This document shows, in pieces, positions 1-64,000 of a stretch of DNA of 64,000 nucleotides (within the stretch, counting starts at the first letter, position 1; each line of letters begins with the position of its first letter). The stretch comes from Alphaproteobacteria bacterium LSUCC0684. GTDB lineage: Bacteria > Pseudomonadota > Alphaproteobacteria > Puniceispirillales > UBA1172. Made by a program: the position numbers and the translations under genes. Below the pieces are notes generated by a model. The model worked only from the letters and a program-made list of their open reading frames with translations, had not been told where the DNA came from and ran no database searches. The stretch is taken from positions 62,001 to 126,000 of the forward strand of contig CP166130.1 of assembly GCA_041228335.1 (NCBI GenBank). The letters are read 5' to 3'.

Positions 1-558
1 AAAGCCTGGGCACTCTTCCAGGAGATTGAGGGCGAGGGCGGTCTTGCCGAAAGCCTTGTCCGGGGCAAGATCGACCGATGGGCTGAAGAAGCCTCATCCC
101 GCCGCCAGCAAGAGGTCAATTCCGGCAAGTCATCTCTTCTCGGCGTTACCTTGCATCCGGTCATGGGCGCATCCTCGGCACAGGTTCTCGCAACATCGTT
201 TGGCCCGCGCGGGGGTGCCTGCCGACCTTCAGGTCCATGGGAGGAACTGCGCGCAAGAACAGAGGGTAAAGGGTTGCGGGTTCTCTTGCTTGATCTCGGC
301 GAATCCAGGGGGGCCGGGGCAACATCTCGCTGGTTCCAGGCAATCGGGATCAATGCAACTGCCATGAAGACCAGCGCTGATGAGGCGATCAAGATCATTA
401 CGGCGGCCAGCCCTGATCTCATCGTCACGGATGGTGTTGACGCCGCGATCGCACGTCAGATCAGCGGCATGGCCGTACCACCACGTCATCTTGAGGCAGG
501 TGCGTTTAAAGGTGATGTACTGGCGCTGCTTGAAAAAACACTCGGGGGCAAGAGATGA
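1..558 (+). CDS. mutA: methylmalonyl-CoA mutase small subunit, C-terminal part (cut by window edge)
   Basis: This is the C-terminal 185 residues of the small (beta) subunit of methylmalonyl-CoA mutase, the partner that stabilises the catalytic large subunit in the propionyl-CoA to succinyl-CoA route. The frame is open from the first base of the window, so the start lies outside. The residues seen belong to the end of the barrel and the degenerate B12-binding-like domain, with a Rossmann-like stretch ([10 protein letters not shown], then [10 protein letters not shown]). The stop overlaps the mutB start by four bases (ATGA), so the two are translationally coupled. The assignment rests mostly on this neighbour. 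The visible part alone would be less certain. Confidence 0.8.
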
Positions 559-2696
559 GCCGTATTCCTGATTTCAGCCATCACGAATTTCAACGCATGC
601 TCCATCCTGCCAGCGCCGATGGCACGACCATGATTTCACCCGAAGGGATTGCCATCCCGCCGGTCTATCCGGTTGATCCGTCGGCGGAGGATATTTCGGG
701 CATGCCGGGAATGGCACCATTTATCCGCGGCCCATACCCGACCATGTACGCAACGCGCCCCTGGACGATCCGGCAATATGCCGGCTTTTCGACCGCCGCG
801 GAATCCAATGCCTTTTACCGCCGCAATCTTGCGGCCGGGCAGATGGGGCTTTCGGTTGCGTTTGATCTGGCGACACACCGGGGCTATGACAGCGACAACC
901 CAAGGGTTGCCGGTGATGTAGGCATGGCCGGGGTGGCGATCGATTCCATTCTTGACATGCGTCAGTTGTTCCAGGGGATTCCGCTCGATCGGATGAGTGT
1001 CTCGATGACAATGAACGGTGCGGTTCTGCCGGTGATGGCGCTCTATGTGGTGGCCGCCGAAGAACAGGGCGTGTTGCCGGCAAAACTCACCGGGACCATC
1101 CAGAATGATATCCTGAAAGAATTCATGGTGCGCAATACCTATATCTATCCACCGCGCCCATCGCTCAGGATTGTTTCTGATATCTTTGCCTATACCGCAA
1201 GAGAAATGCCGAAATTCAATTCCATTTCGATTTCGGGCTATCACATGCAGGAAGCCGGCGCGACGGCAGATCTCGAACTTGCCTACACGCTGGCCGACGG
1301 GGTTGAATATATAAGGACCGGGCTTGCGGCAGGACTTGATGCCGAGCGGTTTGTGCCGCGGCTGTCGTTTTTCTTTGCCATCGGCATGCCGTATCTGATT
1401 GAGGTCGCCAAACTCAGGGCGGCACGACTGCTCTGGTCGAAACTTCTTGGCAAGCATTTCGGTTTCACCAACCCCAAGGCGCTGATGCTCCGCACCCATT
1501 GCCAGACCTCGGGATGGTCACTGGCGGCACAGGATGTCTATAACAACGTGGTGCGAACCCTGATCGAGGCGAGTGCGGCGGTTGGTGGACAGACGCAGTC
1601 CCTGCATACCAACGCCCTTGATGAGGCACTTGGTCTGCCAACAGATTTTTCCGCCCGTATCGCCCGCAATACCCAGTTGCATCTGGCAGGTGAGGCCAAT
1701 GCCCGCCATGTCATTGACCCATGGGGAGGCAGTGCTGCCATTGAAACGCTGACCCGGGATCTCGTGGCTCGTGCCGAGGAGCATATTGCTGAAATTGACG
1801 CGCTGGGCGGTATGGCAAAGGCCATTGATGCAGGGCTGCCCAAGCAACGTATCGAGGAGGCCGCCACCCGGACTCAGGCACATATCGACAGCGGCAGGCA
1901 GAAGATCATCGGGGTGAATATCTTCCCGCCGGATCTCAAGGACGGGGAAGAAGAGGTGGAGATCCTGCGCATCAACAACGCCGATGTGCTCGCCCAGCAG
2001 AAGGCCAAGCTTAACCGCCTGAAAAAAGAGCGCGATGGCCAGCTGGTTGAAACGCGGTTGAGCGGGATTTCAGATGCGGCCATGGGCCAGCGCAATCTGC
2101 TTGAAGCGGCAATCGACGCTGCCCGCGCCGGAGCAACGGTTGGCGAAATGTCCGATGCCATGGAGCGGGTATTCAATCGTCACGTGGCTGAAATCAGAGG
2201 CGTGCGCGGCGTCTGGAAAAAGGAAATGGCAGGGCTGGATGAGCTTGAACTCCTGGCCGAACGGATCACTGCCTTTACCGAAACCGAAGGCCGTGCCCCG
2301 CGCATTCTGATTGCCAAACTCGGGCAGGATGGCCATGACCGCGGCCAGAAAGTTGTGGCCTCTGCCTTTGCCGATGCCGGATTTGACGTGGTGACGGGCC
2401 CGCTCTTCCAGACACCTGAAGAGGCGGCTGATCTTGCCATGGAACAAGAGGTTGATGTCATCGGTCTGTCTTCACTTGCTGCCGGTCACCTGACGCAGGT
2501 TCCCGAACTGAAGGAGGCACTCAAGGCTCGCGGGGCCGAAGACATATATGTGGTGGTCGGCGGCATCATTCCCCCGGGAGATGTGGCCGTGCTGGAAACC
2601 CATGGCGTGGCCGCGGTTTTCCCGGCAGGGACGATGATCGGGGCGGCGGCCCTTGAATTGATGGATATCCTTGGCAAACGACGTAATGTTGCCTAG
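555..2696 (+). CDS. mutB: methylmalonyl-CoA mutase large subunit
   Basis: This is the adenosylcobalamin-dependent catalytic subunit that converts methylmalonyl-CoA to succinyl-CoA in the cytoplasm. The protein has 713 residues, the usual length. The N-terminal part is the substrate-binding TIM barrel ([14 protein letters not shown] near residue 70, [10 protein letters not shown], then QTSGWSL and [10 protein letters not shown]). The C-terminal 140 residues are the B12 domain with the base-off motif D-x-H-x-x-G (GQDGHDRG), which places the cobalt-ligating histidine at about residue 594. Start and coupling to mutA are fixed by the ATGA overlap. Together with mmsA at 7852 it supports degradation of valine and propionate-yielding substrates. 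No epimerase or meaB is seen in the window. Confidence 0.97.
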
Positions 2697-2729
2697 ATAA
2701 GAGTTAGGCAAGGCCAGGGGTTACATCAC

Positions 2730-3143
2730 ATGAATGCATCAGATCATGCCGCCGAAATTGTGGATGAGTTCAGTTTCTTTGATGACTGGGAGGATCGCTA
2801 CCAGCATCTGATTGATCTGGGGCGGCGGCTGCCACCACTAGAGGACAGGCACAAGATTGAAGAAAACCGCCTTCGCGGCTGCCAGTCGGTGGTGCATTTC
2901 AAGGCAGAATACGATGCCCCTGTTCTCCTCTTTCATGCGGGGAGTGATGCGGCGATCGTCCAGGGGTTGATCGCCTTGATGCTGCGCGTCTATTCCGGGC
3001 AGAAACCGGAGGATATCCTCGCAACCCAGCCTGATTTTCTTCATCAGATCGGGCTGGATGAGCATCTTTCCCCTACCCGAAAGAACGGGCTGGCTTCGCT
3101 GGTGACGGCGATTATGGATGCGGCCCGCCGCCAGCTTGCCTGA
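2730..3143 (+). CDS. sufE: SufE family cysteine desulfuration protein
   Basis: SufE accepts persulfide sulfur from the cysteine desulfurase SufS and passes it to the SufBCD scaffold during iron-sulfur cluster assembly. The 137-residue product has the family length and the signature region RLRGCQSVV, with the acceptor cysteine at residue 51. The N-terminal stretch (FFDDWEDRYQHLIDLGRRLPPL) is typical of the family. No suf or isc genes lie nearby, so this is a stand-alone copy. It sits 33 bases after mutB on the same strand and may be cotranscribed. It ends five bases from the end of the convergent regulator gene, leaving no room for a terminator between them. Confidence 0.93.
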   Translation: MNASDHAAEIVDEFSFFDDWEDRYQHLIDLGRRLPPLEDRHKIEENRLRGCQSVVHFKAEYDAPVLLFHAGSDAAIVQGLIALMLRVYSGQKPEDILATQPDFLHQIGLDEHLSPTRKNGLASLVTAIMDAARRQLA

Positions 3144-3148
3144 ACCGG

Positions 3149-4138
3149 CTATTCGAGGGAGCGTTCCGCCCGCGGGGTCCGGCCATAGGTTTCACGGTAG
3201 CATTTCGAGAAATGCGAGGCGGAAACAAATCCGCAGGCCAGCGCCACCGACAGGATCGACATGCTGGTCTGCCGCAACAGATGCCGTGCCCGCGCAATGC
3301 GGAGATTGAGATAGTACCGGGTTGGCGTGGTATTGAGATACTTTCGGAACAGGCGTTCAAGCTGCCGGGTGGAAAGCGCTGTCCGGCTGGCAATCTCCGT
3401 CTGGGGCAGAGGGTCCTCGAGATTGGATTCCATTTCCGCCACCACCGCCAGAAGTTTCGGGTGACTGATGCCGAGACGTGATCTCAATTCCATCCGCTGG
3501 CGATCATGGGAATCTCTTATCCGGTCATGGATGAACTGCTCTGATACCTGGGTTGCGAGTTTGGATCCATGGGCCTGGGCAATCAGATGAAGCATCATAT
3601 CAAGCGAGGCGGTACCACCTGAGCAGGTGACCCGATCGCCATCGATTTCAAAGAGGTCCGAACTGACGTCAATATCGGGAAATTCCTCGATAAGTCCATC
3701 ATGGTTTTCCCAGTGGATGGTGCAGCGCCGGCCATCCAGCAGGCCTGCCACCGCCAGAAGATAGGTGCCCGTGCAGATTGCCCCAACGGCCGCGCCGCGA
3801 CGTTCAACGAGCCTGAGGGCGTTGATCACCTCCTTGCGGGCATGTTTCTGGACATCAAGGCCGCCGCAGGCAAAAACCATCCGGCAACTCGAAAGATCTT
3901 CCAGATTGCCATTGGCTGTCACTTCAACCTTGTTGCTGGCCATGACGGGCATGCCATCCTCGGAGGCAATCACCCATTCATAGAGCTGCTTTTCGCTCAT
4001 CCGGTTGGCGGAGCGCAAAGGCTCGATCGCCGAGGCAAAGGCAAGCATGGAAAAATTCGGCACAAGAAGAAAGCCGACGCGGAAAACCTGGCTGTCATCA
4101 CCTGAAGACAAGAGAGTTCGGATACGGTTTTCGTCCAT
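3149..4138 (-). CDS. GlxA-type transcriptional regulator (DJ-1/PfpI domain plus AraC HTH)
   Basis: This 329-residue protein joins an N-terminal class I amidotransferase-like (DJ-1/PfpI) sensing domain (about residues 20-190, with the ICTGTYLLAVAGLLDG elbow) to a C-terminal AraC/XylS double helix-turn-helix (about residues 225-325, STRQLERLFRKYL and ASHFSKCYRETYG). The architecture is that of the GlxA, CdhR and GbdR regulators, which control catabolism of quaternary amines and arginine-type compounds; that is known for the family, not shown here. The window is rich in amine catabolism genes, but none is divergent from this gene. The nearest divergent gene is a TrmH-family methyltransferase, so the target cannot be read from the position. 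Confidence 0.9.
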   Translation of the reverse strand: MDENRIRTLLSSGDDSQVFRVGFLLVPNFSMLAFASAIEPLRSANRMSEKQLYEWVIASEDGMPVMASNKVEVTANGNLEDLSSCRMVFACGGLDVQKHARKEVINALRLVERRGAAVGAICTGTYLLAVAGLLDGRRCTIHWENHDGLIEEFPDIDVSSDLFEIDGDRVTCSGGTASLDMMLHLIAQAHGSKLATQVSEQFIHDRIRDSHDRQRMELRSRLGISHPKLLAVVAEMESNLEDPLPQTEIASRTALSTRQLERLFRKYLNTTPTRYYLNLRIARARHLLRQTSMSILSVALACGFVSASHFSKCYRETYGRTPRAERSLE

Positions 4139-4300
4139 AGGCAGCGTTTACCTTAATTTCGACTTCACGATAAACCAGATTTAACGAATATATCCAGCAA
4201 AATGTCACTCGAAATGACGCGATTTAATCAGGTTATGTCGTATAATGGCCATGCGAGGAGCGGCGGAAATATGATGTCCGCTGGTTTTTCGCTGACCGAT

Positions 4301-4332
4301 AGGGTAATTCCAACAGGGTAATTCCAACAGGG
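4301..4332. repeat. tandem 14-bp repeat, two and a partial copy
   Basis: The unit AGGGTAATTCCAAC occurs twice head to tail (4301-4314 and 4315-4328), followed by a further AGGG. It sits just upstream of the Shine-Dalgarno sequence of the methyltransferase gene at 4357. It may be a simple slippage product. No regulatory meaning is evident. Confidence 0.8.
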
Positions 4333-4356
4333 AATGATCGTTCAATTGAGGAAGAT

Positions 4357-5181
4357 ATGCGCCAGATCTCCAGCCTGACAAATCCTGCCATCAAGGCCCT
4401 GCGCGGCCTTCATGAACGCAAGCATCGCCGCCGTTCCGGGCTGTTTCTGGCCGAAGGGGTGCGGATTGTCACCGAGGCACTGGAACAGGGCTGGTCTCCA
4501 CAAACCCTTGTTCTGGTCGAGGGGCGCGAGGAGGAGCCGCATATCCGACGGTTGCTGGAGCAGGCCGAAGCCGCCGGGGCGGATTGTCTTGCCGTATCGG
4601 AGGCAATCATGGCCAAGATCAGCCGCAAGGACAATCCGCAGATGGTGCTGGCCAGTTTTATGGAACGCTGGCAGACGCCGGAAGATGTTTTTGCAACTCC
4701 TTCGGGCTGCTGGGTTGTGCTGGACAGGGTGCGTGATCCGGGAAATCTGGGAACGATCCTGCGAACAGCGGATGCCGTGGGCGCGTCTGGCGTGATACTC
4801 GTCGGCGATTGCGTTGATGCGTTTTCAGTGGAATCTGTCCGGGCCAGCATGGGAGCGGTCTTCAATGTCGATCTTGTCCGGATGGCCGAAGATGCGTTTG
4901 TCACCGCGGCGAAAGATACTTCGTTCAATATTCTCGGCACGGCCCTGCCGGCATCGGTCGATTATCGTGAAGCGCCATGGTCGGCGCCTTTGCTTCTCCT
5001 GATGGGAAATGAGCAGGCAGGGTTAAGCCCGGGGATGATGGCGGCGGCGCGCCAACTTGTCCGTATGCCCATGCTGGGGCGGTCGGATTCGCTCAATCTG
5101 GCGGTGGCAACCGGTCTCTGTCTTTATGAATTCCTCAGGGCTGGTGATGGTCCGGGTGCGGCGCCCAGCGGGCAAAAATAG
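4357..5181 (+). CDS. TrmH/SpoU family RNA 2'-O-methyltransferase
   Basis: This 274-residue enzyme is predicted to methylate a ribose 2'-OH in rRNA or tRNA using S-adenosylmethionine. The N-terminal substrate-binding domain opens with SSLTNPAIKALRGLHERK, and the C-terminal SPOUT domain carries the three family motifs: RDPGNLGTILRTADA (motif 1), LLLMGNEQAGL (motif 2) and SLNLAVATGLCLYE (motif 3, forming the SAM-binding knot). The sequence does not tell which RNA or position is modified. The closest labels would be RlmB-like or TsnR-like. The start is supported by GAGGAAG six bases upstream. The last 47 bases overlap the end of the convergent methyltransferase gene. Confidence 0.9.
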   Translation: MRQISSLTNPAIKALRGLHERKHRRRSGLFLAEGVRIVTEALEQGWSPQTLVLVEGREEEPHIRRLLEQAEAAGADCLAVSEAIMAKISRKDNPQMVLASFMERWQTPEDVFATPSGCWVVLDRVRDPGNLGTILRTADAVGASGVILVGDCVDAFSVESVRASMGAVFNVDLVRMAEDAFVTAAKDTSFNILGTALPASVDYREAPWSAPLLLLMGNEQAGLSPGMMAAARQLVRMPMLGRSDSLNLAVATGLCLYEFLRAGDGPGAAPSGQK

Positions 5182-6082
5182 CCTGCCCGATCCGGAAGGC
5201 CCGGGGGGATGTCTCCCGGACAGCAAGTTCACCTGAAGAAACCTGCCCTGCGCGCATGCCAAAGACATGATCCATCACGTGATGCAGGCTGAGAAAACTG
5301 CTGCGGATCGCATAGGATGTGAGCACCGCAAAGATCGCCTCATCGCTCAAGATCGAATGGATATCAGCCAGCAATGGAGCGATATCTTCCTCCATGCGCC
5401 AGATTTCCCCCTTGGCGCCGCGGCCATATTTGGGGGGGTCGAGAACAACCCCGTCATATTTACGGTCGCGGCGGGCTTCGCGGCGCACAAACTGGCGGGC
5501 ATCATCGGTGATGTAACGGACCGGGGCGGTGGTCATGGCGGCGAGGTCCCGGTTCTCGAATGCCTGGGTGATCGCTTTTTTTGAGGAATCCACATGGGTG
5601 ACCTCGGCCCCGGCCTGGGCGGCATGCAGGCTTGCAATGCCGGTATAACCAAAAAGATTGAGCACTTTCGGCGAACGGCCATGGCGCTGCCGGAACGCGG
5701 TGATGTGATCGGCGCACCAGCGCCAATGGGCCGACTGTTCGGGGAAAAACCCGAGATGACGGAACGGGGTTGGCATGGCATGAAAACAGATACCATCATA
5801 GGAAACAGACCATGTTGCCGGCAGCGATGGTGACAGTTTCCATTTCCCGGCATCACTGTCGTCGCGGTCGCGGCCAGCGGCGCTGGAGATAAATTCCCCG
5901 TCGGCAGACTGCCACGCATCCGGTGAAAGGGACGGCGCCCAGATCGCCTGGGCTTCGGGGCGGATGAACCGGTAAGGGCCAACCTGCTCAAGCTTGCGGC
6001 CATCTCCGCTGTCGAGAAGGGCGTAATCCTTCCAGTCTTCGGCCTCAAGAATAAGGGCATTGTCAGAAAAAGATTGAGGCAT
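5135..6082 (-). CDS. class I SAM-dependent methyltransferase, RlmI/RlmK-like
   Basis: The 315-residue product has a C-terminal Rossmann methyltransferase domain with motif I VLNLFGYTGIASLHAAQAG (about residues 155-173), an acidic ribose-binding residue in VTHVDSSKKA, and the DPPKYGRG motif found in RlmI, RlmK and related rRNA cytosine/guanine methyltransferases. The N-terminal 130 residues lack an obvious PUA domain, so it is the shorter alphaproteobacterial type. The target is probably 23S rRNA, but this is inferred from family only. It converges on the TrmH-family gene with a 47-base overlap. A strong intrinsic terminator lies about 150 bases upstream of its start and points the same way, so transcription must begin below that point. 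Confidence 0.87.
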   Translation of the reverse strand: MPQSFSDNALILEAEDWKDYALLDSGDGRKLEQVGPYRFIRPEAQAIWAPSLSPDAWQSADGEFISSAAGRDRDDSDAGKWKLSPSLPATWSVSYDGICFHAMPTPFRHLGFFPEQSAHWRWCADHITAFRQRHGRSPKVLNLFGYTGIASLHAAQAGAEVTHVDSSKKAITQAFENRDLAAMTTAPVRYITDDARQFVRREARRDRKYDGVVLDPPKYGRGAKGEIWRMEEDIAPLLADIHSILSDEAIFAVLTSYAIRSSFLSLHHVMDHVFGMRAGQVSSGELAVRETSPRAFRIGQAIFARWAPHPDHHQP

Positions 6083-6228
6083 GAGAATCTTCTATCGTCT
6101 TGGCAGCGTTGATCCGGGTTTCATCAAGGGGCATCTGCCCCGCGCGGGAAATGTGGCGGCAGCATGTGAAATTGATGGGCATCACGCGCCGCCCGGCACC
6201 CCCGTGTACGATCATACTGGCAGAGACG

Positions 6229-6261
6229 AAAAAAAGCACCACCTTATAAATAAGGTGGTGC
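6229..6261 (-). terminator. intrinsic terminator, minus-strand orientation
   Basis: GCACCACCTTA (6236-6246) and TAAGGTGGTGC (6251-6261) form a perfect 11-bp stem with a four-base loop. On the minus strand the stem is followed directly by seven T residues (6229-6235 read as A on the plus strand). No minus-strand gene lies upstream before the glycosyltransferase, which is on the plus strand, so the terminator has no obvious gene to serve. Confidence 0.85.
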
Positions 6262-6292
6262 AGTTGGGGAGGATCAATAGAAACAAGATGAC
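6229..6292 (-). ncRNA. candidate small RNA upstream of the RlmI/K-like gene
   Basis: The minus strand carries promoter-like elements TTGCCG (6322-6327) and TAATGA (6299-6304), separated by 17 bases. They predict a start near 6292 and a transcript of roughly 64 bases ending at the perfect terminator below. No convincing coding sequence lies between them. The 312-base gap 6083-6394 otherwise holds no recognisable gene and becomes AT-rich towards the glycosyltransferase. The promoter call is weak. The terminator is what makes the element worth listing. It could also be a leader attenuator for the downstream methyltransferase gene. Confidence 0.3.
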
Positions 6293-6394
6293 ATAAACTC
6301 ATTAAAATTTAATTAACCAACCGGCAAAAAATGCTCAAAAAAACGGATATCACGAAAAAGTTACTGATTAATATTATCTTTAAGTCGGAGACTG

Positions 6395-7204
6395 TTGCAG
6401 GTGCCTGAAATCAGCGTCATCATCCCCGTTTTTGAGGCCGGAGCGACACTCAGGCGGGCCGTGGAAAGTGTTGCTATCCAGGGGTTCACCCCGCAACAGG
6501 TAGAAATTGTCCTTGCCCCGGATGATCACGGTGATTACGGCTGGATCAGGCCGCTATGGCCAGCGGTGAAAATTCTGCCTCAACGATATTGGCGGACAGG
6601 CACCGGTGCTTCCCGAAACCGGGCGATAGCTCGCGCCCGGGGCCGATATCTTGCCTTTCTGGATGCTGATGATGCCTGGGGGGAGGGATATCTTGAGGCG
6701 ATGCTGCCGCTGGCACGGCGACATGGTGCTGCTTTCGCGCCAACCCGGGTGATTTCTGCGAAGGGCAAGACCTTGATGACCATGGCCGAAGGAAGACGGT
6801 ATTTCCGCCTCGAGGATTTGGGCGTCTGGCCCGGATCCTTCCGCCCCCTTGTCCGCCGGGAGTATTGCCCGCGGTTCATCGATGGCGCCGGGCAGGATAT
6901 CATTCATGCCATCGAAGTGCTGGGCCAGATGGGTGGCGAGGCACCTTTGGCCGCTGACACCTCCTATCATCTTTACCTCCGGCAGGGCAGTATCACCACG
7001 GATCCTAGGTATTCCTGGCGGATAGATCAGCAATATCAGCGCATGATCCGGATGATCCGTTCAGGGAAAACAGCTCTTTCCGGGCCTGAACCTGCACGGG
7101 CCATCTCTGCCCTTGAAGCCCGCCGACGATGGAACAGGAAATGGACCTCATCTGACGGTCACACCGAAGGTTTCTACGGGTATGTCGCCGCCCATTTGAA
7201 ATAA
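6395..7204 (+). CDS. family 2 glycosyltransferase
   Basis: This 269-residue protein is a GT-A fold, family 2 type sugar transferase. It shows the N-terminal nucleotide-binding strand (EISVIIPVFEAGATLRRAVES), the RNRAIARARGRYLAFLDADD segment with the DxD-type metal and nucleotide-sugar site near residue 90, and a following acidic stretch. Its substrate cannot be told, since no other polysaccharide gene lies nearby. The start is a TTG at 6395, or a GTG at 6401, behind GGAG at 6387-6390; no ATG fits. It is a lone gene between two AT-rich spacers, which suggests it was inserted between its neighbours. Confidence 0.85.
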   Translation: MQVPEISVIIPVFEAGATLRRAVESVAIQGFTPQQVEIVLAPDDHGDYGWIRPLWPAVKILPQRYWRTGTGASRNRAIARARGRYLAFLDADDAWGEGYLEAMLPLARRHGAAFAPTRVISAKGKTLMTMAEGRRYFRLEDLGVWPGSFRPLVRREYCPRFIDGAGQDIIHAIEVLGQMGGEAPLAADTSYHLYLRQGSITTDPRYSWRIDQQYQRMIRMIRSGKTALSGPEPARAISALEARRRWNRKWTSSDGHTEGFYGYVAAHLK

Positions 7205-7250
7205 TTTTCCTAAAATATTAGAAAAAAAGAATATACTTCTAATTCATCTC

Positions 7251-7280
7251 AAATATTACTATATCTATAAAATAATATTT
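7251..7280. promoter_or_regulatory. inverted repeat, candidate Lrp-type operator
   Basis: AAATATTA (7251-7258) and TAATATTT (7273-7280) are perfect inverted arms 14 bases apart in a very AT-rich 98-base spacer. They end 22 bases before the start of the Lrp/AsnC regulator. Regulators of this family often control their own genes through AT-rich palindromes, so autoregulation is the simplest reading. Confidence 0.5.
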
Positions 7281-7302
7281 CAGATATTCAGGGCTTCACG
7301 TC

Positions 7303-7785
7303 ATGAAACTCGATGAGCTTGATATTCGTATCCTCAATCTTCTGCAGCAGGATGCAAGCCTGCCGGTGGCGGAAATAGCGGCCAAGGTCGGGCTTTCGGT
7401 GACCCCCTGCTGGCGGCGTATTCAACGTCTTGAAGAACAGGGTGTGATCCGGCGGCGGGTGGCCTTGCTTAACGGGCAGTCGGTCGGTGCCGGTATTTCG
7501 GTATTCGTTGCGGTCCGGACCAATGAGCATAATGCCGAATGGCTGGATCGATTTTCGCAGGTGGTCTCGGCCTTGCCGGAAGTGGTGGAATTTTATCGCA
7601 TGAGCGGTGATGTGGATTATCTTCTGCGGGTGGTTGTCGCGGATATGCCAGCCTATGATGCGTTCTACAAGAAGCTGATCAGCAAGGTGAAGCTTTCGGA
7701 TGTTTCGTCTTCGTTTGCGATGGAGCAGATCAAATACACCACGGCATTGCCGTTGCGGCCGATTTCTGCCGGAAGTCAGGATTGA
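7303..7785 (+). CDS. Lrp/AsnC family transcriptional regulator
   Basis: The 160-residue product has the standard two-part layout. The N-terminal winged helix-turn-helix (residues 1-65, LDELDIRILNLLQQDA and AKVGLSVTPCWRRIQRLEEQ) is followed by the RAM ligand-binding/oligomerisation domain (about residues 70-150, with the MSGDVDYLLRVVV strand). The V-T-P-C-W-R-R-I form of the recognition helix is common in the DecR/BkdR-like branch that responds to amino acids. It lies 66 bases upstream of mmsA on the same strand, so control of valine or thymine breakdown by an amino acid signal is plausible but inferred. Confidence 0.93.
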   Translation: MKLDELDIRILNLLQQDASLPVAEIAAKVGLSVTPCWRRIQRLEEQGVIRRRVALLNGQSVGAGISVFVAVRTNEHNAEWLDRFSQVVSALPEVVEFYRMSGDVDYLLRVVVADMPAYDAFYKKLISKVKLSDVSSSFAMEQIKYTTALPLRPISAGSQD

Positions 7786-7813
7786 AGGTTGATTTACGCC
7801 ATCTGATCATCCA

Positions 7814-7838
7814 CAACTAGGGAATGGTATTCTAGTTG
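7814..7838. promoter_or_regulatory. inverted repeat overlapping the mmsA leader
   Basis: CAACTAG (7814-7820) and CTAGTTG (7832-7838) are perfect 7-base inverted arms around an 11-base centre. The right arm touches the GAGGAG ribosome-binding sequence of mmsA. It could be an operator for the upstream regulator or an RNA hairpin that limits ribosome access. Confidence 0.4.
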
Positions 7839-7851
7839 AGGAGCTCCCGCG

Positions 7852-9345
7852 ATGCAGATCTTTCGTAACCTGATCAATGGTGAATTTGTGGACGGTGACG
7901 CTGGCAGTCAACCGATTTTCAACCCCGCAACCGGGGAAGAGACAGGAAGTGTCAGTCTTTCCGGTGCCGGAATAGTCGATAAGGCTGTTGCGGCGGCCAA
8001 AGCTGCGCTGCCGGGCTGGGCCAACACGCCGCCGCTGAAGCGGGCGCGGGTCATGTTCAACTACAAGCATCTTCTCGAAGAAAATCTCGATGCGTTTGCC
8101 GAAGCTATTTCTACCCAGCATGGCAAAACCAAGGAAGATGCAAGGGGTGAAGTTATTCGCGGCATTGAAGTGGTGGAATTTGCCTGCGGTATTCCCCATC
8201 TCCTGCGGGGGGATTATACCCGTAATGTCGGGCCTGCCATTGACAGTTATTCCGACCGTCAGCCGCTTGGTGTCATGGCGGGGATCACGCCATTCAACTT
8301 TCCGGCCATGGTGCCGATGTGGATGTTCCCCATGGCGATTGCCTGCGGCAATACCTTTATTCTCAAACCTTCCGAACGTGATCCGGCGGCACCGCAGATG
8401 GCGATCGAGCTTCTTGAGCAGGCCGGGCTGCCGAAGGGCGTGGTGAATATCGTCAATGGCGGCAAGGATGCGGTGGATGCGATCCTCAATCATCCTGATA
8501 TCAAGGGGGTCAGTTTCGTTGGCTCAACCCCGATCGCGGAATATGTCTATACAACTGGCACGGCAAACGGCAAGCGCGTACAGGCACTTGGCGGGGCCAA
8601 GAATCACATGGTGATCATGCCGGATGCGGATATGGATCAGGCCGTTGATGCCCTTATGGGGGCCGGATATGGTTCTGCTGGTGAGCGGTGCATGGCCATC
8701 TCGGTGGCGGTGCCGGTGGGCAAGGAAACCGCGGACCGACTGGTTGAGAAACTTGCCCCGAAAGTCAGGTCCATCAAGGTTGGCCCATGGGATGATCCCG
8801 AAGCTGAAATGGGCCCGCTGATTACCCGGCAGCATCTGGATAAGGTCAGCGGCTATATCGATGCCGGCGTCAATGAAGGCGCGGATCTTATCGTCGATGG
8901 TCGCGGGTTCAGCCTGCAGGGGTATGAAAACGGCTATTTCATCGGTGGCAGCCTGTTTGACAATGTCACCACCGACATGTCGATCTACAAGGAAGAGATT
9001 TTCGGCCCCGTGCTCAGCGTGGTGCGCGCCGATACGTTTGAATCCGCCGTTCAGATGGTCAATGATCATGAATACGGCAACGGCACGGCAATTTTCACCC
9101 GCGATGGTGATGCCGCCCGTTCCTTCGCCGATCAGATCGAGATCGGCATGGTCGGGGTCAATGTTCCTATTCCGGTGCCGGTGGCCTATCATTCCTTTGG
9201 TGGCTGGAAACGGTCACTTTTTGGGGACCATGGCGCCTATGGCATGGAAGCGGTGCGGTTCTATACGAGGCTCAAGACCGTGACGTCACGCTGGCCAACC
9301 GGCATCAGGTCAGGGGCGCAGTTCAACTTCCCGCTCAATACCTAG
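7852..9345 (+). CDS. mmsA: methylmalonate-semialdehyde dehydrogenase (CoA-acylating)
   Basis: MmsA oxidises methylmalonate semialdehyde (from valine or thymine) to propionyl-CoA and malonate semialdehyde to acetyl-CoA, using NAD and CoA. The 497-residue protein is of family length. It has the N-terminal INGEFVDG start, the nucleotide-binding region GVMAGITPFNFPAMVP, GSTPIAEYVY, and the catalytic cysteine at about residue 280 in GSAGERCMA. The C-terminal VPVPVAYHSFGGWKRSLFGD segment is characteristic of MmsA within the aldehyde dehydrogenase superfamily. The propionyl-CoA made would feed the mutAB pair at the start of the window, although a carboxylase is not present here. Confidence 0.95.
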   Translation: MQIFRNLINGEFVDGDAGSQPIFNPATGEETGSVSLSGAGIVDKAVAAAKAALPGWANTPPLKRARVMFNYKHLLEENLDAFAEAISTQHGKTKEDARGEVIRGIEVVEFACGIPHLLRGDYTRNVGPAIDSYSDRQPLGVMAGITPFNFPAMVPMWMFPMAIACGNTFILKPSERDPAAPQMAIELLEQAGLPKGVVNIVNGGKDAVDAILNHPDIKGVSFVGSTPIAEYVYTTGTANGKRVQALGGAKNHMVIMPDADMDQAVDALMGAGYGSAGERCMAISVAVPVGKETADRLVEKLAPKVRSIKVGPWDDPEAEMGPLITRQHLDKVSGYIDAGVNEGADLIVDGRGFSLQGYENGYFIGGSLFDNVTTDMSIYKEEIFGPVLSVVRADTFESAVQMVNDHEYGNGTAIFTRDGDAARSFADQIEIGMVGVNVPIPVPVAYHSFGGWKRSLFGDHGAYGMEAVRFYTRLKTVTSRWPTGIRSGAQFNFPLNT

Positions 9346-9359
9346 GCGGCAACGGGATT

Positions 9360-11069
9360 TCAGGGGCATTGCGTGAAAAATTTCCCCGGGCTGATCATGC
9401 TCTCCTGTGTAAGGACATGATCTGTGCCGGGCGGAGTTCCGTCCATCAGGGTAAAGATAAATCGCTTGCGGGGATGGTAGGTCTCTCGGCTTGACGTGTA
9501 TCGGACTTGCCGGAATACCTCTCCCCAGGAAGCAAGCGGGTGGCGAAGGCGCGTATCGGCGTTACCGCAATGAGTCTCGCTCGTGGTGCATATTGTCATA
9601 ACGCCGGTGGCCGGCACATATTCGGCCGTGATATCTCCCCAGATCATGGTTCCTGAAGCCGAAATGTCTTTATAGGAGAAATACGTAACCGGCTGCCCAT
9701 CCGCAATGCGCTGAAGCGGGCCGTGTTCTGTCGCCGTACTCTCATCAACGTAAAGCCTGTCCCCGTCCGGCTCGATCTGGCCGGGCGCAATGCGGATCAT
9801 CGCTTTCGCCATGGGTCTTCCACCGGTTTCAAACCCGGACATGTCAGGGGTTATCTGGCACAGGCCGGCAGGCTCTTCCCGGGAAAGGGCAAGGATGCTT
9901 GCACTGGCCGATAAGCTCAGGCGACGGCCAGCAGTTTTTCTGGCAATATTGGCCCGGATCTCCAGCATGCCGTCTTGAAGAATAAAGGGGGTTTCTTCGG
10001 CAAGGTGCCAGCGCTGATCTCCTGATATTTTCCATCCATCCTCTGGTGACGGGGTTGAACACCTGTCGGCTGGGGCGCTACGTATACCCGTCATATAACT
10101 CTTCCACCAGAGCAGGTGGAAATTGGGATCAGTACGGTCTTCAGCGAAGCGGAAGGCGGTTTTCCGGGCATAGGACCGGTGGCGGGTAATGAAAGAGAGA
10201 GGCAAAGGCCCGGCCATGGAATGGTTGGCTCCGGATGTATCGTTGAGCGAGGTTTCGAGAACAAGCTCAAGGAGGAGATCCAAGCGGTCAATTGCCCTGG
10301 CTGAGAGGACTTCAGGCCAGATATCTCCGGGGGGAAGCGCTTTTTGCCACAGTTTTACCGCCGCCAGCACCCCGCTGAAAGATGGATCGGTCGAACGGCT
10401 GCCAAGGATCATTGGTACCGAAGCATCGGTGTCAACCGCGACAGGCGCACCCGCACCCGGCGTCAGGCGCTCGGGCTCACCATTTATATAGATGGCAAGA
10501 CTTGCTGGCGTGAGTTGAGTGCCACTGGCTGCATCAAAGACCAGCATCACATGATGCCAGTTGCCATCCCTGATACTGGTCTCACCACGGATGGAACTGC
10601 TGCCGATATCAAGCGTGAGGCGGCCGCTTGCATCGAGCATGACCTGCCAGCGTCTTCCGGGCTGATCTGCTCCGAAATCAAGGAGGGTTTCAGGCCCGGC
10701 TTGATCTGGTGCGAGCAGCCAGAAGCCGAGGCTGCGGGAGGAGGAGCCGCCGACCCCGCCAAAACTGCTTGCGGTAACTTTCTCAGCGGAAGTGAGGTTT
10801 ATCCCTGTCCGTTCAAGAAATTCAAGATGGGTTGCGATGATACAAGCCTGCAGGCCTGATCCTGCCCGCGTGATCTTGTCCGCGCTGGCAAGGTGTTGCC
10901 GAAGAAGCCGTGATGCGTCATCGGCCCCTGATCTGAGTTCAGCCGTCTGCCGGGCGTTGAGCTGGTGCCTTAGAAAGAACGCATAGACAGAAAAAACCCC
11001 GGCGCTGACAACACCCAGAATGGCCATATAGATGACCAGTTCAATCAATGTAAATCCGGGCAGACGCAT
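9360..11069 (-). CDS. prepilin-like protein with laminin-G (LamG) domain
   Basis: The 569-residue product begins with a five-residue leader and a class III prepilin site: cleavage before F6 in PGFTLIELVIYM, with the conserved Glu5 of the mature chain, followed by a hydrophobic helix to about residue 33. About residues 110-252 match a LamG/concanavalin-like jelly-roll domain: RSLGFWLLAPD, then DGNWHHVMLVFD, LAIYINGEPE, and VLAAVKLWQKALPPGDI. The remaining C-terminal part has no family I recognise. The protein would be processed by a prepilin peptidase and exported by a type IV pilus or type II secretion machine, neither of which is in this window. A LamG domain on a pilin suggests a tip adhesin that binds glycans or proteins. 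Confidence 0.75.
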   Translation of the reverse strand: MRLPGFTLIELVIYMAILGVVSAGVFSVYAFFLRHQLNARQTAELRSGADDASRLLRQHLASADKITRAGSGLQACIIATHLEFLERTGINLTSAEKVTASSFGGVGGSSSRSLGFWLLAPDQAGPETLLDFGADQPGRRWQVMLDASGRLTLDIGSSSIRGETSIRDGNWHHVMLVFDAASGTQLTPASLAIYINGEPERLTPGAGAPVAVDTDASVPMILGSRSTDPSFSGVLAAVKLWQKALPPGDIWPEVLSARAIDRLDLLLELVLETSLNDTSGANHSMAGPLPLSFITRHRSYARKTAFRFAEDRTDPNFHLLWWKSYMTGIRSAPADRCSTPSPEDGWKISGDQRWHLAEETPFILQDGMLEIRANIARKTAGRRLSLSASASILALSREEPAGLCQITPDMSGFETGGRPMAKAMIRIAPGQIEPDGDRLYVDESTATEHGPLQRIADGQPVTYFSYKDISASGTMIWGDITAEYVPATGVMTICTTSETHCGNADTRLRHPLASWGEVFRQVRYTSSRETYHPRKRFIFTLMDGTPPGTDHVLTQESMISPGKFFTQCP

Positions 11070-11212
11070 GGTAAGTCACCATCATATCTGAAGGGCCGAG
11101 ACATTCGACAGGATAGAGATTTATGTGTTCTTCTCCATGCTCCATCTGGCAAATTCAGGCCGGGCATTCGATGCGAGGCCGGACCTTTCGGTCAGGGAGA
11201 TCGCCTGCCGGG

Positions 11213-11758
11213 ATGAAAATGCCGCTCAACGGTTTTGCCCTTCCCGGTGTTCTTGCATTGACCCTGATGGTCAGCGCGATGGTGCCGCTCATGTTTACGC
11301 TTAATCGTGAAAACATCAGTGCCGCACGCCGGGATCAGGTCAGGGTTTCTGCGATCGTGCAGGCACGCCAGATGTTCATGATTGCCCAAGCCTATATGCT
11401 CATGCATGGCGGTCTGCCTGTTGGCTGGAGCAAGGGCAATATTCCGGATAGAGCCGAAACCCGAACCGATCTTGGCTACTGTTCAGGTTATGCTGGGCAT
11501 GATGGCGAGAACTGGGGCCGGGAAGATGCCCGTGTTTTCGGTCTTGCCCTCAGGCAGGAAAGCACAGATTATGCCGGCAATCGCATCATCGCCGGGGTAT
11601 ATCTGGCTGACCGGGGGGAATTGCCTTTCGAAACATATATCGTGATGGGCTGTGTGATCACGACTGGTAACTACGCGCAGGGTGCTGCACTGAGGGGCGA
11701 ATTTGCGCGCTTCGATGGACAATTTGTCCTGCTTGATCTTGGTGGTGATACAACCTGA
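11213..11758 (+). CDS. pilin-like protein lacking Glu5 (GspK/PilX-like)
   Basis: The start chosen at 11213 gives a 181-residue product with a short leader and the segment GFALPGVLALTLMVSAMV, a prepilin-like site followed by a hydrophobic helix. The position that is Glu5 in ordinary pilins is a glycine here, as in minor pseudopilins of the GspK kind that cap the filament. The frame is open upstream to 11123, so a longer form cannot be excluded, but its extra 30 residues would put an unusually long leader before the helix. The rest (with GYCSGYAGHDGENWG) is not a family I recognise. It lies on the opposite strand between two other pilin-like genes. Confidence 0.6.
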   Translation: MKMPLNGFALPGVLALTLMVSAMVPLMFTLNRENISAARRDQVRVSAIVQARQMFMIAQAYMLMHGGLPVGWSKGNIPDRAETRTDLGYCSGYAGHDGENWGREDARVFGLALRQESTDYAGNRIIAGVYLADRGELPFETYIVMGCVITTGNYAQGAALRGEFARFDGQFVLLDLGGDTT

Positions 11759-11774
11759 ACCCGGCAATGCAGCC

Positions 11775-12860
11775 CTATTGATGCTCGAGCATGAGATCCC
11801 GGACCCAATGGGTATGGCCGGCACCAAGATGAATCCTGAGCCTGGCCGGATTGCCAGCACTCTGCACATGGAGACTATGCAGAAAACGCTCAAGCCCCGC
11901 ACTTGAGTTAAATTGCCGGTAAATCCGGCGCGATGCGTCTCTACCTGCCAGGCTGGTTGCAACGCGGCTGGCCGGTGACAAGGCTTCCACTTTGAGCGTG
12001 AAGATATCAAGTTGCCGGGGATTCAACAGACTTAATGACCGGGCATGTCCAAAATCGTGGATATTGACCCACGCCCGGCTGAAATTGTCATCAGGCAAGG
12101 TTGAGCTTACGGCAAAGAGCGACCCATCCGGGCTTGAACCCTGGCTGTTCTGCCCGAAATGAAGCCCGGCGCCATCCTTGGGGCTTCCGGGATGATCAAA
12201 AAAAGCGCTTTTGAGCGGGCCGGGCAGATCGGTTGCACGGATCAGATAGCGGGGAAAGATGACGCCACTGCCATCAATTTCGCTTGCATGAACCACTTCG
12301 CCGCTACTGTTTTTAAGGCAGGCCTCGTTGAGAACATCGAATGTCATGCTCGTTCCCGACCTTTCCATCCTCAGCAGAATGCAGCCTTCCTGCGCGTCCA
12401 TGATCAGGACGCCGGGCAGATCCTCCCCTGCCATCTCATCAAGGGCAGTTGGTGTAACCCCGGCCGCATCAAGGCAGGCGGCAGGTATGCTGAAACCCGG
12501 CACGGCAGGATCAACCCCGCTGACACGGCAGGCAAACCCGCCCCGGCTGTTCAACATGGAGGTATTGTCCCATATGGGCGTGAGTGAAAAAAGACCTCCC
12601 CCTTCTTCCCCTTGAGGCCAGGAAGATACCACCTGCGCTGAAAAGCTGCTGTTATCATGCATCGCAAGAAAGAGCCGTTCAGCTTCAAGACCGGCCGCCC
12701 GGCTTGATCTGGCGTATCCTGCCTCCCGCACATAGCTTGCCTCAATGGTGTTGAAGATCGTGAACCCGCCGATGAGGACAAGGCTGAGAAGGCTCAAAGC
12801 CACCATGAGTTCCACCAGACTGAAACCCGGATACCCATGGGCTGATTCAATCGATTTCAA
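11775..12860 (-). CDS. prepilin-type minor pseudopilin
   Basis: The product has a class III signal (YPGFSLVELMVALSLLSLVLIGGF) with Gly-Phe cleavage site, Glu5 and a hydrophobic helix, then some 320 residues of globular domain without a family I recognise (two short cysteine-containing regions, SRGGFACRVSG and AACLDAAG). No ATG fits the N-terminus. A TTG at 12860 has AGAGGA six bases upstream and leaves a ten-residue leader. A GTG at 12881 is the alternative. It is 16 bases from the end of the convergent Glu5-less gene. The three pilin-like genes together look like a minor-pilin set separated from its machine. Confidence 0.7.
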   Translation of the reverse strand: MKSIESAHGYPGFSLVELMVALSLLSLVLIGGFTIFNTIEASYVREAGYARSSRAAGLEAERLFLAMHDNSSFSAQVVSSWPQGEEGGGLFSLTPIWDNTSMLNSRGGFACRVSGVDPAVPGFSIPAACLDAAGVTPTALDEMAGEDLPGVLIMDAQEGCILLRMERSGTSMTFDVLNEACLKNSSGEVVHASEIDGSGVIFPRYLIRATDLPGPLKSAFFDHPGSPKDGAGLHFGQNSQGSSPDGSLFAVSSTLPDDNFSRAWVNIHDFGHARSLSLLNPRQLDIFTLKVEALSPASRVATSLAGRDASRRIYRQFNSSAGLERFLHSLHVQSAGNPARLRIHLGAGHTHWVRDLMLEHQ

Positions 12861-12975
12861 CGCATATCCTCTTTCCTCCACCGCCTTTCATCCTAGCGTG
12901 GCGCATAGGTCTTGACAGGTTGTTCATGGGGTTGGATGAATAGACTTTAAGGGTTGTTTCCCATGCAGGTATCTG

Positions 12976-14247
12976 ATGGCATTTCAACATCGCTCTGGTG
13001 ATATTACAGGATGGCAGTCCCCCCATGTTCTGCTGATGCTGACCGCGGCCGCCATGCCGATCAGTTTCATCACCTGGTCAACCCTCATCAATAATTTTGC
13101 GGTGGAGCAGGCTGCCTTCACCGGCCGCGAGATCGGGATTTTGCAGTCCTTGCGTGAAGTGCCCGGGTTTCTCTCATTTCTGGTTGTTTATCTTCTCCTT
13201 GTCTTCAACGAGCAGCGTCTTGCTTTGGTCACGCTTGGCATGCTGGGCCTGGGGACGGCGCTGACAGGGTATTTCCCATCGGTTCTTGGGCTCTATATCA
13301 CGACGGTTCTGGCGTCCATCGGTTTTCATTATTACGAAACCTGCAATCAGTCTCTTGCCATGCAGTGGCTGGACAAGAAAAACGCGCCAGCCCTGCTTGG
13401 ACGCATCTATGGGGTTGCTTCGATGGCCCAGGTGGCCACGCTTCTTTCCATTTTCGCGGCCGTGGTGCTGATGACGCCGGGACTTGACCTTGAAACGGCC
13501 ATCTCCGGCGATGCATTTGCTGCCGCTGGTGATGGCTATACCATTATTTATCTTACAGGCGGCGTCATCACCATGGGGATTGCAGCCTTCGGATATTTCG
13601 CGTTCAGGCAATTCGAAGAAGGCAGCCCCCAGCGCAAGTCAATCATCCTCAAACCCCGGTACTGGCTGTATTACGCGCTGATCTTCATGTCCGGGGCGCG
13701 GCGGCAGATTTTTGTCGTTTTTGCCGGATTTCTGATGGTTGAAAAATTCGGCTATTCGGTGGGGCAGATTGCTTTTCTCTTTCTGATCAACGCGATCTTC
13801 AACATCTGGCTGGCGCCGGTGGTGGGCCGGATGATCGGCCGGATCGGGGAAAGAGCGGCACTGATCCTTGAATATATCGGGCTGATCGGGGTATTTTCTG
13901 CTTATGCCTTTGTTGAGAACAGCACCATCGCTGCCGGGCTTTACCTGATTGATCATATGTTTTTTGCGTTGGCGATTGCGATCAAGACCTATTTTCAGAA
14001 AATTGCCGATCCGGCGGATTTTGCCGGGACTGCCAGTGTGTCGTTTACGATCAACCATGTCGTTGCGGTCTTCCTGCCGGCGCTGTTCGGGTTGATCTGG
14101 CTGATCTCACCGGCGGCGGTATTTCTTTCCGGGGCGGTGATGGCTTTCATCTCGTTGCTGCTTGCCTTTAATGTGCCGCGCCATCCCGGGCCGGGGCGTG
14201 AAGTGGTGCTGGGATATCGTGGTCCGGCTTTGGGTTTGACAGGATAG
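12976..14247 (+). CDS. MFS transporter
   Basis: The 423-residue protein is hydrophobic throughout, with about 12 membrane segments and a central loop near residues 210-225 (FRQFEEGSPQRKS), typical of the major facilitator superfamily. The substrate is unknown. It opens a plus-strand run of four closely spaced genes (12976-17810): transporter, L-2-hydroxyglutarate-oxidase-like flavoprotein, DadA-like flavoprotein and M24 peptidase. It may therefore import a peptide- or amino-acid-derived compound used by them. The divergent spacer contains TTGACA at 12912-12917 but no good matching -10 element. Confidence 0.85.
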   Translation: MAFQHRSGDITGWQSPHVLLMLTAAAMPISFITWSTLINNFAVEQAAFTGREIGILQSLREVPGFLSFLVVYLLLVFNEQRLALVTLGMLGLGTALTGYFPSVLGLYITTVLASIGFHYYETCNQSLAMQWLDKKNAPALLGRIYGVASMAQVATLLSIFAAVVLMTPGLDLETAISGDAFAAAGDGYTIIYLTGGVITMGIAAFGYFAFRQFEEGSPQRKSIILKPRYWLYYALIFMSGARRQIFVVFAGFLMVEKFGYSVGQIAFLFLINAIFNIWLAPVVGRMIGRIGERAALILEYIGLIGVFSAYAFVENSTIAAGLYLIDHMFFALAIAIKTYFQKIADPADFAGTASVSFTINHVVAVFLPALFGLIWLISPAAVFLSGAVMAFISLLLAFNVPRHPGPGREVVLGYRGPALGLTG

Positions 14248-14251
14248 ATTT

Positions 14252-15367
14252 ATGGTCGATGCAGAAACAGATGTTCTGGTGGTGGGTGCAGGCGCGGTCG
14301 GGTTGGCCATAACAAGAAAACTGGCTATGAGCGGCGCAAGCGTGATCCTTGCCGAGAGCAATCCCGGGTTCGGCATGGAAACATCCTCACGCAATTCGGA
14401 AGTTATCCATGCGGGTATCTATTATCCGACCGGATCGCTGAAAGCCCGGCTTTGCGTTGCCGGGGCTGCCATGATGTATGCCTATTGCGCGGAACGCGGC
14501 GTCACAACCCGAAAGCATGGCAAACTGATCGTCGCCACCGAGGAAAGCCAGATTGAAGGGCTTGCCCGCCTCAAGGATACGGGAGATGCGAATGACGTGC
14601 CCGGGCTTGAGCTTCTTGGCAAGGATGCCCTTCTGGCCCTGGAGCCGGAGATCAAGGCCATCGCCGCGCTGCATTCACCTGTTACCGGCGTGGTGGACAG
14701 CCACGGCTATATGGCCGCACTTGAGGCAGATGCCGAAAATGCAGGTGCCGTCATCGCCTATCAGAGCCGGTTTGAGCAGGCAATCTACGATGGCAAGCGT
14801 TATATTGCGACCATTGATGGCCAGGGAGAGAAAATGTCCCTTGCGGCCAGTCGCATCATCAATGCGGCGGGGCACGGCTCAAGGAAGGTTTCCCTTGCCA
14901 TTGACACGATGGTGCCTGACAAGGTGCCGCCCCATTATATGGCCAAGGGGCAGTATTTTGTCTCCACACGCAAGCCTCCCTTTCGGCATCTGATCTATCC
15001 GATGCCTTCCGGCGGTGGTCTTGGCATTCATCTCACCCTTGATAGCGGCGGCGGGGCGAGATTTGGCCCGGATATCCGCTGGGTGGACACACCCTCCTAC
15101 GATGTTGACCCCAAGGATGCGTCACGCTTCCATCAATTGATTTCAAGCTATTGGCCAGCGCTTCAGCCTGATGAACTGGTGCCCGCCTGGGCCGGGCTGC
15201 GCCCCAAGATCATCCCCGATGGATCTAAGTTTCAGGATTTTGTCATCGCAACGGAAAGGGAGCATGGGGCACCTCGTGTCACGGCACTCTACGGGATTGA
15301 TTCCCCCGGATTGACATCAAGCCTTGCCATTGCCGATCATATATTCAGGGAAATGGATCTGTCGTGA
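14252..15367 (+). CDS. FAD-dependent oxidoreductase, L-2-hydroxyglutarate oxidase (LhgO)-like
   Basis: The 371-residue protein belongs to the DAO/GlpD-like flavoproteins. The N-terminal dinucleotide-binding motif is DVLVVGAGAVGLAITRKLA, and the following ETSSRNSEVIHAGIYYP and GSLKARLCVAG segments are characteristic of L-2-hydroxyglutarate dehydrogenases and their relatives. It would oxidise an L-2-hydroxy acid to the 2-keto acid and pass electrons to the quinone pool or oxygen. It begins four bases after the transporter gene and overlaps the next gene by four bases, so it is in one operon with them. The exact substrate is not certain. Confidence 0.85.
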   Translation: MVDAETDVLVVGAGAVGLAITRKLAMSGASVILAESNPGFGMETSSRNSEVIHAGIYYPTGSLKARLCVAGAAMMYAYCAERGVTTRKHGKLIVATEESQIEGLARLKDTGDANDVPGLELLGKDALLALEPEIKAIAALHSPVTGVVDSHGYMAALEADAENAGAVIAYQSRFEQAIYDGKRYIATIDGQGEKMSLAASRIINAAGHGSRKVSLAIDTMVPDKVPPHYMAKGQYFVSTRKPPFRHLIYPMPSGGGLGIHLTLDSGGGARFGPDIRWVDTPSYDVDPKDASRFHQLISSYWPALQPDELVPAWAGLRPKIIPDGSKFQDFVIATEREHGAPRVTALYGIDSPGLTSSLAIADHIFREMDLS

Positions 15368-16617
15368 TGAAGAAAAATAAAAATGTAGTGATTATTGGTG
15401 GCGGTATCGTTGGTGTCTGTGCGGCGCTTGAAACGCAGCTCAGCGGCCATCAGGTTACGCTCATCGACCCAAAGACCCCCGGACGTGAGACATCCTATGG
15501 CAATGCGGGGGTGCTGTCGGAAAGCTCGGTGGTGGTGCTGAACAACCCCCAGCTGCTCAAAGCTCTGCCCAAGCTTCTTCTCAATAAAAGCAACGGGTTC
15601 AGATATAACCCGTTTTTCGTGCTCAGATATCTTGGCTGGTCGCTCAGGTTTCTGGCTTTTTCCAGCAACAGGCGGGCGAGACATGCCGCCCGGGCACTGA
15701 AAGCGCTCATGGATATTTCGCTGGACCGGCACAAGGCCCTGATCAAGGAAGCCGGAGTTGATGATCTTTTGCGTTACGCCGGATGGTTCAAGACGTTCCG
15801 GAAAAAATCCACCTTCGAAGCCTATTCCAAGGAGCTCGAATTGATGGATGAGGTCGGTGTCCGGTATTCGGTCTACGACCGTGATCAGATCCGCCAGATT
15901 GAGCCCGGCCTCAGCCCGATTTACGAAAAAGCCGTGCTGATGGATGACACTTGCGGGGTCACCAATCCCGCAAGGCTGACGGATGCCTATGTTCGCCTTT
16001 TTGAAAATGCTGGCGGCGTTGTCCGGGAAGACAGGGTGACGGCCCTCACCCATTCGGGTGGCTGGCAGATCACGCTGGCTTCAGGTGATGTGCTGAACGC
16101 GGATGACGTGGTGCTGGCGGCGGGGGGCTGGTCTGCGGAGATAGCCAGCTGGCTTGGCTATAAGATCCCCCTGGCCTGGGAGCGCGGCTATCATTGGCAC
16201 CTTGAGCCCGGGGAGGGCATGCCGCTCGGCCGCGCCATCTATGATATTGACGGCGGCTATGTCATCGCGCCGATGGAACAAGGGGTGCGGATCACCACCG
16301 GGGTTGAGTTCAATGATCGTGATGCGCCCCCCAATTTTCGCCAGGCGGAGGATTCCGTTGCCGATGCAAGGTCAAACCATGGACTGGGCAAGCCCATTGA
16401 GGAAGAGCCATGGATGGGCCGCCGCCCGACGCTGATTGACAGCCTGCCCATGATTGGTGCCGCGCCGCGTCATCCTGGCCTGTGGTTTGATTTCGGGCAT
16501 CAGCATATCGGCCTCAGCATGGGGCCGGGATCTGGCCGGGTGATCGCTGCCCTGATCAGCGGCACGAGGCCTCCCATCGATATCACGCCATTTCGGGCAG
16601 AACGTTTTCCCATCTAG
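15364..16617 (+). CDS. FAD-dependent D-amino-acid dehydrogenase (DadA)-like
   Basis: This 417-residue DAO-family flavoprotein has the FAD site VVIIGGGIVGVCAALETQLSG near the N-terminus, the ETSYGNAG segment and a C-terminal FDFGHQHIGLSMGPGSG segment typical of DadA-type enzymes (the family also includes relatives acting on glycine betaine products or hydroxyproline). It would convert a D-amino acid or N-substituted amino acid to the keto acid. A four-base ATGA overlap couples it to the LhgO-like gene. Another DadA-like gene, cut by the window edge, is present at 62866. Confidence 0.85.
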   Translation: MMKKNKNVVIIGGGIVGVCAALETQLSGHQVTLIDPKTPGRETSYGNAGVLSESSVVVLNNPQLLKALPKLLLNKSNGFRYNPFFVLRYLGWSLRFLAFSSNRRARHAARALKALMDISLDRHKALIKEAGVDDLLRYAGWFKTFRKKSTFEAYSKELELMDEVGVRYSVYDRDQIRQIEPGLSPIYEKAVLMDDTCGVTNPARLTDAYVRLFENAGGVVREDRVTALTHSGGWQITLASGDVLNADDVVLAAGGWSAEIASWLGYKIPLAWERGYHWHLEPGEGMPLGRAIYDIDGGYVIAPMEQGVRITTGVEFNDRDAPPNFRQAEDSVADARSNHGLGKPIEEEPWMGRRPTLIDSLPMIGAAPRHPGLWFDFGHQHIGLSMGPGSGRVIAALISGTRPPIDITPFRAERFPI

Positions 16618-16652
16618 GGAATTCATCCATTAAATCCATCAAGGAGAAAAAC

Positions 16653-17810
16653 ATGTTGCCTCAACGCGGTTTTCCAAGGGCAGAGTTTGAAGCCCGGCTT
16701 GACAGCATTCAAGGGGCCATGACGGCACAAGACCTTGAGGTGATACTGCTGACCTCTGAGCACGACATCCGCTATATTACGGGCTTCCGGAGCCAGTTCT
16801 GGCAGAGCCCGACCCGCCCGTGGTTTGTGGTGGTGCCTGCGCGTGGCCTGCCCGAAGCAGTCATCCCGACGATTGGCGTGCCGTTGATGGAGCGCGGCTT
16901 TATCGGCAAGATCCATAGCTGGCCTTCGCCTGCCGCACCGGATGACGGGATCAACCTGCTGGCCGGGGTAATTCGCGCCATGGCAGGCACGGCGCCCGGG
17001 CTTGGCATGCTGATGGGGCGGGAGACCAAACTGATGATGCCTCTCAGTGACCTGGAGCTGCTTAAACAGGCAATCGGTTCCCCTGAACCGGTTGACGCCA
17101 CGGAAATTTTCAGAATTGCCCGCATGGTGAAGTCAGAGGCGGAGATTGCCAAGATCAGGCATACCTGCCGCCTTGCAAGTCAGGTCTTTGAGCAGCTGCC
17201 CGGCTGGGCTTCGGCCGGTATGCCACTTGCCGATATCTTCCGCCGGTTCAAGATCAAGGCCCTTGAAGCAGGACTTGATGATGTCTCCTATCTTGTCGGG
17301 GCGGCCGGTCAGGGTGGCTATGGCGATATCATTTCCCCGCCCGGCGATGAGCCGCTCCAGCCCGGCGATGTGCTGATGCTTGATACCGGCTGTTGCTGGG
17401 ACGGGTATTTCTGTGACTTTGACCGCAATTTCGCGGTCGGGAATGTTTCCTCCGAGGCCGAGGATGCCCACGCGCTTCTATGGCAGGCGACGGAAGATGC
17501 GCTGACGCAAATCAAGATCGGCATGACCTCGGCCGATCTTTTCGCCATCATGGCGGAACGACTTGGGACCGATGGCGACGGGGTCGGGCGGTTTGGCCAT
17601 GGCCTCGGCATGCAACTGACCGAGCCGCCTTCACATATCAGCTGGGATCAGACCGTGCTGCAGGAAAACATGGTCCTTACCCTTGAGCCGTCTGTTGAGA
17701 TCAGCGAAGGCCGGATGCTGGTGCATGAAGAAAATATCGTCCTCAGATCCGATGGCGTCGAATTGCTGACAACACGGGCAAGCGCCGTCCTGCCGCGCCT
17801 TCAGGCTTGA
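16653..17810 (+). CDS. M24 family Xaa-Pro peptidase
   Basis: The 385-residue protein has the creatinase N-terminal domain (LLTSEHDIRYITGFRSQ) and a pita-bread catalytic domain. All metal-binding residues expected of an active aminopeptidase P/prolidase are visible: two aspartates in LMLDTGCCWDGYFCDFDRNF, the histidine in GRFGHGLGMQLTEPPS, and the glutamates in LTLEPS and VHEENIVL. It probably splits an Xaa-Pro or N-substituted amide bond. A clear AAGGAG precedes the start at 16653. It is the last gene of the run starting with the transporter and overlaps the convergent Ldh-family gene by ten bases. It differs from the ectoine-hydrolase-like paralogue at 23687, which has lost this metal pattern. 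Confidence 0.9.
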   Translation: MLPQRGFPRAEFEARLDSIQGAMTAQDLEVILLTSEHDIRYITGFRSQFWQSPTRPWFVVVPARGLPEAVIPTIGVPLMERGFIGKIHSWPSPAAPDDGINLLAGVIRAMAGTAPGLGMLMGRETKLMMPLSDLELLKQAIGSPEPVDATEIFRIARMVKSEAEIAKIRHTCRLASQVFEQLPGWASAGMPLADIFRRFKIKALEAGLDDVSYLVGAAGQGGYGDIISPPGDEPLQPGDVLMLDTGCCWDGYFCDFDRNFAVGNVSSEAEDAHALLWQATEDALTQIKIGMTSADLFAIMAERLGTDGDGVGRFGHGLGMQLTEPPSHISWDQTVLQENMVLTLEPSVEISEGRMLVHEENIVLRSDGVELLTTRASAVLPRLQA

Positions 17811-18808
17811 GTCATCAGGCTACGGATCTTTTCCACCAGCGGGGTGTTGATTGCTCTTGGGGCATCGGAGAGGCGGTTTTTATGTCGCCGCTCACCTGGC
17901 AGACGCACACCTTCGAGCCCGGTCAGACGGGCAAAGAATGTATCGCAATGATCCGCCCAGCCCGGGCCGGCGACAATTTCGGGGCTCATGGCAAGGATGA
18001 ACTGGCCACCCTGGGGTGGGCCACCATCGCCATTATCCCCTTCACGAGCTTCGAAGGAGAAGTTTTCCCCGACAAGGCCAGCGGCCAGCAGTTCCACCAT
18101 CATGGCAATCGCCGAGCCTTTATAGCCGCCGAAGGGAAGCAGTACCCCGCCATCGGCGATCGCCGCCGGATCGGTGGTGGGCTCGCCATTTTTATCAAGG
18201 CCGGTGCCGGGCGGCACATCATGACCTTCCCTTGCGGCAACCTGGACTTCACCCATCGCCATGGAGGCTGTCGCCATGTCATAGACCACCGGATTCTGGC
18301 CCGGCCGTGGCCAGGCGAAGGCGATCGGGTTGGTGCCGAAGAGTGCTGACTTGGCGCCTGCCGGGGCAACCATGGGCATATAGGCGGTGCAGGCGAGCCC
18401 GACAAGATCAGCTTCCGCCAGCGCTTCGACTTCCGGCCAGAGCGCGGCCATGTGATGCACATGGCTTATGGCGAGCAGACCAACGCCTGAATTCCGTGCG
18501 GCTTCGATCAGTAGCGGGATGCCCACCTGATGCGCCATCGGCGCGTAGCCGTTATCGCCATGCAGTTTGACGAGCGCAGGGGTGGCAGTGGTTGCCTTTG
18601 GCCGGGCTTTCCCGTTCACCTTTCCTGACCTGAGCGAGGCGACATAGGAAGGCAGACGAAACAACCCGTGGGAGACAGATCCGTCACGTTCCGCTGTCAT
18701 GATCGTGGTGGCCAGCGCGGTGGCGTTTTCATGATCGGCACCATTTTGGGTAAGGCAGTCATAAGCGAGATTATAGATCTCATCCAGGCTGAGTTCGGTG
18801 GTGGCCAT
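17801..18808 (-). CDS. Ldh family malate/L-lactate (or ketimine) dehydrogenase
   Basis: The 335-residue product belongs to the type II malate/L-lactate dehydrogenase family, NAD(P)H-dependent enzymes with an unusual nucleotide fold. Family signatures seen are the histidine in ISHVHHMAALWP, the segment KSALFGTNPIAFAWPRPG, and the GGYKGSAIAMMVELLAAGL region. Members reduce pyruvate-type 2-keto acids, ureidoglycolate, or cyclic ketimines such as delta1-piperideine-2-carboxylate, and the sequence alone does not choose. It follows the thiolase gene by 75 bases on the same strand and has AAGGAG before its ATG. Its proximity to the D-amino-acid dehydrogenase-like gene would fit a role in amino or imino acid breakdown. 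Confidence 0.85.
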   Translation of the reverse strand: MATTELSLDEIYNLAYDCLTQNGADHENATALATTIMTAERDGSVSHGLFRLPSYVASLRSGKVNGKARPKATTATPALVKLHGDNGYAPMAHQVGIPLLIEAARNSGVGLLAISHVHHMAALWPEVEALAEADLVGLACTAYMPMVAPAGAKSALFGTNPIAFAWPRPGQNPVVYDMATASMAMGEVQVAAREGHDVPPGTGLDKNGEPTTDPAAIADGGVLLPFGGYKGSAIAMMVELLAAGLVGENFSFEAREGDNGDGGPPQGGQFILAMSPEIVAGPGWADHCDTFFARLTGLEGVRLPGERRHKNRLSDAPRAINTPLVEKIRSLMTQA

Positions 18809-18883
18809 GGGGTTTCTCCTTATCTCTCAAGTCTTGGTGATACATCAACTCTTCTGGTGAACGAATACATCATGGCGGAGATT

Positions 18884-20068
18884 TCATCCCACCTTCATGT
18901 CGATTACTACACTGATCCCTTGCCCGCCGCCGATACACATGGTTGCCATACCATAGCGCCCATCCCGGCGTTTCAGCTCATGGATCAGTTTGGTCATGAT
19001 CACCGCGCCGGTTGCGCCGACAGGGTGGCCTATGGCGATCGCCCCGCCATTAGGGTTGACGATATCCGGCGCAAGCCCAAGCTCTTTTGACACGGCGCAG
19101 GCCTGGGCGGCGAAGGCTTCATTGCTTTCCACCACTTCAAGATCGCTGATCTTGAGGCCGGATTTTTCCAGCGCCATGCGGCTCGCGGGAACCGGCCCCA
19201 TTCCCATGATGCGAGGCGGCACCCCGCCAAAACCATAGCCGATGATTTTAGCAAGCGGGGACGTGCTGCCGCTATTGGCAGCCCTGGCCGAGGCCAGCAC
19301 AAGCATGGCGGCGCCATCGTTGATGCCGGAGGCATTGCCGGCAGTGACGGTGCCATCTTTCTGGAAGACGGCGCGAAGTCCGCCAAGGGAGGAGATGGTG
19401 GTATCATCGCGAATATATTCATCCTGATCAAAAAGGACGGGCTTGCGCCTTTGCGTGACTTCAACCGGCGTGATCTGGCTTTTGAAATATCCTTCTGCCC
19501 GGGCGCGGGCCGCCCGCTGCTGGCTTTCATGGGCAAATTGATCCTGCTCATCGCGGCTGATTCCGTAATCTGCAGCGACATTCTCTGCCGTAATCCCCAT
19601 ATGACCAAGCCCGAACGGGTCATGAAGCGCGCCGAGCATCATGTCCTGGACACCGGCATCGCCCATGCGTGAACCCCAGCGCAGATCAGGAATGATATGG
19701 CTGCTCCGGCTCATTACCTCGACACCACCGGCAAGCGCGGTTTCGGTATCGCCAAGCTGGATCAGCTGGGTGGCGCTCACAATCGCCTGCAGGCCACTGC
19801 CGCAGAGCCGGTTGACCGTCAGCGCAGGCGCTCCCTCCGCCATACCGGCACCGATGGATATGCAGCGGGAGATATACATATCTCTTGGCTCGGAATGGAT
19901 GACATTGCCAATAACGGCATGGCCGATTTCCCCGGTGTCCAGACCGCTCTTGCTGATCGCTGATCGGGCTATTTCCACGCCAAGATCAATGGGTGGTGTG
20001 TCTTTGAGACTGCCGCCGAAACTGCCAATGGCGGAACGGGTCGCCGCAAGAACGTAAACATCGGTCAT
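18884..20068 (-). CDS. acetyl-CoA C-acyltransferase (thiolase)
   Basis: The 394-residue enzyme is a biosynthetic/degradative thiolase that joins or cleaves acyl-CoA at a beta-keto bond. It carries all three active-site regions: the nucleophilic cysteine at residue 89 in VNRLCGSGLQAI, the histidine at residue 348 in AIAIGHPVGATG, and the second cysteine at residue 378 in MCIGGGQG. The N-terminal TRSAIGSFGGSL is typical of the PhaA/AtoB-like branch. It may be cotranscribed with the downstream Ldh-family gene. No beta-oxidation operon is adjacent, although an enoyl-CoA hydratase-like gene lies at 26832. Confidence 0.93.
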   Translation of the reverse strand: MTDVYVLAATRSAIGSFGGSLKDTPPIDLGVEIARSAISKSGLDTGEIGHAVIGNVIHSEPRDMYISRCISIGAGMAEGAPALTVNRLCGSGLQAIVSATQLIQLGDTETALAGGVEVMSRSSHIIPDLRWGSRMGDAGVQDMMLGALHDPFGLGHMGITAENVAADYGISRDEQDQFAHESQQRAARARAEGYFKSQITPVEVTQRRKPVLFDQDEYIRDDTTISSLGGLRAVFQKDGTVTAGNASGINDGAAMLVLASARAANSGSTSPLAKIIGYGFGGVPPRIMGMGPVPASRMALEKSGLKISDLEVVESNEAFAAQACAVSKELGLAPDIVNPNGGAIAIGHPVGATGAVIMTKLIHELKRRDGRYGMATMCIGGGQGISVVIDMKVG

Positions 20069-20236
20069 GGAAAACTCCGCTTATGTTGATCGCATCATCA
20101 GACCAGATAACACCTTTATACTAGGTGGCGAGTCCAGCTGCCGTCAAACGCTATTCCGCTTCAATTAGTGCCTAGGCTTTGACGGACAAATCGGCTAGCG
20201 TTGAACATGTGACTGGTGATGATTTTGTGAGGGAAA

Positions 20237-23200
20237 ATGGGCATCAGCCTTCACGATTGCTATACCTCGAATTCGGGGCCTGCGCTGATCAGCGGCACCC
20301 AGGCGCTGGTGCGTCTCCTGCTTGAGCAGGCAAGGATGGATCGTGAAGCCGGGCTCAACACCAGAGGGCTTGTGAGCGGGTATCCGGGCTCACCTCTCGG
20401 CGGTCTTGATCTTGAACTTGCGAGATCACGCCGCTACCTTGATGAAGAAGGCATTGTCTTTCAGCCTGCCGTCAACGAGGAACTGGCGGCAACCGCGCTC
20501 TGGGGCAGCCAGCATATCGGCCTTTACGATCACGGCCTTTATGATGGGGTTTTCGGGCTGTGGTATGGCAAGGGGCCTGGACTGGACCGATCCGTTGATG
20601 CGCTGCGCCACGCCAATCAGGGCGGAGTTGCGCCAAAAGGCGGGATGGTCATCGCCGTTGGAGATGATCCAACGGGGAAATCTTCAACACTGGCCTATCA
20701 GTCTGATCAGACATTTGTTGCCATGGGCATGCCCTATTTCTTCCCCCGCCGGGTTGAAGATATTATTCCGATGGGGCTCCAGGCATTTGCACTTTCAAGA
20801 CATGCGGGTACATGCATCGGCCTCAAGATCGTGATCGATACGGCTGATGCCAATGTGGTGCTGGATATGGGTTCAATTCGCCCGGTGATAAGTACGCCGG
20901 AAGATGCCGGACCTGTTCATGTCGGCCGCCATGATCCGGCTATCCGGCGTGAAGAACGGCTTCATGAAGCCCGTCTGCCGGCCGTACTCAACTGGCAGAA
21001 GAAAAATCCGGTCAATATTCCGATCACCTCTTTGCCGGATCGTGGCAAACTCGGGATTGTTGCTGTCGGCAAAGCGGTGACCGAAACCCGGGAAGCTTTG
21101 CATATGCTCGGGCTTGACGATCCATCCGAAAAGGGGATCGGTGTCCTGTCCGTCGCCATGCCCTGGCCGGTTGAACCTGCCGCCATGCTTGATTTTGTCC
21201 GGCGGTTTGACGAGATTCTCGTGATCGAGGAAAAACGCAGCCTTCTTGAAGATCAACTCGCCCATCTGCTGATCAATCAGTCCAGCCGGCCGAAACTTTC
21301 AGGCAAGACTTCCCCTGATGGGGAGGCGCTTATCCCCGCCTATGGAGAGCTCAGCCTTGAAGGGGTGGCGGGCACCATATTCAAACGGGCTGAAGCCCAC
21401 AATATCAGCCTTCAGCCTGTTGAGGCTGCCGCCGAGTTTGGCAATCTGCCGCATGTGGCATCAAGAACACCCTATTACTGTGCGGGCTGTCCCCATAATT
21501 CGAGCACGAAACTCCCGGGTGGTGCGGTCACGGGCATGGGGATAGGTTGCCATTCCATCAGTGGATTCCTCACCCCTGACACGATTACGAATTTTACCCA
21601 GATGGGAGGTGAAGGGGCGTTCTGGATTGGCCGGGCGCCGTTTTCCGATCTCGATCACACCTTTCAGAATCTCGGTGATGGCACCTATACCCATTCCGGC
21701 TATCTCGCGATACGTGCCGCCATTGGCGCTGGCGTCAACATGACTTTCAAGATCCTCTATAACGATGCCGTGGCTATGACAGGCGGGCAGAACGCGCAAG
21801 GCGGGTCAAGCCCCGATGAAATCGCCCGCCAGATCACCGCCGAAGGGGCCGTCGCGGTCGTGGTGGTAAGCGATGATCCGGAGGCGATTAAAAAGACAGG
21901 CAACTGGCCTTCCGGAACCGGGTTTCACCACCGGCGTGATATTGTGTCAGTGCAGGAAGATCTGGCCCGTATCAAAGGCGTGACCGGGCTGATCTATGTC
22001 CAGACCTGCGCGGCTGAACTTCGCCGCCGCCGCAAGCGTGGCCGCATTCCTGACCGCCCTGAGCGTCTTATCATCAACGAGGCTGTCTGTGAGGGATGCG
22101 GGGACTGCGCGGTCAAATCCAACTGTGTTGCCGTCAAGCCTGTCATTCACCCCGAAGGGATCAAGAAGCAGATCGATCAGACTGTCTGCAACATGGACTA
22201 TTCCTGCCGTGAGGGTTTCTGCCCGAGTTTTGTCTCGGTCACCGGTGGTGGCGGTGCCGCTATCCCACATGTTTCACCTGATCTTCCCCCGGGGGATGAT
22301 CTTCCCTCGCCGCCGCTTCCCGGGGAAGGGATACGCAACATCTTCCTTGCCGGCATTGGCGGTACCGGTGTTTCCACGCTTTCGGCCGTGCTGGTCATGG
22401 CTGGCCGCATTGAGGGGATTTCGGCCCAGGCGGTCAACCAGACAGGTCTTTCCCAGAAGAATGGCGGCGTGACAAGCCAGGTTAGAATGTCACGCCGCGA
22501 AAGGCTGGATGAGCGGATGGTTCGCCTGCCGGCGCGGTCAACCGATCTGCTGATCGGCTGTGATGCGGTTGTCGCCGCCGGAGATATGGTGCTGAAAAGC
22601 CTGCATCCGAAGCGCAGCCACGCGATTATCAGCGCCCGGATAGATCCCGTTGGGGTGGATGGAGTCGGGGCAGGCCATGTTGTTGATGACAGCCTGCTCC
22701 TCGCTCGTCTTGGGGCGGTGATGGATACAAGCAGGATCACCCATTTCGATACGGCAGGTTTGTGCGAACGTCTTCTTGGCCGGGCAACCAGCGCCAATGT
22801 CATGCTGCTCGGGGCGGCGTTGCAGGGTGGCTTTCTGCCCGTGAGTCCGGCCTCGCTTGAAGAGGCCCTGCGGCTGAACGGCGTTGAGATTGAATCGAAC
22901 CTCAAGGCGCTTTCCTGGGGCCGCTGGCTGATGGTGGACCCGGAGCGCGTGCTCAAGGCCGCGGGCATGATCGGCGGGGCAGAAAAGCCACTGCTTGATC
23001 AGATGCCGGCCCCGGATGCCATTGCCTATTTTACCGATCAGCTGACGCGCTATCAGGACCAGAATTACGCAAGGCATTACCGCGAAATCATGCGCAAGAT
23101 TCATGCCGACATCGACCGGATTACGCAGAAGGACGATCGCCTTGCCCGCAAGGCCGCGCGGGCAGTTTTCCGTGTCATGCATATCAAGGATGAATATGAA

Positions 23201-23662
23201 GTGGCGCGACTGATGACGTCGGTTGCGTTCACCCGCAGGTTGAAAGATGAGTTCGGATCATCAATTAAGGTGAATTATCATCTGGCGCCGCCACTGATGG
23301 GGTGGCTGCGGTATCGCGATGGAACACCGAGGAAAATACGCGTCGGCTCCTGGATGACAGGTGTCTTTCATGTTCTTGCACGGATGAAAGGCTTGCGGGG
23401 GACGAGGCTCGATCCCTTTGGCCTCACCAGAGAACGCCGCCGTGAGCGGGCCTTCCGTGAGCGGGTGATTTCCCTGATATCGGCGGCAGCTTCGTCACTG
23501 TCGCCGGGGCAGGCGACAAGGTTTGAAGAACTGCTTGAGATCGTGCTGACCGTCCGGGGATATGGTCATGTCAAACTGGCCACCATGGATGCCGCCGAAC
23601 AGCAGCTTGATCAATGGAGCCGGAGCACGCATGCACCAACCGAGTCTCGTCGGGTATCGTAA
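20237..23662 (+). CDS. indolepyruvate ferredoxin oxidoreductase, alpha-beta fusion
   Basis: The 1141-residue protein combines the IorA (thiamine diphosphate) and IorB (gamma domain) parts of indolepyruvate ferredoxin oxidoreductase. It decarboxylates arylpyruvates, or branched keto acids, to acyl-CoA with reduction of ferredoxin. It has an N-terminal pyrimidine-binding domain (VSGYPGSPLGGLDLEL), a TPP-binding region (PYYCAGCPHNSS, then ILYNDAVAMTGGQ), a small ferredoxin-like cluster site (NEAVCEGCGDCAVKSNC near residue 620) and a C-terminal gamma domain (FLAGIGGTGVSTLSAVL). The fused form is common in aerobic proteobacteria. It sits 24 bases upstream of doeA and is probably cotranscribed with it. 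A ferredoxin-NADP reductase gene lies 2.2 kb downstream. Confidence 0.92.
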   Translation: MGISLHDCYTSNSGPALISGTQALVRLLLEQARMDREAGLNTRGLVSGYPGSPLGGLDLELARSRRYLDEEGIVFQPAVNEELAATALWGSQHIGLYDHGLYDGVFGLWYGKGPGLDRSVDALRHANQGGVAPKGGMVIAVGDDPTGKSSTLAYQSDQTFVAMGMPYFFPRRVEDIIPMGLQAFALSRHAGTCIGLKIVIDTADANVVLDMGSIRPVISTPEDAGPVHVGRHDPAIRREERLHEARLPAVLNWQKKNPVNIPITSLPDRGKLGIVAVGKAVTETREALHMLGLDDPSEKGIGVLSVAMPWPVEPAAMLDFVRRFDEILVIEEKRSLLEDQLAHLLINQSSRPKLSGKTSPDGEALIPAYGELSLEGVAGTIFKRAEAHNISLQPVEAAAEFGNLPHVASRTPYYCAGCPHNSSTKLPGGAVTGMGIGCHSISGFLTPDTITNFTQMGGEGAFWIGRAPFSDLDHTFQNLGDGTYTHSGYLAIRAAIGAGVNMTFKILYNDAVAMTGGQNAQGGSSPDEIARQITAEGAVAVVVVSDDPEAIKKTGNWPSGTGFHHRRDIVSVQEDLARIKGVTGLIYVQTCAAELRRRRKRGRIPDRPERLIINEAVCEGCGDCAVKSNCVAVKPVIHPEGIKKQIDQTVCNMDYSCREGFCPSFVSVTGGGGAAIPHVSPDLPPGDDLPSPPLPGEGIRNIFLAGIGGTGVSTLSAVLVMAGRIEGISAQAVNQTGLSQKNGGVTSQVRMSRRERLDERMVRLPARSTDLLIGCDAVVAAGDMVLKSLHPKRSHAIISARIDPVGVDGVGAGHVVDDSLLLARLGAVMDTSRITHFDTAGLCERLLGRATSANVMLLGAALQGGFLPVSPASLEEALRLNGVEIESNLKALSWGRWLMVDPERVLKAAGMIGGAEKPLLDQMPAPDAIAYFTDQLTRYQDQNYARHYREIMRKIHADIDRITQKDDRLARKAARAVFRVMHIKDEYEVARLMTSVAFTRRLKDEFGSSIKVNYHLAPPLMGWLRYRDGTPRKIRVGSWMTGVFHVLARMKGLRGTRLDPFGLTRERRRERAFRERVISLISAAASSLSPGQATRFEELLEIVLTVRGYGHVKLATMDAAEQQLDQWSRSTHAPTESRRVS

Positions 23663-23686
23663 TTTTTTCATGTGCAGGAGTTAAGA

Positions 23687-24874
23687 ATGATCTCACCCAC
23701 GTTATATTTTTCCATCGCCGAATATGAGGCGAGGCTGGCGCGCACCAGATCTGCCATGGAAAAGCAGGGACTAAGCCTGCTGATCGTCAGTGACCCGTCG
23801 AATATGGCCTGGCTGACCGGGTATGACGGCTGGTCCTTCTACGTGCATCAATGTGTTCTGCTTGGTCTTGAGGGCGAGCCGTACTGGTTCGGGCGGGGGC
23901 AGGATGCGAACGGGGCACTCCGGACCTGTTTCATGAACCCGGACCGGATCATCGGGTATGAAGATCATTACGTTCAGTCCACCGAACGTCACCCGATGGA
24001 TTATCTTGCCCGGATTCTTGAAGACCAGGGCCATGCCGCGGCCAAGATCGGGGTGGAAATGGATAATTACTGGTTCAGCGCGGCGGCATATCAGGCCTTG
24101 ACGCGGCATCTGCCCAATGCCCGCTTTGCCGATGCCACGGGGCTGGTGAACTGGCAACGGGCGGTCAAGTCCGAGCAGGAACTCACCTATATGCGGCAAG
24201 CCGGACGCCTTGTCGGCAAGATGCATCAGCGCATCGCCGAAACCGTCGAGCCCGGGCTGAGGAAATGTGACCTGGTTGCCGAAATCTACGATGCCGGTCT
24301 CAGGTATGATGCAGATCTGGGCCATGGCGGGGATTATCCGGCGATTGTACCGCTTCTGCCTTCAGGCAGTGATGCCGCCGCCCCGCACCTGACCTGGGAT
24401 GACCAGCCGATGAAACCCGGTGAGGGCACGTTCTTTGAAATTGCCGGCGTCATGCACCGCTATCACTGCCCGCTGTCGCGCACGGTGTTTCTGGGCAAGC
24501 CGCCAGCAGATATGCTTGAGGCGGAAAAAGCCGTTCTTGAAGGGATGGAGGCCGGACTTGAAGAAGCGCGTGCCGGGCGGCGATGCGCGGATATCGCCCG
24601 CGCGTTTTTCGGCACATTGCGGCGCTACGGGATTGAGAAGAACAACCGGGCAGGCTACCCGATCGGCCTTTCCTACCCACCGGATTGGGGCGAGCGCACC
24701 ATGTCGATCCGCGATACCGATGAAAGCGTGCTTGAGCCCGGCATGACCTTTCATTTCATGACCGGTCTCTGGATGGAAAACTGGGGGCTTGAGATTACCG
24801 AAAGCATCGTCATCACCGATGGTGCACCGGAATGCCTGGCTGAAGTGCCGCGCCAGCTGCTGATAAAAGGATAG
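23687..24874 (+). CDS. doeA: ectoine hydrolase (DoeA/EutD-like)
   Basis: DoeA opens the ring of ectoine to N-acetyl-diaminobutyrate isomers, the first step of ectoine use as carbon and nitrogen source. The protein (395 residues from this start) has the M24 creatinase fold. It also carries segments typical of DoeA: SDPSNMAWLTGYDGWSFYVH, DHYVQSTERHPMD, GVEMDNYWFSAAAY, EIAGVMHRYHCPLSRTVFLG and YPIGLSYPPDWGERTM. The metal-ligand pattern of ordinary Xaa-Pro peptidases is changed, as expected for this group. The start at 23687 is favoured over a GTG at 23672 because CAGGAG (23675-23680) lies six bases before the ATG. It is followed five bases later by doeB. Confidence 0.88.
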   Translation: MISPTLYFSIAEYEARLARTRSAMEKQGLSLLIVSDPSNMAWLTGYDGWSFYVHQCVLLGLEGEPYWFGRGQDANGALRTCFMNPDRIIGYEDHYVQSTERHPMDYLARILEDQGHAAAKIGVEMDNYWFSAAAYQALTRHLPNARFADATGLVNWQRAVKSEQELTYMRQAGRLVGKMHQRIAETVEPGLRKCDLVAEIYDAGLRYDADLGHGGDYPAIVPLLPSGSDAAAPHLTWDDQPMKPGEGTFFEIAGVMHRYHCPLSRTVFLGKPPADMLEAEKAVLEGMEAGLEEARAGRRCADIARAFFGTLRRYGIEKNNRAGYPIGLSYPPDWGERTMSIRDTDESVLEPGMTFHFMTGLWMENWGLEITESIVITDGAPECLAEVPRQLLIKG

Positions 24875-24879
24875 GTAAG

Positions 24880-25875
24880 ATGAAACCAAGCCCGATTGCC
24901 GCGACCATTCCCTTTGATGAAGATGGCTGTCATCACGGATATCTGCGTCTGCCCCATAGCCGGGATGCATCTGCCTGGGGGAATCTGATGATACCGATCA
25001 CCGTGATCCGAAACGGCGATGGACCGACAGCGTTATTCACCGGCGCTAATCATGGCGATGAATATCAGGGCCCGGTGGCGATACAGAATCTCGCCGCCAG
25101 TCTTGAGCCCGGCATGATCCATGGGCGCGTCATCCTGATCCCTTATATGAACTATCCGGCGTTTCGGGCAGGGCGACGGACATCGCCCATAGATGGCGGC
25201 AACATGAACCGGATTTTCCCCGGCGCGCCTGACGGCACGGTGACGGCGAAGATTGCCGACTATTTTGACCGGACACTCGTTCCCATGGCCGATATCGTGC
25301 TTGATTATCATTCCGGTGGCAAAACCCTCGATTTTATTCCCTTCGCGGCGTGCCACCGGCTTCCGGACAAGGACCTTGAGGCCAGATCCACCGAAGCCAT
25401 GATGGCCTTTAATGCCCCATATTCCATGACCATGCTGGAGATCGACAATGTTGGCATGTACGACACGGCGGTGGAAGAGAAGGGCAAGGTCTTCGTGACA
25501 ACCGAATTGAGTGGTGGCGGCACAATCACGGCGGAAACGGCACGAATTGCGATCAAAGGTGCCCGCAATCTTCTGATCCATGCGGGTATTCTGGAAGGCG
25601 AGCTTGTTGTCGAGAAAACCCGTATTCTTGATATGCCGGACGCGGAATGTTTTGCTTTCGCCGAAACAGAAGGGATGATCGAACCCATGGTTGATCTGGG
25701 CGAGCCTGTCAGAAAAGGTGAGCCGCTGGCCCGTATCTGGCCCCTGGACAGGACAGGCATCCAACCACAGATCATTACCGCCCGGCGTGACGGGATGCTG
25801 GCTGCCCGGCATTTTCCGGGGCTTGTTGAAATGGGAGATTGTCTTGCGGTGGTGGCGGTGACAGACGACGCCTAG
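24880..25875 (+). CDS. doeB: N-acetyl-L-2,4-diaminobutyrate deacetylase (DoeB/EutE-like)
   Basis: DoeB removes the acetyl group from N-alpha-acetyl-diaminobutyrate made by ectoine hydrolase. The 331-residue protein belongs to the succinylglutamate desuccinylase/aspartoacylase (M14-like) zinc enzymes. The zinc site is visible as the His and Glu in FTGANHGDEYQGP (about residues 50-58) and the later histidine in IVLDYHSGG. The C-terminal part forms the usual beta-barrel with FAFAETEGMIEPMVDLGEPV. The tight spacing after doeA supports the pathway. The further genes doeC and doeD (to aspartate) are not in this window. Confidence 0.88.
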   Translation: MKPSPIAATIPFDEDGCHHGYLRLPHSRDASAWGNLMIPITVIRNGDGPTALFTGANHGDEYQGPVAIQNLAASLEPGMIHGRVILIPYMNYPAFRAGRRTSPIDGGNMNRIFPGAPDGTVTAKIADYFDRTLVPMADIVLDYHSGGKTLDFIPFAACHRLPDKDLEARSTEAMMAFNAPYSMTMLEIDNVGMYDTAVEEKGKVFVTTELSGGGTITAETARIAIKGARNLLIHAGILEGELVVEKTRILDMPDAECFAFAETEGMIEPMVDLGEPVRKGEPLARIWPLDRTGIQPQIITARRDGMLAARHFPGLVEMGDCLAVVAVTDDA

Positions 25876-25884
25876 GCAGATCGA

Positions 25885-26688
25885 TCAGTCCACAAAAGCG
25901 CGCTCAACCACATATTCCCCCGGCGCGGAATTGGCGCCTTCGATGAAACCAAGGTCTTCAACAATGGCCTTGACGTCTTTCAGCATATTCATCGAGCCGC
26001 AGATCATGACCCGGTCTTCCTCCCGATTGAGGGCAGGCACGCCAAGATGCTCAAAAAGCTGGCCGTTTTCGATCAGCGTGGTAATGCGCCCCATGAGCGG
26101 GCTTTCCTCCCGCGTGGTCGTTGCCACCAGATGAAGCCGGTCGCGCGCCATTTCCCCGACGAGAGGATCATTGACCATATCGGCGACGGTCCTGATCGAA
26201 TAGGCAAGTTCGGCTTTGCTGCGGCAGGTATGGGTGACAAAAATCTGATCAAATTTTTCGTAGGTTTCCGGGTCGCGGATCAGCGAAGCGAAGGGCGCAA
26301 ACCCTGTACCGGTTGAGATCATCCAGAGCCGCCTGCCAGGCAGAAGGGCATCCAGAACAAGTGTGCCGGTAGGTTTCTTCCGCATCCAGACAATATCATT
26401 TTTCTGGATTTTCTGCAGATGTTCGGTCAGCGGTCCGCCGGGAACTTTGATGGAATAGAATTCCACGGTCTCATCCCAGGACGGACTGGCCACCGAATAG
26501 GCGCGCCAGACAGGTTTGTCTTCCGCGGTCCGGGGCGGCAGGCCGATCATGACAAACTCGCCTGAACGGAACCGGAACGATGCCGGGCGCGTCAGACGAA
26601 ACCGGAAAAGCCGATCGGTATAGTGTTCAACCTCGGTGACCGTTTCGGCAAAAACGCCATCAGGAACAGGGGTGTCAAATGGGGGCAT
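25885..26688 (-). CDS. fpr: ferredoxin--NADP reductase
   Basis: The 267-residue enzyme (from the ATG at 26688) moves electrons between NADPH and ferredoxin or flavodoxin. The FAD-binding barrel shows RAYSVASPSWDE (the R-x-Y-S motif) and the NADP-binding domain shows STGTGFAPFASLIRD and the MICGSMNML segment. The C-terminus YVVERAFVD is typical of the bacterial subclass of plant-type reductases. The frame is open further upstream to 26766, but those 26 residues are not family-like. The gene converges on doeB with nine bases between. It could serve the ferredoxin reduced by the indolepyruvate oxidoreductase, which is inference. Confidence 0.92.
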   Translation of the reverse strand: MPPFDTPVPDGVFAETVTEVEHYTDRLFRFRLTRPASFRFRSGEFVMIGLPPRTAEDKPVWRAYSVASPSWDETVEFYSIKVPGGPLTEHLQKIQKNDIVWMRKKPTGTLVLDALLPGRRLWMISTGTGFAPFASLIRDPETYEKFDQIFVTHTCRSKAELAYSIRTVADMVNDPLVGEMARDRLHLVATTTREESPLMGRITTLIENGQLFEHLGVPALNREEDRVMICGSMNMLKDVKAIVEDLGFIEGANSAPGEYVVERAFVD

Positions 26689-26831
26689 GATTGTCCGCGC
26701 TGGTAAAATTACGTAAATCAGGTACCCTTTATGTAATGGAAGACAACGCTGATCGCAACCAGCCATATCGAAAAGGGTAAGTCATTTCCCCTCAAGATGA
26801 TGTGGCGGAAAATTCTACCTCGGAGACGATG

Positions 26832-27659
26832 ATGACCGAAAAACCCATTCTGCTAGAGGCCATGGATCAAGGTGTTGCAACTCTGACACTGAACCGCCCG
26901 GCGGCACGGAACAGCCTTTCGCTTGCCATGATCGCCGCACTCCATGAAGCCATTGACCGGCTTGGCGATGCCCCTTCGGTCCGGGTGATCGTGATTCGGG
27001 CCGAAGGCCCGGCCTTTTGCGCAGGCCATGACCTCAAGGAAATGTCCGCGGCCCGGGCGAGCGATGATCGGGGGCAGGCCTTTTTCACCAAAACCATGGA
27101 TTCCTGCGCCGCCATGATGCAGGCGATTGTCCATTGCCCCAAGCCCGTGATTGCCGGTGTCAAGGGAATTGCCACGGCGGCGGGGTGCCAGCTGGTGGCC
27201 ACCTGTGATCTGGCAATTGCAGGCGAGGAGGCAGGTTTCGCAACCCCCGGGGTCAATATCGGGCTTTTCTGTTCAACGCCGATGGTCGCGGTTTCACGAA
27301 ATATGCCCAAGAAAAGGGTGATGGAAATGCTGCTTGGCGGAGAGATGATTGATGCGGCGACGGCCGCGCAATGGGGGCTGATCAACAGGGTTGTGCTGAC
27401 AGAAGAACTTGATGATACGGTGATGGAACTGGCCTTGTCCATCGCGGGAAAATCCGCAGCAACGCTCCGGATTGGCAAGGAAGCCTTCTACCGTCAGGCG
27501 GAAATGCCGCTGGAGGAAGCCTATCGCTACACCGCCCGGGTGATGGTTGAGAATATGCTCGAACGTGACGCCGAAGAAGGCATCAATGCCTTTATCGAAA
27601 AACGTGTGCCAAACTGGGAAGATCCGATAAGACGGGCTTCTGGCAATGCCGCCGAATAG
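26832..27659 (+). CDS. enoyl-CoA hydratase/isomerase family protein, ECHDC3-like
   Basis: The crotonase-fold protein (275 residues from this start) has the oxyanion-hole segments of the family: ARNSLSLAMIAAL, then EGPAFCAGHDLKEM, and VKGIATAAGCQLVATCDLAIA. The stretch GLFCSTPMVAVSRNMPKKRVMEMLLGGEMI resembles ECHDC3-type proteins rather than classical short-chain enoyl-CoA hydratases, so its acyl substrate is unclear. The start at 26832 has GGAG six bases upstream; a GTG 30 bases earlier is possible. It is a single gene, divergent from the ferredoxin reductase gene and convergent with the carbamoylputrescine amidohydrolase gene. Confidence 0.88.
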   Translation: MTEKPILLEAMDQGVATLTLNRPAARNSLSLAMIAALHEAIDRLGDAPSVRVIVIRAEGPAFCAGHDLKEMSAARASDDRGQAFFTKTMDSCAAMMQAIVHCPKPVIAGVKGIATAAGCQLVATCDLAIAGEEAGFATPGVNIGLFCSTPMVAVSRNMPKKRVMEMLLGGEMIDAATAAQWGLINRVVLTEELDDTVMELALSIAGKSAATLRIGKEAFYRQAEMPLEEAYRYTARVMVENMLERDAEEGINAFIEKRVPNWEDPIRRASGNAAE

Positions 27660-27716
27660 GTGATGGGCTTGCACGGTCAACATCATGGCACGTGCCGGAA
27701 AACCACGTTGCCATCT

Positions 27717-28571
27717 TCAGGACAATCCCATGATAGCACCGTATGTTTCAGGGCGCCGGTCCCTGAAAAGGCCCCAGGCGGCGCGTTCCCTGCGCATGGC
27801 AGCAAAGTCAAAATCAGCAACCGCCACCACATCTTCCCGGCCCTCGCAGCCAGCCACAACAAGGCCGGTGCCATCGGCGATGAAGGATTGGCCATACCAC
27901 TCCATGGTTGTGCCGGCGACCTCTTCTGTGCCAATTCGGTTGCTGGCGGCAAGTGCCACCATATTCGCGGCGGCATGGCCCTGCATTGCCCGCTGCCAAT
28001 GACCGGATGAGTTATAACCCGGGCTTCGCGGCTCACTGCCGATCGCCGTTGGATAGAGAAGCAGATCCGCCCCCATGATGGCCATGGATCTGGCGGCCTC
28101 CGGGAACCATTGATCCCAGCAGATGCCAACCCCGATGCGTCCGAAGGCCGTATCCCAGACACGAAAGCCGAGATCGCCAGGGCTGAAGAAAAACTTTTCT
28201 TCATATCCCGGCCCCTGGGGGATGTGGGTTTTGCGGTAAATACCCATTTCTTCCCCGTCGGCATCGATCATCATCACCGAATTGAAATAGGCGTTGTTTG
28301 ATTTCTCGAAAAAACTGATCGGGCAGACGACGCCAAGTTCCTTTGCCAGTGAGGCAAATCGGCCGAGGAAAGGATGCCCCCGGGCTTCATGGGCGTAGTC
28401 AAAATAACGCGGGTCCTGATCAGGGCAGAAATACACATTGGCGAAAAGCTCCTGCAGAAGAATGATCTCCCCCCCTTCTGCGGCGGCTTTGCGAACCATG
28501 GCTTCCGCCTTGTCTAGGTTTGCCGCCTGATCCCAGGAGCAGGTCATCTGCGTGATTGCAACCCTTGTCAT
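27717..28571 (-). CDS. aguB: N-carbamoylputrescine amidohydrolase
   Basis: The 284-residue nitrilase-superfamily enzyme is predicted to hydrolyse N-carbamoylputrescine to putrescine, ammonia and CO2, the last step of the agmatine route. The catalytic triad is visible: Glu41 in LLQELFANVYFCP, Lys114 in YRKTHIPQGPGY and Cys151 in GVGICWDQWFPEAAR. The segments ELFANVYFC, KTHIPQGPGYEEKFFF and CWDQWFPE are those of AguB enzymes. No agmatine deiminase (aguA) is present in the window. The start overlaps the stop of the upstream gene by one base (TAATG), so it is the last gene of the long minus-strand polyamine operon. Confidence 0.92.
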   Translation of the reverse strand: MTRVAITQMTCSWDQAANLDKAEAMVRKAAAEGGEIILLQELFANVYFCPDQDPRYFDYAHEARGHPFLGRFASLAKELGVVCPISFFEKSNNAYFNSVMMIDADGEEMGIYRKTHIPQGPGYEEKFFFSPGDLGFRVWDTAFGRIGVGICWDQWFPEAARSMAIMGADLLLYPTAIGSEPRSPGYNSSGHWQRAMQGHAAANMVALAASNRIGTEEVAGTTMEWYGQSFIADGTGLVVAGCEGREDVVAVADFDFAAMRRERAAWGLFRDRRPETYGAIMGLS

Positions 28572-29605
28572 TATGCGTCTTTCATCCCTTTGAGGAGGTT
28601 AACCGTATTCACGCCGACTTCGCTGACGGCATAGCCGCCTTCCATCACCACCTGCATGGGCAGACCGAGGCTGGCAATGCGGCGCCCCATATCGATATAA
28701 TCATTCGAGGTAAGTTTGAAGAAACTGATCGGGTCGCCTTCGAATGTATCTGCCCCGAAGGAAACGATCAGGGCATCAGGGGCAAAGCCGGCGATCCTGG
28801 CAAGGGCATCATCGAGCGCTTCGGACCAGACGGCATAGGGTGTGCCTGGCGCCATCGGGTAGTTTCTGTTGAACCCGTCGCCCGGGCCTTTTCCTGTTTC
28901 GTTTTCATGACCGAGGAAATACGGGAAGGCTTCAAATGGATCTCCATGCAGCGACAGGAAGAACACGTCCGGGCGGTCATAAAAAATAGCCTGCGTGCCA
29001 TTGCCATGATGGAAATCGACATCCAGGATGGCGACTTTTGCCGCGCCTTCATCACGCATATGCTGGGCTGCAATGGCTGCATTGTTGAAAAAGCAATAGC
29101 CTCCATATTGATCTTTTGAGGCGTGATGCCCTGGCGGACGGCAGAGCGAGAAAATGGATCTGGTCTCCCCGCGACTTATTCTGGATGCGCCGGTCAGCGC
29201 AACCTGTGCTGAAGCATAGGCCGCTTCGGCGGTACCAGCGGAAATGGAGGTTTCACTGGCCAGGGTGTAATAGCCTATCTTGCCATCGATGAATGATGGA
29301 ATATGCGGCGATGGCATGGAGCGAGAAGGCCAGGACGTGGCGATTGCCTCGCCCTTGAACCCGGCCTCGAGCCATTCCTGCCAGCAGGTTTCGATGAAGT
29401 TTACAAATCCCTCGTCATGGATGGCGGTGATTGGCGCCCGGCCGAAATCTTCCGGTTCTTCTATTTTCCCAAGACCTGTTTCCTTGAGCGCATCAAGGAT
29501 GAAATCCATGCGCTCCGGGCATTCAAAAGGGGGCAGTAATTCGCCACCGTAAAGTTCTGTTGTTGATGCTCGAAGACGATGTTTTTCCGTGTAGATGGTA
29601 TCCAT
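28571..29605 (-). CDS. acetylpolyamine amidohydrolase-like (HDAC superfamily)
   Basis: The 344-residue zinc hydrolase of the arginase/deacetylase fold is close in length and motifs to bacterial acetylpolyamine amidohydrolase, which deacetylates acetylputrescine and acetylspermidine. The family signatures are CRPPGHHAS (general-base histidines 160-161), GYCFFNNAAIAA, and the zinc ligands Asp197 and His199 in ILDVDFHHGNGTQ, with the third aspartate in SFGADTFEGDP. A strong AAGGAGG precedes the start. It sits between the flavoprotein dehydrogenase and aguB in one operon with a polyamine-type importer, which supports a small-amine substrate. Hydrolysis of another N-acyl amine remains possible. 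Confidence 0.88.
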   Translation of the reverse strand: MDTIYTEKHRLRASTTELYGGELLPPFECPERMDFILDALKETGLGKIEEPEDFGRAPITAIHDEGFVNFIETCWQEWLEAGFKGEAIATSWPSRSMPSPHIPSFIDGKIGYYTLASETSISAGTAEAAYASAQVALTGASRISRGETRSIFSLCRPPGHHASKDQYGGYCFFNNAAIAAQHMRDEGAAKVAILDVDFHHGNGTQAIFYDRPDVFFLSLHGDPFEAFPYFLGHENETGKGPGDGFNRNYPMAPGTPYAVWSEALDDALARIAGFAPDALIVSFGADTFEGDPISFFKLTSNDYIDMGRRIASLGLPMQVVMEGGYAVSEVGVNTVNLLKGMKDA

Positions 29606-29628
29606 TAAGAAATCCTCCTTAGTTCATT

Positions 29629-31716
29629 TCAGTCTTCAAGTCCGGCAATCTCGCGCCGGAAGCATGGCTCATCACCCGGAGGCGTTTCATCCAGTTCCAT
29701 GGCGTAGCGGTGCCCGGCATAGGTGGCCCAGGCAATCGGGGCGGGCGAGGCGGCATCCCCGATCAGCTGGATTGACCTGATACCGGCACTTTCCCATTCC
29801 GCGTCTCGTCGCCTGAGGTCCTGCCATAGTCCGTCATTGCCGTCACGGGCCGTCACCAGCACCGCTGCATCGGCGGCGATGGGCTCTTCACGGCCGGAAT
29901 AACTGCACGCCGTCACGATATGATCCCCGGCAATGGCATTGACCCGCCGTGACGTCACGCAAGCAATTTCCATTTCGATCAGGCGGCGCTGGATAAAACC
30001 CTGCTCAAGGGTATTTGCCGTCCATTCCGACACACAGTTTGCCGGCGTTACCAGGGTGACGGTGGATCCCATTTGGCGGAGCAGTTCCGCCATCACTCCG
30101 CCCATGTAGTAGTGATCATCATCATAGATCACCACATGGCCTGCGGGCATCCTGCCTTCCATGATGTCATCAGGGGTGAAGACCGGCATCTCGGGGCTGA
30201 TCGGGATCGGCCTGAGATGGGCCCGGGCGGTGCCGTCGCGCCGCCAGGTTGATCCGGTGGCAATGCAGACATGTTCAAAGCCGAAGGACAGCACATCATC
30301 GGCGCCAAGCTGGCTTTCGCGGTAGATCGACACATTGGCAAGAGGCTCGATCTGCCCGAGCCGGTAATCCATCACCCGCCCCCAGGCGGAAAGATTTGGC
30401 AGCAGGCGTTCCTTTGCCACCCTGCCACCAAGCTCGCGCGTTGCCTCGGCCAACGCCACCTCATATCCACGTCCGCCAAGAATGCGAGCCGCTTCAAGCC
30501 CGGCCGGACCTGAGCCGATCACCAGCACGGACTGGCTGTCGCCTTTCGCGGGTTTGTTTTCCGGGTGCCAGCCCTTGCGCCATTCTTCCATGAATGTCGG
30601 ATTCTGGGTGCAGCGTGAGATCGACATTGTCATGTCGCCGGTCACGCATATATTGCAGCCGATGCACTCCCGGATATCTTCAATCCGGTTCGCCTTGACC
30701 TTGTTGGGCAGGAACGGGTCGGCGATGGATGGGCGGGCTGCGCCGATGAAATCGAGAATACCGGCGTTGATCTGCCGGACCATCGCATCCGGTGAAGTGA
30801 AGCGCCCGACCCCGACAACCGGCCGCGATGTCAGCGCCTTGATGCCGCGGATCAACTCTTCCTGGGCCCCTTCATCCTTGAAGCGGGACGTGCCCGAACA
30901 GTCTTCCCAGGTGCCATGGGCAAGATCCCAGAGATCCGGCACCTCCCCGTTCATTTCAATACAGTCGCGAAGCTCGCTGTTGGAAAAGCTCAGCTCATCG
31001 AAGGCCTCATCCAGTGAAAGCCTGATGGTAATCCCCATCGTATCGCCCACCGCATCACGGATATCGGCCACCACTTCACGCATAAAGCGGCTCCGGTTTT
31101 CAAGACTGCCACCATATTCATCGTCGCGCTTGTTGGTGGTGCGCGAAAGAAAATGCTGGATAATACCAAAGCCATGCGCCCCATAAAGGCAGATCAGATC
31201 ATAGCCGCAATCACGGGCCCGCCGGGCCGCGTTGACATACCAGCGGCGGACATCCCTTATCTCCTCTTTTTCAAGACTGCGAGCGCTCACCGGGTCCGAA
31301 GTGAAGGTGAGGATCGGCCCGCCGGTGGCCGCAAGAGGCACTTCCTTGCTATAGAGATTGGGGCCATTGATCCCGGAATAGGCCAGTTCAATTCCAGCCA
31401 GCGCATCATGGCTTTTGATCGCCTCGGCCATTCGGGCCAGCATGGGCATATCCTTGTCTTCCCAGAGACGCAGTTCGATGAAGGGCGTGATCTCGCTTGT
31501 CTGGTGGATCTCCACCTGTTCGGTGAAGACCACGCCCCAGCCGCCTTCAGCCTTGACGCGGCGCATCTCCGCCACCGCAGAAGGGTCACGATAACCGCCG
31601 CCATTGCAATGCGGCACCTGATAGAATCTGTTTTTGGCGGTGACCGGTCCGATGGCCATGGGCTCAAACAAAATGTCATAGCGGCTGCTGGTGGTTGAAG
31701 TCATATCATCGGGCAT
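29629..31716 (-). CDS. TMADH-fold amine dehydrogenase (6-S-cysteinyl-FMN, 4Fe-4S), histamine-dehydrogenase-like active site
   Basis: The 695-residue protein has the full layout of trimethylamine dehydrogenase: an old-yellow-enzyme barrel (1-340), a 4Fe-4S site with Cys351, Cys354, Cys357 and Cys369, and a pyridine-nucleotide-reductase-like half with VLVIGSGPAGLEAARIL. The FMN-linking cysteine is kept (Cys37 in QVPHCNGGG), as are Tyr178 and His181 in LYGAHG. The residues that form the trimethylamine bowl are altered. By my alignment from memory, Tyr60 becomes Gln67, Trp264 is kept as Trp270 and Trp355 becomes Asp361. This is the set I recall for histamine dehydrogenase, which oxidises primary amines. 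It probably deaminates an amine and passes electrons to an ETF. The start has AGAGGA five bases upstream. The gene lies in the polyamine operon. Confidence 0.85.
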   Translation of the reverse strand: MPDDMTSTTSSRYDILFEPMAIGPVTAKNRFYQVPHCNGGGYRDPSAVAEMRRVKAEGGWGVVFTEQVEIHQTSEITPFIELRLWEDKDMPMLARMAEAIKSHDALAGIELAYSGINGPNLYSKEVPLAATGGPILTFTSDPVSARSLEKEEIRDVRRWYVNAARRARDCGYDLICLYGAHGFGIIQHFLSRTTNKRDDEYGGSLENRSRFMREVVADIRDAVGDTMGITIRLSLDEAFDELSFSNSELRDCIEMNGEVPDLWDLAHGTWEDCSGTSRFKDEGAQEELIRGIKALTSRPVVGVGRFTSPDAMVRQINAGILDFIGAARPSIADPFLPNKVKANRIEDIRECIGCNICVTGDMTMSISRCTQNPTFMEEWRKGWHPENKPAKGDSQSVLVIGSGPAGLEAARILGGRGYEVALAEATRELGGRVAKERLLPNLSAWGRVMDYRLGQIEPLANVSIYRESQLGADDVLSFGFEHVCIATGSTWRRDGTARAHLRPIPISPEMPVFTPDDIMEGRMPAGHVVIYDDDHYYMGGVMAELLRQMGSTVTLVTPANCVSEWTANTLEQGFIQRRLIEMEIACVTSRRVNAIAGDHIVTACSYSGREEPIAADAAVLVTARDGNDGLWQDLRRRDAEWESAGIRSIQLIGDAASPAPIAWATYAGHRYAMELDETPPGDEPCFRREIAGLED

Positions 31717-31742
31717 GGTGATCCTCTTTCGGTTCGGCAGGG

Positions 31743-33170
31743 CTAGGGGCGGAAACCTGCTGCAATACGTTCAAGCGGTGGAGTCCAGGGTATCAGCGCT
31801 TCCAGCATCTCGCCAATGTTCAGGACAAGATTGTCGGCAAATCGGTGGCCGATGATCTGAATAGCTGTCGGCAGGCCATTGGCGGTCAGACCAGATGGCA
31901 CGGAAAGCGCCGGGCATTGACCGATGGAGTTAAAGAGACAGGTCATGTCAAGACCCTTGAGCCTCCCATCCGGCCCCAGATGCGTGTAGTCGCTTTCGCT
32001 GGCGTCAAGCGGCGGGGCGGGCAGCGCCATGGTCGGGCAGAGCAACGCATCATACCCGGCCATGGCTTTCACGAAACCGTGCCACTGGCGGGTGCGTACC
32101 TCGTCAATGCGCCGGAAAGTGACCGCAGGCATGGCACGGCCACGATCAACAAGCGCCAGAAATTCAGGGTCCATCCGGTCACGATGTTCATCCAGAAGAT
32201 CATCGACGGCCGCTGCCAGATAGACACACCAGTAGTCATACCAGGCATCGACCATCGACGCGGACCAGCCGAGATCGACATGTTCAACCCTGACCCCTGC
32301 CCGGGCCAGCGCATCCACGGCCCTGGCAAAATTTGCGGCAACTTCAGCATCGACGTCAAACATCCCGAGATCCGGAGAGACGGCAAGCTTTAACCGGGAA
32401 GGGTCGAGCTGCCGCTGTTCAAATCCGGCAAGGTCAGGCTGGCTCAGAATATCGCGATCATCGGGGCCTGCGGTTACGTCCATGAAGAGGCGGATATCGG
32501 CGATGGACCGCGCAAGCGGGCCGAAATGAGAGATCGTATCAAAGACGGTTGGCAGAATATCCATGGGTATCCGCCCAAGGCTGGGTTTTAAGCCGGCAAC
32601 GCCGCAGAGTGCGGCCGGGATACGTACCGAGCCGCCCATGTCGGTGCCTTCGGCAATCGGCACGCAGCCCGTGGCCACCGCCACCGCCGCCCCGCCCGAA
32701 GAGCCGCCGCAGGTGCGTTCCCGATCAAACGGATTGCGCGTATGCCCGAAAAGAGGGGAGCGGGTGAAGCTTGAATGGGCAAATTCCGGGGTGGTGGTGC
32801 GGGCAACGATAATCGCCCCTGCCTGTTCCAGCCGATCCACGAGGATCGGATTTTCATCCTCAATCTGACCTGTGAGAGCAGCAGAACCCCGGGTTGTAAG
32901 CCTGCCCTTGAGCGGGGTGAATTCCTTGATCGCCACAGGCACGCCTTCAAGGCGGCGGCGGGGCTGGCCGGCGTTCAGACGTGCGGTCACCTCTCTTGAT
33001 TTCGCCATCGCCTCTTCTGTGTAAATGGCGGTAAAGGGATTAAGGCTTTCCTGAACACGCTGGCAGCGCCCGAGGCATTCTTCCATCACGCTTTCCGCGC
33101 TGATGCGGCCATCGGCAATGCCGCCGGCAATGGCGGCAGCTGAAAAAGGGAGAGGTGCTGTGTCTTTCAT
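31743..33170 (-). CDS. amidase (amidase signature family)
   Basis: The 475-residue enzyme has the Ser-cisSer-Lys machinery of amidase-signature hydrolases: the lysine in PVAIKEFTPLKG (near residue 82), the glycine/serine loop TCGGSSGGAAVAVATG and the nucleophile region GTDMGGSVRIPAALCG. It cleaves an unknown amide, possibly releasing an amine or a carbamoyl or acyl group from the compound brought in by the adjacent transporter. The ATG at 33170 follows TTG in frame and has no good Shine-Dalgarno sequence. A perfect hairpin separates it from the binding-protein gene. A second, more NylA-like amidase lies at 44997. Confidence 0.9.
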   Translation of the reverse strand: MKDTAPLPFSAAAIAGGIADGRISAESVMEECLGRCQRVQESLNPFTAIYTEEAMAKSREVTARLNAGQPRRRLEGVPVAIKEFTPLKGRLTTRGSAALTGQIEDENPILVDRLEQAGAIIVARTTTPEFAHSSFTRSPLFGHTRNPFDRERTCGGSSGGAAVAVATGCVPIAEGTDMGGSVRIPAALCGVAGLKPSLGRIPMDILPTVFDTISHFGPLARSIADIRLFMDVTAGPDDRDILSQPDLAGFEQRQLDPSRLKLAVSPDLGMFDVDAEVAANFARAVDALARAGVRVEHVDLGWSASMVDAWYDYWCVYLAAAVDDLLDEHRDRMDPEFLALVDRGRAMPAVTFRRIDEVRTRQWHGFVKAMAGYDALLCPTMALPAPPLDASESDYTHLGPDGRLKGLDMTCLFNSIGQCPALSVPSGLTANGLPTAIQIIGHRFADNLVLNIGEMLEALIPWTPPLERIAAGFRP

Positions 33171-33182
33171 CAATCGAAAGAT

Positions 33183-33212
33183 CCCGGTGATACGGTTTCA
33201 TGCATCACCGGG
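33183..33212. other. intercistronic hairpin between potD-like and amidase genes
   Basis: CCCGGTGAT (33183-33191) and ATCACCGGG (33204-33212) form a perfect nine-base stem with a 12-base loop. It lies just after the stop of the binding-protein gene on the minus strand. No T-run follows in that direction, so it is more likely a stability or partial-termination element than a full terminator. Confidence 0.55.
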
Positions 33213-33221
33213 TTTGAGACG

Positions 33222-34253
33222 TTATTTTTTCAGCTGTGTCCAGATCGCGTCATAGAGCGCCTGGGTCTGCTGGTCACACACTTCGACAAAAACACCAGCC
33301 GGCGCATCCGCTGGCGGGTTGTTTTCACGTGCGGTGGCAAGTTCAGGGTCGAGGAATGGCCCCACACCTTTGACGCCAGCGGCATAGCGGGCGTAATTGG
33401 TGACAGCGGCAGCGTTTTCAGGTTCAAGCAGGAAATCCATGAACTTGATTGCCGCCGCCCGGTTCGGCGCATCCTTGAGCAGTACGACATTATCCATCCA
33501 GACGATATAGCCCTCTTTCGGATAGGCGTATTTAAGGGAAGCTTTTTCCGCGCGGGCTTTGGCGCCGAAGCCGTTCCATATCATGCCGGCGCTGGCATCG
33601 CCGGAGACGAGCACATCCTTGGCGCCATCGGAATTGAACGATGCCCAATCCACCTTTGCTTTTTCAAGCATGGCGCTGAGCGCCTTGAGCTGGGACTTGT
33701 CGGTGCTGCACTGCGGGATACCCATATGGATCGATGCAAAAGTGATCGTCTCCCCGGCGGTATCAAGGACGTTGATCTTGCCCTTGAGTTCAGCTGGCGG
33801 GTTGAAGATGATATCGGTGGTATCGATATTGCCGCCATAGATATTGGTGTCGACGGAAAAGCTGGTTGATCCCCACTGATACGGGATTGAGTGCTTGCGG
33901 CCCTGATCGAAATCCACGTTCTTCCAGTTGGGTTCGATATTGTCGAAATGCTTCAACTCCGACGGGGCGAATGTATCCAGCATGCCTTCGTTGATCATGA
34001 TCTTGACCATGTAATCACCTGGCACGGCGACATCGTAACTGCCCATCCCGCCGGCTTTCAGGTTGGATAACATGGCTTCGTTGGAATCATAGGTATCCAT
34101 TACCACTTCGATGCCGGTTTCAGCCGTGAACTTGTTCAGCAACTCCTGGGGAATGTATTCAAACCAGTGATAGACCGAAAGTTTTTCAGCGGCGGCAGGT
34201 GCCGCGATGGCGGTCAGCGCAACCGCAGCAATCAATGATGTAAATCTGCGCAT
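33222..34253 (-). CDS. polyamine-type ABC transporter substrate-binding protein (first system)
   Basis: The 343-residue periplasmic protein carries a classic signal peptide (RRFTSLIAAVALTAIAAPAAA, cut near residue 22) and belongs to the PotD/PotF binding-protein family: SVYHWFEYIPQELLNKF at the start of the mature chain, TGIEVVMDTYDSNEAMLSNL, and YDVAVPGDYMV. It would deliver a cationic polyamine or related compound to the permeases encoded just upstream. The ligand cannot be fixed from sequence. A strong AGGAGG precedes the ATG. Three inverted repeats lie in the spacer before it, which may raise its transcript level over the permease genes, a common need for binding proteins. Confidence 0.92.
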   Translation of the reverse strand: MRRFTSLIAAVALTAIAAPAAAEKLSVYHWFEYIPQELLNKFTAETGIEVVMDTYDSNEAMLSNLKAGGMGSYDVAVPGDYMVKIMINEGMLDTFAPSELKHFDNIEPNWKNVDFDQGRKHSIPYQWGSTSFSVDTNIYGGNIDTTDIIFNPPAELKGKINVLDTAGETITFASIHMGIPQCSTDKSQLKALSAMLEKAKVDWASFNSDGAKDVLVSGDASAGMIWNGFGAKARAEKASLKYAYPKEGYIVWMDNVVLLKDAPNRAAAIKFMDFLLEPENAAAVTNYARYAAGVKGVGPFLDPELATARENNPPADAPAGVFVEVCDQQTQALYDAIWTQLKK

Positions 34254-34272
34254 TCGTTCCTCCTTTGCGATA

Positions 34273-34316
34273 ATCCATTATCTGGATTTCTATGAACTTT
34301 CATAAACTCTAGTTTA
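34273..34316. promoter_or_regulatory. three consecutive inverted repeats before the binding-protein gene
   Basis: Three perfect inverted repeats occur in 44 bases: ATCCA-n5-TGGAT (34273-34287), TATGAA-CT-TTCATA (34291-34304) and TAAACT-CT-AGTTTA (34303-34316). The last two share two bases and the same 6-2-6 design. They could be operators for a dimeric regulator of an internal promoter or RNA stems in the intercistronic region. Confidence 0.5.
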
Positions 34317-34361
34317 TTCATCAATCAGCACAAACAGATTTTTATCTAAGCATAGGTTAGC

Positions 34362-35171
34362 CTATTTCTCACGGCCGATCCGGCTGATCAGATAGGACAC
34401 CGATACCAACAGAAAAGATACAAGCAGCATGAGTGTCGAAATCGCCATGATATTTGGCTTGATGCCCTGTTTCACGGCCCCGAAAATAGCTGTCGGCAGG
34501 GTTTCCACCCCGGCCCCTTTGACAAAATTCGTGATGATGAAATCGTCAAGCGAGATGATAAAGGCCAAAAGGAAGCCGGAAAGAATGCCCGGCACCATCA
34601 GCGGCAGCAGTATCAGCCTGAAGGTCTCAGCCGGGGTGGCATAGAGATCCCGCGCCGCCTGTTCGTAGATGCTTGTGATCCCCTGAAGCCTGGCGGCAAT
34701 CGGCAAATAGGCAAACGGGATACAGAAAACTATATGCGCCAGCAGAATGCTCAGCACCCCGCGATCGAAACCGATCGCCGAAAAGAAGATCAGCGTTGCC
34801 ACGGCGGTGACAATCTCCGGCACCATCAGCGGCAGATTAATGAGGCCAAAGGTCAGCGCCTTACCCCTGAAAACCCGCCCCCTGACCATGGCCAGCGCTG
34901 CCATCGTGGCAATGATTGTTGAGATGATGGCCGCCATCACGGCGATGATGAGCGAGTTTACCGTTGCTTTTTTAAACTTGCCAGCCTCCAGCCCGAAGAA
35001 GACGTCTTCATACCAGACAAGGCTGAAGCCGCCCCAGATGGTAATCGATGGTGAGTTGTTGAAGGAATAAATCATCACGATAATCAGCGGCGCATAGAGG
35101 ATGATCAGGCAGGCGAGGGTGATCTCTCGGAAGCCGGGATAAAAGCGAACGGATTTGCCCTTTCTCTCCAT
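34362..35171 (-). CDS. polyamine-type ABC transporter permease (PotC/PotI-like, first system)
   Basis: The roughly 269-residue inner-membrane protein has six predicted membrane helices. It carries the binding-protein-dependent permease loop that docks with the ATPase ([25 protein letters not shown], about residues 185-205). [20 protein letters not shown] at the N-terminus is usual for PotC/PotI. The start at 35171 is preferred over an upstream in-frame ATG because AGGAG lies about six bases before it and it follows the potB-like stop by one base. It pairs with the PotB/PotH-like permease to form the channel. Confidence 0.92.
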
Positions 35172-35172
35172 G

Positions 35173-36108
35173 TCAGCTCCTGCCCTGATTGCTTTGCGTC
35201 TGCTGGCGGGCATAGAACAGCAGGATGATCATGATGATTGTCAGCAGGATCATTGAGACCGCCGCGCCAAACGGCCAGTCTCCGGCCTGGCCCTTGAATT
35301 GCTCCTCGACGAGCGAGCCGATCATGAAGTTCTTTGCACCGCCCAGAAGATCCGGTGCCAGAAAGGCGCCAAGAGACGGGATGAAGACAAGGATGCAGCC
35401 AGCAACAATGCCGGGCCTGACCGAGGGGATCACCACCTTGAACAAGGTCGTCCAGCGCCCGGTATAGAGATCAGCCGCCGCTTCGGAGAGAACGAAATTA
35501 TACCGTTCGATTGACGCATAGACAGGCAGCACCATGAACGGCAGATAGGAATAAAAAAGCCCAAGCTGGATGGCGAAAGCGGTATTGATCATGCGGATGG
35601 GATCATCGATAAGACCAAGGGCCACCAGCCATTCATTGATGGGGCCGGTATCGCGGATGAGGAATTTCATCGAGACCGTGCGGATGAGCAGATTAACCCA
35701 GTAGGGAATCGTTACCAGAAAAAGCAGCATGGAGCGCAGTTGCGGTGGCTGGGTGGCGATAAAATAGGCAGTCGGGAAACCGATCAAGAGGCAGAAGATC
35801 ATGGCAAAGAGCGCCTGCAGGAAGGATCGCCAGAAGATCAGGATATAGGTCCACTCGATCGTCGGCGGCTCATCACCGAAAAGCCCCCGGTCAAGAAAGA
35901 ACTGGTCATAGGCATCAAGGGTGAATTCCCAGATGACGCCGCCACGGAAATCCTGCGTCAGGAAGGAATAGACCAGCATGATCAGCACAGGAACAACCAG
36001 CAGCAACCCGATCACCAGCCAGGCCGGGAACAGAAGCGCCTTCTGGCGGCCGTCGACAATCGAGCCTTCGGCCTTTGTCGATTGCTGATTGGAAATCATC
36101 CCCGCCAT
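35173..36108 (-). CDS. polyamine-type ABC transporter permease (PotB/PotH-like, first system)
   Basis: This 311-residue membrane protein is the first permease of the importer. It shows the N-terminal helix ([22 protein letters not shown]), the periplasmic loop with DQFFLD, and the ATPase-docking loop [21 protein letters not shown] followed by [21 protein letters not shown]. Six helices are expected. Start and stop overlaps (TAATG with the ATPase gene, one base to the next permease) show tight translational coupling in the operon. Confidence 0.93.
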
Positions 36109-37235
36109 TATTTTGCCAGAACCCTGATGGAACTGTCGGGGAAATCAACATGCACGGCATCCCCTACCTTTAGTTCAGCCGTATCACCTGATACATTCTG
36201 TATCCGTGCCAGCACAGGCTGGCCCTTGTCCAGCGCGATATGATACTGGGTGTCGGTGCCAAGATAAGACATATCCTCAATCCTGCCGCGTGACCCGCTT
36301 GAGGGGGTTTTGCCTCTTGCCGGCCGGATGCTGATCTGTTCCGGGCGGATCATGAAAGACACGTCTTCCGGCCCGGCAATCTTGCGGCCGAGATCAATTT
36401 TCTTTTCCTTCCAGCCATTGAACATCAGCCTGGCCGTGGTGCCGCGCCCTGGCTCGGCCACCGCGTCGATGATATTGGCTTCACCGATGAAATTGGCGAC
36501 AAAGTTATTCACCGGGTTGTTGTAGATATCCTGCGGCGTGCCGATCTGCTGAACCTTGCCGTTGCTCATCACCGCGATGCGGTCGGACATGGCCAGCGCT
36601 TCTTCCTGATCATGGGTGACAAAGACGAAGGTGATGCCGGTCTGCTTCTGAATGGCCTTGAGCTCTTCCCGCATTGCCTGCCTCAGTTTGAGATCAAGTG
36701 CCGAAAGCGGCTCATCGAGAAGCAGCACCTTCGGGGCTGGTGCCAGCGCCCGGGCCAGCGCAACCCGTTGCTGCTGCCCGCCGGAAAGTTCGTGCGGCCG
36801 GCGGTCAGCGAAGTCCACCATCCGGATCAGCTCAAGCATGGCCCGGGCACGCGAGATGATCTCATCACTGGTCTGGCCCAACCGCTTGAGGCCAAAGGCG
36901 ACGTTTTCATAAACGCTGAGATGGGGGAAAAGGGCATATTGCTGAAAGACAGTATTGACGGGCCGCTGGTGCGGGGCAAGGGTGCTGATGTCATCTCCAT
37001 AGAGAAGCACCTGGCCTTTGGTGATATCCTCAAACCCGGCGATGATTCGCAAAAGAGTTGTCTTGCCGCATCCCGATGGCCCGAGTAGGGTGAAGAATTC
37101 ACTGTCGCGTATGTCGAAACTTACCGCGTCCAGTGCGGTGACTGGCTGGTGCCGGTGCGGGTATATTTTGGAAACCGATACGATATCAACCGCTGTTCTG
37201 GACACTATCCCTTCCCCCGCTGCACCTTTATTCAT
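36108..37235 (-). CDS. polyamine-type ABC transporter ATPase (PotA/PotG-like, first system)
   Basis: The 375-residue cytoplasmic ATPase powers the importer and opens the operon. It has Walker [15 protein letters not shown] (about residues 54-67), the ABC signature [15 protein letters not shown], Walker [14 protein letters not shown] and the switch histidine in [16 protein letters not shown]-terminal TOBE domain (from about 270) includes ISIRPARGK. The gene is divergent from an aldehyde dehydrogenase gene across a 193-base spacer that holds two inverted repeats. A second ATPase of the same type is at 42455. Confidence 0.94.
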   Translation of the reverse strand: MNKGAAGEGIVSRTAVDIVSVSKIYPHRHQPVTALDAVSFDIRDSEFFTLLGPSGCGKTTLLRIIAGFEDITKGQVLLYGDDISTLAPHQRPVNTVFQQYALFPHLSVYENVAFGLKRLGQTSDEIISRARAMLELIRMVDFADRRPHELSGGQQQRVALARALAPAPKVLLLDEPLSALDLKLRQAMREELKAIQKQTGITFVFVTHDQEEALAMSDRIAVMSNGKVQQIGTPQDIYNNPVNNFVANFIGEANIIDAVAEPGRGTTARLMFNGWKEKKIDLGRKIAGPEDVSFMIRPEQISIRPARGKTPSSGSRGRIEDMSYLGTDTQYHIALDKGQPVLARIQNVSGDTAELKVGDAVHVDFPDSSIRVLAK

Positions 37236-37280
37236 GCTCTATCTTTGCATATTCAATCCATAGCACAAGATGGAAGGCAT

Positions 37281-37318
37281 CATCAAATATCGTCTTTTTT
37301 GATGGCCTGATATTCAGG
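37281..37318. promoter_or_regulatory. two inverted repeats in the divergent polyamine promoter region
   Basis: CATCAAA (37281-37287) with TTTGATG (37298-37304) and CCTGA-TAT-TCAGG (37306-37318) lie side by side between the importer operon and the aldehyde dehydrogenase gene. Their place in a shared divergent promoter region makes them operator candidates. No regulator gene is next to them. The rest of this 193-base spacer shows nothing else I can name. Confidence 0.4.
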
Positions 37319-37428
37319 TCATCATGTGGGTGTGGTTCGGCTGGTCATCGTTCCGTCAAAAATGTTATGCTGGAGCAAGTACAGCATGCCGCGCTGATGC
37401 TGAATGAAATAATTAGGGGGATGGAATT

Positions 37429-38919
37429 ATGCCTGTACACAGCCTGAAGGAATGGAATGACCTTGCCGCCGGCCTGAGGCCGAAAGGGCAGTTGCTGATC
37501 GATGGCCGATTTGAAGACGCTGCTTCGGGCAAGACGTTTGCCAGCATCAACCCGGCAACAGGTGAGGTGATTGCCGATGTGGCCGAAGGCGATACTGCTG
37601 ATATCGACCGCGCGGTTATTTCGGCCCGGAACGCGTTTGAAAGCGGGCGGTGGTCCGAAGAGACGCCGATGAACCGCAAGGCGGTGCTGCTCCGGCTGGC
37701 TGAACTGATCCGTTCCAGCCTTGATGAGCTGGCCCTGCTTGACAGTATCGACATGGGCAAGCCGGTGGAAGATGCGGCGGCGATCGATGTGCCTGGCTCG
37801 GCCCTCTTCTTTCAGTGGTATGCCGAAGCCATCGACAAGATCTATGACGAGGTTGCTCCCACCGGCCCTGGTGATCTCGCGCTCATCACCCGCGAGCCGC
37901 TCGGGGTGATCGGTGCGGTGGTGCCGTGGAATTTTCCGCTTGATATGGCAACCTGGAAAGCATCGGCGGCGCTGGCTGCGGGGAATTCCATCGTGCTGAA
38001 ACCGGCAGAACAGTCACCCCTGTCGGCGTTGCGGCTTGCTGAACTCGCCTTGGAAGCCGGGTTGCCGGAAGGGGTGTTCAATGTTGTTCCCGGATATGGG
38101 GAAACCGCAGGGCAGGCGCTCGGGCTTCATCCTGATGTGGATTGCCTCGCGTTCACGGGCTCAACCCCGGTGGGCAAACTGTTCCAGCAATATGCGGGCC
38201 AGTCGAACATGAAGCAGGTCTGGCTTGAAACCGGCGGCAAGAGCCCGAATCTGGTTTTTGAAGATTGCGCTGATCTGGATGCGACAGCGGATATGGCCGC
38301 GCTGGGCATTTTCTTCAATCAGGGGGAGGTCTGCTCCGCCAATTCACGTCTTCTGGTCGAACGATCGATCCATGCCGAATTTGTCAAGAAGATCAAGGAG
38401 CGTGCCAAATCCTATCAGCCGGGCAACCCGCTTGACCCCTCCTCGCGGATGGGCGCGATTGTAAGCCAGGAGCAGCATGAACGGATTGTCAGCATGATCG
38501 AGCTTGGCAAAAAAGACGCGGACTGCATCATCGGCGGAAACGCGGTCAAGATCGACAATCGCGGTCTCTATATCGAGCCGACCATCTTTGACAATGTGGC
38601 GCCGCGCGCAGATATCGCCCGGGATGAGATTTTCGGCCCCGTGCTCTCGGTCATTCCGTTTGACAGCGAAGAGGAAGCCGTGTCGATTGCCAACGATACG
38701 ATATATGGCCTTGCGGCGTCTCTCTGGACGGGGAATCTGTCCCGCGCGCACCGGGTATCACGCCAGTTGAGGGCCGGAACGGTTTCGGTCAACACCGTTG
38801 ATGCGCTCAGCCCGATGACGCCTTTTGGCGGGTTCAAGCAGTCCGGTATCGGCCGTGATCTGTCATTGCACGCGCTGGATAAATACACCGCACTCAAGAC
38901 AACCTGGATCAAGTATTAG
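37429..38919 (+). CDS. aldehyde dehydrogenase, PuuC/gamma-aminobutyraldehyde type
   Basis: The 496-residue NAD(P)-dependent aldehyde dehydrogenase has the catalytic Cys302 in FFNQGEVCSANSRLL, the general base Glu267 in LETGGKSPNLV, and the nucleotide-binding VVPWNFPLDMATWK and FTGSTPVGK motifs. The overall type is that of enzymes acting on gamma-glutamyl-aminobutyraldehyde, 4-aminobutyraldehyde or 3-hydroxypropionaldehyde. Its position opposite the polyamine importer operon suggests that it oxidises the aldehyde left after amine oxidation, giving a GABA-like acid. A putrescine aminotransferase or glutamylputrescine pathway is absent from the window. Confidence 0.9.
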   Translation: MPVHSLKEWNDLAAGLRPKGQLLIDGRFEDAASGKTFASINPATGEVIADVAEGDTADIDRAVISARNAFESGRWSEETPMNRKAVLLRLAELIRSSLDELALLDSIDMGKPVEDAAAIDVPGSALFFQWYAEAIDKIYDEVAPTGPGDLALITREPLGVIGAVVPWNFPLDMATWKASAALAAGNSIVLKPAEQSPLSALRLAELALEAGLPEGVFNVVPGYGETAGQALGLHPDVDCLAFTGSTPVGKLFQQYAGQSNMKQVWLETGGKSPNLVFEDCADLDATADMAALGIFFNQGEVCSANSRLLVERSIHAEFVKKIKERAKSYQPGNPLDPSSRMGAIVSQEQHERIVSMIELGKKDADCIIGGNAVKIDNRGLYIEPTIFDNVAPRADIARDEIFGPVLSVIPFDSEEEAVSIANDTIYGLAASLWTGNLSRAHRVSRQLRAGTVSVNTVDALSPMTPFGGFKQSGIGRDLSLHALDKYTALKTTWIKY

Positions 38920-39040
38920 GCAGGTGGAAAAATCAAGCCAGCATTTTGGCATTTGCTCAACTGAACGTAGTATGAGGGTGAAAACCTGATCACGGATTTA
39001 CCTGATCCGGGGGCCCTTCGTCTGATAAATGGAGTAACAC

Positions 39041-40702
39041 ATGACCCCTGATCTTGTTGTCCTTAATGGCCGCCTCCTTACCTTTGACAAAGCCCGGCCA
39101 GCGGCTTCCGCCCTGGCGGTACAGGGCGGGAAGATCATCGCCGTCGGAACGACAACCGATATTCGTGAGATGGCGGGGCCGGATACACGAATCATCGATG
39201 CTTTGGGCAGCACCGTTCTGCCTGGGTTCATTGACAGCCATGTGCATCTCTTTGGCGGGTCGGTTGAGCTGGATTATCTTGATCTCTATGGTGTTCAGGG
39301 TATGGATATGCTTGCTGAAAAGGTGCAGGCCTGGTCGAACGCCTGCCCGGAGGACAAGATCCTCTTTGCCATTCAGGCTGATTACAACATCATCTCCCCG
39401 GGGCATCAGACCACCCGTCATGATCTCGACAAGGTCATGCCGCACCGGCCCTTCGCGATGTTCGCGGCAGATCACCATACCATCTGGGCCAATACCAGGG
39501 CGCTTGAACTTGCGGGAATCCTCCATGGCGGCGAAGTGGACAAGGGGGCGGAGATCGTCATGGCGGCGGATGGCACGGCGAAAGGCGAGCTGCGTGAGCC
39601 CGGCGCCTATGCCCCGGTATTGAAACTGACGCGCTATGGCGGCCGGGACATGATCGGGCTGGTTACGGGCCGTAACCCGGAGCCGCCGGCAAACATGACA
39701 GAACGCGCCCTTGATGCCGACGCCATCGCCCGGGGGCTTAAACATTGTGCAAGTCATGGCATTACCGGGCTACACAACATGGACGGGAATATCTACACGC
39801 TTGAGTTGCTCAAGACGCTGGAAGACCGCGGTGAGCTGCTCTGCCGCACGGAAGTTCCTTTCCATTACAAAAGTTTCGACAGTCTTGATCGGTTCGCCGA
39901 GGCTGAGGCCATGCGGCGTGATTTCACTGGCGACTGGGTCTGGTGCAATCGCGTCAAGATGTTTGTTGATGGCGTAGTTGAAAGCTCAACGGCACTGATG
40001 CTGGAGCCATATCCAGGCCTTGAGACCATTGGCGATGCGGTCTTTGAGAGAGATCATTTCATGGAAGCTTGCGTCAGGGCCGATGCGCTCGGGTTCCAGA
40101 TATCGGTCCATGCGATCGGTGATCTTGCCATCCGCCAGACGCTTGATGCCTATGAGCTCGCCCGGAAAACAAATGGCGCGCGGGACAGTCGTCACCGGGT
40201 TGAGCATATCGAAGTTCTCCATCCCGATGATCTGATGCGTTTTGTTGAACTGGGTGTCGTGGCGTCGATCCAGCCCGGCCATGCGCCGTTTGGTGTTTAT
40301 TTCGGCTCGGATACCATCAACCGGATGCTGCATCCGCATCAGATACCAACGGCATTTGCCTGGCGTGATATCCGCAATACCGGCGCAAAGGTGATCTTTT
40401 CAACCGACTGGCCGGTCATCCCGGTCGATGTGATGCCGAATGTGAAATCCGCGGTTGCTCCGAAAAAACTTGCGCCGCCCTGGCGTGATCAGGCCCAGAC
40501 ACTGCATGAGACACTTGAAAGCTATACAGCAGGCAATGCCTGGGTTGAGTTCAACGAAACCCGCAAGGGCCAGCTCAAGACCGGGATGATGGCGGATATT
40601 GTCGTCATGTCTCATGATCTGGATGCCATGGATCCCGGGGATCTGGACAAGGCAGGCGCGCAGATCACCATCTGTGATGGCCGGATAACCTGGGAAGCCT
40701 GA
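39041..40702 (+). CDS. YtcJ-like metal-dependent amidohydrolase
   Basis: The 553-residue protein is an amidohydrolase of the YtcJ/NfdA type. The metal-binding histidines are in VLPGFIDSHVHLFGG (about residues 63-77), a further site in HAIGDLAIRQTLDAYE and HRVEHIEVLHPDDL, and the closing SFTAGNA-like segment is ESYTAGNAWVEF. Members hydrolyse cyclic amides, formamides or imide rings. The true substrate is unknown. GGAG precedes the start. It lies 121 bases after the aldehyde dehydrogenase gene, probably in the same transcription unit, and converges on the second importer's permease gene with 12 bases between. Confidence 0.85.
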   Translation: MTPDLVVLNGRLLTFDKARPAASALAVQGGKIIAVGTTTDIREMAGPDTRIIDALGSTVLPGFIDSHVHLFGGSVELDYLDLYGVQGMDMLAEKVQAWSNACPEDKILFAIQADYNIISPGHQTTRHDLDKVMPHRPFAMFAADHHTIWANTRALELAGILHGGEVDKGAEIVMAADGTAKGELREPGAYAPVLKLTRYGGRDMIGLVTGRNPEPPANMTERALDADAIARGLKHCASHGITGLHNMDGNIYTLELLKTLEDRGELLCRTEVPFHYKSFDSLDRFAEAEAMRRDFTGDWVWCNRVKMFVDGVVESSTALMLEPYPGLETIGDAVFERDHFMEACVRADALGFQISVHAIGDLAIRQTLDAYELARKTNGARDSRHRVEHIEVLHPDDLMRFVELGVVASIQPGHAPFGVYFGSDTINRMLHPHQIPTAFAWRDIRNTGAKVIFSTDWPVIPVDVMPNVKSAVAPKKLAPPWRDQAQTLHETLESYTAGNAWVEFNETRKGQLKTGMMADIVVMSHDLDAMDPGDLDKAGAQITICDGRITWEA

Positions 40703-40714
40703 ACAGATTCCGGG

Positions 40715-41515
40715 TCAGTATTTCTTGCGTGTGAACAGGAAGAATACCGTCACGACGAGAAGTGAAATTGCCAGCAGAATGCTTGAAATGGCATTGATTT
40801 CCGGGGTGATGGTGCGCCGAAGCTGCCCCAGCATATAGGTGGGCAAAGTATCCTGGCCCGGGGTTTTCACAAACTCGGTAATGATCACATCATCAAGGGA
40901 AATGACGAAGGCAAGCATGGCACCTGCCATTATTCCCGGCCAGAGCAAGGGCAGGGTAACCCGGCGAAACACCATGGAGGGCCGGGCATAGAGATCGCTT
41001 GCGGCGGTTTCAAGGCTGAGGTTCATGCCATCAAGCCTTGCCTTGATCGGCAGATAGGCAAAAGGAATACAGAAAGCGGCATGCGCTGCGATCAGATACC
41101 CGAGGCCGAAATAGTTGGTGAAATTCTTGATAATGGCGAAGAAAATCAGCAAGGCGACCGCGGTGACGATTTCAGGCACCATCAGGGGCTGGTTGATCAG
41201 GATGAATATGATCTGCTGCCCTTTGAAGGGCTGGGTCCGTGTTGTGCCAAGCGCGGCCATGGTCGCCAGAAAAGTTGAAATGACGGAAGCACATATGGCA
41301 ATGATGACCGAACGCATGGCGGCTTCCTGAACAAGCTGGTTCTCGCTTGCCTCGATATACCAGCGGAGCGAGAAACCTTCCCACAGCATGAGGTTGCTGC
41401 CAGCATTGAATGAATAGAACACCAGCAGCAGAATAGGTGCATAAAGAGCGAAAAAACAGATCAGCGCGATCTGCTTGAAGCCAAACTGATAAGTGACCGA
41501 AAACTCTTTGTTCAT
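40715..41515 (-). CDS. polyamine-type ABC transporter permease (PotC/PotI-like, second system)
   Basis: The permease (266 residues from this start) has six predicted helices and the docking loop AASDLYARPSMVFRRVTLPLLWPGI. It is the second permease of the second importer. The N-terminal FGFKQIALICFFALYAPILL is family-like. The start at 41515 lies ten bases after the upstream stop but has only a weak ribosome-binding sequence. In-frame ATGs at 41533 and 41572 would overlap the upstream gene. It resembles the PotC-like protein at 34362 in layout but is clearly diverged, so the two systems are not a recent duplication. Confidence 0.9.
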   Translation of the reverse strand: MNKEFSVTYQFGFKQIALICFFALYAPILLLVFYSFNAGSNLMLWEGFSLRWYIEASENQLVQEAAMRSVIIAICASVISTFLATMAALGTTRTQPFKGQQIIFILINQPLMVPEIVTAVALLIFFAIIKNFTNYFGLGYLIAAHAAFCIPFAYLPIKARLDGMNLSLETAASDLYARPSMVFRRVTLPLLWPGIMAGAMLAFVISLDDVIITEFVKTPGQDTLPTYMLGQLRRTITPEINAISSILLAISLLVVTVFFLFTRKKY

Positions 41516-41525
41516 ATTCAACCCG

Positions 41526-42449
41526 TCAGGCATTTTTGTTTTCCGATTTCTGGATGATCCGGACATAGACAATCAGGGCAATCATCACGATAAACAACAT
41601 CGTCACCGCAAGTGCCGCGCCAAGTGGCCAGTTTTTCCCCTGACCAAACTGCAGTTCAATGAGGTTGCCGATCATCATTCTTTTGCCGCCCCCCAGAATT
41701 CTCGGGGTCACATAAGCCCCGAGCGACGGGACGAAAACAAGGATGGATCCGGCGATGATGCCGGGCTTGATGATCGGCAGGATGATTTTGCGAAGCACCT
41801 TGATGCGGGTTGCATAGAGATCAAACCCGGCCTCAACAAACCTGAAATCGAAACGCTCCATGGAGGCATAGATCGGTAAAACCATCAGCGGCAGATAGAC
41901 ATAGGTCATGCCGATGAGGATGGCGAGGTCCGTGTAAAGCATCTTGATCGGCTCGGAAATGATTCCCATGCCGATCAGCGAGTTGTTGATTACACCTTTG
42001 TTGCGGACAAGTTCCAGTATGGCGAAAGTGCGGATCAGCAGGTTGGTCCAGAAAGGGATAGTTATCAGAAAGAGCCAGATATTCCGTGTTGTGGGCGGCC
42101 GGGTCGCAATATAATAGGCCGTTGGAAACCCGACAAACATGCAGATCAGGGTTGTCATGAAAGATAGCTGAACTGACCGCCAGAAAATGGAAAGATGGGC
42201 ATCGGAGAGCGAAACCGTATCATCGAAAATATCCCGGGTGAACAACACCCGGAACCAGGCTTCGGTTGTGTATTCCCAAACAACTCCGCCATAGCTGCCC
42301 GCCGTCAGAAAGGAATAGATCAGGACAATCACGAGCGGGCCGGCAGCGGCGAACAGCAGCAACGCCAGCGCCGGCATCGACAACAGCCAGTTATTTGTCG
42401 TTTTTCTTCTGATCTCTTCGCGTTCGAGCGAGCTCAATTGCCGTGTCAT
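41526..42449 (-). CDS. polyamine-type ABC transporter permease (PotB/PotH-like, second system)
   Basis: This membrane protein (307 residues from the ATG at 42449) shows the docking loop AGFDLYATRIKVLRKIILPIIKPGI followed by SILVFVPSLGAYVTPRILGGG. The N-terminal NNWLLSMPALALLLFAAAGP helix starts the six-helix core. A TTG nine bases earlier is in frame, but GAGGA spacing favours the ATG. It lies five bases downstream of the ATPase stop. It forms the channel with the permease encoded at 40715. Confidence 0.92.
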   Translation of the reverse strand: MTRQLSSLEREEIRRKTTNNWLLSMPALALLLFAAAGPLVIVLIYSFLTAGSYGGVVWEYTTEAWFRVLFTRDIFDDTVSLSDAHLSIFWRSVQLSFMTTLICMFVGFPTAYYIATRPPTTRNIWLFLITIPFWTNLLIRTFAILELVRNKGVINNSLIGMGIISEPIKMLYTDLAILIGMTYVYLPLMVLPIYASMERFDFRFVEAGFDLYATRIKVLRKIILPIIKPGIIAGSILVFVPSLGAYVTPRILGGGKRMMIGNLIELQFGQGKNWPLGAALAVTMLFIVMIALIVYVRIIQKSENKNA

Positions 42450-42454
42450 GGATT

Positions 42455-43567
42455 TCAATCCTCGAGAATCTTGAGGGCATCTTCTTCAAGGAATATGCCC
42501 AGCTTGTCGCCGATCGCGGGATTGAAGCTGGAGTGTATCGTGTTTTGCGAACGCACGATGAACGGCTCGCCATTGTCAAGCTCAAGGTGGTAGTTGGTGT
42601 CGGTGCCGAAAAAGATCCTGTCGGTGAGTATGCCTGTAAGTGCCGCGCCATGGGTGGAGGTTTTGAGCTGTGTATGTTCCGGCCGGATAAAGACCATGGT
42701 TGTCGCCGCGCTCATCTTTTCTTCAGGCAACCCGACGGTAAAGCTCTTTTTTCTTCCTTCAAACCGGATCGTGGCCTGACGTTTCTTCTTGTCGACTTTG
42801 TTTATATTGGCCTCGACAAAATTGGACTCGCCAATAAAGTCGGCAACAAAGCGTTTCGTTGGCTTGTAATAAATTTCATCCGGCGAGCCAACTTGCAGAA
42901 TATGCCCGTTATTCATCACCGCGATGCGGTCCGACATGGTCAGGGCTTCTTCCTGGTCGTGGGTGACAAAGATGAAGGTGATGCCGGTTTCAAGCTGAAG
43001 TCGTTTCAGTTCGATCTGCATGCCGCGGCGCAATTTGTAATCAAGTGCGGAAAGAGGTTCATCCAGAAGCAGGACATCGGGCTTTGGGGCCAGCGCACGG
43101 GCAAGGGCAACACGCTGCTGCTGGCCACCGGAAATCTGATCGGTGCGGCGGTCCCTGAGGTCCTGCATATGAACAAGGGCAAGCATCTCATTTACCGTCT
43201 GTTCGATTTCTTTCTTTGGCTTGTTCAGCATTTCAAGGCCAAAGCTGATATTCTCGGCAACGGTGAGGTGCGGAAACAGGGCGTAATTCTGAAATACCGT
43301 GTTGACCGAACGCTTGAAGGGGGGGAGATGGGTGATGTCTTTATCGTCGAGCAGTATCGTGCCAAATGTCGGGCTTTCAAATCCGGCAATAAGTCGAAGC
43401 AACGTGGTCTTGCCGCATCCTGAAGGGCCGAGAAGGGTGAAGAACTCATTACGCCGGATGTTTACAGATACATTATCAAGCGCCTTAACCACATTCGATT
43501 GCGGGCCAAAATATTTTCCAACACCTTCTACTTTAACAGCATTATCTGCCTCATGCGTTTTACTCAT
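42455..43567 (-). CDS. polyamine-type ABC transporter ATPase (PotA/PotG-like, second system)
   Basis: The roughly 370-residue ATPase has Walker [17 protein letters not shown], the signature [18 protein letters not shown], Walker [14 protein letters not shown], the switch histidine in [14 protein letters not shown] and a TOBE-type C-terminus ([14 protein letters not shown]). The ATG at 43567 is used; a GTG 15 bases earlier is also open. A hairpin lies between it and the NylB-like gene upstream on the same strand. The cognate binding protein is not in this cluster end but at 46530, beyond the two hydrolase genes. Confidence 0.93.
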
Positions 43568-43612
43568 AAAAATGATTACCACTGATATCTAATGTTGCGT
43601 TTATCCACAAGT

Positions 43613-43634
43613 ATTCACCCAAGACAGGGTGAAT
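43613..43634. other. intercistronic hairpin between NylB-like and ATPase genes
   Basis: ATTCACCC (43613-43620) and GGGTGAAT (43627-43634) form a perfect eight-base stem with a six-base loop just after the stop of the NylB-like gene. No T-run follows on either strand, so partial termination or transcript stabilisation is more likely than full termination. Confidence 0.5.
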
Positions 43635-43651
43635 TCAAGTGCCAAGTGGTG

Positions 43652-44815
43652 TCAGGATGAGCTCTTTCCCAGGGCGCGGGCGATGGAGTGGATGGCGAGC
43701 TGGGTGTCGACTTTGAACGTGTCGTCAAGAAAATCCGGCCAGGTGGAAAGTTTGACCACCACCATGTCATAGGCAGGCGCAATATAGATCAGTTGGCCAA
43801 ATACCCCAAGACACATGAAAGCTTCGGTGGTCTGATCCTCAATCCAGAACTGGTTGCGGTAGCAGCCATTGGGCAGAAGCCGGCGGCGCTCATCTGAAAA
43901 CAGGCCATGGGGCCCGCGCCTGACATCGGTAATCCAGTCCGAAGGGATGATGCGTTCTCCCTGGCATATCCCGTCATCAAGATAGAGTTGGCCAAAACGT
44001 CCAAAATCCCTGAGGCCTCCGTTAAATCCTCCGCTTGCCAGGCCGTATCCTGCGGGATCAGTCGTGAAATACCCATCTTCTTCGGCACCCATTTTCTGCC
44101 ATAACTCTCTGCTGACGAGTTCATGCAGCGGCATCCCCGAGACATGGATCATGATATGCGCCAGAAGATCGGTTTCAATGGACCGGTATAAAAACGCGCT
44201 GCCATGTTGAGTGTAGGTGTTCTTCAGCGTCAGGATCTGCTCCCACACCGTTTTCGGCCAGATGATATCGAGGCTTGCATCAGGCGGAATAGGGCGCCAT
44301 CCGGATGCAACATCGGTCTTGCCAACATCTGAATCAAGGCGTGTATATTCTTCGCTATAATCTACGCCGGTTGTCATATCCAGAACATGCTGGAGCGTTG
44401 CATCCTTCCATGCGGTATGCTCAAGCACCGGAAGATAAGTCTGAACAAGCGCCGCTGGATCAAGCTCGCCGCGCCCGATCATGATGCCTGCAACTGTAGC
44501 GGTGATGGATTTCGACACCGACTGCATGAGATGCGGCGTCTCCGGTTTCATCCCGTTATGGTAACTCTCATGGATGATCTGCCCGTCGCACATGACAAGA
44601 AATGCGTCCGTGTAACTGTCATCCAGAAACCCACCGATGGTGCGTGTCTCACCACTGCTCGCGGTGAAGGAAACCTTGGTGATATCCTGTTCGGCTCGGG
44701 GCAGAGGCTGGCTCGGGGTGTTGCCGCGCCAGACTTGGGCTGTTGGCATAAACTCCCGGATGCGCTGAAAGCTCCAGCGGTTCCAGGGTGGCCGGTCCCA
44801 TTCCATCCGCGGCAT
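43652..44815 (-). CDS. NylB-like serine hydrolase (6-aminohexanoate-oligomer hydrolase family)
   Basis: The 387-residue protein is a class C beta-lactamase-fold hydrolase that lines up along its length with the 6-aminohexanoate-dimer hydrolase NylB, as I recall it. It has WNRWSFQRIREFMPTA at the N-terminus, TDAFLV, the nucleophile motif SVSK (Ser99, Lys102), GVDYSEEY (Tyr153), the catalytic Tyr210 in FLYRSIETDLLA, and YDMVVVKLSTWPD near the end. There is no signal peptide, so it works in the cytoplasm, unlike true beta-lactamases. Family members act on linear amides and esters. Nylon oligomers are man-made, so the natural substrate must be another short omega-amino amide. It is divergent from a NylA-like gene. 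Confidence 0.82.
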   Translation of the reverse strand: MPRMEWDRPPWNRWSFQRIREFMPTAQVWRGNTPSQPLPRAEQDITKVSFTASSGETRTIGGFLDDSYTDAFLVMCDGQIIHESYHNGMKPETPHLMQSVSKSITATVAGIMIGRGELDPAALVQTYLPVLEHTAWKDATLQHVLDMTTGVDYSEEYTRLDSDVGKTDVASGWRPIPPDASLDIIWPKTVWEQILTLKNTYTQHGSAFLYRSIETDLLAHIMIHVSGMPLHELVSRELWQKMGAEEDGYFTTDPAGYGLASGGFNGGLRDFGRFGQLYLDDGICQGERIIPSDWITDVRRGPHGLFSDERRRLLPNGCYRNQFWIEDQTTEAFMCLGVFGQLIYIAPAYDMVVVKLSTWPDFLDDTFKVDTQLAIHSIARALGKSSS

Positions 44816-44885
44816 TCTGGCAAAGATCTCAGCCGCTGATCCTGCCAGAAGTGATGGGATGCGATCACTGTTTTTATATGATGCT

Positions 44886-44899
44886 GATATTGTAATATC
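44886..44899. promoter_or_regulatory. 14-bp palindrome in the nylB-like/nylA-like divergent spacer
   Basis: GATATT-GT-AATATC is a perfect 6-2-6 inverted repeat in the 181-base AT-rich spacer between the two hydrolase genes. It is a possible operator for the divergent promoters. Its sequence does not match a regulator I recognise. Confidence 0.35.
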
Positions 44900-44931
44900 T
44901 CACGTACCTGTAATAATAAAATTTTGAGCAA

Positions 44932-44946
44932 CACATCTATATATGT
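44932..44946. promoter_or_regulatory. candidate operator shared with the potF-like gene at 46530
   Basis: CACATCTATATATGT lies 50 bases before the NylA-like start. It matches CATATGTATATATGG at 47630-47644, upstream of the second binding-protein gene, at 12 of 15 positions. Both contain inverted arms (ACAT/ATGT here). Shared control of hydrolase and binding protein would explain the split arrangement. Confidence 0.4.
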
Positions 44947-44996
44947 CAACCCAGGATCGGTCAGCCGGTCCTTAACGCCTTTTGAGGAATTTCGCC

Positions 44997-46442
44997 ATGG
45001 ACGAGTTGTTTGAATGTGACGCAATGGAACTTGCTACAAGGATCAGGGCAGGTGATGTGACGCCGGAAGAAATGCTCAACGCAAGTCTCGCGCGTGCCGA
45101 GCGGCTCAATCCATCACTTCAGGCCATCGTTCATATCCAGAAGCAAAAAGCAACAGAGCTTATCGCCAGCACCTCGTTGGACGCTCCGTTATACGGGGTG
45201 CCGACGCTGCTCAAGGATCTGGGGGCTGAGGCAAAGGATTTTCCTTCACATAATGGCTCGAGGCTCTATCGGGACACGGTTTATTCGTACGACTCGTCGA
45301 TCTATACAAGGATTCGTCAGGCCGGGCTTGTTCCTTTCGCTCGTGCCAATTCGCCTGAATTGGGCATTGGTCCTACCAGCGAGGCAGGGGTTTATGGTGA
45401 ACCTACCCGCAACCCCTGGGATACAGGTCATACAAGTGGCGGCTCTTCGGGGGGCTCTGCTGCCGCGGTCGCGGCTGGTATCGTGCCCCTGGCACATGGC
45501 TCGGATGGGGGCGGTTCGGTGCGCATCCCGGCATCAAGTTGCGGGCTTGTCGGCTTCAAGCCTACCCGGGCACGGCTTCCTGATGGCCCGGGGGTCGGCG
45601 AAGGCTGGGCCGGGATGGCGATTGACGGGTTTCTGACAAGATCCTTGCGTGATACAGCCTTGATCCTTGATCAATGCTCAGGGGCTGATCTGGGTGCGCC
45701 GTATCATGCGCCGCCACTCAACGCCGGTTTCATGAAAGCTCTCGAAAACCCGCCGAAAGGGCTCCGGATTGCCATCCTTGAAACTGATTTCATGGGCAAT
45801 CCCGTCGACGGGGAATGTGTTGAGGCTGTCCGGCGTACAGCAAAGATCCTTGAAGATCTGGGCCATCACGTTGATCCATGGGATTCAACCGTGGCAAAAG
45901 ACGTCCGGGACATGATGCTTGCCTGGACAAGAATTGTCGCGGCAGGCACCCTTTTATCTGTCCGCGCGAAAAAACCGATTGATGAGCTGAAACCAGATGA
46001 CGTTGATGGGGTGACCTATGGCGCGGTTCAGCTTGGCAGGGAGGTGAGCGGCGCAGATTATCTGCAATCCATCAATACCGTGCATGCCTTTGGCCGCAGG
46101 ATGGCCGCCCTGTTTGAGGATTTCGATGTGCTGCTCAGCCCCACGCTGGCTGAACCACCGGCGCGGATTGGCCGTTTCAAGCCAGTGAATACGGATTTCA
46201 TGGATTATCGCAACGGGCCGAACGGGGTATTTGCCTATTCGCCGTATACGGCTGTTTTCAATGCATCCGGCCAGCCTGCCATCTCGTTGCCCCTGCATTG
46301 GACAGGAGAGGATCTGCCTGTGGGGGTTCATTTTGCCGCAGCATTTGGCGAGGATGAGCTGCTGATGGGGCTCTCCCGGCAACTGGAACTGGCCATGCCA
46401 TGGCAGAAGAAGCAGCTTTCGCTTATACGCCGCCTGCACTAA
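44997..46442 (+). CDS. NylA-like amidase (6-aminohexanoate-cyclic-dimer hydrolase family)
   Basis: The 481-residue amidase-signature enzyme has the catalytic lysine (Lys73 in VPTLLKDLG), the serine loop TSGGSSGGSAAAVAAG (Ser150/151) and the nucleophile Ser174 in HGSDGGGSVRIPASSCG. The C-terminal FNASGQPAISLPL and LSRQLELAMPWQKK segments are close to those I recall for NylA, which opens the cyclic dimer of 6-aminohexanoate. The start at 44997 follows GAGGA; a TTG 15 bases earlier is also open. It is divergent from the NylB-like gene and converges on the binding-protein gene of the same importer set. The natural substrate is unknown. A cyclic or linear omega-amino amide is the obvious guess. 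Confidence 0.85.
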   Translation: MDELFECDAMELATRIRAGDVTPEEMLNASLARAERLNPSLQAIVHIQKQKATELIASTSLDAPLYGVPTLLKDLGAEAKDFPSHNGSRLYRDTVYSYDSSIYTRIRQAGLVPFARANSPELGIGPTSEAGVYGEPTRNPWDTGHTSGGSSGGSAAAVAAGIVPLAHGSDGGGSVRIPASSCGLVGFKPTRARLPDGPGVGEGWAGMAIDGFLTRSLRDTALILDQCSGADLGAPYHAPPLNAGFMKALENPPKGLRIAILETDFMGNPVDGECVEAVRRTAKILEDLGHHVDPWDSTVAKDVRDMMLAWTRIVAAGTLLSVRAKKPIDELKPDDVDGVTYGAVQLGREVSGADYLQSINTVHAFGRRMAALFEDFDVLLSPTLAEPPARIGRFKPVNTDFMDYRNGPNGVFAYSPYTAVFNASGQPAISLPLHWTGEDLPVGVHFAAAFGEDELLMGLSRQLELAMPWQKKQLSLIRRLH

Positions 46443-46451
46443 CCGCCAGAC

Positions 46452-46485
46452 AAAAAAATAGAGGCAAAGAAACCTTGCCTCTATT
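46452..46485 (-). terminator. intrinsic terminator after the second binding-protein gene
   Basis: AATAGAGGCAA (46457-46467) and TTGCCTCTATT (46475-46485) form a perfect 11-base stem with a seven-base loop. On the minus strand it is followed by a run of T residues (A run 46452-46458 on the plus strand), so it ends transcription of the binding-protein gene. Confidence 0.85.
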
Positions 46486-46529
46486 CATGATGTTTAAAGA
46501 TCACGCTCTGTGGTGATCAGGCAGTTGGT

Positions 46530-47564
46530 TTACTTCTGCAACTCTGTCCAGATGGCCGAATACATTTCGGTAACTTCGGGTGAACATGTCTTTGAAAAGA
46601 AACCGTTGGGGATATGCTCTGCGGCAATCTCAACTTCAGGCGCACCTTTCATGTCGTCCGGCATGAAGGGCTCGGACCCTTTGATGCCGTTTGCGTAGCG
46701 CGCAAAAGCCGATGCCAGAGCGGCATTCTCCGGCTCCATCAGAAAGTTCTGGAAGAGCTTTGCGTTTTCGACATTCTTGGCATCTTTAAGAACAACCACC
46801 GCATCCATCCACATGGGATAGCCTTCTCTCGGATACCCGAAGCGGACATCGGCGTTCTTCTCCCGGGCGCGGAATGCCGCCCCGTTCCAGTAAAGTGAGG
46901 CACCCAGGTCACGGCCGGCAAATTTCTCGATGACACCATAGTCCATGGAGAGCCAATGCGGCTTGGCTTTGATCAGGACATCGCGCGCCTTTTTCAGGGC
47001 ACCCTTGTCGCTGGTGCAGGGATCACCGCCTGTATATTTGAGCGCGGCGTCAATCAGATCTTTCATTTCAGGTGCAACATTGATCTTGCCGGAAAGGGCT
47101 TCTGGCGGGTCAAACACCATGGACCAGCTGTTGATATCACCATTATAAAGAGAGGTATCGACGATCACGCCGACCGTTCCCCACTGATACGGTACCGAAT
47201 AGCGATGGCCGGGGTCCCATTCGGGACTCTTAAATTCATCGCGCACATTTTGATAATTGGACATTCCGCTGGGGTTTGTTTCCAGCAGCAGCCCTTCGCT
47301 GATCCAGATCGGCATGTAACTGGCCGACGGAACCGCCATATCAAAGCCATGGGCGCCGGCGCGAATCTTGGCAAGCGCCGTGTCGTTTGAGTCATAGTCG
47401 GTAATGGTGACTTTGACGTCGTAGGTTTCTTCAAACTTCTTGATCAGCTCCGGGCTGGTGTAGTTCCCCCAGTTGAAAATATTCAACTCTCCAGCGGCGT
47501 GAACATGTGTTGCTGAAAAAGCAAAAGCACCTGCCACAAGAGCCAAAAACCGTTTTTTGAACAT
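46530..47564 (-). CDS. polyamine-type ABC transporter substrate-binding protein (second system)
   Basis: The 344-residue periplasmic protein has a signal peptide (KKRFLALVAGAFAFSATHVHA, cut near residue 23) and the PotD/PotF fold: LNIFNWGNYTSPELIKKF, YDVKVTITDYDSNDTALAK and FDMAVPSASYMPIW. It is the likely partner of the ATPase and permeases encoded at 40715-43567. The start at 47564 has GGAGG a few bases upstream. It has its own promoter region (with the shared palindrome motif) and its own terminator, so it can be expressed alone at a high level. Confidence 0.91.
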   Translation of the reverse strand: MFKKRFLALVAGAFAFSATHVHAAGELNIFNWGNYTSPELIKKFEETYDVKVTITDYDSNDTALAKIRAGAHGFDMAVPSASYMPIWISEGLLLETNPSGMSNYQNVRDEFKSPEWDPGHRYSVPYQWGTVGVIVDTSLYNGDINSWSMVFDPPEALSGKINVAPEMKDLIDAALKYTGGDPCTSDKGALKKARDVLIKAKPHWLSMDYGVIEKFAGRDLGASLYWNGAAFRAREKNADVRFGYPREGYPMWMDAVVVLKDAKNVENAKLFQNFLMEPENAALASAFARYANGIKGSEPFMPDDMKGAPEVEIAAEHIPNGFFSKTCSPEVTEMYSAIWTELQK

Positions 47565-47629
47565 AATCTCCTCCAGTGATGGGTGGCCCATCTTTCATTG
47601 TATTTAGTTCAGCTTAATTCAAATGAGCG

Positions 47630-47644
47630 CATATGTATATATGG
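47630..47644. promoter_or_regulatory. candidate operator upstream of the second binding-protein gene
   Basis: CATATGTATATATGG contains a perfect CATAT-GTAT-ATATG inverted repeat 66 bases upstream of the binding-protein start. It matches the site at 44932-44946 at 12 of 15 positions. The remaining spacer to 47726 shows nothing else recognisable. Confidence 0.4.
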
Positions 47645-47726
47645 ATGAAATACACATGTTCCAAATCTTCCGGGCATATCGATCAGGTTTCGATGAAGTG
47701 AACACGTTCAAAACAGGCAACACTTG

Positions 47727-47764
47727 AACCTCTGTTGGATCACCGGATCAACAAAGAGGTTTTT
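47727..47764 (+). terminator. possible terminator on the plus strand without an obvious gene
   Basis: AACCTCT pairs with AGAGGTT around an imperfect inner stem (GTT with AAC, GATC with GATC), with small bulges. The structure is followed by TTTT and then G and C residues. It points away from the binding-protein gene and faces the end of the DUF3108 gene. No plus-strand gene precedes it. It could end a short divergent transcript. Confidence 0.35.
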
Positions 47765-47793
47765 GCCCCCGGTTTCTTGTGCCCCGATCTTTG

Positions 47794-48585
47794 CTACATA
47801 ACCAGCCTTGTAATGAGGCTTCCCAGAATTGTTTTGATTTCTATTCTGACAGGTAAAATCTGATCATCGACAGCACCAAGAAAAACGATCACATCATCTT
47901 TTTTAGGGTCTTTTTTGCGCCAGCGAGATTTCAGGCGATGGCCGCCGGTCGGCTTGCTGACGACACCGCATTTCCAGACATTGCCGCTGAAAGCTGATGG
48001 ACGATCGGCTTTGATATGGTCTTTCCCGAGATCATACAAGGTCAGTTGGCTGGTTCTAAGACCATCATAAATCTGATATGTGCCGCCGCATTTGTCGTCC
48101 CGGTCGATGGTAGCAAGCGATCTGAGCATGGCTGTTAGTGGATCAATCGAATTGGTAAGGAATTCATTTTCTATCGGGTGCACTTCATTGAGATCCAGTT
48201 CAGGGTTTCTGGTTGTGCTGATCATTTCTGCTGCTGCATTCCAGCGGGCATTAGCTTGTCTGGTTTTCCCTTTGCGCGAGCTCCGGATGTCGATCATTTC
48301 AGGGAAGAATTCATTATTCCTGATGGTGCCCTTTGCATAGGTTAATCCCCTGAATTTCCTGAAGGTTGAAAGCGCGCCCAGTGATCTGGCCTTGCCGGTC
48401 ATTTCAAAGGAAGTTCGGGTGAAGATCCAGTTTGCTTCCATTTCTGCAATATCGAGATTGCCCCACTGAATTTGATATTTCACATCAAGTCTTCGCTCAC
48501 CAGCGATGGCCGGATACGACAACCACATCACCAGCAGGGCTATAATCACCCCCCGAAAAGAAATGGATTTCAGTTGCTGATACAT
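47794..48585 (-). CDS. DUF3108 domain protein, exported
   Basis: The 263-residue protein starts with a signal peptide or anchor (FRGVIIALLVMWLSYPAIA) and continues as a DUF3108-type periplasmic protein: YQIQWGNLDIAEMEANWIF, GKARSLGALSTFRKFRGLTYAKG, and NSIDPLTAMLRSLATID near residue 145. Functions in this family are unknown; the fold may bind lipid or act at the envelope. Its first 16 bases overlap the end of the SUMF1-like gene, so the two are cotranscribed. I cannot assign a role beyond the pairing. Confidence 0.8.
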   Translation of the reverse strand: MYQQLKSISFRGVIIALLVMWLSYPAIAGERRLDVKYQIQWGNLDIAEMEANWIFTRTSFEMTGKARSLGALSTFRKFRGLTYAKGTIRNNEFFPEMIDIRSSRKGKTRQANARWNAAAEMISTTRNPELDLNEVHPIENEFLTNSIDPLTAMLRSLATIDRDDKCGGTYQIYDGLRTSQLTLYDLGKDHIKADRPSAFSGNVWKCGVVSKPTGGHRLKSRWRKKDPKKDDVIVFLGAVDDQILPVRIEIKTILGSLITRLVM

Positions 48586-49286
48586 CTGAAACCTATATAG
48601 ACCACGGCCATGTCTCTTGGTTTGGTGGCATTATAATCAGCTTTCATCTGGCGATCCCCATACCACCACGATCCCCCCATGGTGGCCTGATGGGTGTCAT
48701 CGTCGATGGTTGCCCATTCCCAGACATTCGCCCCCATATCATAAAGACCGTTGACCCCTGCCGTTGTTGAGCCAGCCCTTGCGTGGCCATATCCGCGATC
48801 AAGGTGGATGGAATAATCCGTCTTATCATATGGATTTCCGGTCATGGAGCCGCAATCTGCAAGGCAATTCGCTCCTTCGGGGCTTTTTCCGGTCGGGTAG
48901 GGATAGGTTGTGCCTGCCTGAAAAGGCGCGGCAGGTTTCTCCCGCATCTCGGTATAGCCAAAGCGGATCCATTCATCGCGACTTGGCAGACGCTTGCCAA
49001 GCCACTGACAATAGGCCTGGGCTTCATCATAGGTTAGGTGAACGGCTGGCTCATCCGGATGACTTTGGACACCATAAGGTGTTTGCCAATTCCAGCCGGG
49101 CTTTGTGGTCCATCCATCTTCATAAACCATTCCGCCGGTCTTTTCCGCTTTGGTTATCTTGCCTGTAGCTTCGACATATCTTGAAAACTGGCCGATCGTG
49201 ACTTCGGTTTTGTCCAAGGGGATTTCCTCGCTCCCCCATGCCGGTGAAGCCATCAGAACAACAACAAGAATGACCTTTGGATACAT
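48570..49286 (-). CDS. SUMF1/formylglycine-generating-enzyme-like exported protein
   Basis: From the ATG at 49286 the product has 238 residues with a signal peptide (YPKVILVVVLMASPAWG). The mature part is a FGE-sulfatase (SUMF1) fold: EIPLDKTEVTIGQFSRYVEATG, EPAVHLTYDEAQAYCQWLGKRLPS, GLYDMGANVWEWA, MGGSWW and the terminal IGFRCIS. The paired copper-binding cysteines of true formylglycine generators are not evident and no sulfatase gene is near. NirV of denitrifiers is a similar exported SUMF1-like protein, so a role linked to low-oxygen respiration is possible but unproven. It follows the cco genes on the same strand. Confidence 0.85.
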   Translation of the reverse strand: MYPKVILVVVLMASPAWGSEEIPLDKTEVTIGQFSRYVEATGKITKAEKTGGMVYEDGWTTKPGWNWQTPYGVQSHPDEPAVHLTYDEAQAYCQWLGKRLPSRDEWIRFGYTEMREKPAAPFQAGTTYPYPTGKSPEGANCLADCGSMTGNPYDKTDYSIHLDRGYGHARAGSTTAGVNGLYDMGANVWEWATIDDDTHQATMGGSWWYGDRQMKADYNATKPRDMAVVYIGFRCISN

Positions 49287-49374
49287 CATGATCCGCGATT
49301 GAAAACTGGATGAATTTATCCTGATGCTAGAATGCTGAAAAGCAATTGGCAATCGTCAGCTTATGACCTTGAAA

Positions 49375-49392
49375 CCATCATGCAAATGATGG
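49375..49392 (-). terminator. weak hairpin terminator after ccoS
   Basis: CCATCAT and ATGATGG form a seven-base stem with a four-base loop in the 169-base gap between ccoS and the SUMF1-like gene. On the minus strand only a short T-run (TTTC) follows, so termination would be partial. Confidence 0.4.
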
Positions 49393-49455
49393 ATACAGAG
49401 AAATGGGGATATCAAGTGGCGGGGGGTAGTCAACGCGATATTTCGCTTGAAAAAG

Positions 49456-49632
49456 TCAGGTATCTTCCAGCCTGTCATCACCTGGCGCCTCATCAAATCT
49501 TGGGTCAAGGATACGGTGGGCTTCGCCTTCGGGATCATCGTATTGATTATCCCTGACAGACCAGACAAAAGCGGCAAGCCCAAACAGGCCCAGCAACAGG
49601 GACAGAGGGATCAGCGTCAGAAGAACTGTCAT
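49456..49632 (-). CDS. ccoS: CcoS, cbb3 oxidase assembly membrane protein
   Basis: The 58-residue protein begins with a single membrane helix (LLTLIPLSLLLGLFGLAAF), followed by VWSVRDNQYDDPEGEAHRI, the conserved part of CcoS/FixS. CcoS is needed with the copper ATPase CcoI to put cofactors into the CcoN subunit. The ATG shares one base with the ccoI stop (TGATG), so it is translationally coupled. This short gene is easy to miss because it is below usual length limits. Confidence 0.93.
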   Translation of the reverse strand: MTVLLTLIPLSLLLGLFGLAAFVWSVRDNQYDDPEGEAHRILDPRFDEAPGDDRLEDT

Positions 49633-51845
49633 CAGCCCGCCTCCCCGGATCCTTGTTGAGATGGAAATGCTCCGCGGGACCCAAGCCCCGGCCTTACGGC
49701 ATTCAGCACCACGGTGATTGATGATGCGGACATGGCGATGGCCGCCAGCAGAGGTGTCGCCAATCCAGCAAAGGCCAGCGGCAGGGCAATCAGGTTGTAG
49801 AGCGCGGCGGCGCTGAAATTTTGGAGGATCCGCCGTCTGGCATTTTTGGCAACATCAAGCATATACGGGAGCGCCTTCAAATGCCCCCCAAGAAGGACGA
49901 CATCCGCGGTGGCGCGCGCGGCATCAAGCGCCGATGCCGGCGCCACCGCTGCATCAGCCGTCGCCATGGCCCCTGTATCATTAAGCCCGTCGCCCACCAT
50001 CAGTACCGATGCGCCACCAGCTTTCATCCTCTTGATGAAATCCTGCTTTTCCAAAGGTGTCATGCCTGCATGATGCGAGGTAAAGCCAAGCCGGGCAGCC
50101 ATGGCAGACGCCGCGTGTTCATTATCGCCGGTCAGAAGGATGCGCGTGATCCCGGCTTCATCAAGTCGATCCAGCATGGCCGTGACATCGGGCCGGATTT
50201 CCTCGGCAAAATCCAGCCACCTGATCGCACCCCGGCCAATCCGGAACCCAAGACGTCGATCCCATGTATCCGTTTCCCTTTTGCCGCTGATCCATTCAGG
50301 CCGACCCAATTTGACAATTTTACCGTCAACCTTGGCCACCATGCCGCAACCCGGCACTTCGGTAATGGACGAAGGGTCAAGCCTCGCACCTCCGGCCGGA
50401 GGCAGGGCATCAGTAATGGCAATGGCAAGTGGATGCCTTGATGCAGAAGCCAATTCAAGGAGCAGGTCCCGTTCGGCATCCCCCCATCCATCAAGGCTTT
50501 CGGGCCTGAATTTGCCATTGGTCAAGGTGCCTGTCTTATCAAAGATCACCGTATCAATTTCAGCCAGCCGTTCCAGCGCTGATGCGTTTTTGAGCAAAAC
50601 TCCATGGGCAAACAGCTGCCCGCTTGCCGCGGTAACCATCGCCGGCACCGCAAGCCCCAATGCACAGGGGCAGGTGATGATCAGCACTGCAATCGCAATC
50701 GTCAATGCATGATATGCATCGCCAGTTGCCCACATCCAGAAAGCGAAAGCTGCCAGCGCCAGTATATGCACAAGCGGGGCATAAATCGACGCGGCACGAT
50801 CAGCAAGGGAACTGTAGCGGTGGCGGCCGCGTTCGGCTATGTCCACCAGATCGATAAACCGGCTTAGAAAACTGTCCTTGCTGGATTTTGTGACCCTGAT
50901 CTCCAGCAGGCCATTCAGGCAGGTCTCCCCGGCAAAGACCTCTCTGCCCGGAGCAAGGGAAAGGGGCACGGCTTCGCCTGTCAACAGGGATCGGTCTACA
51001 TCCGCCTTTCCCTTGATGATTACTCCATCGGCCGGTATACGCTCACCGGGCCGGGTAACGATCACCATGCCGGGGGCCAGGGCTGAAACGGCAATTTCAA
51101 TGATCTTGCCGTCTTTCCTCTGATAAGCGATCGGCGTTTGCATTCGCACCAATTGGGCGGCGGCAGAACGGGCTTTCTGCCGGGCTTTGAGATCAAGGTA
51201 ACGTCCTGCCAGCAGAAAGAAGGTAAGCGACAATGCCGCATCGAAATAGGCATGGGCACCTCCCGTCAGGGATTCATAAAGCGACATCATCGCGGCCAGC
51301 ACAATGGCCAGTGAAATCGGTACATCCATATTGAGCCGGGCCGTCCGAAGGGCACGGAAGGCATTAGCCAGAAATGGCTGGGCAGAATAGACCAGTATAG
51401 GCAAGCTTATCAGCGCCGAGACCAGATGCAGGAACTGCCGGGTCGCTGCATCTGCTCCGGACCAGACCGAGACCGACAGAAGCATGACATTCATCATCCC
51501 GAAACCCGCCACGGCAAGCCTTTTCAGCATCGCATCCGCTGGCCCCGGGTTGTCAGCTTGCAGTTGCGCAGGATCAATGGCATCGGCGTCAAAACCAATG
51601 GCGGCCATGGCCTTGATCAGATCTGAGACAGCAATGTCATCCCTTGCCATTACCCGCAATTCCTTGCGCGACAAGTTCACCCGGGCCGAAGCAACCCCGG
51701 CAAGCGCGTTCATATGCTGTTCGATTTTCCCGATACAACCGGCGCAATGCATCGATGGCACATGAAGGATATGTGGTTGCAGCGGCGTCTCCCTGACCTC
51801 GTCCAAGGGTGGATATCCTGCCATGGTGGATGGCTTTGCCGTCAT
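49632..51845 (-). CDS. ccoI: CcoI/FixI, copper-transporting P1B-type ATPase
   Basis: The 737-residue membrane ATPase supplies copper for assembly of the cbb3 oxidase. It has an N-terminal heavy-metal-associated domain with SMHCAGCIGKIEQHM (CxxC at about residues 33-36), membrane helices, the transport motif CPCALGLAVPAMV, the phosphorylation site FDKTGTLTNG, and the hinge region MVGDGLNDTGAMATADAAV. Its start overlaps the ccoH stop by four bases. The order ccoNOQP-ccoG-ccoH-ccoI-ccoS is the usual one in proteobacteria. Confidence 0.95.
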   Translation of the reverse strand: MTAKPSTMAGYPPLDEVRETPLQPHILHVPSMHCAGCIGKIEQHMNALAGVASARVNLSRKELRVMARDDIAVSDLIKAMAAIGFDADAIDPAQLQADNPGPADAMLKRLAVAGFGMMNVMLLSVSVWSGADAATRQFLHLVSALISLPILVYSAQPFLANAFRALRTARLNMDVPISLAIVLAAMMSLYESLTGGAHAYFDAALSLTFFLLAGRYLDLKARQKARSAAAQLVRMQTPIAYQRKDGKIIEIAVSALAPGMVIVTRPGERIPADGVIIKGKADVDRSLLTGEAVPLSLAPGREVFAGETCLNGLLEIRVTKSSKDSFLSRFIDLVDIAERGRHRYSSLADRAASIYAPLVHILALAAFAFWMWATGDAYHALTIAIAVLIITCPCALGLAVPAMVTAASGQLFAHGVLLKNASALERLAEIDTVIFDKTGTLTNGKFRPESLDGWGDAERDLLLELASASRHPLAIAITDALPPAGGARLDPSSITEVPGCGMVAKVDGKIVKLGRPEWISGKRETDTWDRRLGFRIGRGAIRWLDFAEEIRPDVTAMLDRLDEAGITRILLTGDNEHAASAMAARLGFTSHHAGMTPLEKQDFIKRMKAGGASVLMVGDGLNDTGAMATADAAVAPASALDAARATADVVLLGGHLKALPYMLDVAKNARRRILQNFSAAALYNLIALPLAFAGLATPLLAAIAMSASSITVVLNAVRPGLGSRGAFPSQQGSGEAG

Positions 51846-52303
51846 TGCACCACCACGGTATGACGCTCGGAAAACAGCGTGCCATCCTCGGCAATGGCGT
51901 CTATGAAAATCAACTTGTTGCCAGGTTCGAGTTCTATTGGTGCAACAAAATGATCATCATCCCGGCGTGGAATTATCACCTGATCGTCACGCGATGTTGT
52001 GGCGCTGCCGATACGAAGGGTTACATGTTGCGGAAATGCGGGCGAGGCGTCTTTGGCCATGAGGCTAAGCGTCACCATGTTTCGATTAACAATCAACCGG
52101 CTTTCCCAGCCCAATGCTTCCTGGGCCTTTCGCCTGGCGCCAAACTGCTGGCTGGCAATATAGGGGTTGGGAACGTCAAGCCCCGGGAAACTGCCTTGGG
52201 CGAAATAGGCCAGAGTCAGATTGGCTGAAATGACAACCCCGAAGGCTCCTGACATGATCAGAAAAAAATGCCAGCCGGAAAATTTTGCCTTCCCTTTATT
52301 CAT
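51842..52303 (-). CDS. ccoH: CcoH/FixH, cbb3 oxidase assembly protein
   Basis: The 153-residue protein has one N-terminal membrane helix (GWHFFLIMSGAFGVVISANLTLAYFAQ) and a periplasmic domain with SFPGLDVPNPYIASQQFG, characteristic of FixH/CcoH. It stabilises assembly intermediates of the cbb3 oxidase. Four-base overlaps with ccoG upstream and ccoI downstream place it firmly in the assembly operon. Confidence 0.92.
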   Translation of the reverse strand: MNKGKAKFSGWHFFLIMSGAFGVVISANLTLAYFAQGSFPGLDVPNPYIASQQFGARRKAQEALGWESRLIVNRNMVTLSLMAKDASPAFPQHVTLRIGSATTSRDDQVIIPRRDDDHFVAPIELEPGNKLIFIDAIAEDGTLFSERHTVVVQ

Positions 52304-53730
52304 CGCTTTTCTCCATTGAAGACACTTTTGACATGATATGTCCTGCCGCCATCTTTATCAGCGACCCAGAACGTTATGGGTGTGGTTGCAGTCAAGGCTG
52401 GCCGACTTTTTGGCTCTGCCAGGACATAAACACGTTGCAGATAGGTGCTGTCCGCCATCACGGTTACCGATGGTTGCAGCTTGTCGCCCAAAGACAGTTT
52501 CAGATCAGAAAATTCGCTGTCTATGCCAATGATAAACGACTTCACCTCCGGGGATTTGTTGCGAAGGCGCAGCTCGTAAATATTGCGGATCGTGCCATCG
52601 GCCAGCGTGACAAAGACCGGGTTGCGCACCGGTGCAACGCTGAATTCAAGATCAGACCGGATAAACAGCCCGTAGACAAGGGCAACACCGATGAGCGACC
52701 AGATCACGGTGTAGAGAATTGTCCGGGGACGGAAAATATGCCGCCAGGCCGGGCGGGGCTTTCCGCCGGCCCTTTCATTGGCTTCATCAGAAAGAGCCAT
52801 GTAGTCGATCAGGCCGCGGGGCCTGCCAAGGCGCCTCATGACATCATCGCAGGCATCAATGCAAAGTGCACAGGTGATGCACTGCAACTGCTGCCCGTCG
52901 CGAATATCGATCCCCATGGGGCAGACATTGAAACAGGCATTGCAGTCAATACAGTCGCCATGGGCCTCAGCGTCCATCCGGCGTTGATGCCTGGCGCGGG
53001 GTTCACCTCGCCAGGAGCGATACCCGATGGTTAGCGTATCTTCATCCATCATCGCCGCCTGAATGCGCGGCCAGGGGCACATATAGGTGCAGACCTGTTC
53101 ACGCATGAAACCACCAAAGACAAAAGTCGTGGCGGTGAGAACCCCGATGGAAGCCCAGGCAACAGGTGGCGCGGTTCCCGCCCAGAGCGATGCGGCCAGG
53201 CTAGGGGCATCGGCAAAATAGAACACCCAGGCGCCGCCGGTGAGCATGCCGATCAACAGCCATAGAGACCATTTGAAAAGGCGCTTGGCGATTTTGCCAG
53301 GATCCCATTTGCGGCTCCACAGGCGGATGCGGGCATTGCGGTCGCCATCAATCCAGCGTTCAACAAGAATGAACAGATCGGTCCAAACGGTCTGCGGGCA
53401 GGCATAGCCGCACCAGACCCGGCCCAATGCCGAGGTGAACAGGAAAAGCCCGATCCCGGCCATGATCAGGAGTCCGGCCACGAAGTAGAATTCATGCGGC
53501 CAGATTTCGATCCAGAACATGAAGAAGCGGCGACCAGCCAGATCCACCAGCACCGCCTGATCCGGCATATCCGGGCCGCGGTCAAACCTGATCCATGGTG
53601 TGAGGTAGTAAATCCCCAGCGTCACTCCCATGATCCACCATTTCAACGTGCGGAAGCGGCCTTTGACCCGGCGCGGGAAAACAGGTTCACGCGCCGCGTA
53701 TAATGAGGGAGTTGAAACTTTCTGCGCCAT
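52300..53730 (-). CDS. ccoG: CcoG/FixG, cbb3 oxidase accessory iron-sulfur protein
   Basis: The 476-residue membrane protein carries several helices and two 4Fe-4S clusters seen in CIDCNACFNVCPMGIDIR and QLQCITCALCIDACD (about residues 255-295), plus a C-terminal immunoglobulin-like domain. CcoG reduces Cu(II) before its use in the oxidase. The motif GYACPQTVWTDLF near residue 105 is typical. It starts 12 bases after ccoP. Confidence 0.95.
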   Translation of the reverse strand: MAQKVSTPSLYAAREPVFPRRVKGRFRTLKWWIMGVTLGIYYLTPWIRFDRGPDMPDQAVLVDLAGRRFFMFWIEIWPHEFYFVAGLLIMAGIGLFLFTSALGRVWCGYACPQTVWTDLFILVERWIDGDRNARIRLWSRKWDPGKIAKRLFKWSLWLLIGMLTGGAWVFYFADAPSLAASLWAGTAPPVAWASIGVLTATTFVFGGFMREQVCTYMCPWPRIQAAMMDEDTLTIGYRSWRGEPRARHQRRMDAEAHGDCIDCNACFNVCPMGIDIRDGQQLQCITCALCIDACDDVMRRLGRPRGLIDYMALSDEANERAGGKPRPAWRHIFRPRTILYTVIWSLIGVALVYGLFIRSDLEFSVAPVRNPVFVTLADGTIRNIYELRLRNKSPEVKSFIIGIDSEFSDLKLSLGDKLQPSVTVMADSTYLQRVYVLAEPKSRPALTATTPITFWVADKDGGRTYHVKSVFNGEKR

Positions 53731-53742
53731 GGCTGATGCGAT

Positions 53743-54618
53743 CTACTCCCCACCACCAAGTTGATGGATGTAATAGGTAACCTGACGTATCTGTGCTTCG
53801 GTGAGACGATCCTGCCAGGCCGGCATCATTCCCTTGCGGCCATTGGTGATGGTTTCGGCCACAGCTTGCTGGCTTCTGCCATAAAGCCAGATCCTGTCGG
53901 TGAGGTTTGGCGCGCCCAATTCACGGTTGCCCCTGCCTTCCGGGCCGTGGCAATCGGCACAGTTTTCAGCAAAGACCCTGCTGCCGCTATTGACCAGCGA
54001 TGGATTATGGGTGCTACCTGCAATAGAAAGGACATAATGCGTCACATCAGCGATTTCCGAGCGTTCAAGAATCTCGCCAAAGGCCGGCATTTCAGAAGCG
54101 CGGGTATCGTCGTCACCTTCCTGGCGAATGCCGTGACGGATCGTCAGGTGAATATCGCCAATGCTTCCGCCCCAAAGCCAATCGTCATCCAAGAGATTGG
54201 GGTAGCCTTTTGCCCCCGCCGCTCCAGCACCATGGCACTGGGCGCAAAACGTTTTGAAGACAGCCGCCCCTCCGGTTGCCGCGTAATGTGCCAGATCAGG
54301 CCTGGCGCCGATATCTTCAAGAGCGGTGGAGACAAGGGCCGTATCAAGCGGGGCATTGGCCTGTTTGAAAACATTGATGTCCTCTTCGAGCGAAGCGCGG
54401 GAATCATAGCCAATCAGCCCCTGGGTTGCCTGTTTCAGCAGGGGAAAGGCCGGATAGACCACCATATAGGCGAGCCCCCAGATGATGGTTGCGTAGAACG
54501 TCCATAGCCACCAGCGGGGAAGCGGGTTGTTGAATTCACGGATCCCGTCCCATGAATGGCCCGTTGTTTCGATTTCCTTTTCTTCATCGGGCGTTACCGT
54601 TTTTTTATCAGGGCTCAT
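53743..54618 (-). CDS. ccoP: cbb3-type cytochrome c oxidase subunit III (diheme)
   Basis: From the ATG at 54618 the protein has 291 residues. An N-terminal helix (WWLWTFYATIIWGLAYMVVY) anchors two cytochrome c domains, each with CxxCH: FCAQCHGAGAAG and NCADCHGPEGRG. It carries electrons to the CcoN catalytic subunit. The ATG has GGAGG six bases upstream and overlaps the ccoQ stop by four bases. A longer open frame to 54771 is not used. Confidence 0.95.
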   Translation of the reverse strand: MSPDKKTVTPDEEKEIETTGHSWDGIREFNNPLPRWWLWTFYATIIWGLAYMVVYPAFPLLKQATQGLIGYDSRASLEEDINVFKQANAPLDTALVSTALEDIGARPDLAHYAATGGAAVFKTFCAQCHGAGAAGAKGYPNLLDDDWLWGGSIGDIHLTIRHGIRQEGDDDTRASEMPAFGEILERSEIADVTHYVLSIAGSTHNPSLVNSGSRVFAENCADCHGPEGRGNRELGAPNLTDRIWLYGRSQQAVAETITNGRKGMMPAWQDRLTEAQIRQVTYYIHQLGGGE

Positions 54619-54809
54619 TTTCCGCCTCCATCCTTGCCGGAAGACATATCGGGTGCTTTTTCGTTGCGCAGGGGCAGGCGAGCTATTTCCGCATGAACCC
54701 TGGAACTGCCTGGCCGGAAGGTGAAGAGAACAACACCAAGGAATATCAGCACCATCAGCACCAGCCCCCAACTGTCAGCAAATGTACGAAGAAAATCATA
54801 TTGAGACAT
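54615..54809 (-). CDS. ccoQ: cbb3-type oxidase small subunit CcoQ
   Basis: The 64-residue protein has a single helix (SWGLVLMVLIFLGVVLFTFRPGS) followed by a short charged tail, as in CcoQ/FixQ. It helps stabilise the core complex. Position between ccoO and ccoP is exactly as expected, with a four-base overlap to ccoP and 12 bases after ccoO. Confidence 0.92.
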   Translation of the reverse strand: MSQYDFLRTFADSWGLVLMVLIFLGVVLFTFRPGSSRVHAEIARLPLRNEKAPDMSSGKDGGGK

Positions 54810-54821
54810 GGTTCCGCCCTC

Positions 54822-55547
54822 CTACCGGGTTTTATCCGGAGCAAAGGTCGAAAAATCGACCAGCGTGCCGAGCATCTGCAGATACGCCACCAGCGCGTCC
54901 ATTTCCGTGATGCGCGGATTGCCATCAAAATTGCGGATGGTCAGATTCTCATATCGCGATGCCAGCCCATCGGTATCCGCATCAGGGTCGAGCTGCGTGA
55001 TGAGGTCCGCTTCGGCATTGGCGATCATTTGATCCGTATATGGCACCCCGACAAGACGGTGGGTTTCCAGCAATGCCTGGACGTTGCTGTAATCAAGGTC
55101 ACGTTCCAGAAGGAAGGCGTATTTCGGCATGACACTTTCCGGCACCACCGATTGCGGGTCTTTCAGGTGGTCCACATGCCATTCATCGGAATACCGCCCC
55201 CCAACCCGCGCCAGATCCGGCCCGGTTCGCTTTGAGCCCCATTGGAATGGGTGATCATACATGGATTCCGCAGCCAGACTGTAATGGCCATACCGTTCAA
55301 CTTCGTCACGAAGCGGGCGGATCATCTGGCTGTGGCAGGTGTAGCATCCTTCACGGATATAGATGTCGCGACCGGCCAGTTCCAGCGGTGTATACGGGCG
55401 CATGCCCCTGACCTTTTCAATGGTGTTTTCAAGGTAGAAGAGCGGAACAATTTCGATGATGCCGCCGATAATCACTGCAAGAAAACTGAAGATCAGCAGC
55501 AGTGTTGCGTTTTTTTCCAGTATCTTGTGCCGGTCGATAAGTGCCAT
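54822..55547 (-). CDS. ccoO: cbb3-type cytochrome c oxidase subunit II (monoheme)
   Basis: The 241-residue membrane-anchored cytochrome c has one N-terminal helix ([20 protein letters not shown]) and a CxxCH heme site in [14 protein letters not shown], with a downstream methionine ligand (VMPKYAFL). It hands electrons between CcoP and CcoN. It starts one base after the ccoN stop, so translation is coupled. Confidence 0.95.
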
Positions 55548-55548
55548 C

Positions 55549-57147
55549 TTACTGCTCCTGAACGGTTGCTGGTTGAAGGGCGCCGGCCCTGGTTTTGCCG
55601 AGGCTTATGGTCTTCCAGAGGTTGACCACCATGATGCCCGCGCCCGCCAGATAGAGTATCCCGCCGAGACCGCGCACCAGATACATCGGGAATTTCGCGC
55701 TCACCGTATCGGCGAAGGAATTGACGAGAAAGCCCTGGGCATCCACTTCACGCCACATCAGCCCTTCCATGATGCCGGTCACCCACATCGAGGCGGCATA
55801 GAGAACAATGCCGATGGTGGCGAGCCAGAAATGCCAGCTGACGAGACGAAGTGAGTAAAGGCCTTCTTTCTGCCACAGGCGCGGCACCAGGAAATACAGC
55901 GCTGCAAAGGAAATCATCCCGTTCCAGCCCAATGCCCCCGAATGCACATGGCCGATTGTCCAGTCGGTGTAATGGCTGAGGGCGTTGACGGATTTGATGG
56001 ACATCACCGGGCCTTCAAAAGTCGACATGCCATAGAAGCCGATGGATAGCACCATCATGCGCAGGACCGGATCCGTCCGCAATTTGTCCCAGGCTCCGGA
56101 AAGAGTCATCAGGCCGTTGATCATCCCGCCCCAGGATGGCATCCACAGCATGATGGAAAACACCATGCCCAAGGTTTGCGCCCAGTCCGGCAGGGCCGTG
56201 TAATGAAGATGATGCGGGCCTGCCCAGATATAGAGAAAGATCAATGCCCAGAAATGAATGATCGACAGTTTGTAACTATAGACCGGACGTTCGGCCTGTT
56301 TGGGAACGAAATAATACATCATGCCGAGAAAGCCGGCCGTCAGGAAAAACCCGACCGCGTTATGCCCGTACCACCATTGTGTAAGTGCATCCTGAACGCC
56401 GGCAAAAAGCTGCACGGATTTTGAACCAAAAAGCGAAACCGGCAGCGACAGGTTATTGACCAGATGCAGCATCGCCACGGTGATGATGAAACTGAGATAG
56501 AACCAGTTGGCGACATAGATATGTGGCTCACGGCGTTTCAGGATGGTGCCAAAAAACACCGCCAGATAGGCAACCCATACAATCGTGAGCCAAATATCGG
56601 TATACCATTCCGGCTCGGCGTATTCTTTGGACTGGGTCGCGCCAAGCAGATAGCCGGTCGCGGCCATCAGAATGAAGATCTGATATCCCCAGAAGACGAA
56701 CCAGGCCAGATTGCCGCCCCAGAGTCGTGCAGCAGATGTGCGCTGCACCACATAGAACGACGTCATGATCAGCGCATTGCCGCCAAAGGCGAAGATCACC
56801 GCCGAGGTATGCAGTGGCCTGAGGCGGCCGAAGGTCGTATAGGGAAGATTGAGATTCAATTCGGGAAATGCAAGCTGAAAGGCGATATAGACACCTGCCG
56901 TGAACCCCACGATTCCCCAGAAAGTTGTGGCGATCGCACCGGCGCGGACAACATCATCCATATATTGTGCCGGGTCCGGCGCAACGTGTTCAGTCCCTGA
57001 AAAGATTTCTTTCAAAAGCCAGATTGCCGCCGCCCCAAACAAGATCGCCATGGCCACCTGATAGGGCAGATCTTCGGCCATTATCACGCCCGAGCCCAGC
57101 ACCGCGACAGCAAATACCAACAGCAGATAAAAGATGTTTTTGCCCAT
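55549..57147 (-). CDS. ccoN: cbb3-type cytochrome c oxidase subunit I (catalytic)
   Basis: The roughly 532-residue subunit has about 12-14 helices and the low-spin heme and heme-copper histidines of the cbb3 class ([19 protein letters not shown], then [18 protein letters not shown] and [16 protein letters not shown]). It reduces oxygen to water with high oxygen affinity. The start at 57147 (MGKNIFYLL) follows a GGGGA sequence; a longer frame to 57192 is less likely. A perfect FNR box lies about 95 bases upstream of its start, so its transcription is likely induced by low oxygen. Confidence 0.96.
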
Positions 57148-57241
57148 TTGCCTTTCCCCCTGTTCAGCGCCGGGGTGCAGCGATGAGGCCACACATCTGC
57201 CCGGTCGGAACTCATTATGGGAAAATGGGCTGTCTTAAACC

Positions 57242-57255
57242 TTGATATGAATCAA
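57242..57255. promoter_or_regulatory. FNR box upstream of ccoN
   Basis: TTGAT-ATGA-ATCAA is a perfect palindromic FNR/FixK-type site in the spacer between ccoN and the end of the FNR-type regulator gene. It is positioned to activate ccoNOQP when oxygen is low. Confidence 0.85.
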
Positions 57256-57290
57256 TTTTTCACGGGGGAGGCGGATAATGTTTTCGGGAG

Positions 57291-58046
57291 CTAGGGCAGC
57301 ACACTGCCGCTGTAATCATCCCCGGCTTCGACAATAAGGCGGCGGAAATCCGGTATCGTGATATGCCGTTGCCCCTGGATCCTGATCACGCCTTCCTTGC
57401 GCAGGGCACTGAATTGCCGGCTGACGGTTTCAATCGTGAGGCCAAGGTAATCCGCAAGGGTTTCACGGGTCAGCGGCAGGGTGAAGCTCAGCGACTCATG
57501 GGCGTGGCTGCCGGAAAGAGACTTGTTTTTCATGGCTATCAAGAAGAGCAGGGTCGCAATCTTCTCCCGCGCGGATTTCCGGCCAAGCAGAAGCATCCAC
57601 TCTCTTGCGGCATCCAGCTCATCCATGGTCATTTCCAGAAGCCGCGGGCCAAGCGCGGGGGAGGCGGCCAGAAGTTTTTCAAAAGCGTTGATCTCAAACC
57701 GGCACATGGTGACTTCTGAAGATGCGGTAATGTCATATTGCGCAACACGCGCGCCGGGGCGGCCGATAAAATCACTGGGCAGCAATATCCCCATGATCTG
57801 ACGACGGCCATCCTCGAGGCCTTGCGAAATCGACGCAACGCCGGAAACCAGTGTTCCCACATGGCTGACAGGTGCGCCGGTATAGGTGATCATCTCTCCC
57901 TTGGCGTAGGTGCGATATGTTTTCATGCCGTCAAGAACGGCCAATTCATCAGCCGCGCAACGCGAGCAGATTGCCTGACGCTGGATGGGGCACGCGCCGC
58001 AGTCTTTTACCACGGCCATATTCCAGGATGATTCTGCCGGTTTCAT
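57291..58046 (-). CDS. fnrL: FNR-family oxygen-responsive transcriptional regulator
   Basis: The 251-residue regulator has an N-terminal cysteine set (Cys16, Cys19, Cys27, Cys30) and Cys115 in EVTMCRFEI, fitting an FNR-type 4Fe-4S oxygen sensor rather than FixK. A cyclic-nucleotide-like beta barrel follows, then a helix-turn-helix LTRETLADYLGLTIETVSRQ, with E and SR at the DNA-reading positions that recognise TTGAT half-sites. It is divergent from hemN, with an FNR box between them. It should control ccoNOQP, hemN and the divergent uspA unit. Confidence 0.93.
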   Translation of the reverse strand: MKPAESSWNMAVVKDCGACPIQRQAICSRCAADELAVLDGMKTYRTYAKGEMITYTGAPVSHVGTLVSGVASISQGLEDGRRQIMGILLPSDFIGRPGARVAQYDITASSEVTMCRFEINAFEKLLAASPALGPRLLEMTMDELDAAREWMLLLGRKSAREKIATLLFLIAMKNKSLSGSHAHESLSFTLPLTRETLADYLGLTIETVSRQFSALRKEGVIRIQGQRHITIPDFRRLIVEAGDDYSGSVLP

Positions 58047-58061
58047 TTTATGTCGACAAGT

Positions 58062-58075
58062 TTGACTTCGATCAA
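58062..58075. promoter_or_regulatory. FNR box between fnrL and hemN
   Basis: TTGAC-TTCG-ATCAA differs from the perfect site at one base in the left half. It lies in the 62-base divergent spacer and may control both hemN and the regulator's own gene. Confidence 0.7.
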
Positions 58076-58108
58076 GGTTTTCATTGAACGCACTTTTATT
58101 CTACCAGC

Positions 58109-59476
58109 ATGAATTATGTTTCGCAAATTGCTAAAAGCCGCGCTCTTGAAAAAAGAGTTCCGCGCTATACCAGTTACCCGCCGGCAAACCACTTCAACGG
58201 ATCGGTGAATGCTGATTGCATGGCGGGTTGGCTGGCGGCCACCCCCGCCGCTAGCCGCATTTCTCTTTACGTGCATATACCTTTCTGCCGGAATCTTTGC
58301 TGGTTCTGTGCCTGCCGCACGCAAGGCATCAGACGCCGCGTTGATGCGCTTCACCATTATGTCGATGGCCTCAAGGTTGAAATCGATAGGGTTGCGGGCT
58401 TGCTTGACCCATCCATTATGGTGAAAAGCCTGCATCTTGGCGGCGGCACGCCAACCCTGTTACCCCCGCCATTGATGATTGAGTTGCTGGAATATCTCAA
58501 AACCCGGTTTCGGTTCGTCCAGGATTATGATCTCGCGGTGGAAATAGATCCGACCGAGATTGATCAGGATCGGATGGATGTCCTGATTGACGCCGGATTA
58601 TCCCGTGCCAGTGTCGGCGTCCAGGATTTCAACCCTCTCATCCAGAAGGCCATCGGTCGGCCGCAGAGTTTCGAGCAGACGAAAGACTGTTTTGACATGC
58701 TTCGAAAAGGCCAGGTGAAAAGCATCAATATAGATCTGCTTTATGGTCTGCCGAATCAGACGCCTGCCGGTTTCCGCAATACACTTGAAAAAGTGCTCGC
58801 GCTGAACCCTGATCGGGTGGCCATGTTCGGTTATGCCCATGTTCCATGGATGGCCCGCCGCCAGAAACTGATTGATGCCGCTACCCTGCCTTGCGGGGAT
58901 GCCCGGTATCTTTTGCTCGAAACAGGTCGTCAATTATTTGCCAATCATGGGTATGAGCCGGTTGGTATTGATCATTTCGCCAACCCCCAAGACCAGCTGG
59001 TCAAGGCGTCAAGGCAAGGTCAGCTTCGCCGCAATTTTCAGGGTTATACCGATGACCAGTCAAGATATCTGATCGGTCTTGGCGCCTCGGCAATTTCAAG
59101 CCTGCCGCAAGGATATGCCCAGAATACCAGCGGCACCCAGGCCTATCTCGAAATGATCAGAGACGGTGCCCTTGCCACAAGCCGCGGCCACAGGTTCAGC
59201 GACGAAGATCAGCTGCGTGGCTATGTGATCGAGCAACTGATGTGCCGTTTCCGCATCTCACTTGATGAAATCAGGCAGAGGTTTGGCACCCTGGCAGAAC
59301 TGCTCTCTTGCGATATCACCCGGAATGCCCGCAAGATCGGTCTTGTTCGCGTTGATGATGGCGACGGCAGGGAGGTCTATGAAATCGCAGAAGAGCCACA
59401 TTTGACCGCAAGACTGGTCGCCCAATATTTTGATCAGTATGTCGCCCCTGAAAAATCGCACGGCCTGGCGGTCTGA
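58109..59476 (+). CDS. hemN: oxygen-independent coproporphyrinogen III oxidase
   Basis: The 455-residue radical SAM enzyme converts coproporphyrinogen III to protoporphyrinogen IX without oxygen, so heme can still be made for the cbb3 oxidase under low oxygen. The cluster motif C-x3-C-x2-C lies at Cys60, Cys64, Cys67 (with Cys69) in HIPFCRNLCWFCACRTQG. The N-terminal VPRYTSYPPANHF and the LGGGTPTLLPP segment are those of true HemN rather than HemW. Its end overlaps the convergent small gene by 43 bases. Confidence 0.95.
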   Translation: MNYVSQIAKSRALEKRVPRYTSYPPANHFNGSVNADCMAGWLAATPAASRISLYVHIPFCRNLCWFCACRTQGIRRRVDALHHYVDGLKVEIDRVAGLLDPSIMVKSLHLGGGTPTLLPPPLMIELLEYLKTRFRFVQDYDLAVEIDPTEIDQDRMDVLIDAGLSRASVGVQDFNPLIQKAIGRPQSFEQTKDCFDMLRKGQVKSINIDLLYGLPNQTPAGFRNTLEKVLALNPDRVAMFGYAHVPWMARRQKLIDAATLPCGDARYLLLETGRQLFANHGYEPVGIDHFANPQDQLVKASRQGQLRRNFQGYTDDQSRYLIGLGASAISSLPQGYAQNTSGTQAYLEMIRDGALATSRGHRFSDEDQLRGYVIEQLMCRFRISLDEIRQRFGTLAELLSCDITRNARKIGLVRVDDGDGREVYEIAEEPHLTARLVAQYFDQYVAPEKSHGLAV

Positions 59477-59709
59477 AGAAGCCAGTTGCGCACAAGGTTA
59501 GCATTGTAAAGGCACAGATCAGGATGATGTATCCGCAGTACGATCATGGCCGAACGCGCCGCTTGATGAGGGTGGATACCCCGCGCCAGCAGATTCCGGA
59601 ATGCGGCCGCAACCGGGCTGTTCACATGTTGAGCGACATGGTTGGGCGAATTCGGTGCAAGACGGCAATCCGTACAAATCTGCTCAGCGCGAAATCTGAA
59701 ACAGGGCAT
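59434..59709 (-). CDS. small conserved-looking protein of unknown function (91 residues)
   Basis: I do not recognise this family. The 91-residue soluble protein has a CxxC pair (QICTDCRLAP, Cys12 and Cys15), a helix-rich middle with FRNLLARGIHPHQAARSAMIV and an HHPD motif. The case that it is a gene rests on its start: the ATG shares one base with the stop of an upstream 52-residue membrane peptide gene (TGATG), and that unit lies next to a perfect FNR box. Its 3' end overlaps the hemN end. A chance open frame remains possible. Confidence 0.5.
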   Translation of the reverse strand: MPCFRFRAEQICTDCRLAPNSPNHVAQHVNSPVAAAFRNLLARGIHPHQAARSAMIVLRIHHPDLCLYNANLVRNWLLQTARPCDFSGATY

Positions 59710-59867
59710 CAGGCATCAGCCCTGTTTTCAGATGACAGGCTGGATTCCGATACCCCCGCCGGCTCCTGCCTGCTGCGCGCATACGAAATCTGCAGGTACA
59801 TAAACACCAGCATGAAAATGAAAAACGCGGCAAGCACCATCGCAAGATACGTGAATTGTGTAACCAT
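59709..59867 (-). CDS. 52-residue single-helix membrane peptide, unknown function
   Basis: I do not recognise this peptide. It starts at an ATG with GGAG seven bases upstream, has one strong membrane helix (YLAMVLAAFFIFMLVFMYLQI) and a short polar tail. The size and layout resemble small oxidase-associated subunits, but no sequence similarity is claimed. The start is 63 bases from a perfect FNR box, and its stop is coupled to the 91-residue gene. Its neighbours are hemN, the FNR regulator and a universal stress protein gene, so it is probably made under low oxygen. Confidence 0.6.
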   Translation of the reverse strand: MVTQFTYLAMVLAAFFIFMLVFMYLQISYARSRQEPAGVSESSLSSENRADA

Positions 59868-59930
59868 TACTGATCTCCCATAAAAGCAATCAAGACTCCC
59901 TCAAGTTAAAGTCGGTCTCTCGCCCTCTCT

Positions 59931-59944
59931 TTGATCGAGATCAA
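59931..59944. promoter_or_regulatory. FNR box between the small membrane peptide gene and uspA
   Basis: TTGAT-CGAG-ATCAA is a perfect palindromic FNR site. It is about equally far from the uspA start (61 bases) and the divergent peptide start (63 bases), so it may serve both genes. Confidence 0.85.
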
Positions 59945-60005
59945 TTTTTGCCGGTAAAATTTATGATTTTCTGGTGTTGCAACCTACAACACATGGAGCA
60001 TTGCA

Positions 60006-60779
60006 ATGAAAATCGCTGTATTGATATCTGCGGCTCGCGCCTTTCCAGCTGGCCAGATAATCCAGGCCATCAATCTGGCCAAGGAGATTGATACATCAAT
60101 TACGGGAATCATCACCAGTGAACAGGGTCTTGACTATTACCCCATGGGTGAAGGTGGCATGATTGACGTGGTGCAAGAACGTATCGAAACTGCTGAAAAT
60201 CAGATCAGGGAATGCGAGGAGGAATTCAGGTCACTGTGCGAGGCCCATGGCATTGCCCAGGAGTGGTACGGGAAGCACGGTTTCATCCGGCATGAATGGC
60301 CAGCTCTGTCCCCATATTTTGATCTGGTGGTCGCAACGCCACCTTTTTCTGCCCCCGAATTGGCAAACACGGGTATTTCGGCCGCCATCCAGATTGCCGG
60401 TGCAACGAAGATCGGCGGATTTCACCGGCGCTGCGTGATCGCGTGGGATGGCTCCATGGCAGCAGGCCGGGCAGTGCGCGCCGCTCTGCCGCTTCTGCCT
60501 CGTTTTGATGAGGTTGATGTCATCACCATTGATGCCAAAAGCCGCTCGCTGCCAACCGATATAGGCAGTTATCTTGCGGCACATGGTATCGAAGCCAGTA
60601 TAGCAAGCGAAGTCAGCGGCGATGCAACAGTCGCCGAGCTGATCATGGAGCAGGCGAGGCATGCCGATCTTCTGGTGATGGGCGCCTATGGCAGTTCAAT
60701 GATGATCGAAAAGATCTTTGGTGGTGTCACGGAAACCGTGTTAAGCGAGTGCACAACACCTGTTCTTTTTGCACATTAA
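60006..60779 (+). CDS. universal stress protein (UspA family)
   Basis: The 257-residue protein has one typical C-terminal Usp domain with the ATP-binding G-2x-G-9x-G pattern (MGAYGSSMMIEKIFGG) and a degenerate N-terminal Usp-like half beginning MKIAVLISAARAFPAG. Proteins of this kind help cells survive energy or oxygen limitation. Control by the FNR box 61 bases upstream is likely. The 164-base gap that follows, to the end of the convergent dioxygenase gene, shows nothing recognisable. Confidence 0.88.
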   Translation: MKIAVLISAARAFPAGQIIQAINLAKEIDTSITGIITSEQGLDYYPMGEGGMIDVVQERIETAENQIRECEEEFRSLCEAHGIAQEWYGKHGFIRHEWPALSPYFDLVVATPPFSAPELANTGISAAIQIAGATKIGGFHRRCVIAWDGSMAAGRAVRAALPLLPRFDEVDVITIDAKSRSLPTDIGSYLAAHGIEASIASEVSGDATVAELIMEQARHADLLVMGAYGSSMMIEKIFGGVTETVLSECTTPVLFAH

Positions 60780-60943
60780 AGCCGGCAAGGATGGGTATTC
60801 TGTCTCGGAACCCGTTCATCCATCCGGTGTGTATATAATCTGGTGGTTACAGAAACCCTTCGGCATGGCAGGACGTATTGCCCAAGATAGAAATAGATTG
60901 TTATTGGGGGTTTCCCTTCAATCTGGCATCATCTGTTCAGATA

Positions 60944-61948
60944 CTAGCAGACAGCGCTGTCATTCCATCTTGTGTCTTCAAAAAGCCGGCCTTTGTAGTG
61001 ACCGGAAAGGATATTGCTACGTGCCTGATCCCAAGAACGTGCCCAGATATTTGGGTCATGAAGTTCCTGTGTCGGGTCTGCCTTGCTTCTGGCAACAAAA
61101 CCCGGAAAAGCCGGGCGGCCGGTCGCCTGACCAATAGGGTGGTAGCGCAAATCCATGCTCCATCTCAACCCATCGGAAAGATTGGGCAGAGCCCGATGCA
61201 CGTTCATCTTGTGGAACAACACCACACCGCCCTTTTTGACAGGAAGAGCCGTAGCCTCACGCCCTTGCATAATGCTGTCTGGAACCTGCGGTTCTGAGGC
61301 GATTTTTGAATTGCTGCAATGCGCCTTTGGTCCCTCGCGATGAGAGCCCGGGATGGAGGTGAGGCAGCCGTTTTTCACATTGGCGTCGGTTATCGCCAGC
61401 CAGACAGTCAATTGCTGGGTGTCATCGGCTTCTGGCAGCAAGGCGACAATGTCCTGATGCCAGGTGGTGGCGCCAACATTGGAATGACCAGCAAGGTCAT
61501 GGTGAACAGCCTTTTCAGGTGGTTTCATCCGCATCTGTTGAACAGGGCTTGAATAGATTTCCGGGCCGATGATTGCTTCCACAACATCCAGAATTTTCGG
61601 ATGACGCATCAGGTTGAAGGCCGCCGGGCCGCTATGCATATGAAATGTTTCTGGATCAATCTCTCCATTCAACAGCGGCAGCGATATGTTGAAGAAACGG
61701 TGCAATTCAGGATATTGAGCAATAATCTTTGAATAGCGGGTACCAAAATCCTCATCAACGTGTTCAGTTGAAATCTTGCCTTCGGCGTAGAGGCGGGTTG
61801 CCAGTTCATCCAGAAGATTTTCGTATTCGCTTTCTATTTCAACAAGGTCATCGGGATCGATCAGTTGTTCTATTGCTAAAAAACCGTTTTCCTCAAAGGA
61901 GGATATCTGATCCCTGGAAAGGGCAGGTGTATCTGATTTCACAGCCAT
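60944..61948 (-). CDS. phytanoyl-CoA dioxygenase (PhyH) family protein
   Basis: The 334-residue protein is a 2-oxoglutarate/Fe(II)-dependent dioxygenase. The metal ligands are His164 and Asp166 in TTWHQDIVALL and a later histidine in LFHKMNVHRALPN, followed by the 2-oxoglutarate arginine in GLRWSMDLRYH. It would hydroxylate a small molecule, perhaps an osmolyte or amino acid given the surroundings. The metal motif does not look like the ectoine 5-hydroxylase signature, so EctD is not claimed. It starts 154 bases from the EutA-like gene end on the same strand, and that spacer shows nothing recognisable. Confidence 0.82.
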   Translation of the reverse strand: MAVKSDTPALSRDQISSFEENGFLAIEQLIDPDDLVEIESEYENLLDELATRLYAEGKISTEHVDEDFGTRYSKIIAQYPELHRFFNISLPLLNGEIDPETFHMHSGPAAFNLMRHPKILDVVEAIIGPEIYSSPVQQMRMKPPEKAVHHDLAGHSNVGATTWHQDIVALLPEADDTQQLTVWLAITDANVKNGCLTSIPGSHREGPKAHCSNSKIASEPQVPDSIMQGREATALPVKKGGVVLFHKMNVHRALPNLSDGLRWSMDLRYHPIGQATGRPAFPGFVARSKADPTQELHDPNIWARSWDQARSNILSGHYKGRLFEDTRWNDSAVC

Positions 61949-62102
61949 CTGAAAATCTCCATTTTCCTATTCAGAACTTTGTCTATTCCTGATGATGAGG
62001 TTGACACCTTTGGCTTCGTATTCATGATCGTGACGTCAGATGCGTTGCGGATCAATCTGGCCACGAGTTTGGCGCCGACCTTGCCAAGGGTCGAGAGCGG
62101 AA

Positions 62103-62876
62103 TTATCCCTGGAGGCTGAACAGTCTTCCATGCTGGGGTAATTCATCGTCAATACCAGCAAGCCGCAGGCAATGCCAGGCAAGGGCATGATTTGACGAGG
62201 TGACCGGAATATCCAGCTCAGCCTCGATGGCCGCAACATCGGCCGCAATACGCACCGAGGTACAGGATATGAACACTGCATCAACCTCATGGTTTGCGGT
62301 GATCCTGGCAATGGCATCTTTCAGGCTGGATGTGTCAATTGCAGCAACGGTCGGGTCATGGGGCTCGTTGAAACTGCCGAAGACCGGAACCTCAAACCCT
62401 GCCTCTTCCACCGATTGCTGAACCATTTCATTAACTGGTTTTGCATAGGGGGTCAGCAAGGCAATCCGCCTTGCCCCGAGGGCTCGAAATGCATTGAACG
62501 CGGCGAAGGCCGGATTGGTGGTTTTTGCTTCCGGCTTGGCGGCGTTCAGGTTTTCGGCCACCGTCGGTGTGCCGAGCACAATTGATGCCGACGTACAGGC
62601 AAAGGCCAATACGTCAAGCCTGTCTCCTGGCAGAATCAATTCGGCCGTTGATGTTATCAATGGCTGCATCGCTCTCAGTGTATCTGGTGTGATATTGGGT
62701 GAGTTGGCAATCCGGGCGTGATAGATATCAACACCGGGCAAGGTAATCAGATGCCGCAACTCATGTTCCAGCGTATAGTCGGTTGCGAGCACCACCATGC
62801 CTATTCTGGCCCTGGCGCCGATCACCTTGCTTGTCTGGAACGGCAGATGTTCAATATGTTCTGTCTTAACTGGCAT
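62103..62876 (-). CDS. EutA/maleate isomerase family protein (Asp/Glu racemase superfamily)
   Basis: The 257-residue protein has the two catalytic cysteines of the family: Cys94 in LAFACTSASIV and Cys205 in VFISCTSVRIA. The ARIGMVVLATDYTLEHEL start fits maleate isomerase and the ectoine utilisation protein EutA. EutA is encoded with eutD/doeA-type genes in rhizobia; here doeA and doeB lie about 37 kb away. The start overlaps the DadA-like stop by 11 bases, so both are in one operon. A maleate or arylmalonate substrate is not excluded. Confidence 0.78.
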   Translation of the reverse strand: MPVKTEHIEHLPFQTSKVIGARARIGMVVLATDYTLEHELRHLITLPGVDIYHARIANSPNITPDTLRAMQPLITSTAELILPGDRLDVLAFACTSASIVLGTPTVAENLNAAKPEAKTTNPAFAAFNAFRALGARRIALLTPYAKPVNEMVQQSVEEAGFEVPVFGSFNEPHDPTVAAIDTSSLKDAIARITANHEVDAVFISCTSVRIAADVAAIEAELDIPVTSSNHALAWHCLRLAGIDDELPQHGRLFSLQG

Positions 62877-64000
62877 AGTTCATCCCCTCGTTTGAATGGG
62901 CCATCGGTTTCTGTCCGATCATGTCAGCCATCATCCGCGCACATCCATTTGACATTGTCCAGCCCATGTGACCATGACCGGTATTGATGAAAAGATTGTC
63001 GATCGGCGAACGATCAACAATCGGCAGTCCTGTTGGCGTCATGGGACGCAACCCGGCCCAGTATTCAATACCCGAAGCACCCAGTTCATCGCCGAACAGC
63101 TCTCTCGCCTTTTTCAGCATGACGTTGAAATCCGCCGGGCTGTGCTGTGTTGAATAGTCGGCTATTTCCGCTGTTGCTGTCAATCGCAGGCGGTTTCCCA
63201 TCGGGCAATAGGCCAGCAGATTTTCTTCATCGACACCTCCAAGTCTTGGTGGTATCCGGAGATCATCTGCGGCAACGGTCACGGAATAACCTTTCACCGG
63301 ATAGACCGGCAACTGCACTCCAATCTTTTCAGCAAGAAATGGACTGAACACCCCAAGACACATTACAAAGGCATCACCAGATATCTCGCCCTTGCTGGTG
63401 CTGGCTGAAACGACCATGCCGGACTTGCGCCTGATATCATGTATCTCAGCACCATAGAGGAAGCTGCACCCCATCTGGCTACACTTGGCTGCAAGTGCAC
63501 GGGTGAAGAGATGAGCATCCCCGCTTGCATCTGTCGGAGCATAGAGCCCGCCTGCAATCCTGTCCCCGGCACCCGCCAGACCGGGATCCTTTTCCACAAC
63601 CTGATCACGGGTAAGTTGATGTACGGTCAGGCCCTGACTGCGCAGGATATCTGCCTTCCGTGTTGCTGCCGCCAGCCGTGACGGATCTCGATAGAAATAG
63701 AGCAGCCCGCCAGTTTGGCCGTCATACTCAACTTCCGTTTCGCGGGCGACTTCCTCGAGCATGGATTGCGAATATCGGCAGAGGCGGGCTTTCGTTTGCG
63801 TGTTTATGGCGGCACGCTCGGAGTTGCATTCACCCAGAAAAGCCAGCACCCATCGCCATTGCCGCACCGAGATTCGCGGCTTGAAGCGGATGGCCTGGTC
63901 ATTTCGGAAGAATGATCGCCACATCATGCCAGGTGCCGCAGGCGACCCCCAGGCATAGGCATGGCCAGGGGCAACCAGTCCGGCATTGGCAAAACTGGTG
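62866..64000 (-). CDS. D-amino-acid dehydrogenase (DadA)-like flavoprotein, 5' end outside window
   Basis: About 378 residues of a DAO-family FAD enzyme are seen. The N-terminal FAD-binding motif lies beyond the window edge, but the TSFANAGLVAPGHAYAWGSP segment that follows it in DadA is present. The C-terminal GLRPMTPTGLPIVDRSPI and NTGHGHMGWTMSNG segments are typical of D-amino-acid dehydrogenase. It would oxidise D-amino acids and reduce quinone. It overlaps the EutA-like gene by 11 bases and reads into it. Together they could serve racemised amino acids, but this is inference. Confidence 0.9.
   Translation of the reverse strand, partial: TSFANAGLVAPGHAYAWGSPAAPGMMWRSFFRNDQAIRFKPRISVRQWRWVLAFLGECNSERAAINTQTKARLCRYSQSMLEEVARETEVEYDGQTGGLLYFYRDPSRLAAATRKADILRSQGLTVHQLTRDQVVEKDPGLAGAGDRIAGGLYAPTDASGDAHLFTRALAAKCSQMGCSFLYGAEIHDIRRKSGMVVSASTSKGEISGDAFVMCLGVFSPFLAEKIGVQLPVYPVKGYSVTVAADDLRIPPRLGGVDEENLLAYCPMGNRLRLTATAEIADYSTQHSPADFNVMLKKARELFGDELGASGIEYWAGLRPMTPTGLPIVDRSPIDNLFINTGHGHMGWTMSNGCARMMADMIGQKPMAHSNEGMNYAS

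Follow-up and report, generated by a model that had tools for sequence, protein, structure and literature searches.

The gene at positions 29629..31716 (minus strand) of the window, that is, the whole 64,000-nucleotide stretch of Alphaproteobacteria bacterium LSUCC0684 DNA that was analysed, is, judged from its sequence, a close relative of histamine dehydrogenase, as seen in the fold, in the FMN and 4Fe-4S sites and in the pocket. The bacterium belongs to SAR116, a marine group. Histamine uptake and deamination probably feed a split histamine-to-aspartate pathway, in which an HpaB-type oxygenase would replace the HinF monooxygenase of Pseudomonas. These results suggest that SAR116 is able to draw carbon and nitrogen from histamine. 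For histamine dehydrogenase, an enzyme employed in food testing, the gene neighbourhoods reported here give a candidate, testable place in a pathway. From them, a histamine ABC importer and a further type of oxygenase for imidazole acetate are also predicted.

Identity and active site of the dehydrogenase

The coordinates given in the original prediction were correct: the gene is real and would encode, from an ATG start, a histamine dehydrogenase-type 6-S-cysteinyl-FMN/4Fe-4S flavoprotein of 695 amino acids. When the protein was compared with the PDB by phmmer, the scores were far above chance, with 1074 bits for 6de6, 832 for 3k30, 675 for 6l6j and 480 for trimethylamine dehydrogenase (TMADH, 2tmd/1djn). 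Over aligned pairs, it was 67% identical (460/685) to the histamine dehydrogenase of Rhizobium sp. 4-9 (6de6, Q60I59), 56% (379/678) to that of Nocardioides simplex (3k30), 48% (319/659) to 6-hydroxypseudooxynicotine amine oxidase (6l6j) and 39% (261/673) to TMADH. The TMADH fold, an Old-Yellow-Enzyme barrel followed by two nucleotide-fold domains, was present (PF00724, PF07992, PF22620), and structural comparison gave 6de6 as the top match (Z 50.7, 670 residues aligned). The AlphaFold model has a pLDDT of 80.8, but its region around residues 350-380 is weak; its use was therefore limited to the fold, without pocket geometry.

The alignment placed the cysteine of 6-S-cysteinyl FMN at Cys37 and those of the 4Fe-4S cluster at Cys351, 354, 357 and 369; these residues, as well as Tyr178, His181, Gln67, Trp270, Asp361 and Cys273, lay where they had been predicted. 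The site of the Rhizobium enzyme, as described in passages of PMC10180351, comprises Gln60, Ile69, Phe72, Glu74, Asn110, Tyr171, His174, Phe176, Arg225, Trp263, Asp265 and Asp354. All twelve residues checked were identical in the window enzyme, namely Gln67, Ile76, Phe79, Glu81, Asn117, Tyr178, His181, Phe183, Arg232, Trp270, Asp272 and Asp361. Among them, Tyr178, His181 and Asp272 correspond to the Tyr-His-Asp catalytic group of the Rhizobium enzyme; the same passages report that, in an Asp265 library of that enzyme, the active clones carried no substitution at this position. In the binding-site list that they give for the Nocardioides enzyme, seven of the eight residues were the same, the exception being Tyr181, which is Phe183 here. 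The match to histamine dehydrogenase made in the original prediction was correct.

The window enzyme has in common with TMADH the fold, the 6-S-cysteinyl FMN, the 4Fe-4S cluster and the Tyr/His pair. However, the TMADH bowl, which we take to be formed by Tyr60, Trp264 and Trp355, and the catalytic residue, presumably Asp267, correspond here to Gln67, Trp270, Asp361 and Cys273, with an insertion in the alignment around Trp355. The aromatic bowl is not kept at Gln67 and Asp361, and the pocket is not of the trimethylamine type, in agreement with the original prediction. The presence of Cys273 at the strict place of the TMADH aspartate had been raised as a caution, which falls away: the stretch W-E-D-C is common to the window and Rhizobium enzymes, whereas the Nocardioides enzyme has W-E-G-D, with Asp at the TMADH catalytic place, and Cys273 was kept in 92/92 aligned rows (counting the window's own row and a few duplicated rows). 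The identities, the twelve pocket residues and the Cys273 match uphold the histamine-dehydrogenase-like reading and speak against a trimethylamine enzyme. The pocket sites that were checked showed a single deviation, Asp272 to Glu, in the 60 rows that have histamine-type neighbours.

A family phylogeny, the check proposed earlier, was in line with this assignment. In a quick tree with some long branches, the window enzyme was placed within the clade of the characterised histamine dehydrogenases: its own clade adjoins the one holding 6de6 (split support 87), 3k30 comes next outside (98), and 6l6j and TMADH are more distant. According to passages of PMC10180351, the Rhizobium enzyme favours histamine, with agmatine and 1,3-diaminopropane oxidised at 10% and 13% of the histamine rate, and histamine dehydrogenases in general also act on agmatine and diamines.

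Neighbouring genes in the window

The window enzyme lies in a SAR116 operon with a Pot-type importer, an acetylpolyamine amidohydrolase (APAH) and an AguB-type enzyme, all of which had been named in the original prediction and were found by profile searches. The APAH gene (28571..29605, minus strand; 344 aa, HDAC fold; PF00850, 239 bits; 3q9b, 465 bits) is located 23 bp downstream of the dehydrogenase gene. It is overlapped by the gene of an AguB-type carbon-nitrogen hydrolase of the N-carbamoylputrescine amidase family (27717..28571, minus strand; TIGR03381, 436 bits for a cut-off of 410). A search for agmatine deiminase (PF04371) was negative in the own genome, which is a single contig listed as 100% complete, and positive in 5/14 control genomes. 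For this reason, the true substrate of the AguB-like enzyme is uncertain.

On the other side, 26 bp upstream of the dehydrogenase gene, lies an amidase-signature hydrolase gene (31743..33173, minus strand; PF01425). It is followed, also on the minus strand, by the importer genes: a Pot-type solute-binding protein, assigned by sequence similarity and proposed to bind histamine or primary amines (33222..34253), permeases of the PotC/PotI (34362..35213) and PotB/PotH (35173..36108) types, and a PotA-type ATPase (36108..37235; TIGR01187, 383 bits for a cut-off of 355.6). An aldehyde dehydrogenase, the proposed oxidiser of the aldehyde product, is encoded divergently (37429..38919, plus strand); its nearest NCBIfam family is PuuC, at 635 bits, below the cut-off of 850. 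In 35 of the 62 long-flank loci drawn from the best 80 of 590, a close homologue of this gene stood no more than 10 kb from the dehydrogenase. A second Pot system is present in the window at 40715-47591.

The importer of the window's binding protein often accompanies the dehydrogenase in relatives. The binding protein itself is most similar to putrescine/spermidine binders and, by eye, it keeps several of the residues that we take to form the amine site of PotD. Their use as a guide to the ligand was rejected, since they cannot separate polyamines from histamine. In the class sample, binding proteins were counted at 66% identity or more, which gave four non-own genomes; those at 50-55% (G562, G588 and G648) were left out, and in G648 the dehydrogenase is on a separate contig. 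Passages of PMC10130141 describe a roseobacter potFGHI system that imports cadaverine, putrescine and spermidine, and, in passages of PMC8231116, the P. aeruginosa binding protein encoded beside hinA was induced by histamine, yet bound GABA and not histamine. The annotation "polyamine transporter" near such genes may conceal a histamine system.

Gene neighbourhoods of the homologues

The best 80 of 590 homologue loci were taken and the 18 with less than 20 kb were dropped, which left the 62 long-flank loci. Six histamine-type genes were followed, coding for HinF-type monooxygenase, RidA, DUF1028, M20, LysR and aldehyde dehydrogenase, with presence thresholds that we set ourselves. At least four of the six were present in 51/62 of these loci from the best 80 of 590 (Mesorhizobium 19/20, others 32/42), and fewer than four in 11/62.

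In a phylum sample of 397 genomes, all ten non-own genomes with a homologue at 67% identity or more carried a HinF-type gene at most 6 kb away on the contig of that homologue; these ten represent five genera, six of them belonging to a single genus. Among the 386 other genomes, a HinF-type gene at 55% identity or more was found in 29 (p = 2.7e-11, kinship ignored). The total of 39 genomes at this threshold was tallied by hand, and the query gene, or one 100% identical to it, is present in one genome of the sample (G305).

In Pseudomonas, passages of PMC8231116 and PMC6467879 give the gene order F-L-H-G, that is, monooxygenase, enamine deaminase, HinH and amidase. The matching order monooxygenase-RidA-DUF1028-M20 was observed in six genomes of one family; the HinL, HinH and HinG labels rest on gene order and short descriptions. 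Around more distant homologues (51-60% identity), HinF-type, RidA, DUF1028 and M20 genes were all absent within 16-20 kb in nine loci, one of which (L224) encodes a binding protein 74% identical to that of the window. Furthermore, APAH and AguB genes stand alongside histamine-type genes in three loci (L056, L065 and L226). As a whole, the neighbours of close homologues are mostly similar to the histamine genes of Pseudomonas in family and order, and they suggest histamine use rather than polyamine use.

A second locus in the own genome

About 560 kb from the dehydrogenase gene, at genome position about 652-657 kb, a second locus (L110) holds LysR, RidA, DUF1028 and M20 genes next to that of an HpaB-type oxygenase. 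Compared with the genes of the dehydrogenase clusters, RidA was 70%, DUF1028 64%, M20 63% and LysR 48% identical, and the match of RidA, DUF1028, M20 and LysR to Pseudomonas HinL, HinH, HinG and HinK was made by order and descriptions. The LysR regulators match PDB 6m5f/3fzv, which we take to be P. aeruginosa HinK, far above the next match.

A HinF-type monooxygenase gave no match in the own genome at E 0.001; at E 1e-20, the same query matched 16/136 genomes of the order. The HpaB gene, at 7442-8977 of L110, was reached by following DUF1028; no HpaB is known to act on imidazole acetate. Six genomes of the order (G001, G004, G005, G129, G130 and G134) have a homologue of the own HpaB (79-83% identity) within 6 kb of the dehydrogenase and on its contig. 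In L025, HpaB (80%), RidA, DUF1028, LysR, M20 and the dehydrogenase are found together, with no HinF-type gene in the 13.6 kb covered, and the same HpaB-type set occurs in L226 beside the importer, APAH and AguB. As L021 and the G129 contig carry an identical dehydrogenase and are equal in length (32,078 bases), they were treated as one for this link.

Across the order (136 genomes), an HpaB or HinF-type gene was present in 12/13 genomes with the dehydrogenase versus 20/123 without it (p = 4.9e-8), and HpaB and a HinF-type gene of at least 57% identity were found together in 0/136. For these counts, the dehydrogenase was taken at 60% identity or more (13 genomes, in two of which the gene is partial; G003 and G126 were excluded at 41-49%) and the HinF-type gene at 57% or more (14 genomes; G003 and G118, at 33-37%, dropped). 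HpaB occurs in G118 together with the 37%-identical monooxygenase, and an HpaB homologue lies alongside a HinF-type gene in L072, L077 and L084, with a fragment in L037. The dehydrogenase and HpaB are on separate contigs in G131, G132 and G133. Part of the ring-opening module is present in 33 genomes of the order, 21 of them without the dehydrogenase, and DUF1028 is missing in 2/13 dehydrogenase genomes.

A second DUF1028 gene (genome 884867-885433) shares 36% identity with the cluster type and was set aside as a paralogue. Nor was the Rieske oxygenase encoded next to M20 in L110 retained as a candidate ring hydroxylase, because of its low identity to the cluster Rieske genes (32-35%) and the presence of the latter in few loci (7/62 long-flank loci from the best 80 of 590).

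Proposed pathway and alternative readings

In the proposed pathway, the Pot-type ABC importer would take up histamine, perhaps with related amines, and the amidase, APAH and AguB-like enzyme may liberate amines that arrive in N-acylated form. The dehydrogenase would deaminate histamine oxidatively to imidazole acetaldehyde, its electrons passing from FMN to the 4Fe-4S cluster and then to an electron carrier, and the divergent aldehyde dehydrogenase would convert the aldehyde to imidazole-4-acetate. The remaining route would be encoded at L110: the HpaB-type flavin-dependent oxygenase is predicted to hydroxylate imidazole acetate in place of HinF, RidA (HinL-like) and DUF1028 (HinH-like) may assist ring opening and clearing, and the M20 amidase (HinG-like) would yield aspartate, with a putative HinK-like LysR regulator adjoining these genes.

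Compared with the Pseudomonas Hin system (HinF-L-H-G, HinD, HinK), the genome has RidA, DUF1028, M20 and LysR genes, the putative counterparts of HinL, HinH, HinG and HinK, at the second locus, and an aldehyde dehydrogenase. It differs in that the dehydrogenase would stand in place of the HinC aminotransferase step, the HpaB-type enzyme in place of HinF, and an ABC importer in place of the HinA permease. An extension of this scheme to SAR116 and some other alphaproteobacteria, with a TMADH-fold dehydrogenase for HinC, HpaB for HinF, a dedicated Pot-type histamine importer and APAH/AguB-like deacylation, can be put forward only tentatively. Among open-access titles and abstracts, none linked the hin genes with histamine dehydrogenase, or histamine with the SAR116 group, and the literature passages on the enzyme give it no pathway placement.

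The APAH and AguB neighbours, the binding protein's resemblance to putrescine/spermidine binders and the distance of the ring-opening genes from the dehydrogenase in the own genome count against the histamine pathway. The mixed neighbourhoods of L056, L065 and L226 and the side activities of the family (passages of PMC10180351) would fit a broad salvage of primary amines by a single importer and a dehydrogenase of relaxed specificity, in which histamine, agmatine, 1,3-diaminopropane and putrescine would be obtained from N-acyl forms and only the histamine share would pass to the second locus. So would the Tyr found at the place of Phe79 in 3/15 SAR116 rows, the Rhizobium counterpart of which, Phe72, tunes histamine versus agmatine. 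Nevertheless, this reading is rather unlikely: the pocket sites are near-invariant and all kept in the window enzyme, which gives no hint of widened specificity there.

The original prediction had favoured a polyamine or agmatine dehydrogenase. In a pathway of this kind, the importer would take up polyamines, APAH and AguB would free putrescine, the dehydrogenase would form 4-aminobutanal or guanidinobutanal, and the PuuC-like enzyme would oxidise this aldehyde to GABA or guanidinobutyrate. The neighbours on which it drew stood, with the APAH score against 3q9b and the AguB score above its cut-off; the nearest relatives of the binding protein, the acceptance of agmatine and diamines by histamine dehydrogenases (PMC10180351) and the non-adjacent ring-opening genes also speak for it. 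Polyamines or agmatine as main substrate were not supported. Since no agmatine deiminase was found, N-carbamoylputrescine cannot be formed through the usual agmatine route; the pocket matches that of the histamine-preferring Rhizobium enzyme; the genome carries genes of the histamine-cluster type at the second locus; and, given the second Pot system, the window importer need not serve polyamines. A polyamine-only reading, improbable overall, was rejected on the missing deiminase and the mostly histamine-type neighbours in close relatives, and polyamine use may be a side or shared activity of the dehydrogenase.

Finally, a dehydrogenase of methylamine or N-methyl amines, or another same-fold amine oxidase such as the nicotine-type 6l6j, is highly improbable: TMADH and 6l6j share the fold and cofactor features, the 4Fe-4S cysteines included, but their identities are low, the Gln67 place holds Tyr in TMADH, the FMN-linking Cys is replaced by Ala in the chain of 6l6j, which also has another pocket, and both fall outside the histamine dehydrogenase clade.

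Sequence, fold and active site of the dehydrogenase

The dehydrogenase is encoded on the minus strand of the window, from 31716 down to 29629 (695 aa). When the PDB was searched with its sequence, the top match was 6de6, the histamine dehydrogenase of Rhizobium sp. 4-9 (1074 bits, 67% identity over aligned pairs), followed by 3k30, that of Nocardioides simplex (832 bits, 56%), 6l6j, a 6-hydroxypseudooxynicotine amine oxidase by its entry title (675 bits, 48%), and trimethylamine dehydrogenase (TMADH; 480 bits, 39%). Among the matches listed, a SAR116 bin at 80% identity was one of the nearest named relatives. A quick maximum-likelihood tree (106 rows, several long branches) placed the window enzyme within a 21-row clade, almost all of its own order, whose sister was a 77-row clade containing 6de6 (support 87 each). 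Outside both clades, 3k30 came next (98*) and 6l6j and TMADH were more distant. An AlphaFold model built with 30 sequences (pLDDT 80.8) was best matched by 6de6 (Z 50.7, rmsd 3.1, 670 residues), with 3k30 a close second (Z 49.2). A 27%-identical homologue is encoded elsewhere in the genome (2357401-2359266).

The residues named in the original prediction, which favoured a polyamine or agmatine dehydrogenase, were all found in the ORF. In the available part of PMC10180351, binding residues are given for both the Nocardioides and Rhizobium enzymes. All 12 Rhizobium residues checked from that list were identical in the window enzyme; the Nocardioides enzyme agreed at seven of eight sites, its Tyr181 being replaced by Phe183. 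The same part reports libraries at Tyr171, Phe176, Trp263, Asp265 and Asp354 in which the active clones all lacked substitution; the window counterparts are Tyr178, Phe183, Trp270, Asp272 and Asp361. It also gives, for the Rhizobium enzyme, rates relative to histamine of 10% for agmatine and 13% for 1,3-diaminopropane.

A caution had been raised over Cys273, which stands where TMADH has aspartate. The position was confirmed, and cysteine was also found in 6de6 and in 92 of 92 alignment rows (15 from SAR116, window included, 60 with histamine-type neighbours and 17 other named sequences). Aspartate occupies this place in the Nocardioides enzyme, 6l6j, TMADH and nine more distant homologues (51-60% identical), and glutamate in two paralogues (45-49%); Cys273 is thus a mark of the clade that includes the Rhizobium enzyme. 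The remaining pocket sites checked were nearly invariant over the 92 rows (Phe79 to Tyr in five, Asp272 to Asn or Glu in three, Phe183 to His in one). The window enzyme is very probably a histamine dehydrogenase.

Gene neighbourhood in the window and in relatives

The dehydrogenase gene is one of eight closely spaced minus-strand genes encoding PotA, PotB, PotC, a binding protein, an amidase, the dehydrogenase, an acetylpolyamine amidohydrolase (APAH; 465 bits against PDB 3q9b) and an AguB-like amidase (436 bits, cut-off 410). An aldehyde dehydrogenase gene (37429-38919) is divergent from this operon. A search of the genome, a single contig of 2.70 Mb with a listed completeness of 100%, gave no agmatine deiminase (PF04371). 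Our guess is that amines might be freed from N-acyl forms by the amidase, APAH and the AguB-like enzyme. An Amidohydro_3 family enzyme (39041-40702, 295 bits) adjoins the aldehyde dehydrogenase and may provide the pathway with a further amidase or deformylase. Near the far end of the operon, ectoine degradation genes (23672-25875) encode the hydrolase DoeA (737 bits against a cut-off of 613) and DoeB (550 against 403). An indolepyruvate ferredoxin oxidoreductase family protein (1141 aa) is encoded at 20237-23662.

ORFs were clustered around 80 named homologues, the best 80 of 590 loci, and counted at those 62 loci that spanned 20 kb or more. In this set, the clusters besides the importer were a LysR regulator (56 of 62), RidA (53), a flavin monooxygenase (51), DUF1028 (49), an M20 amidase (48) and an aldehyde dehydrogenase (35), at least four of these six histamine-type genes being present at 51 loci (19/20 in Mesorhizobium, 32/42 in others); APAH was found at seven and AguB at six. 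In the available parts of PMC8231116 and PMC6467879, the Pseudomonas Hin set comprises HinF (an FAD monooxygenase, EC 1.14.13.5), HinL (enamine deaminase), HinG (amidase), HinH, HinD (aldehyde dehydrogenase) and HinK (LysR), and HinFLHG convert imidazole acetate to aspartate.

In a phylum sample of 397 genomes, ten besides our own contained a dehydrogenase homologue at least 67% identical, and in all ten a HinF-type gene lay no more than 6 kb from it on one contig, whereas only 29 of the 386 remaining genomes had a HinF-type gene that was at least 55% identical (p 2.7e-11); since one genus supplies six of the ten, this amounts to about five independent cases. The order monooxygenase-RidA-DUF1028-M20 was found again in six genomes of one family in this sample (L171-L176), which are presumably Pseudomonas-like, judged on gene content; at one of their loci (L171) an omega-aminotransferase and an aldehyde dehydrogenase stand beside it. 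HinF-type, RidA, DUF1028 and M20 genes were absent from the 16-20 kb around nine homologues of 51-60% identity (L224, L228-L235).

The importer and the main substrate

At 28 of the same 62 loci (from the best 80 of 590), a binding protein was encoded that shared 58% identity or more with that of the window. Among 299 class genomes, four besides our own had one at least 66% identical, and in three of these a dehydrogenase gene lay within about 6 kb of it (p 1e-4), the fourth (G775) having no dehydrogenase. Thus, the importer often accompanies the dehydrogenase. In one of the three (G741) the dehydrogenase was 57% identical, and the histamine-type genes were absent from the 20 kb examined. According to the available part of PMC8231116, the P. 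aeruginosa binding protein beside hinA binds GABA and not histamine; a Ruegeria Pot system is a polyamine importer in that of PMC10130141. We lean towards histamine as the main physiological substrate of the dehydrogenase in this organism, slightly less firmly because one genus weighs heavily in the phylum sample and because of the GABA binding seen in P. aeruginosa.

Further downstream, the window encodes another Pot-type system (40715-47591). Among the genes for its permeases, ATPase (42455-43582) and binding protein (46530-47591) are interspersed those for a beta-lactamase-fold protein (43652-44815) and an additional amidase (44982-46442).

A second locus with an HpaB-family oxygenase

A HinF-type monooxygenase was sought in the LSUCC0684 genome without a match. 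A second locus (L110, 646000-665999) carries LysR, HpaB-family oxygenase, RidA, DUF1028 and M20 genes over about 5 kb. The oxygenase has PF11794/PF03241 and reached 222 bits with TIGR02309, under the cut-off of 480; its closest PDB entry was a 4-hydroxyphenylacetate 3-hydroxylase (161 bits). The other products were identical to those of dehydrogenase clusters at 70% (RidA), 64% (DUF1028), 63% (M20) and 48% (LysR). This LysR protein matched 6m5f/3fzv in the PDB with 182 and 179 bits, the following match having 86, and the same pair was on top for a Mesorhizobium dehydrogenase-cluster LysR (194 vs 103 bits). The two entries, annotated 'probable transcriptional regulator' in the search output, we take to be HinK.

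Dehydrogenase and HpaB genes were both present in ten genomes of the order, our own included. They lay on one contig within 6 kb in six (G001, G004, G005, G129, G130, G134), on separate contigs in three (G131-G133) and 560 kb apart in our own. At L117 (G004), a single strand carries PotB-PotC-binding protein-amidase-HpaB-aldehyde dehydrogenase-LysR-dehydrogenase-EamA transporter-APAH-AguB. One stretch at L025 holds HpaB (80%), RidA, DUF1028, LysR, M20 and the dehydrogenase, with no HinF-type gene found within its 13.6 kb, and at L226 one strand carries HpaB, LysR, RidA, DUF1028, the dehydrogenase and M20, and the opposite strand the importer, APAH and AguB. As these clusters are whole, the two loci of our own genome look like halves of such clusters. 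Among the named loci, L072, L077 and L084 have a HinF-type gene alongside a more distant HpaB (41-64%), and in L037 the HpaB is a fragment.

Over 136 genomes of the order, DUF1028 was present in 27, HpaB in 18, the HinF-type gene in 14 and the dehydrogenase in 13. In tests that ignore kinship, DUF1028 occurred in 11/13 dehydrogenase genomes versus 16/123 others, and HpaB or HinF-type in 12/13 versus 20/123. One or the other was found in 26 of the 27 DUF1028 genomes and both together in none of the 136, a non-overlap not significant alone (p 0.21) and counted without the 37%-identical monooxygenase that G118 has besides HpaB. Tentatively, HpaB could be the imidazole-acetate oxygenase.

Of the 33 genomes carrying the ring-opening module, 21 had no dehydrogenase, which implies other feeders or other substrates there. 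In G078 (contig of 2,753,527 bases), the order HpaB-RidA-Rieske-DUF1028-M20 with a divergent LysR was observed (L134); no close dehydrogenase homologue was found in this genome, so its module must be fed by something else.

In addition, genes for a Rieske oxygenase and a PhyH-type dioxygenase adjoin M20 at the second locus (L110:11427-13408). In a same-order relative (L138:7145-10077), a 42%-identical dehydrogenase paralogue lies beside a PhyH-type oxygenase that is 49% identical to the one of our second locus; this paralogue locus may handle a different amine.
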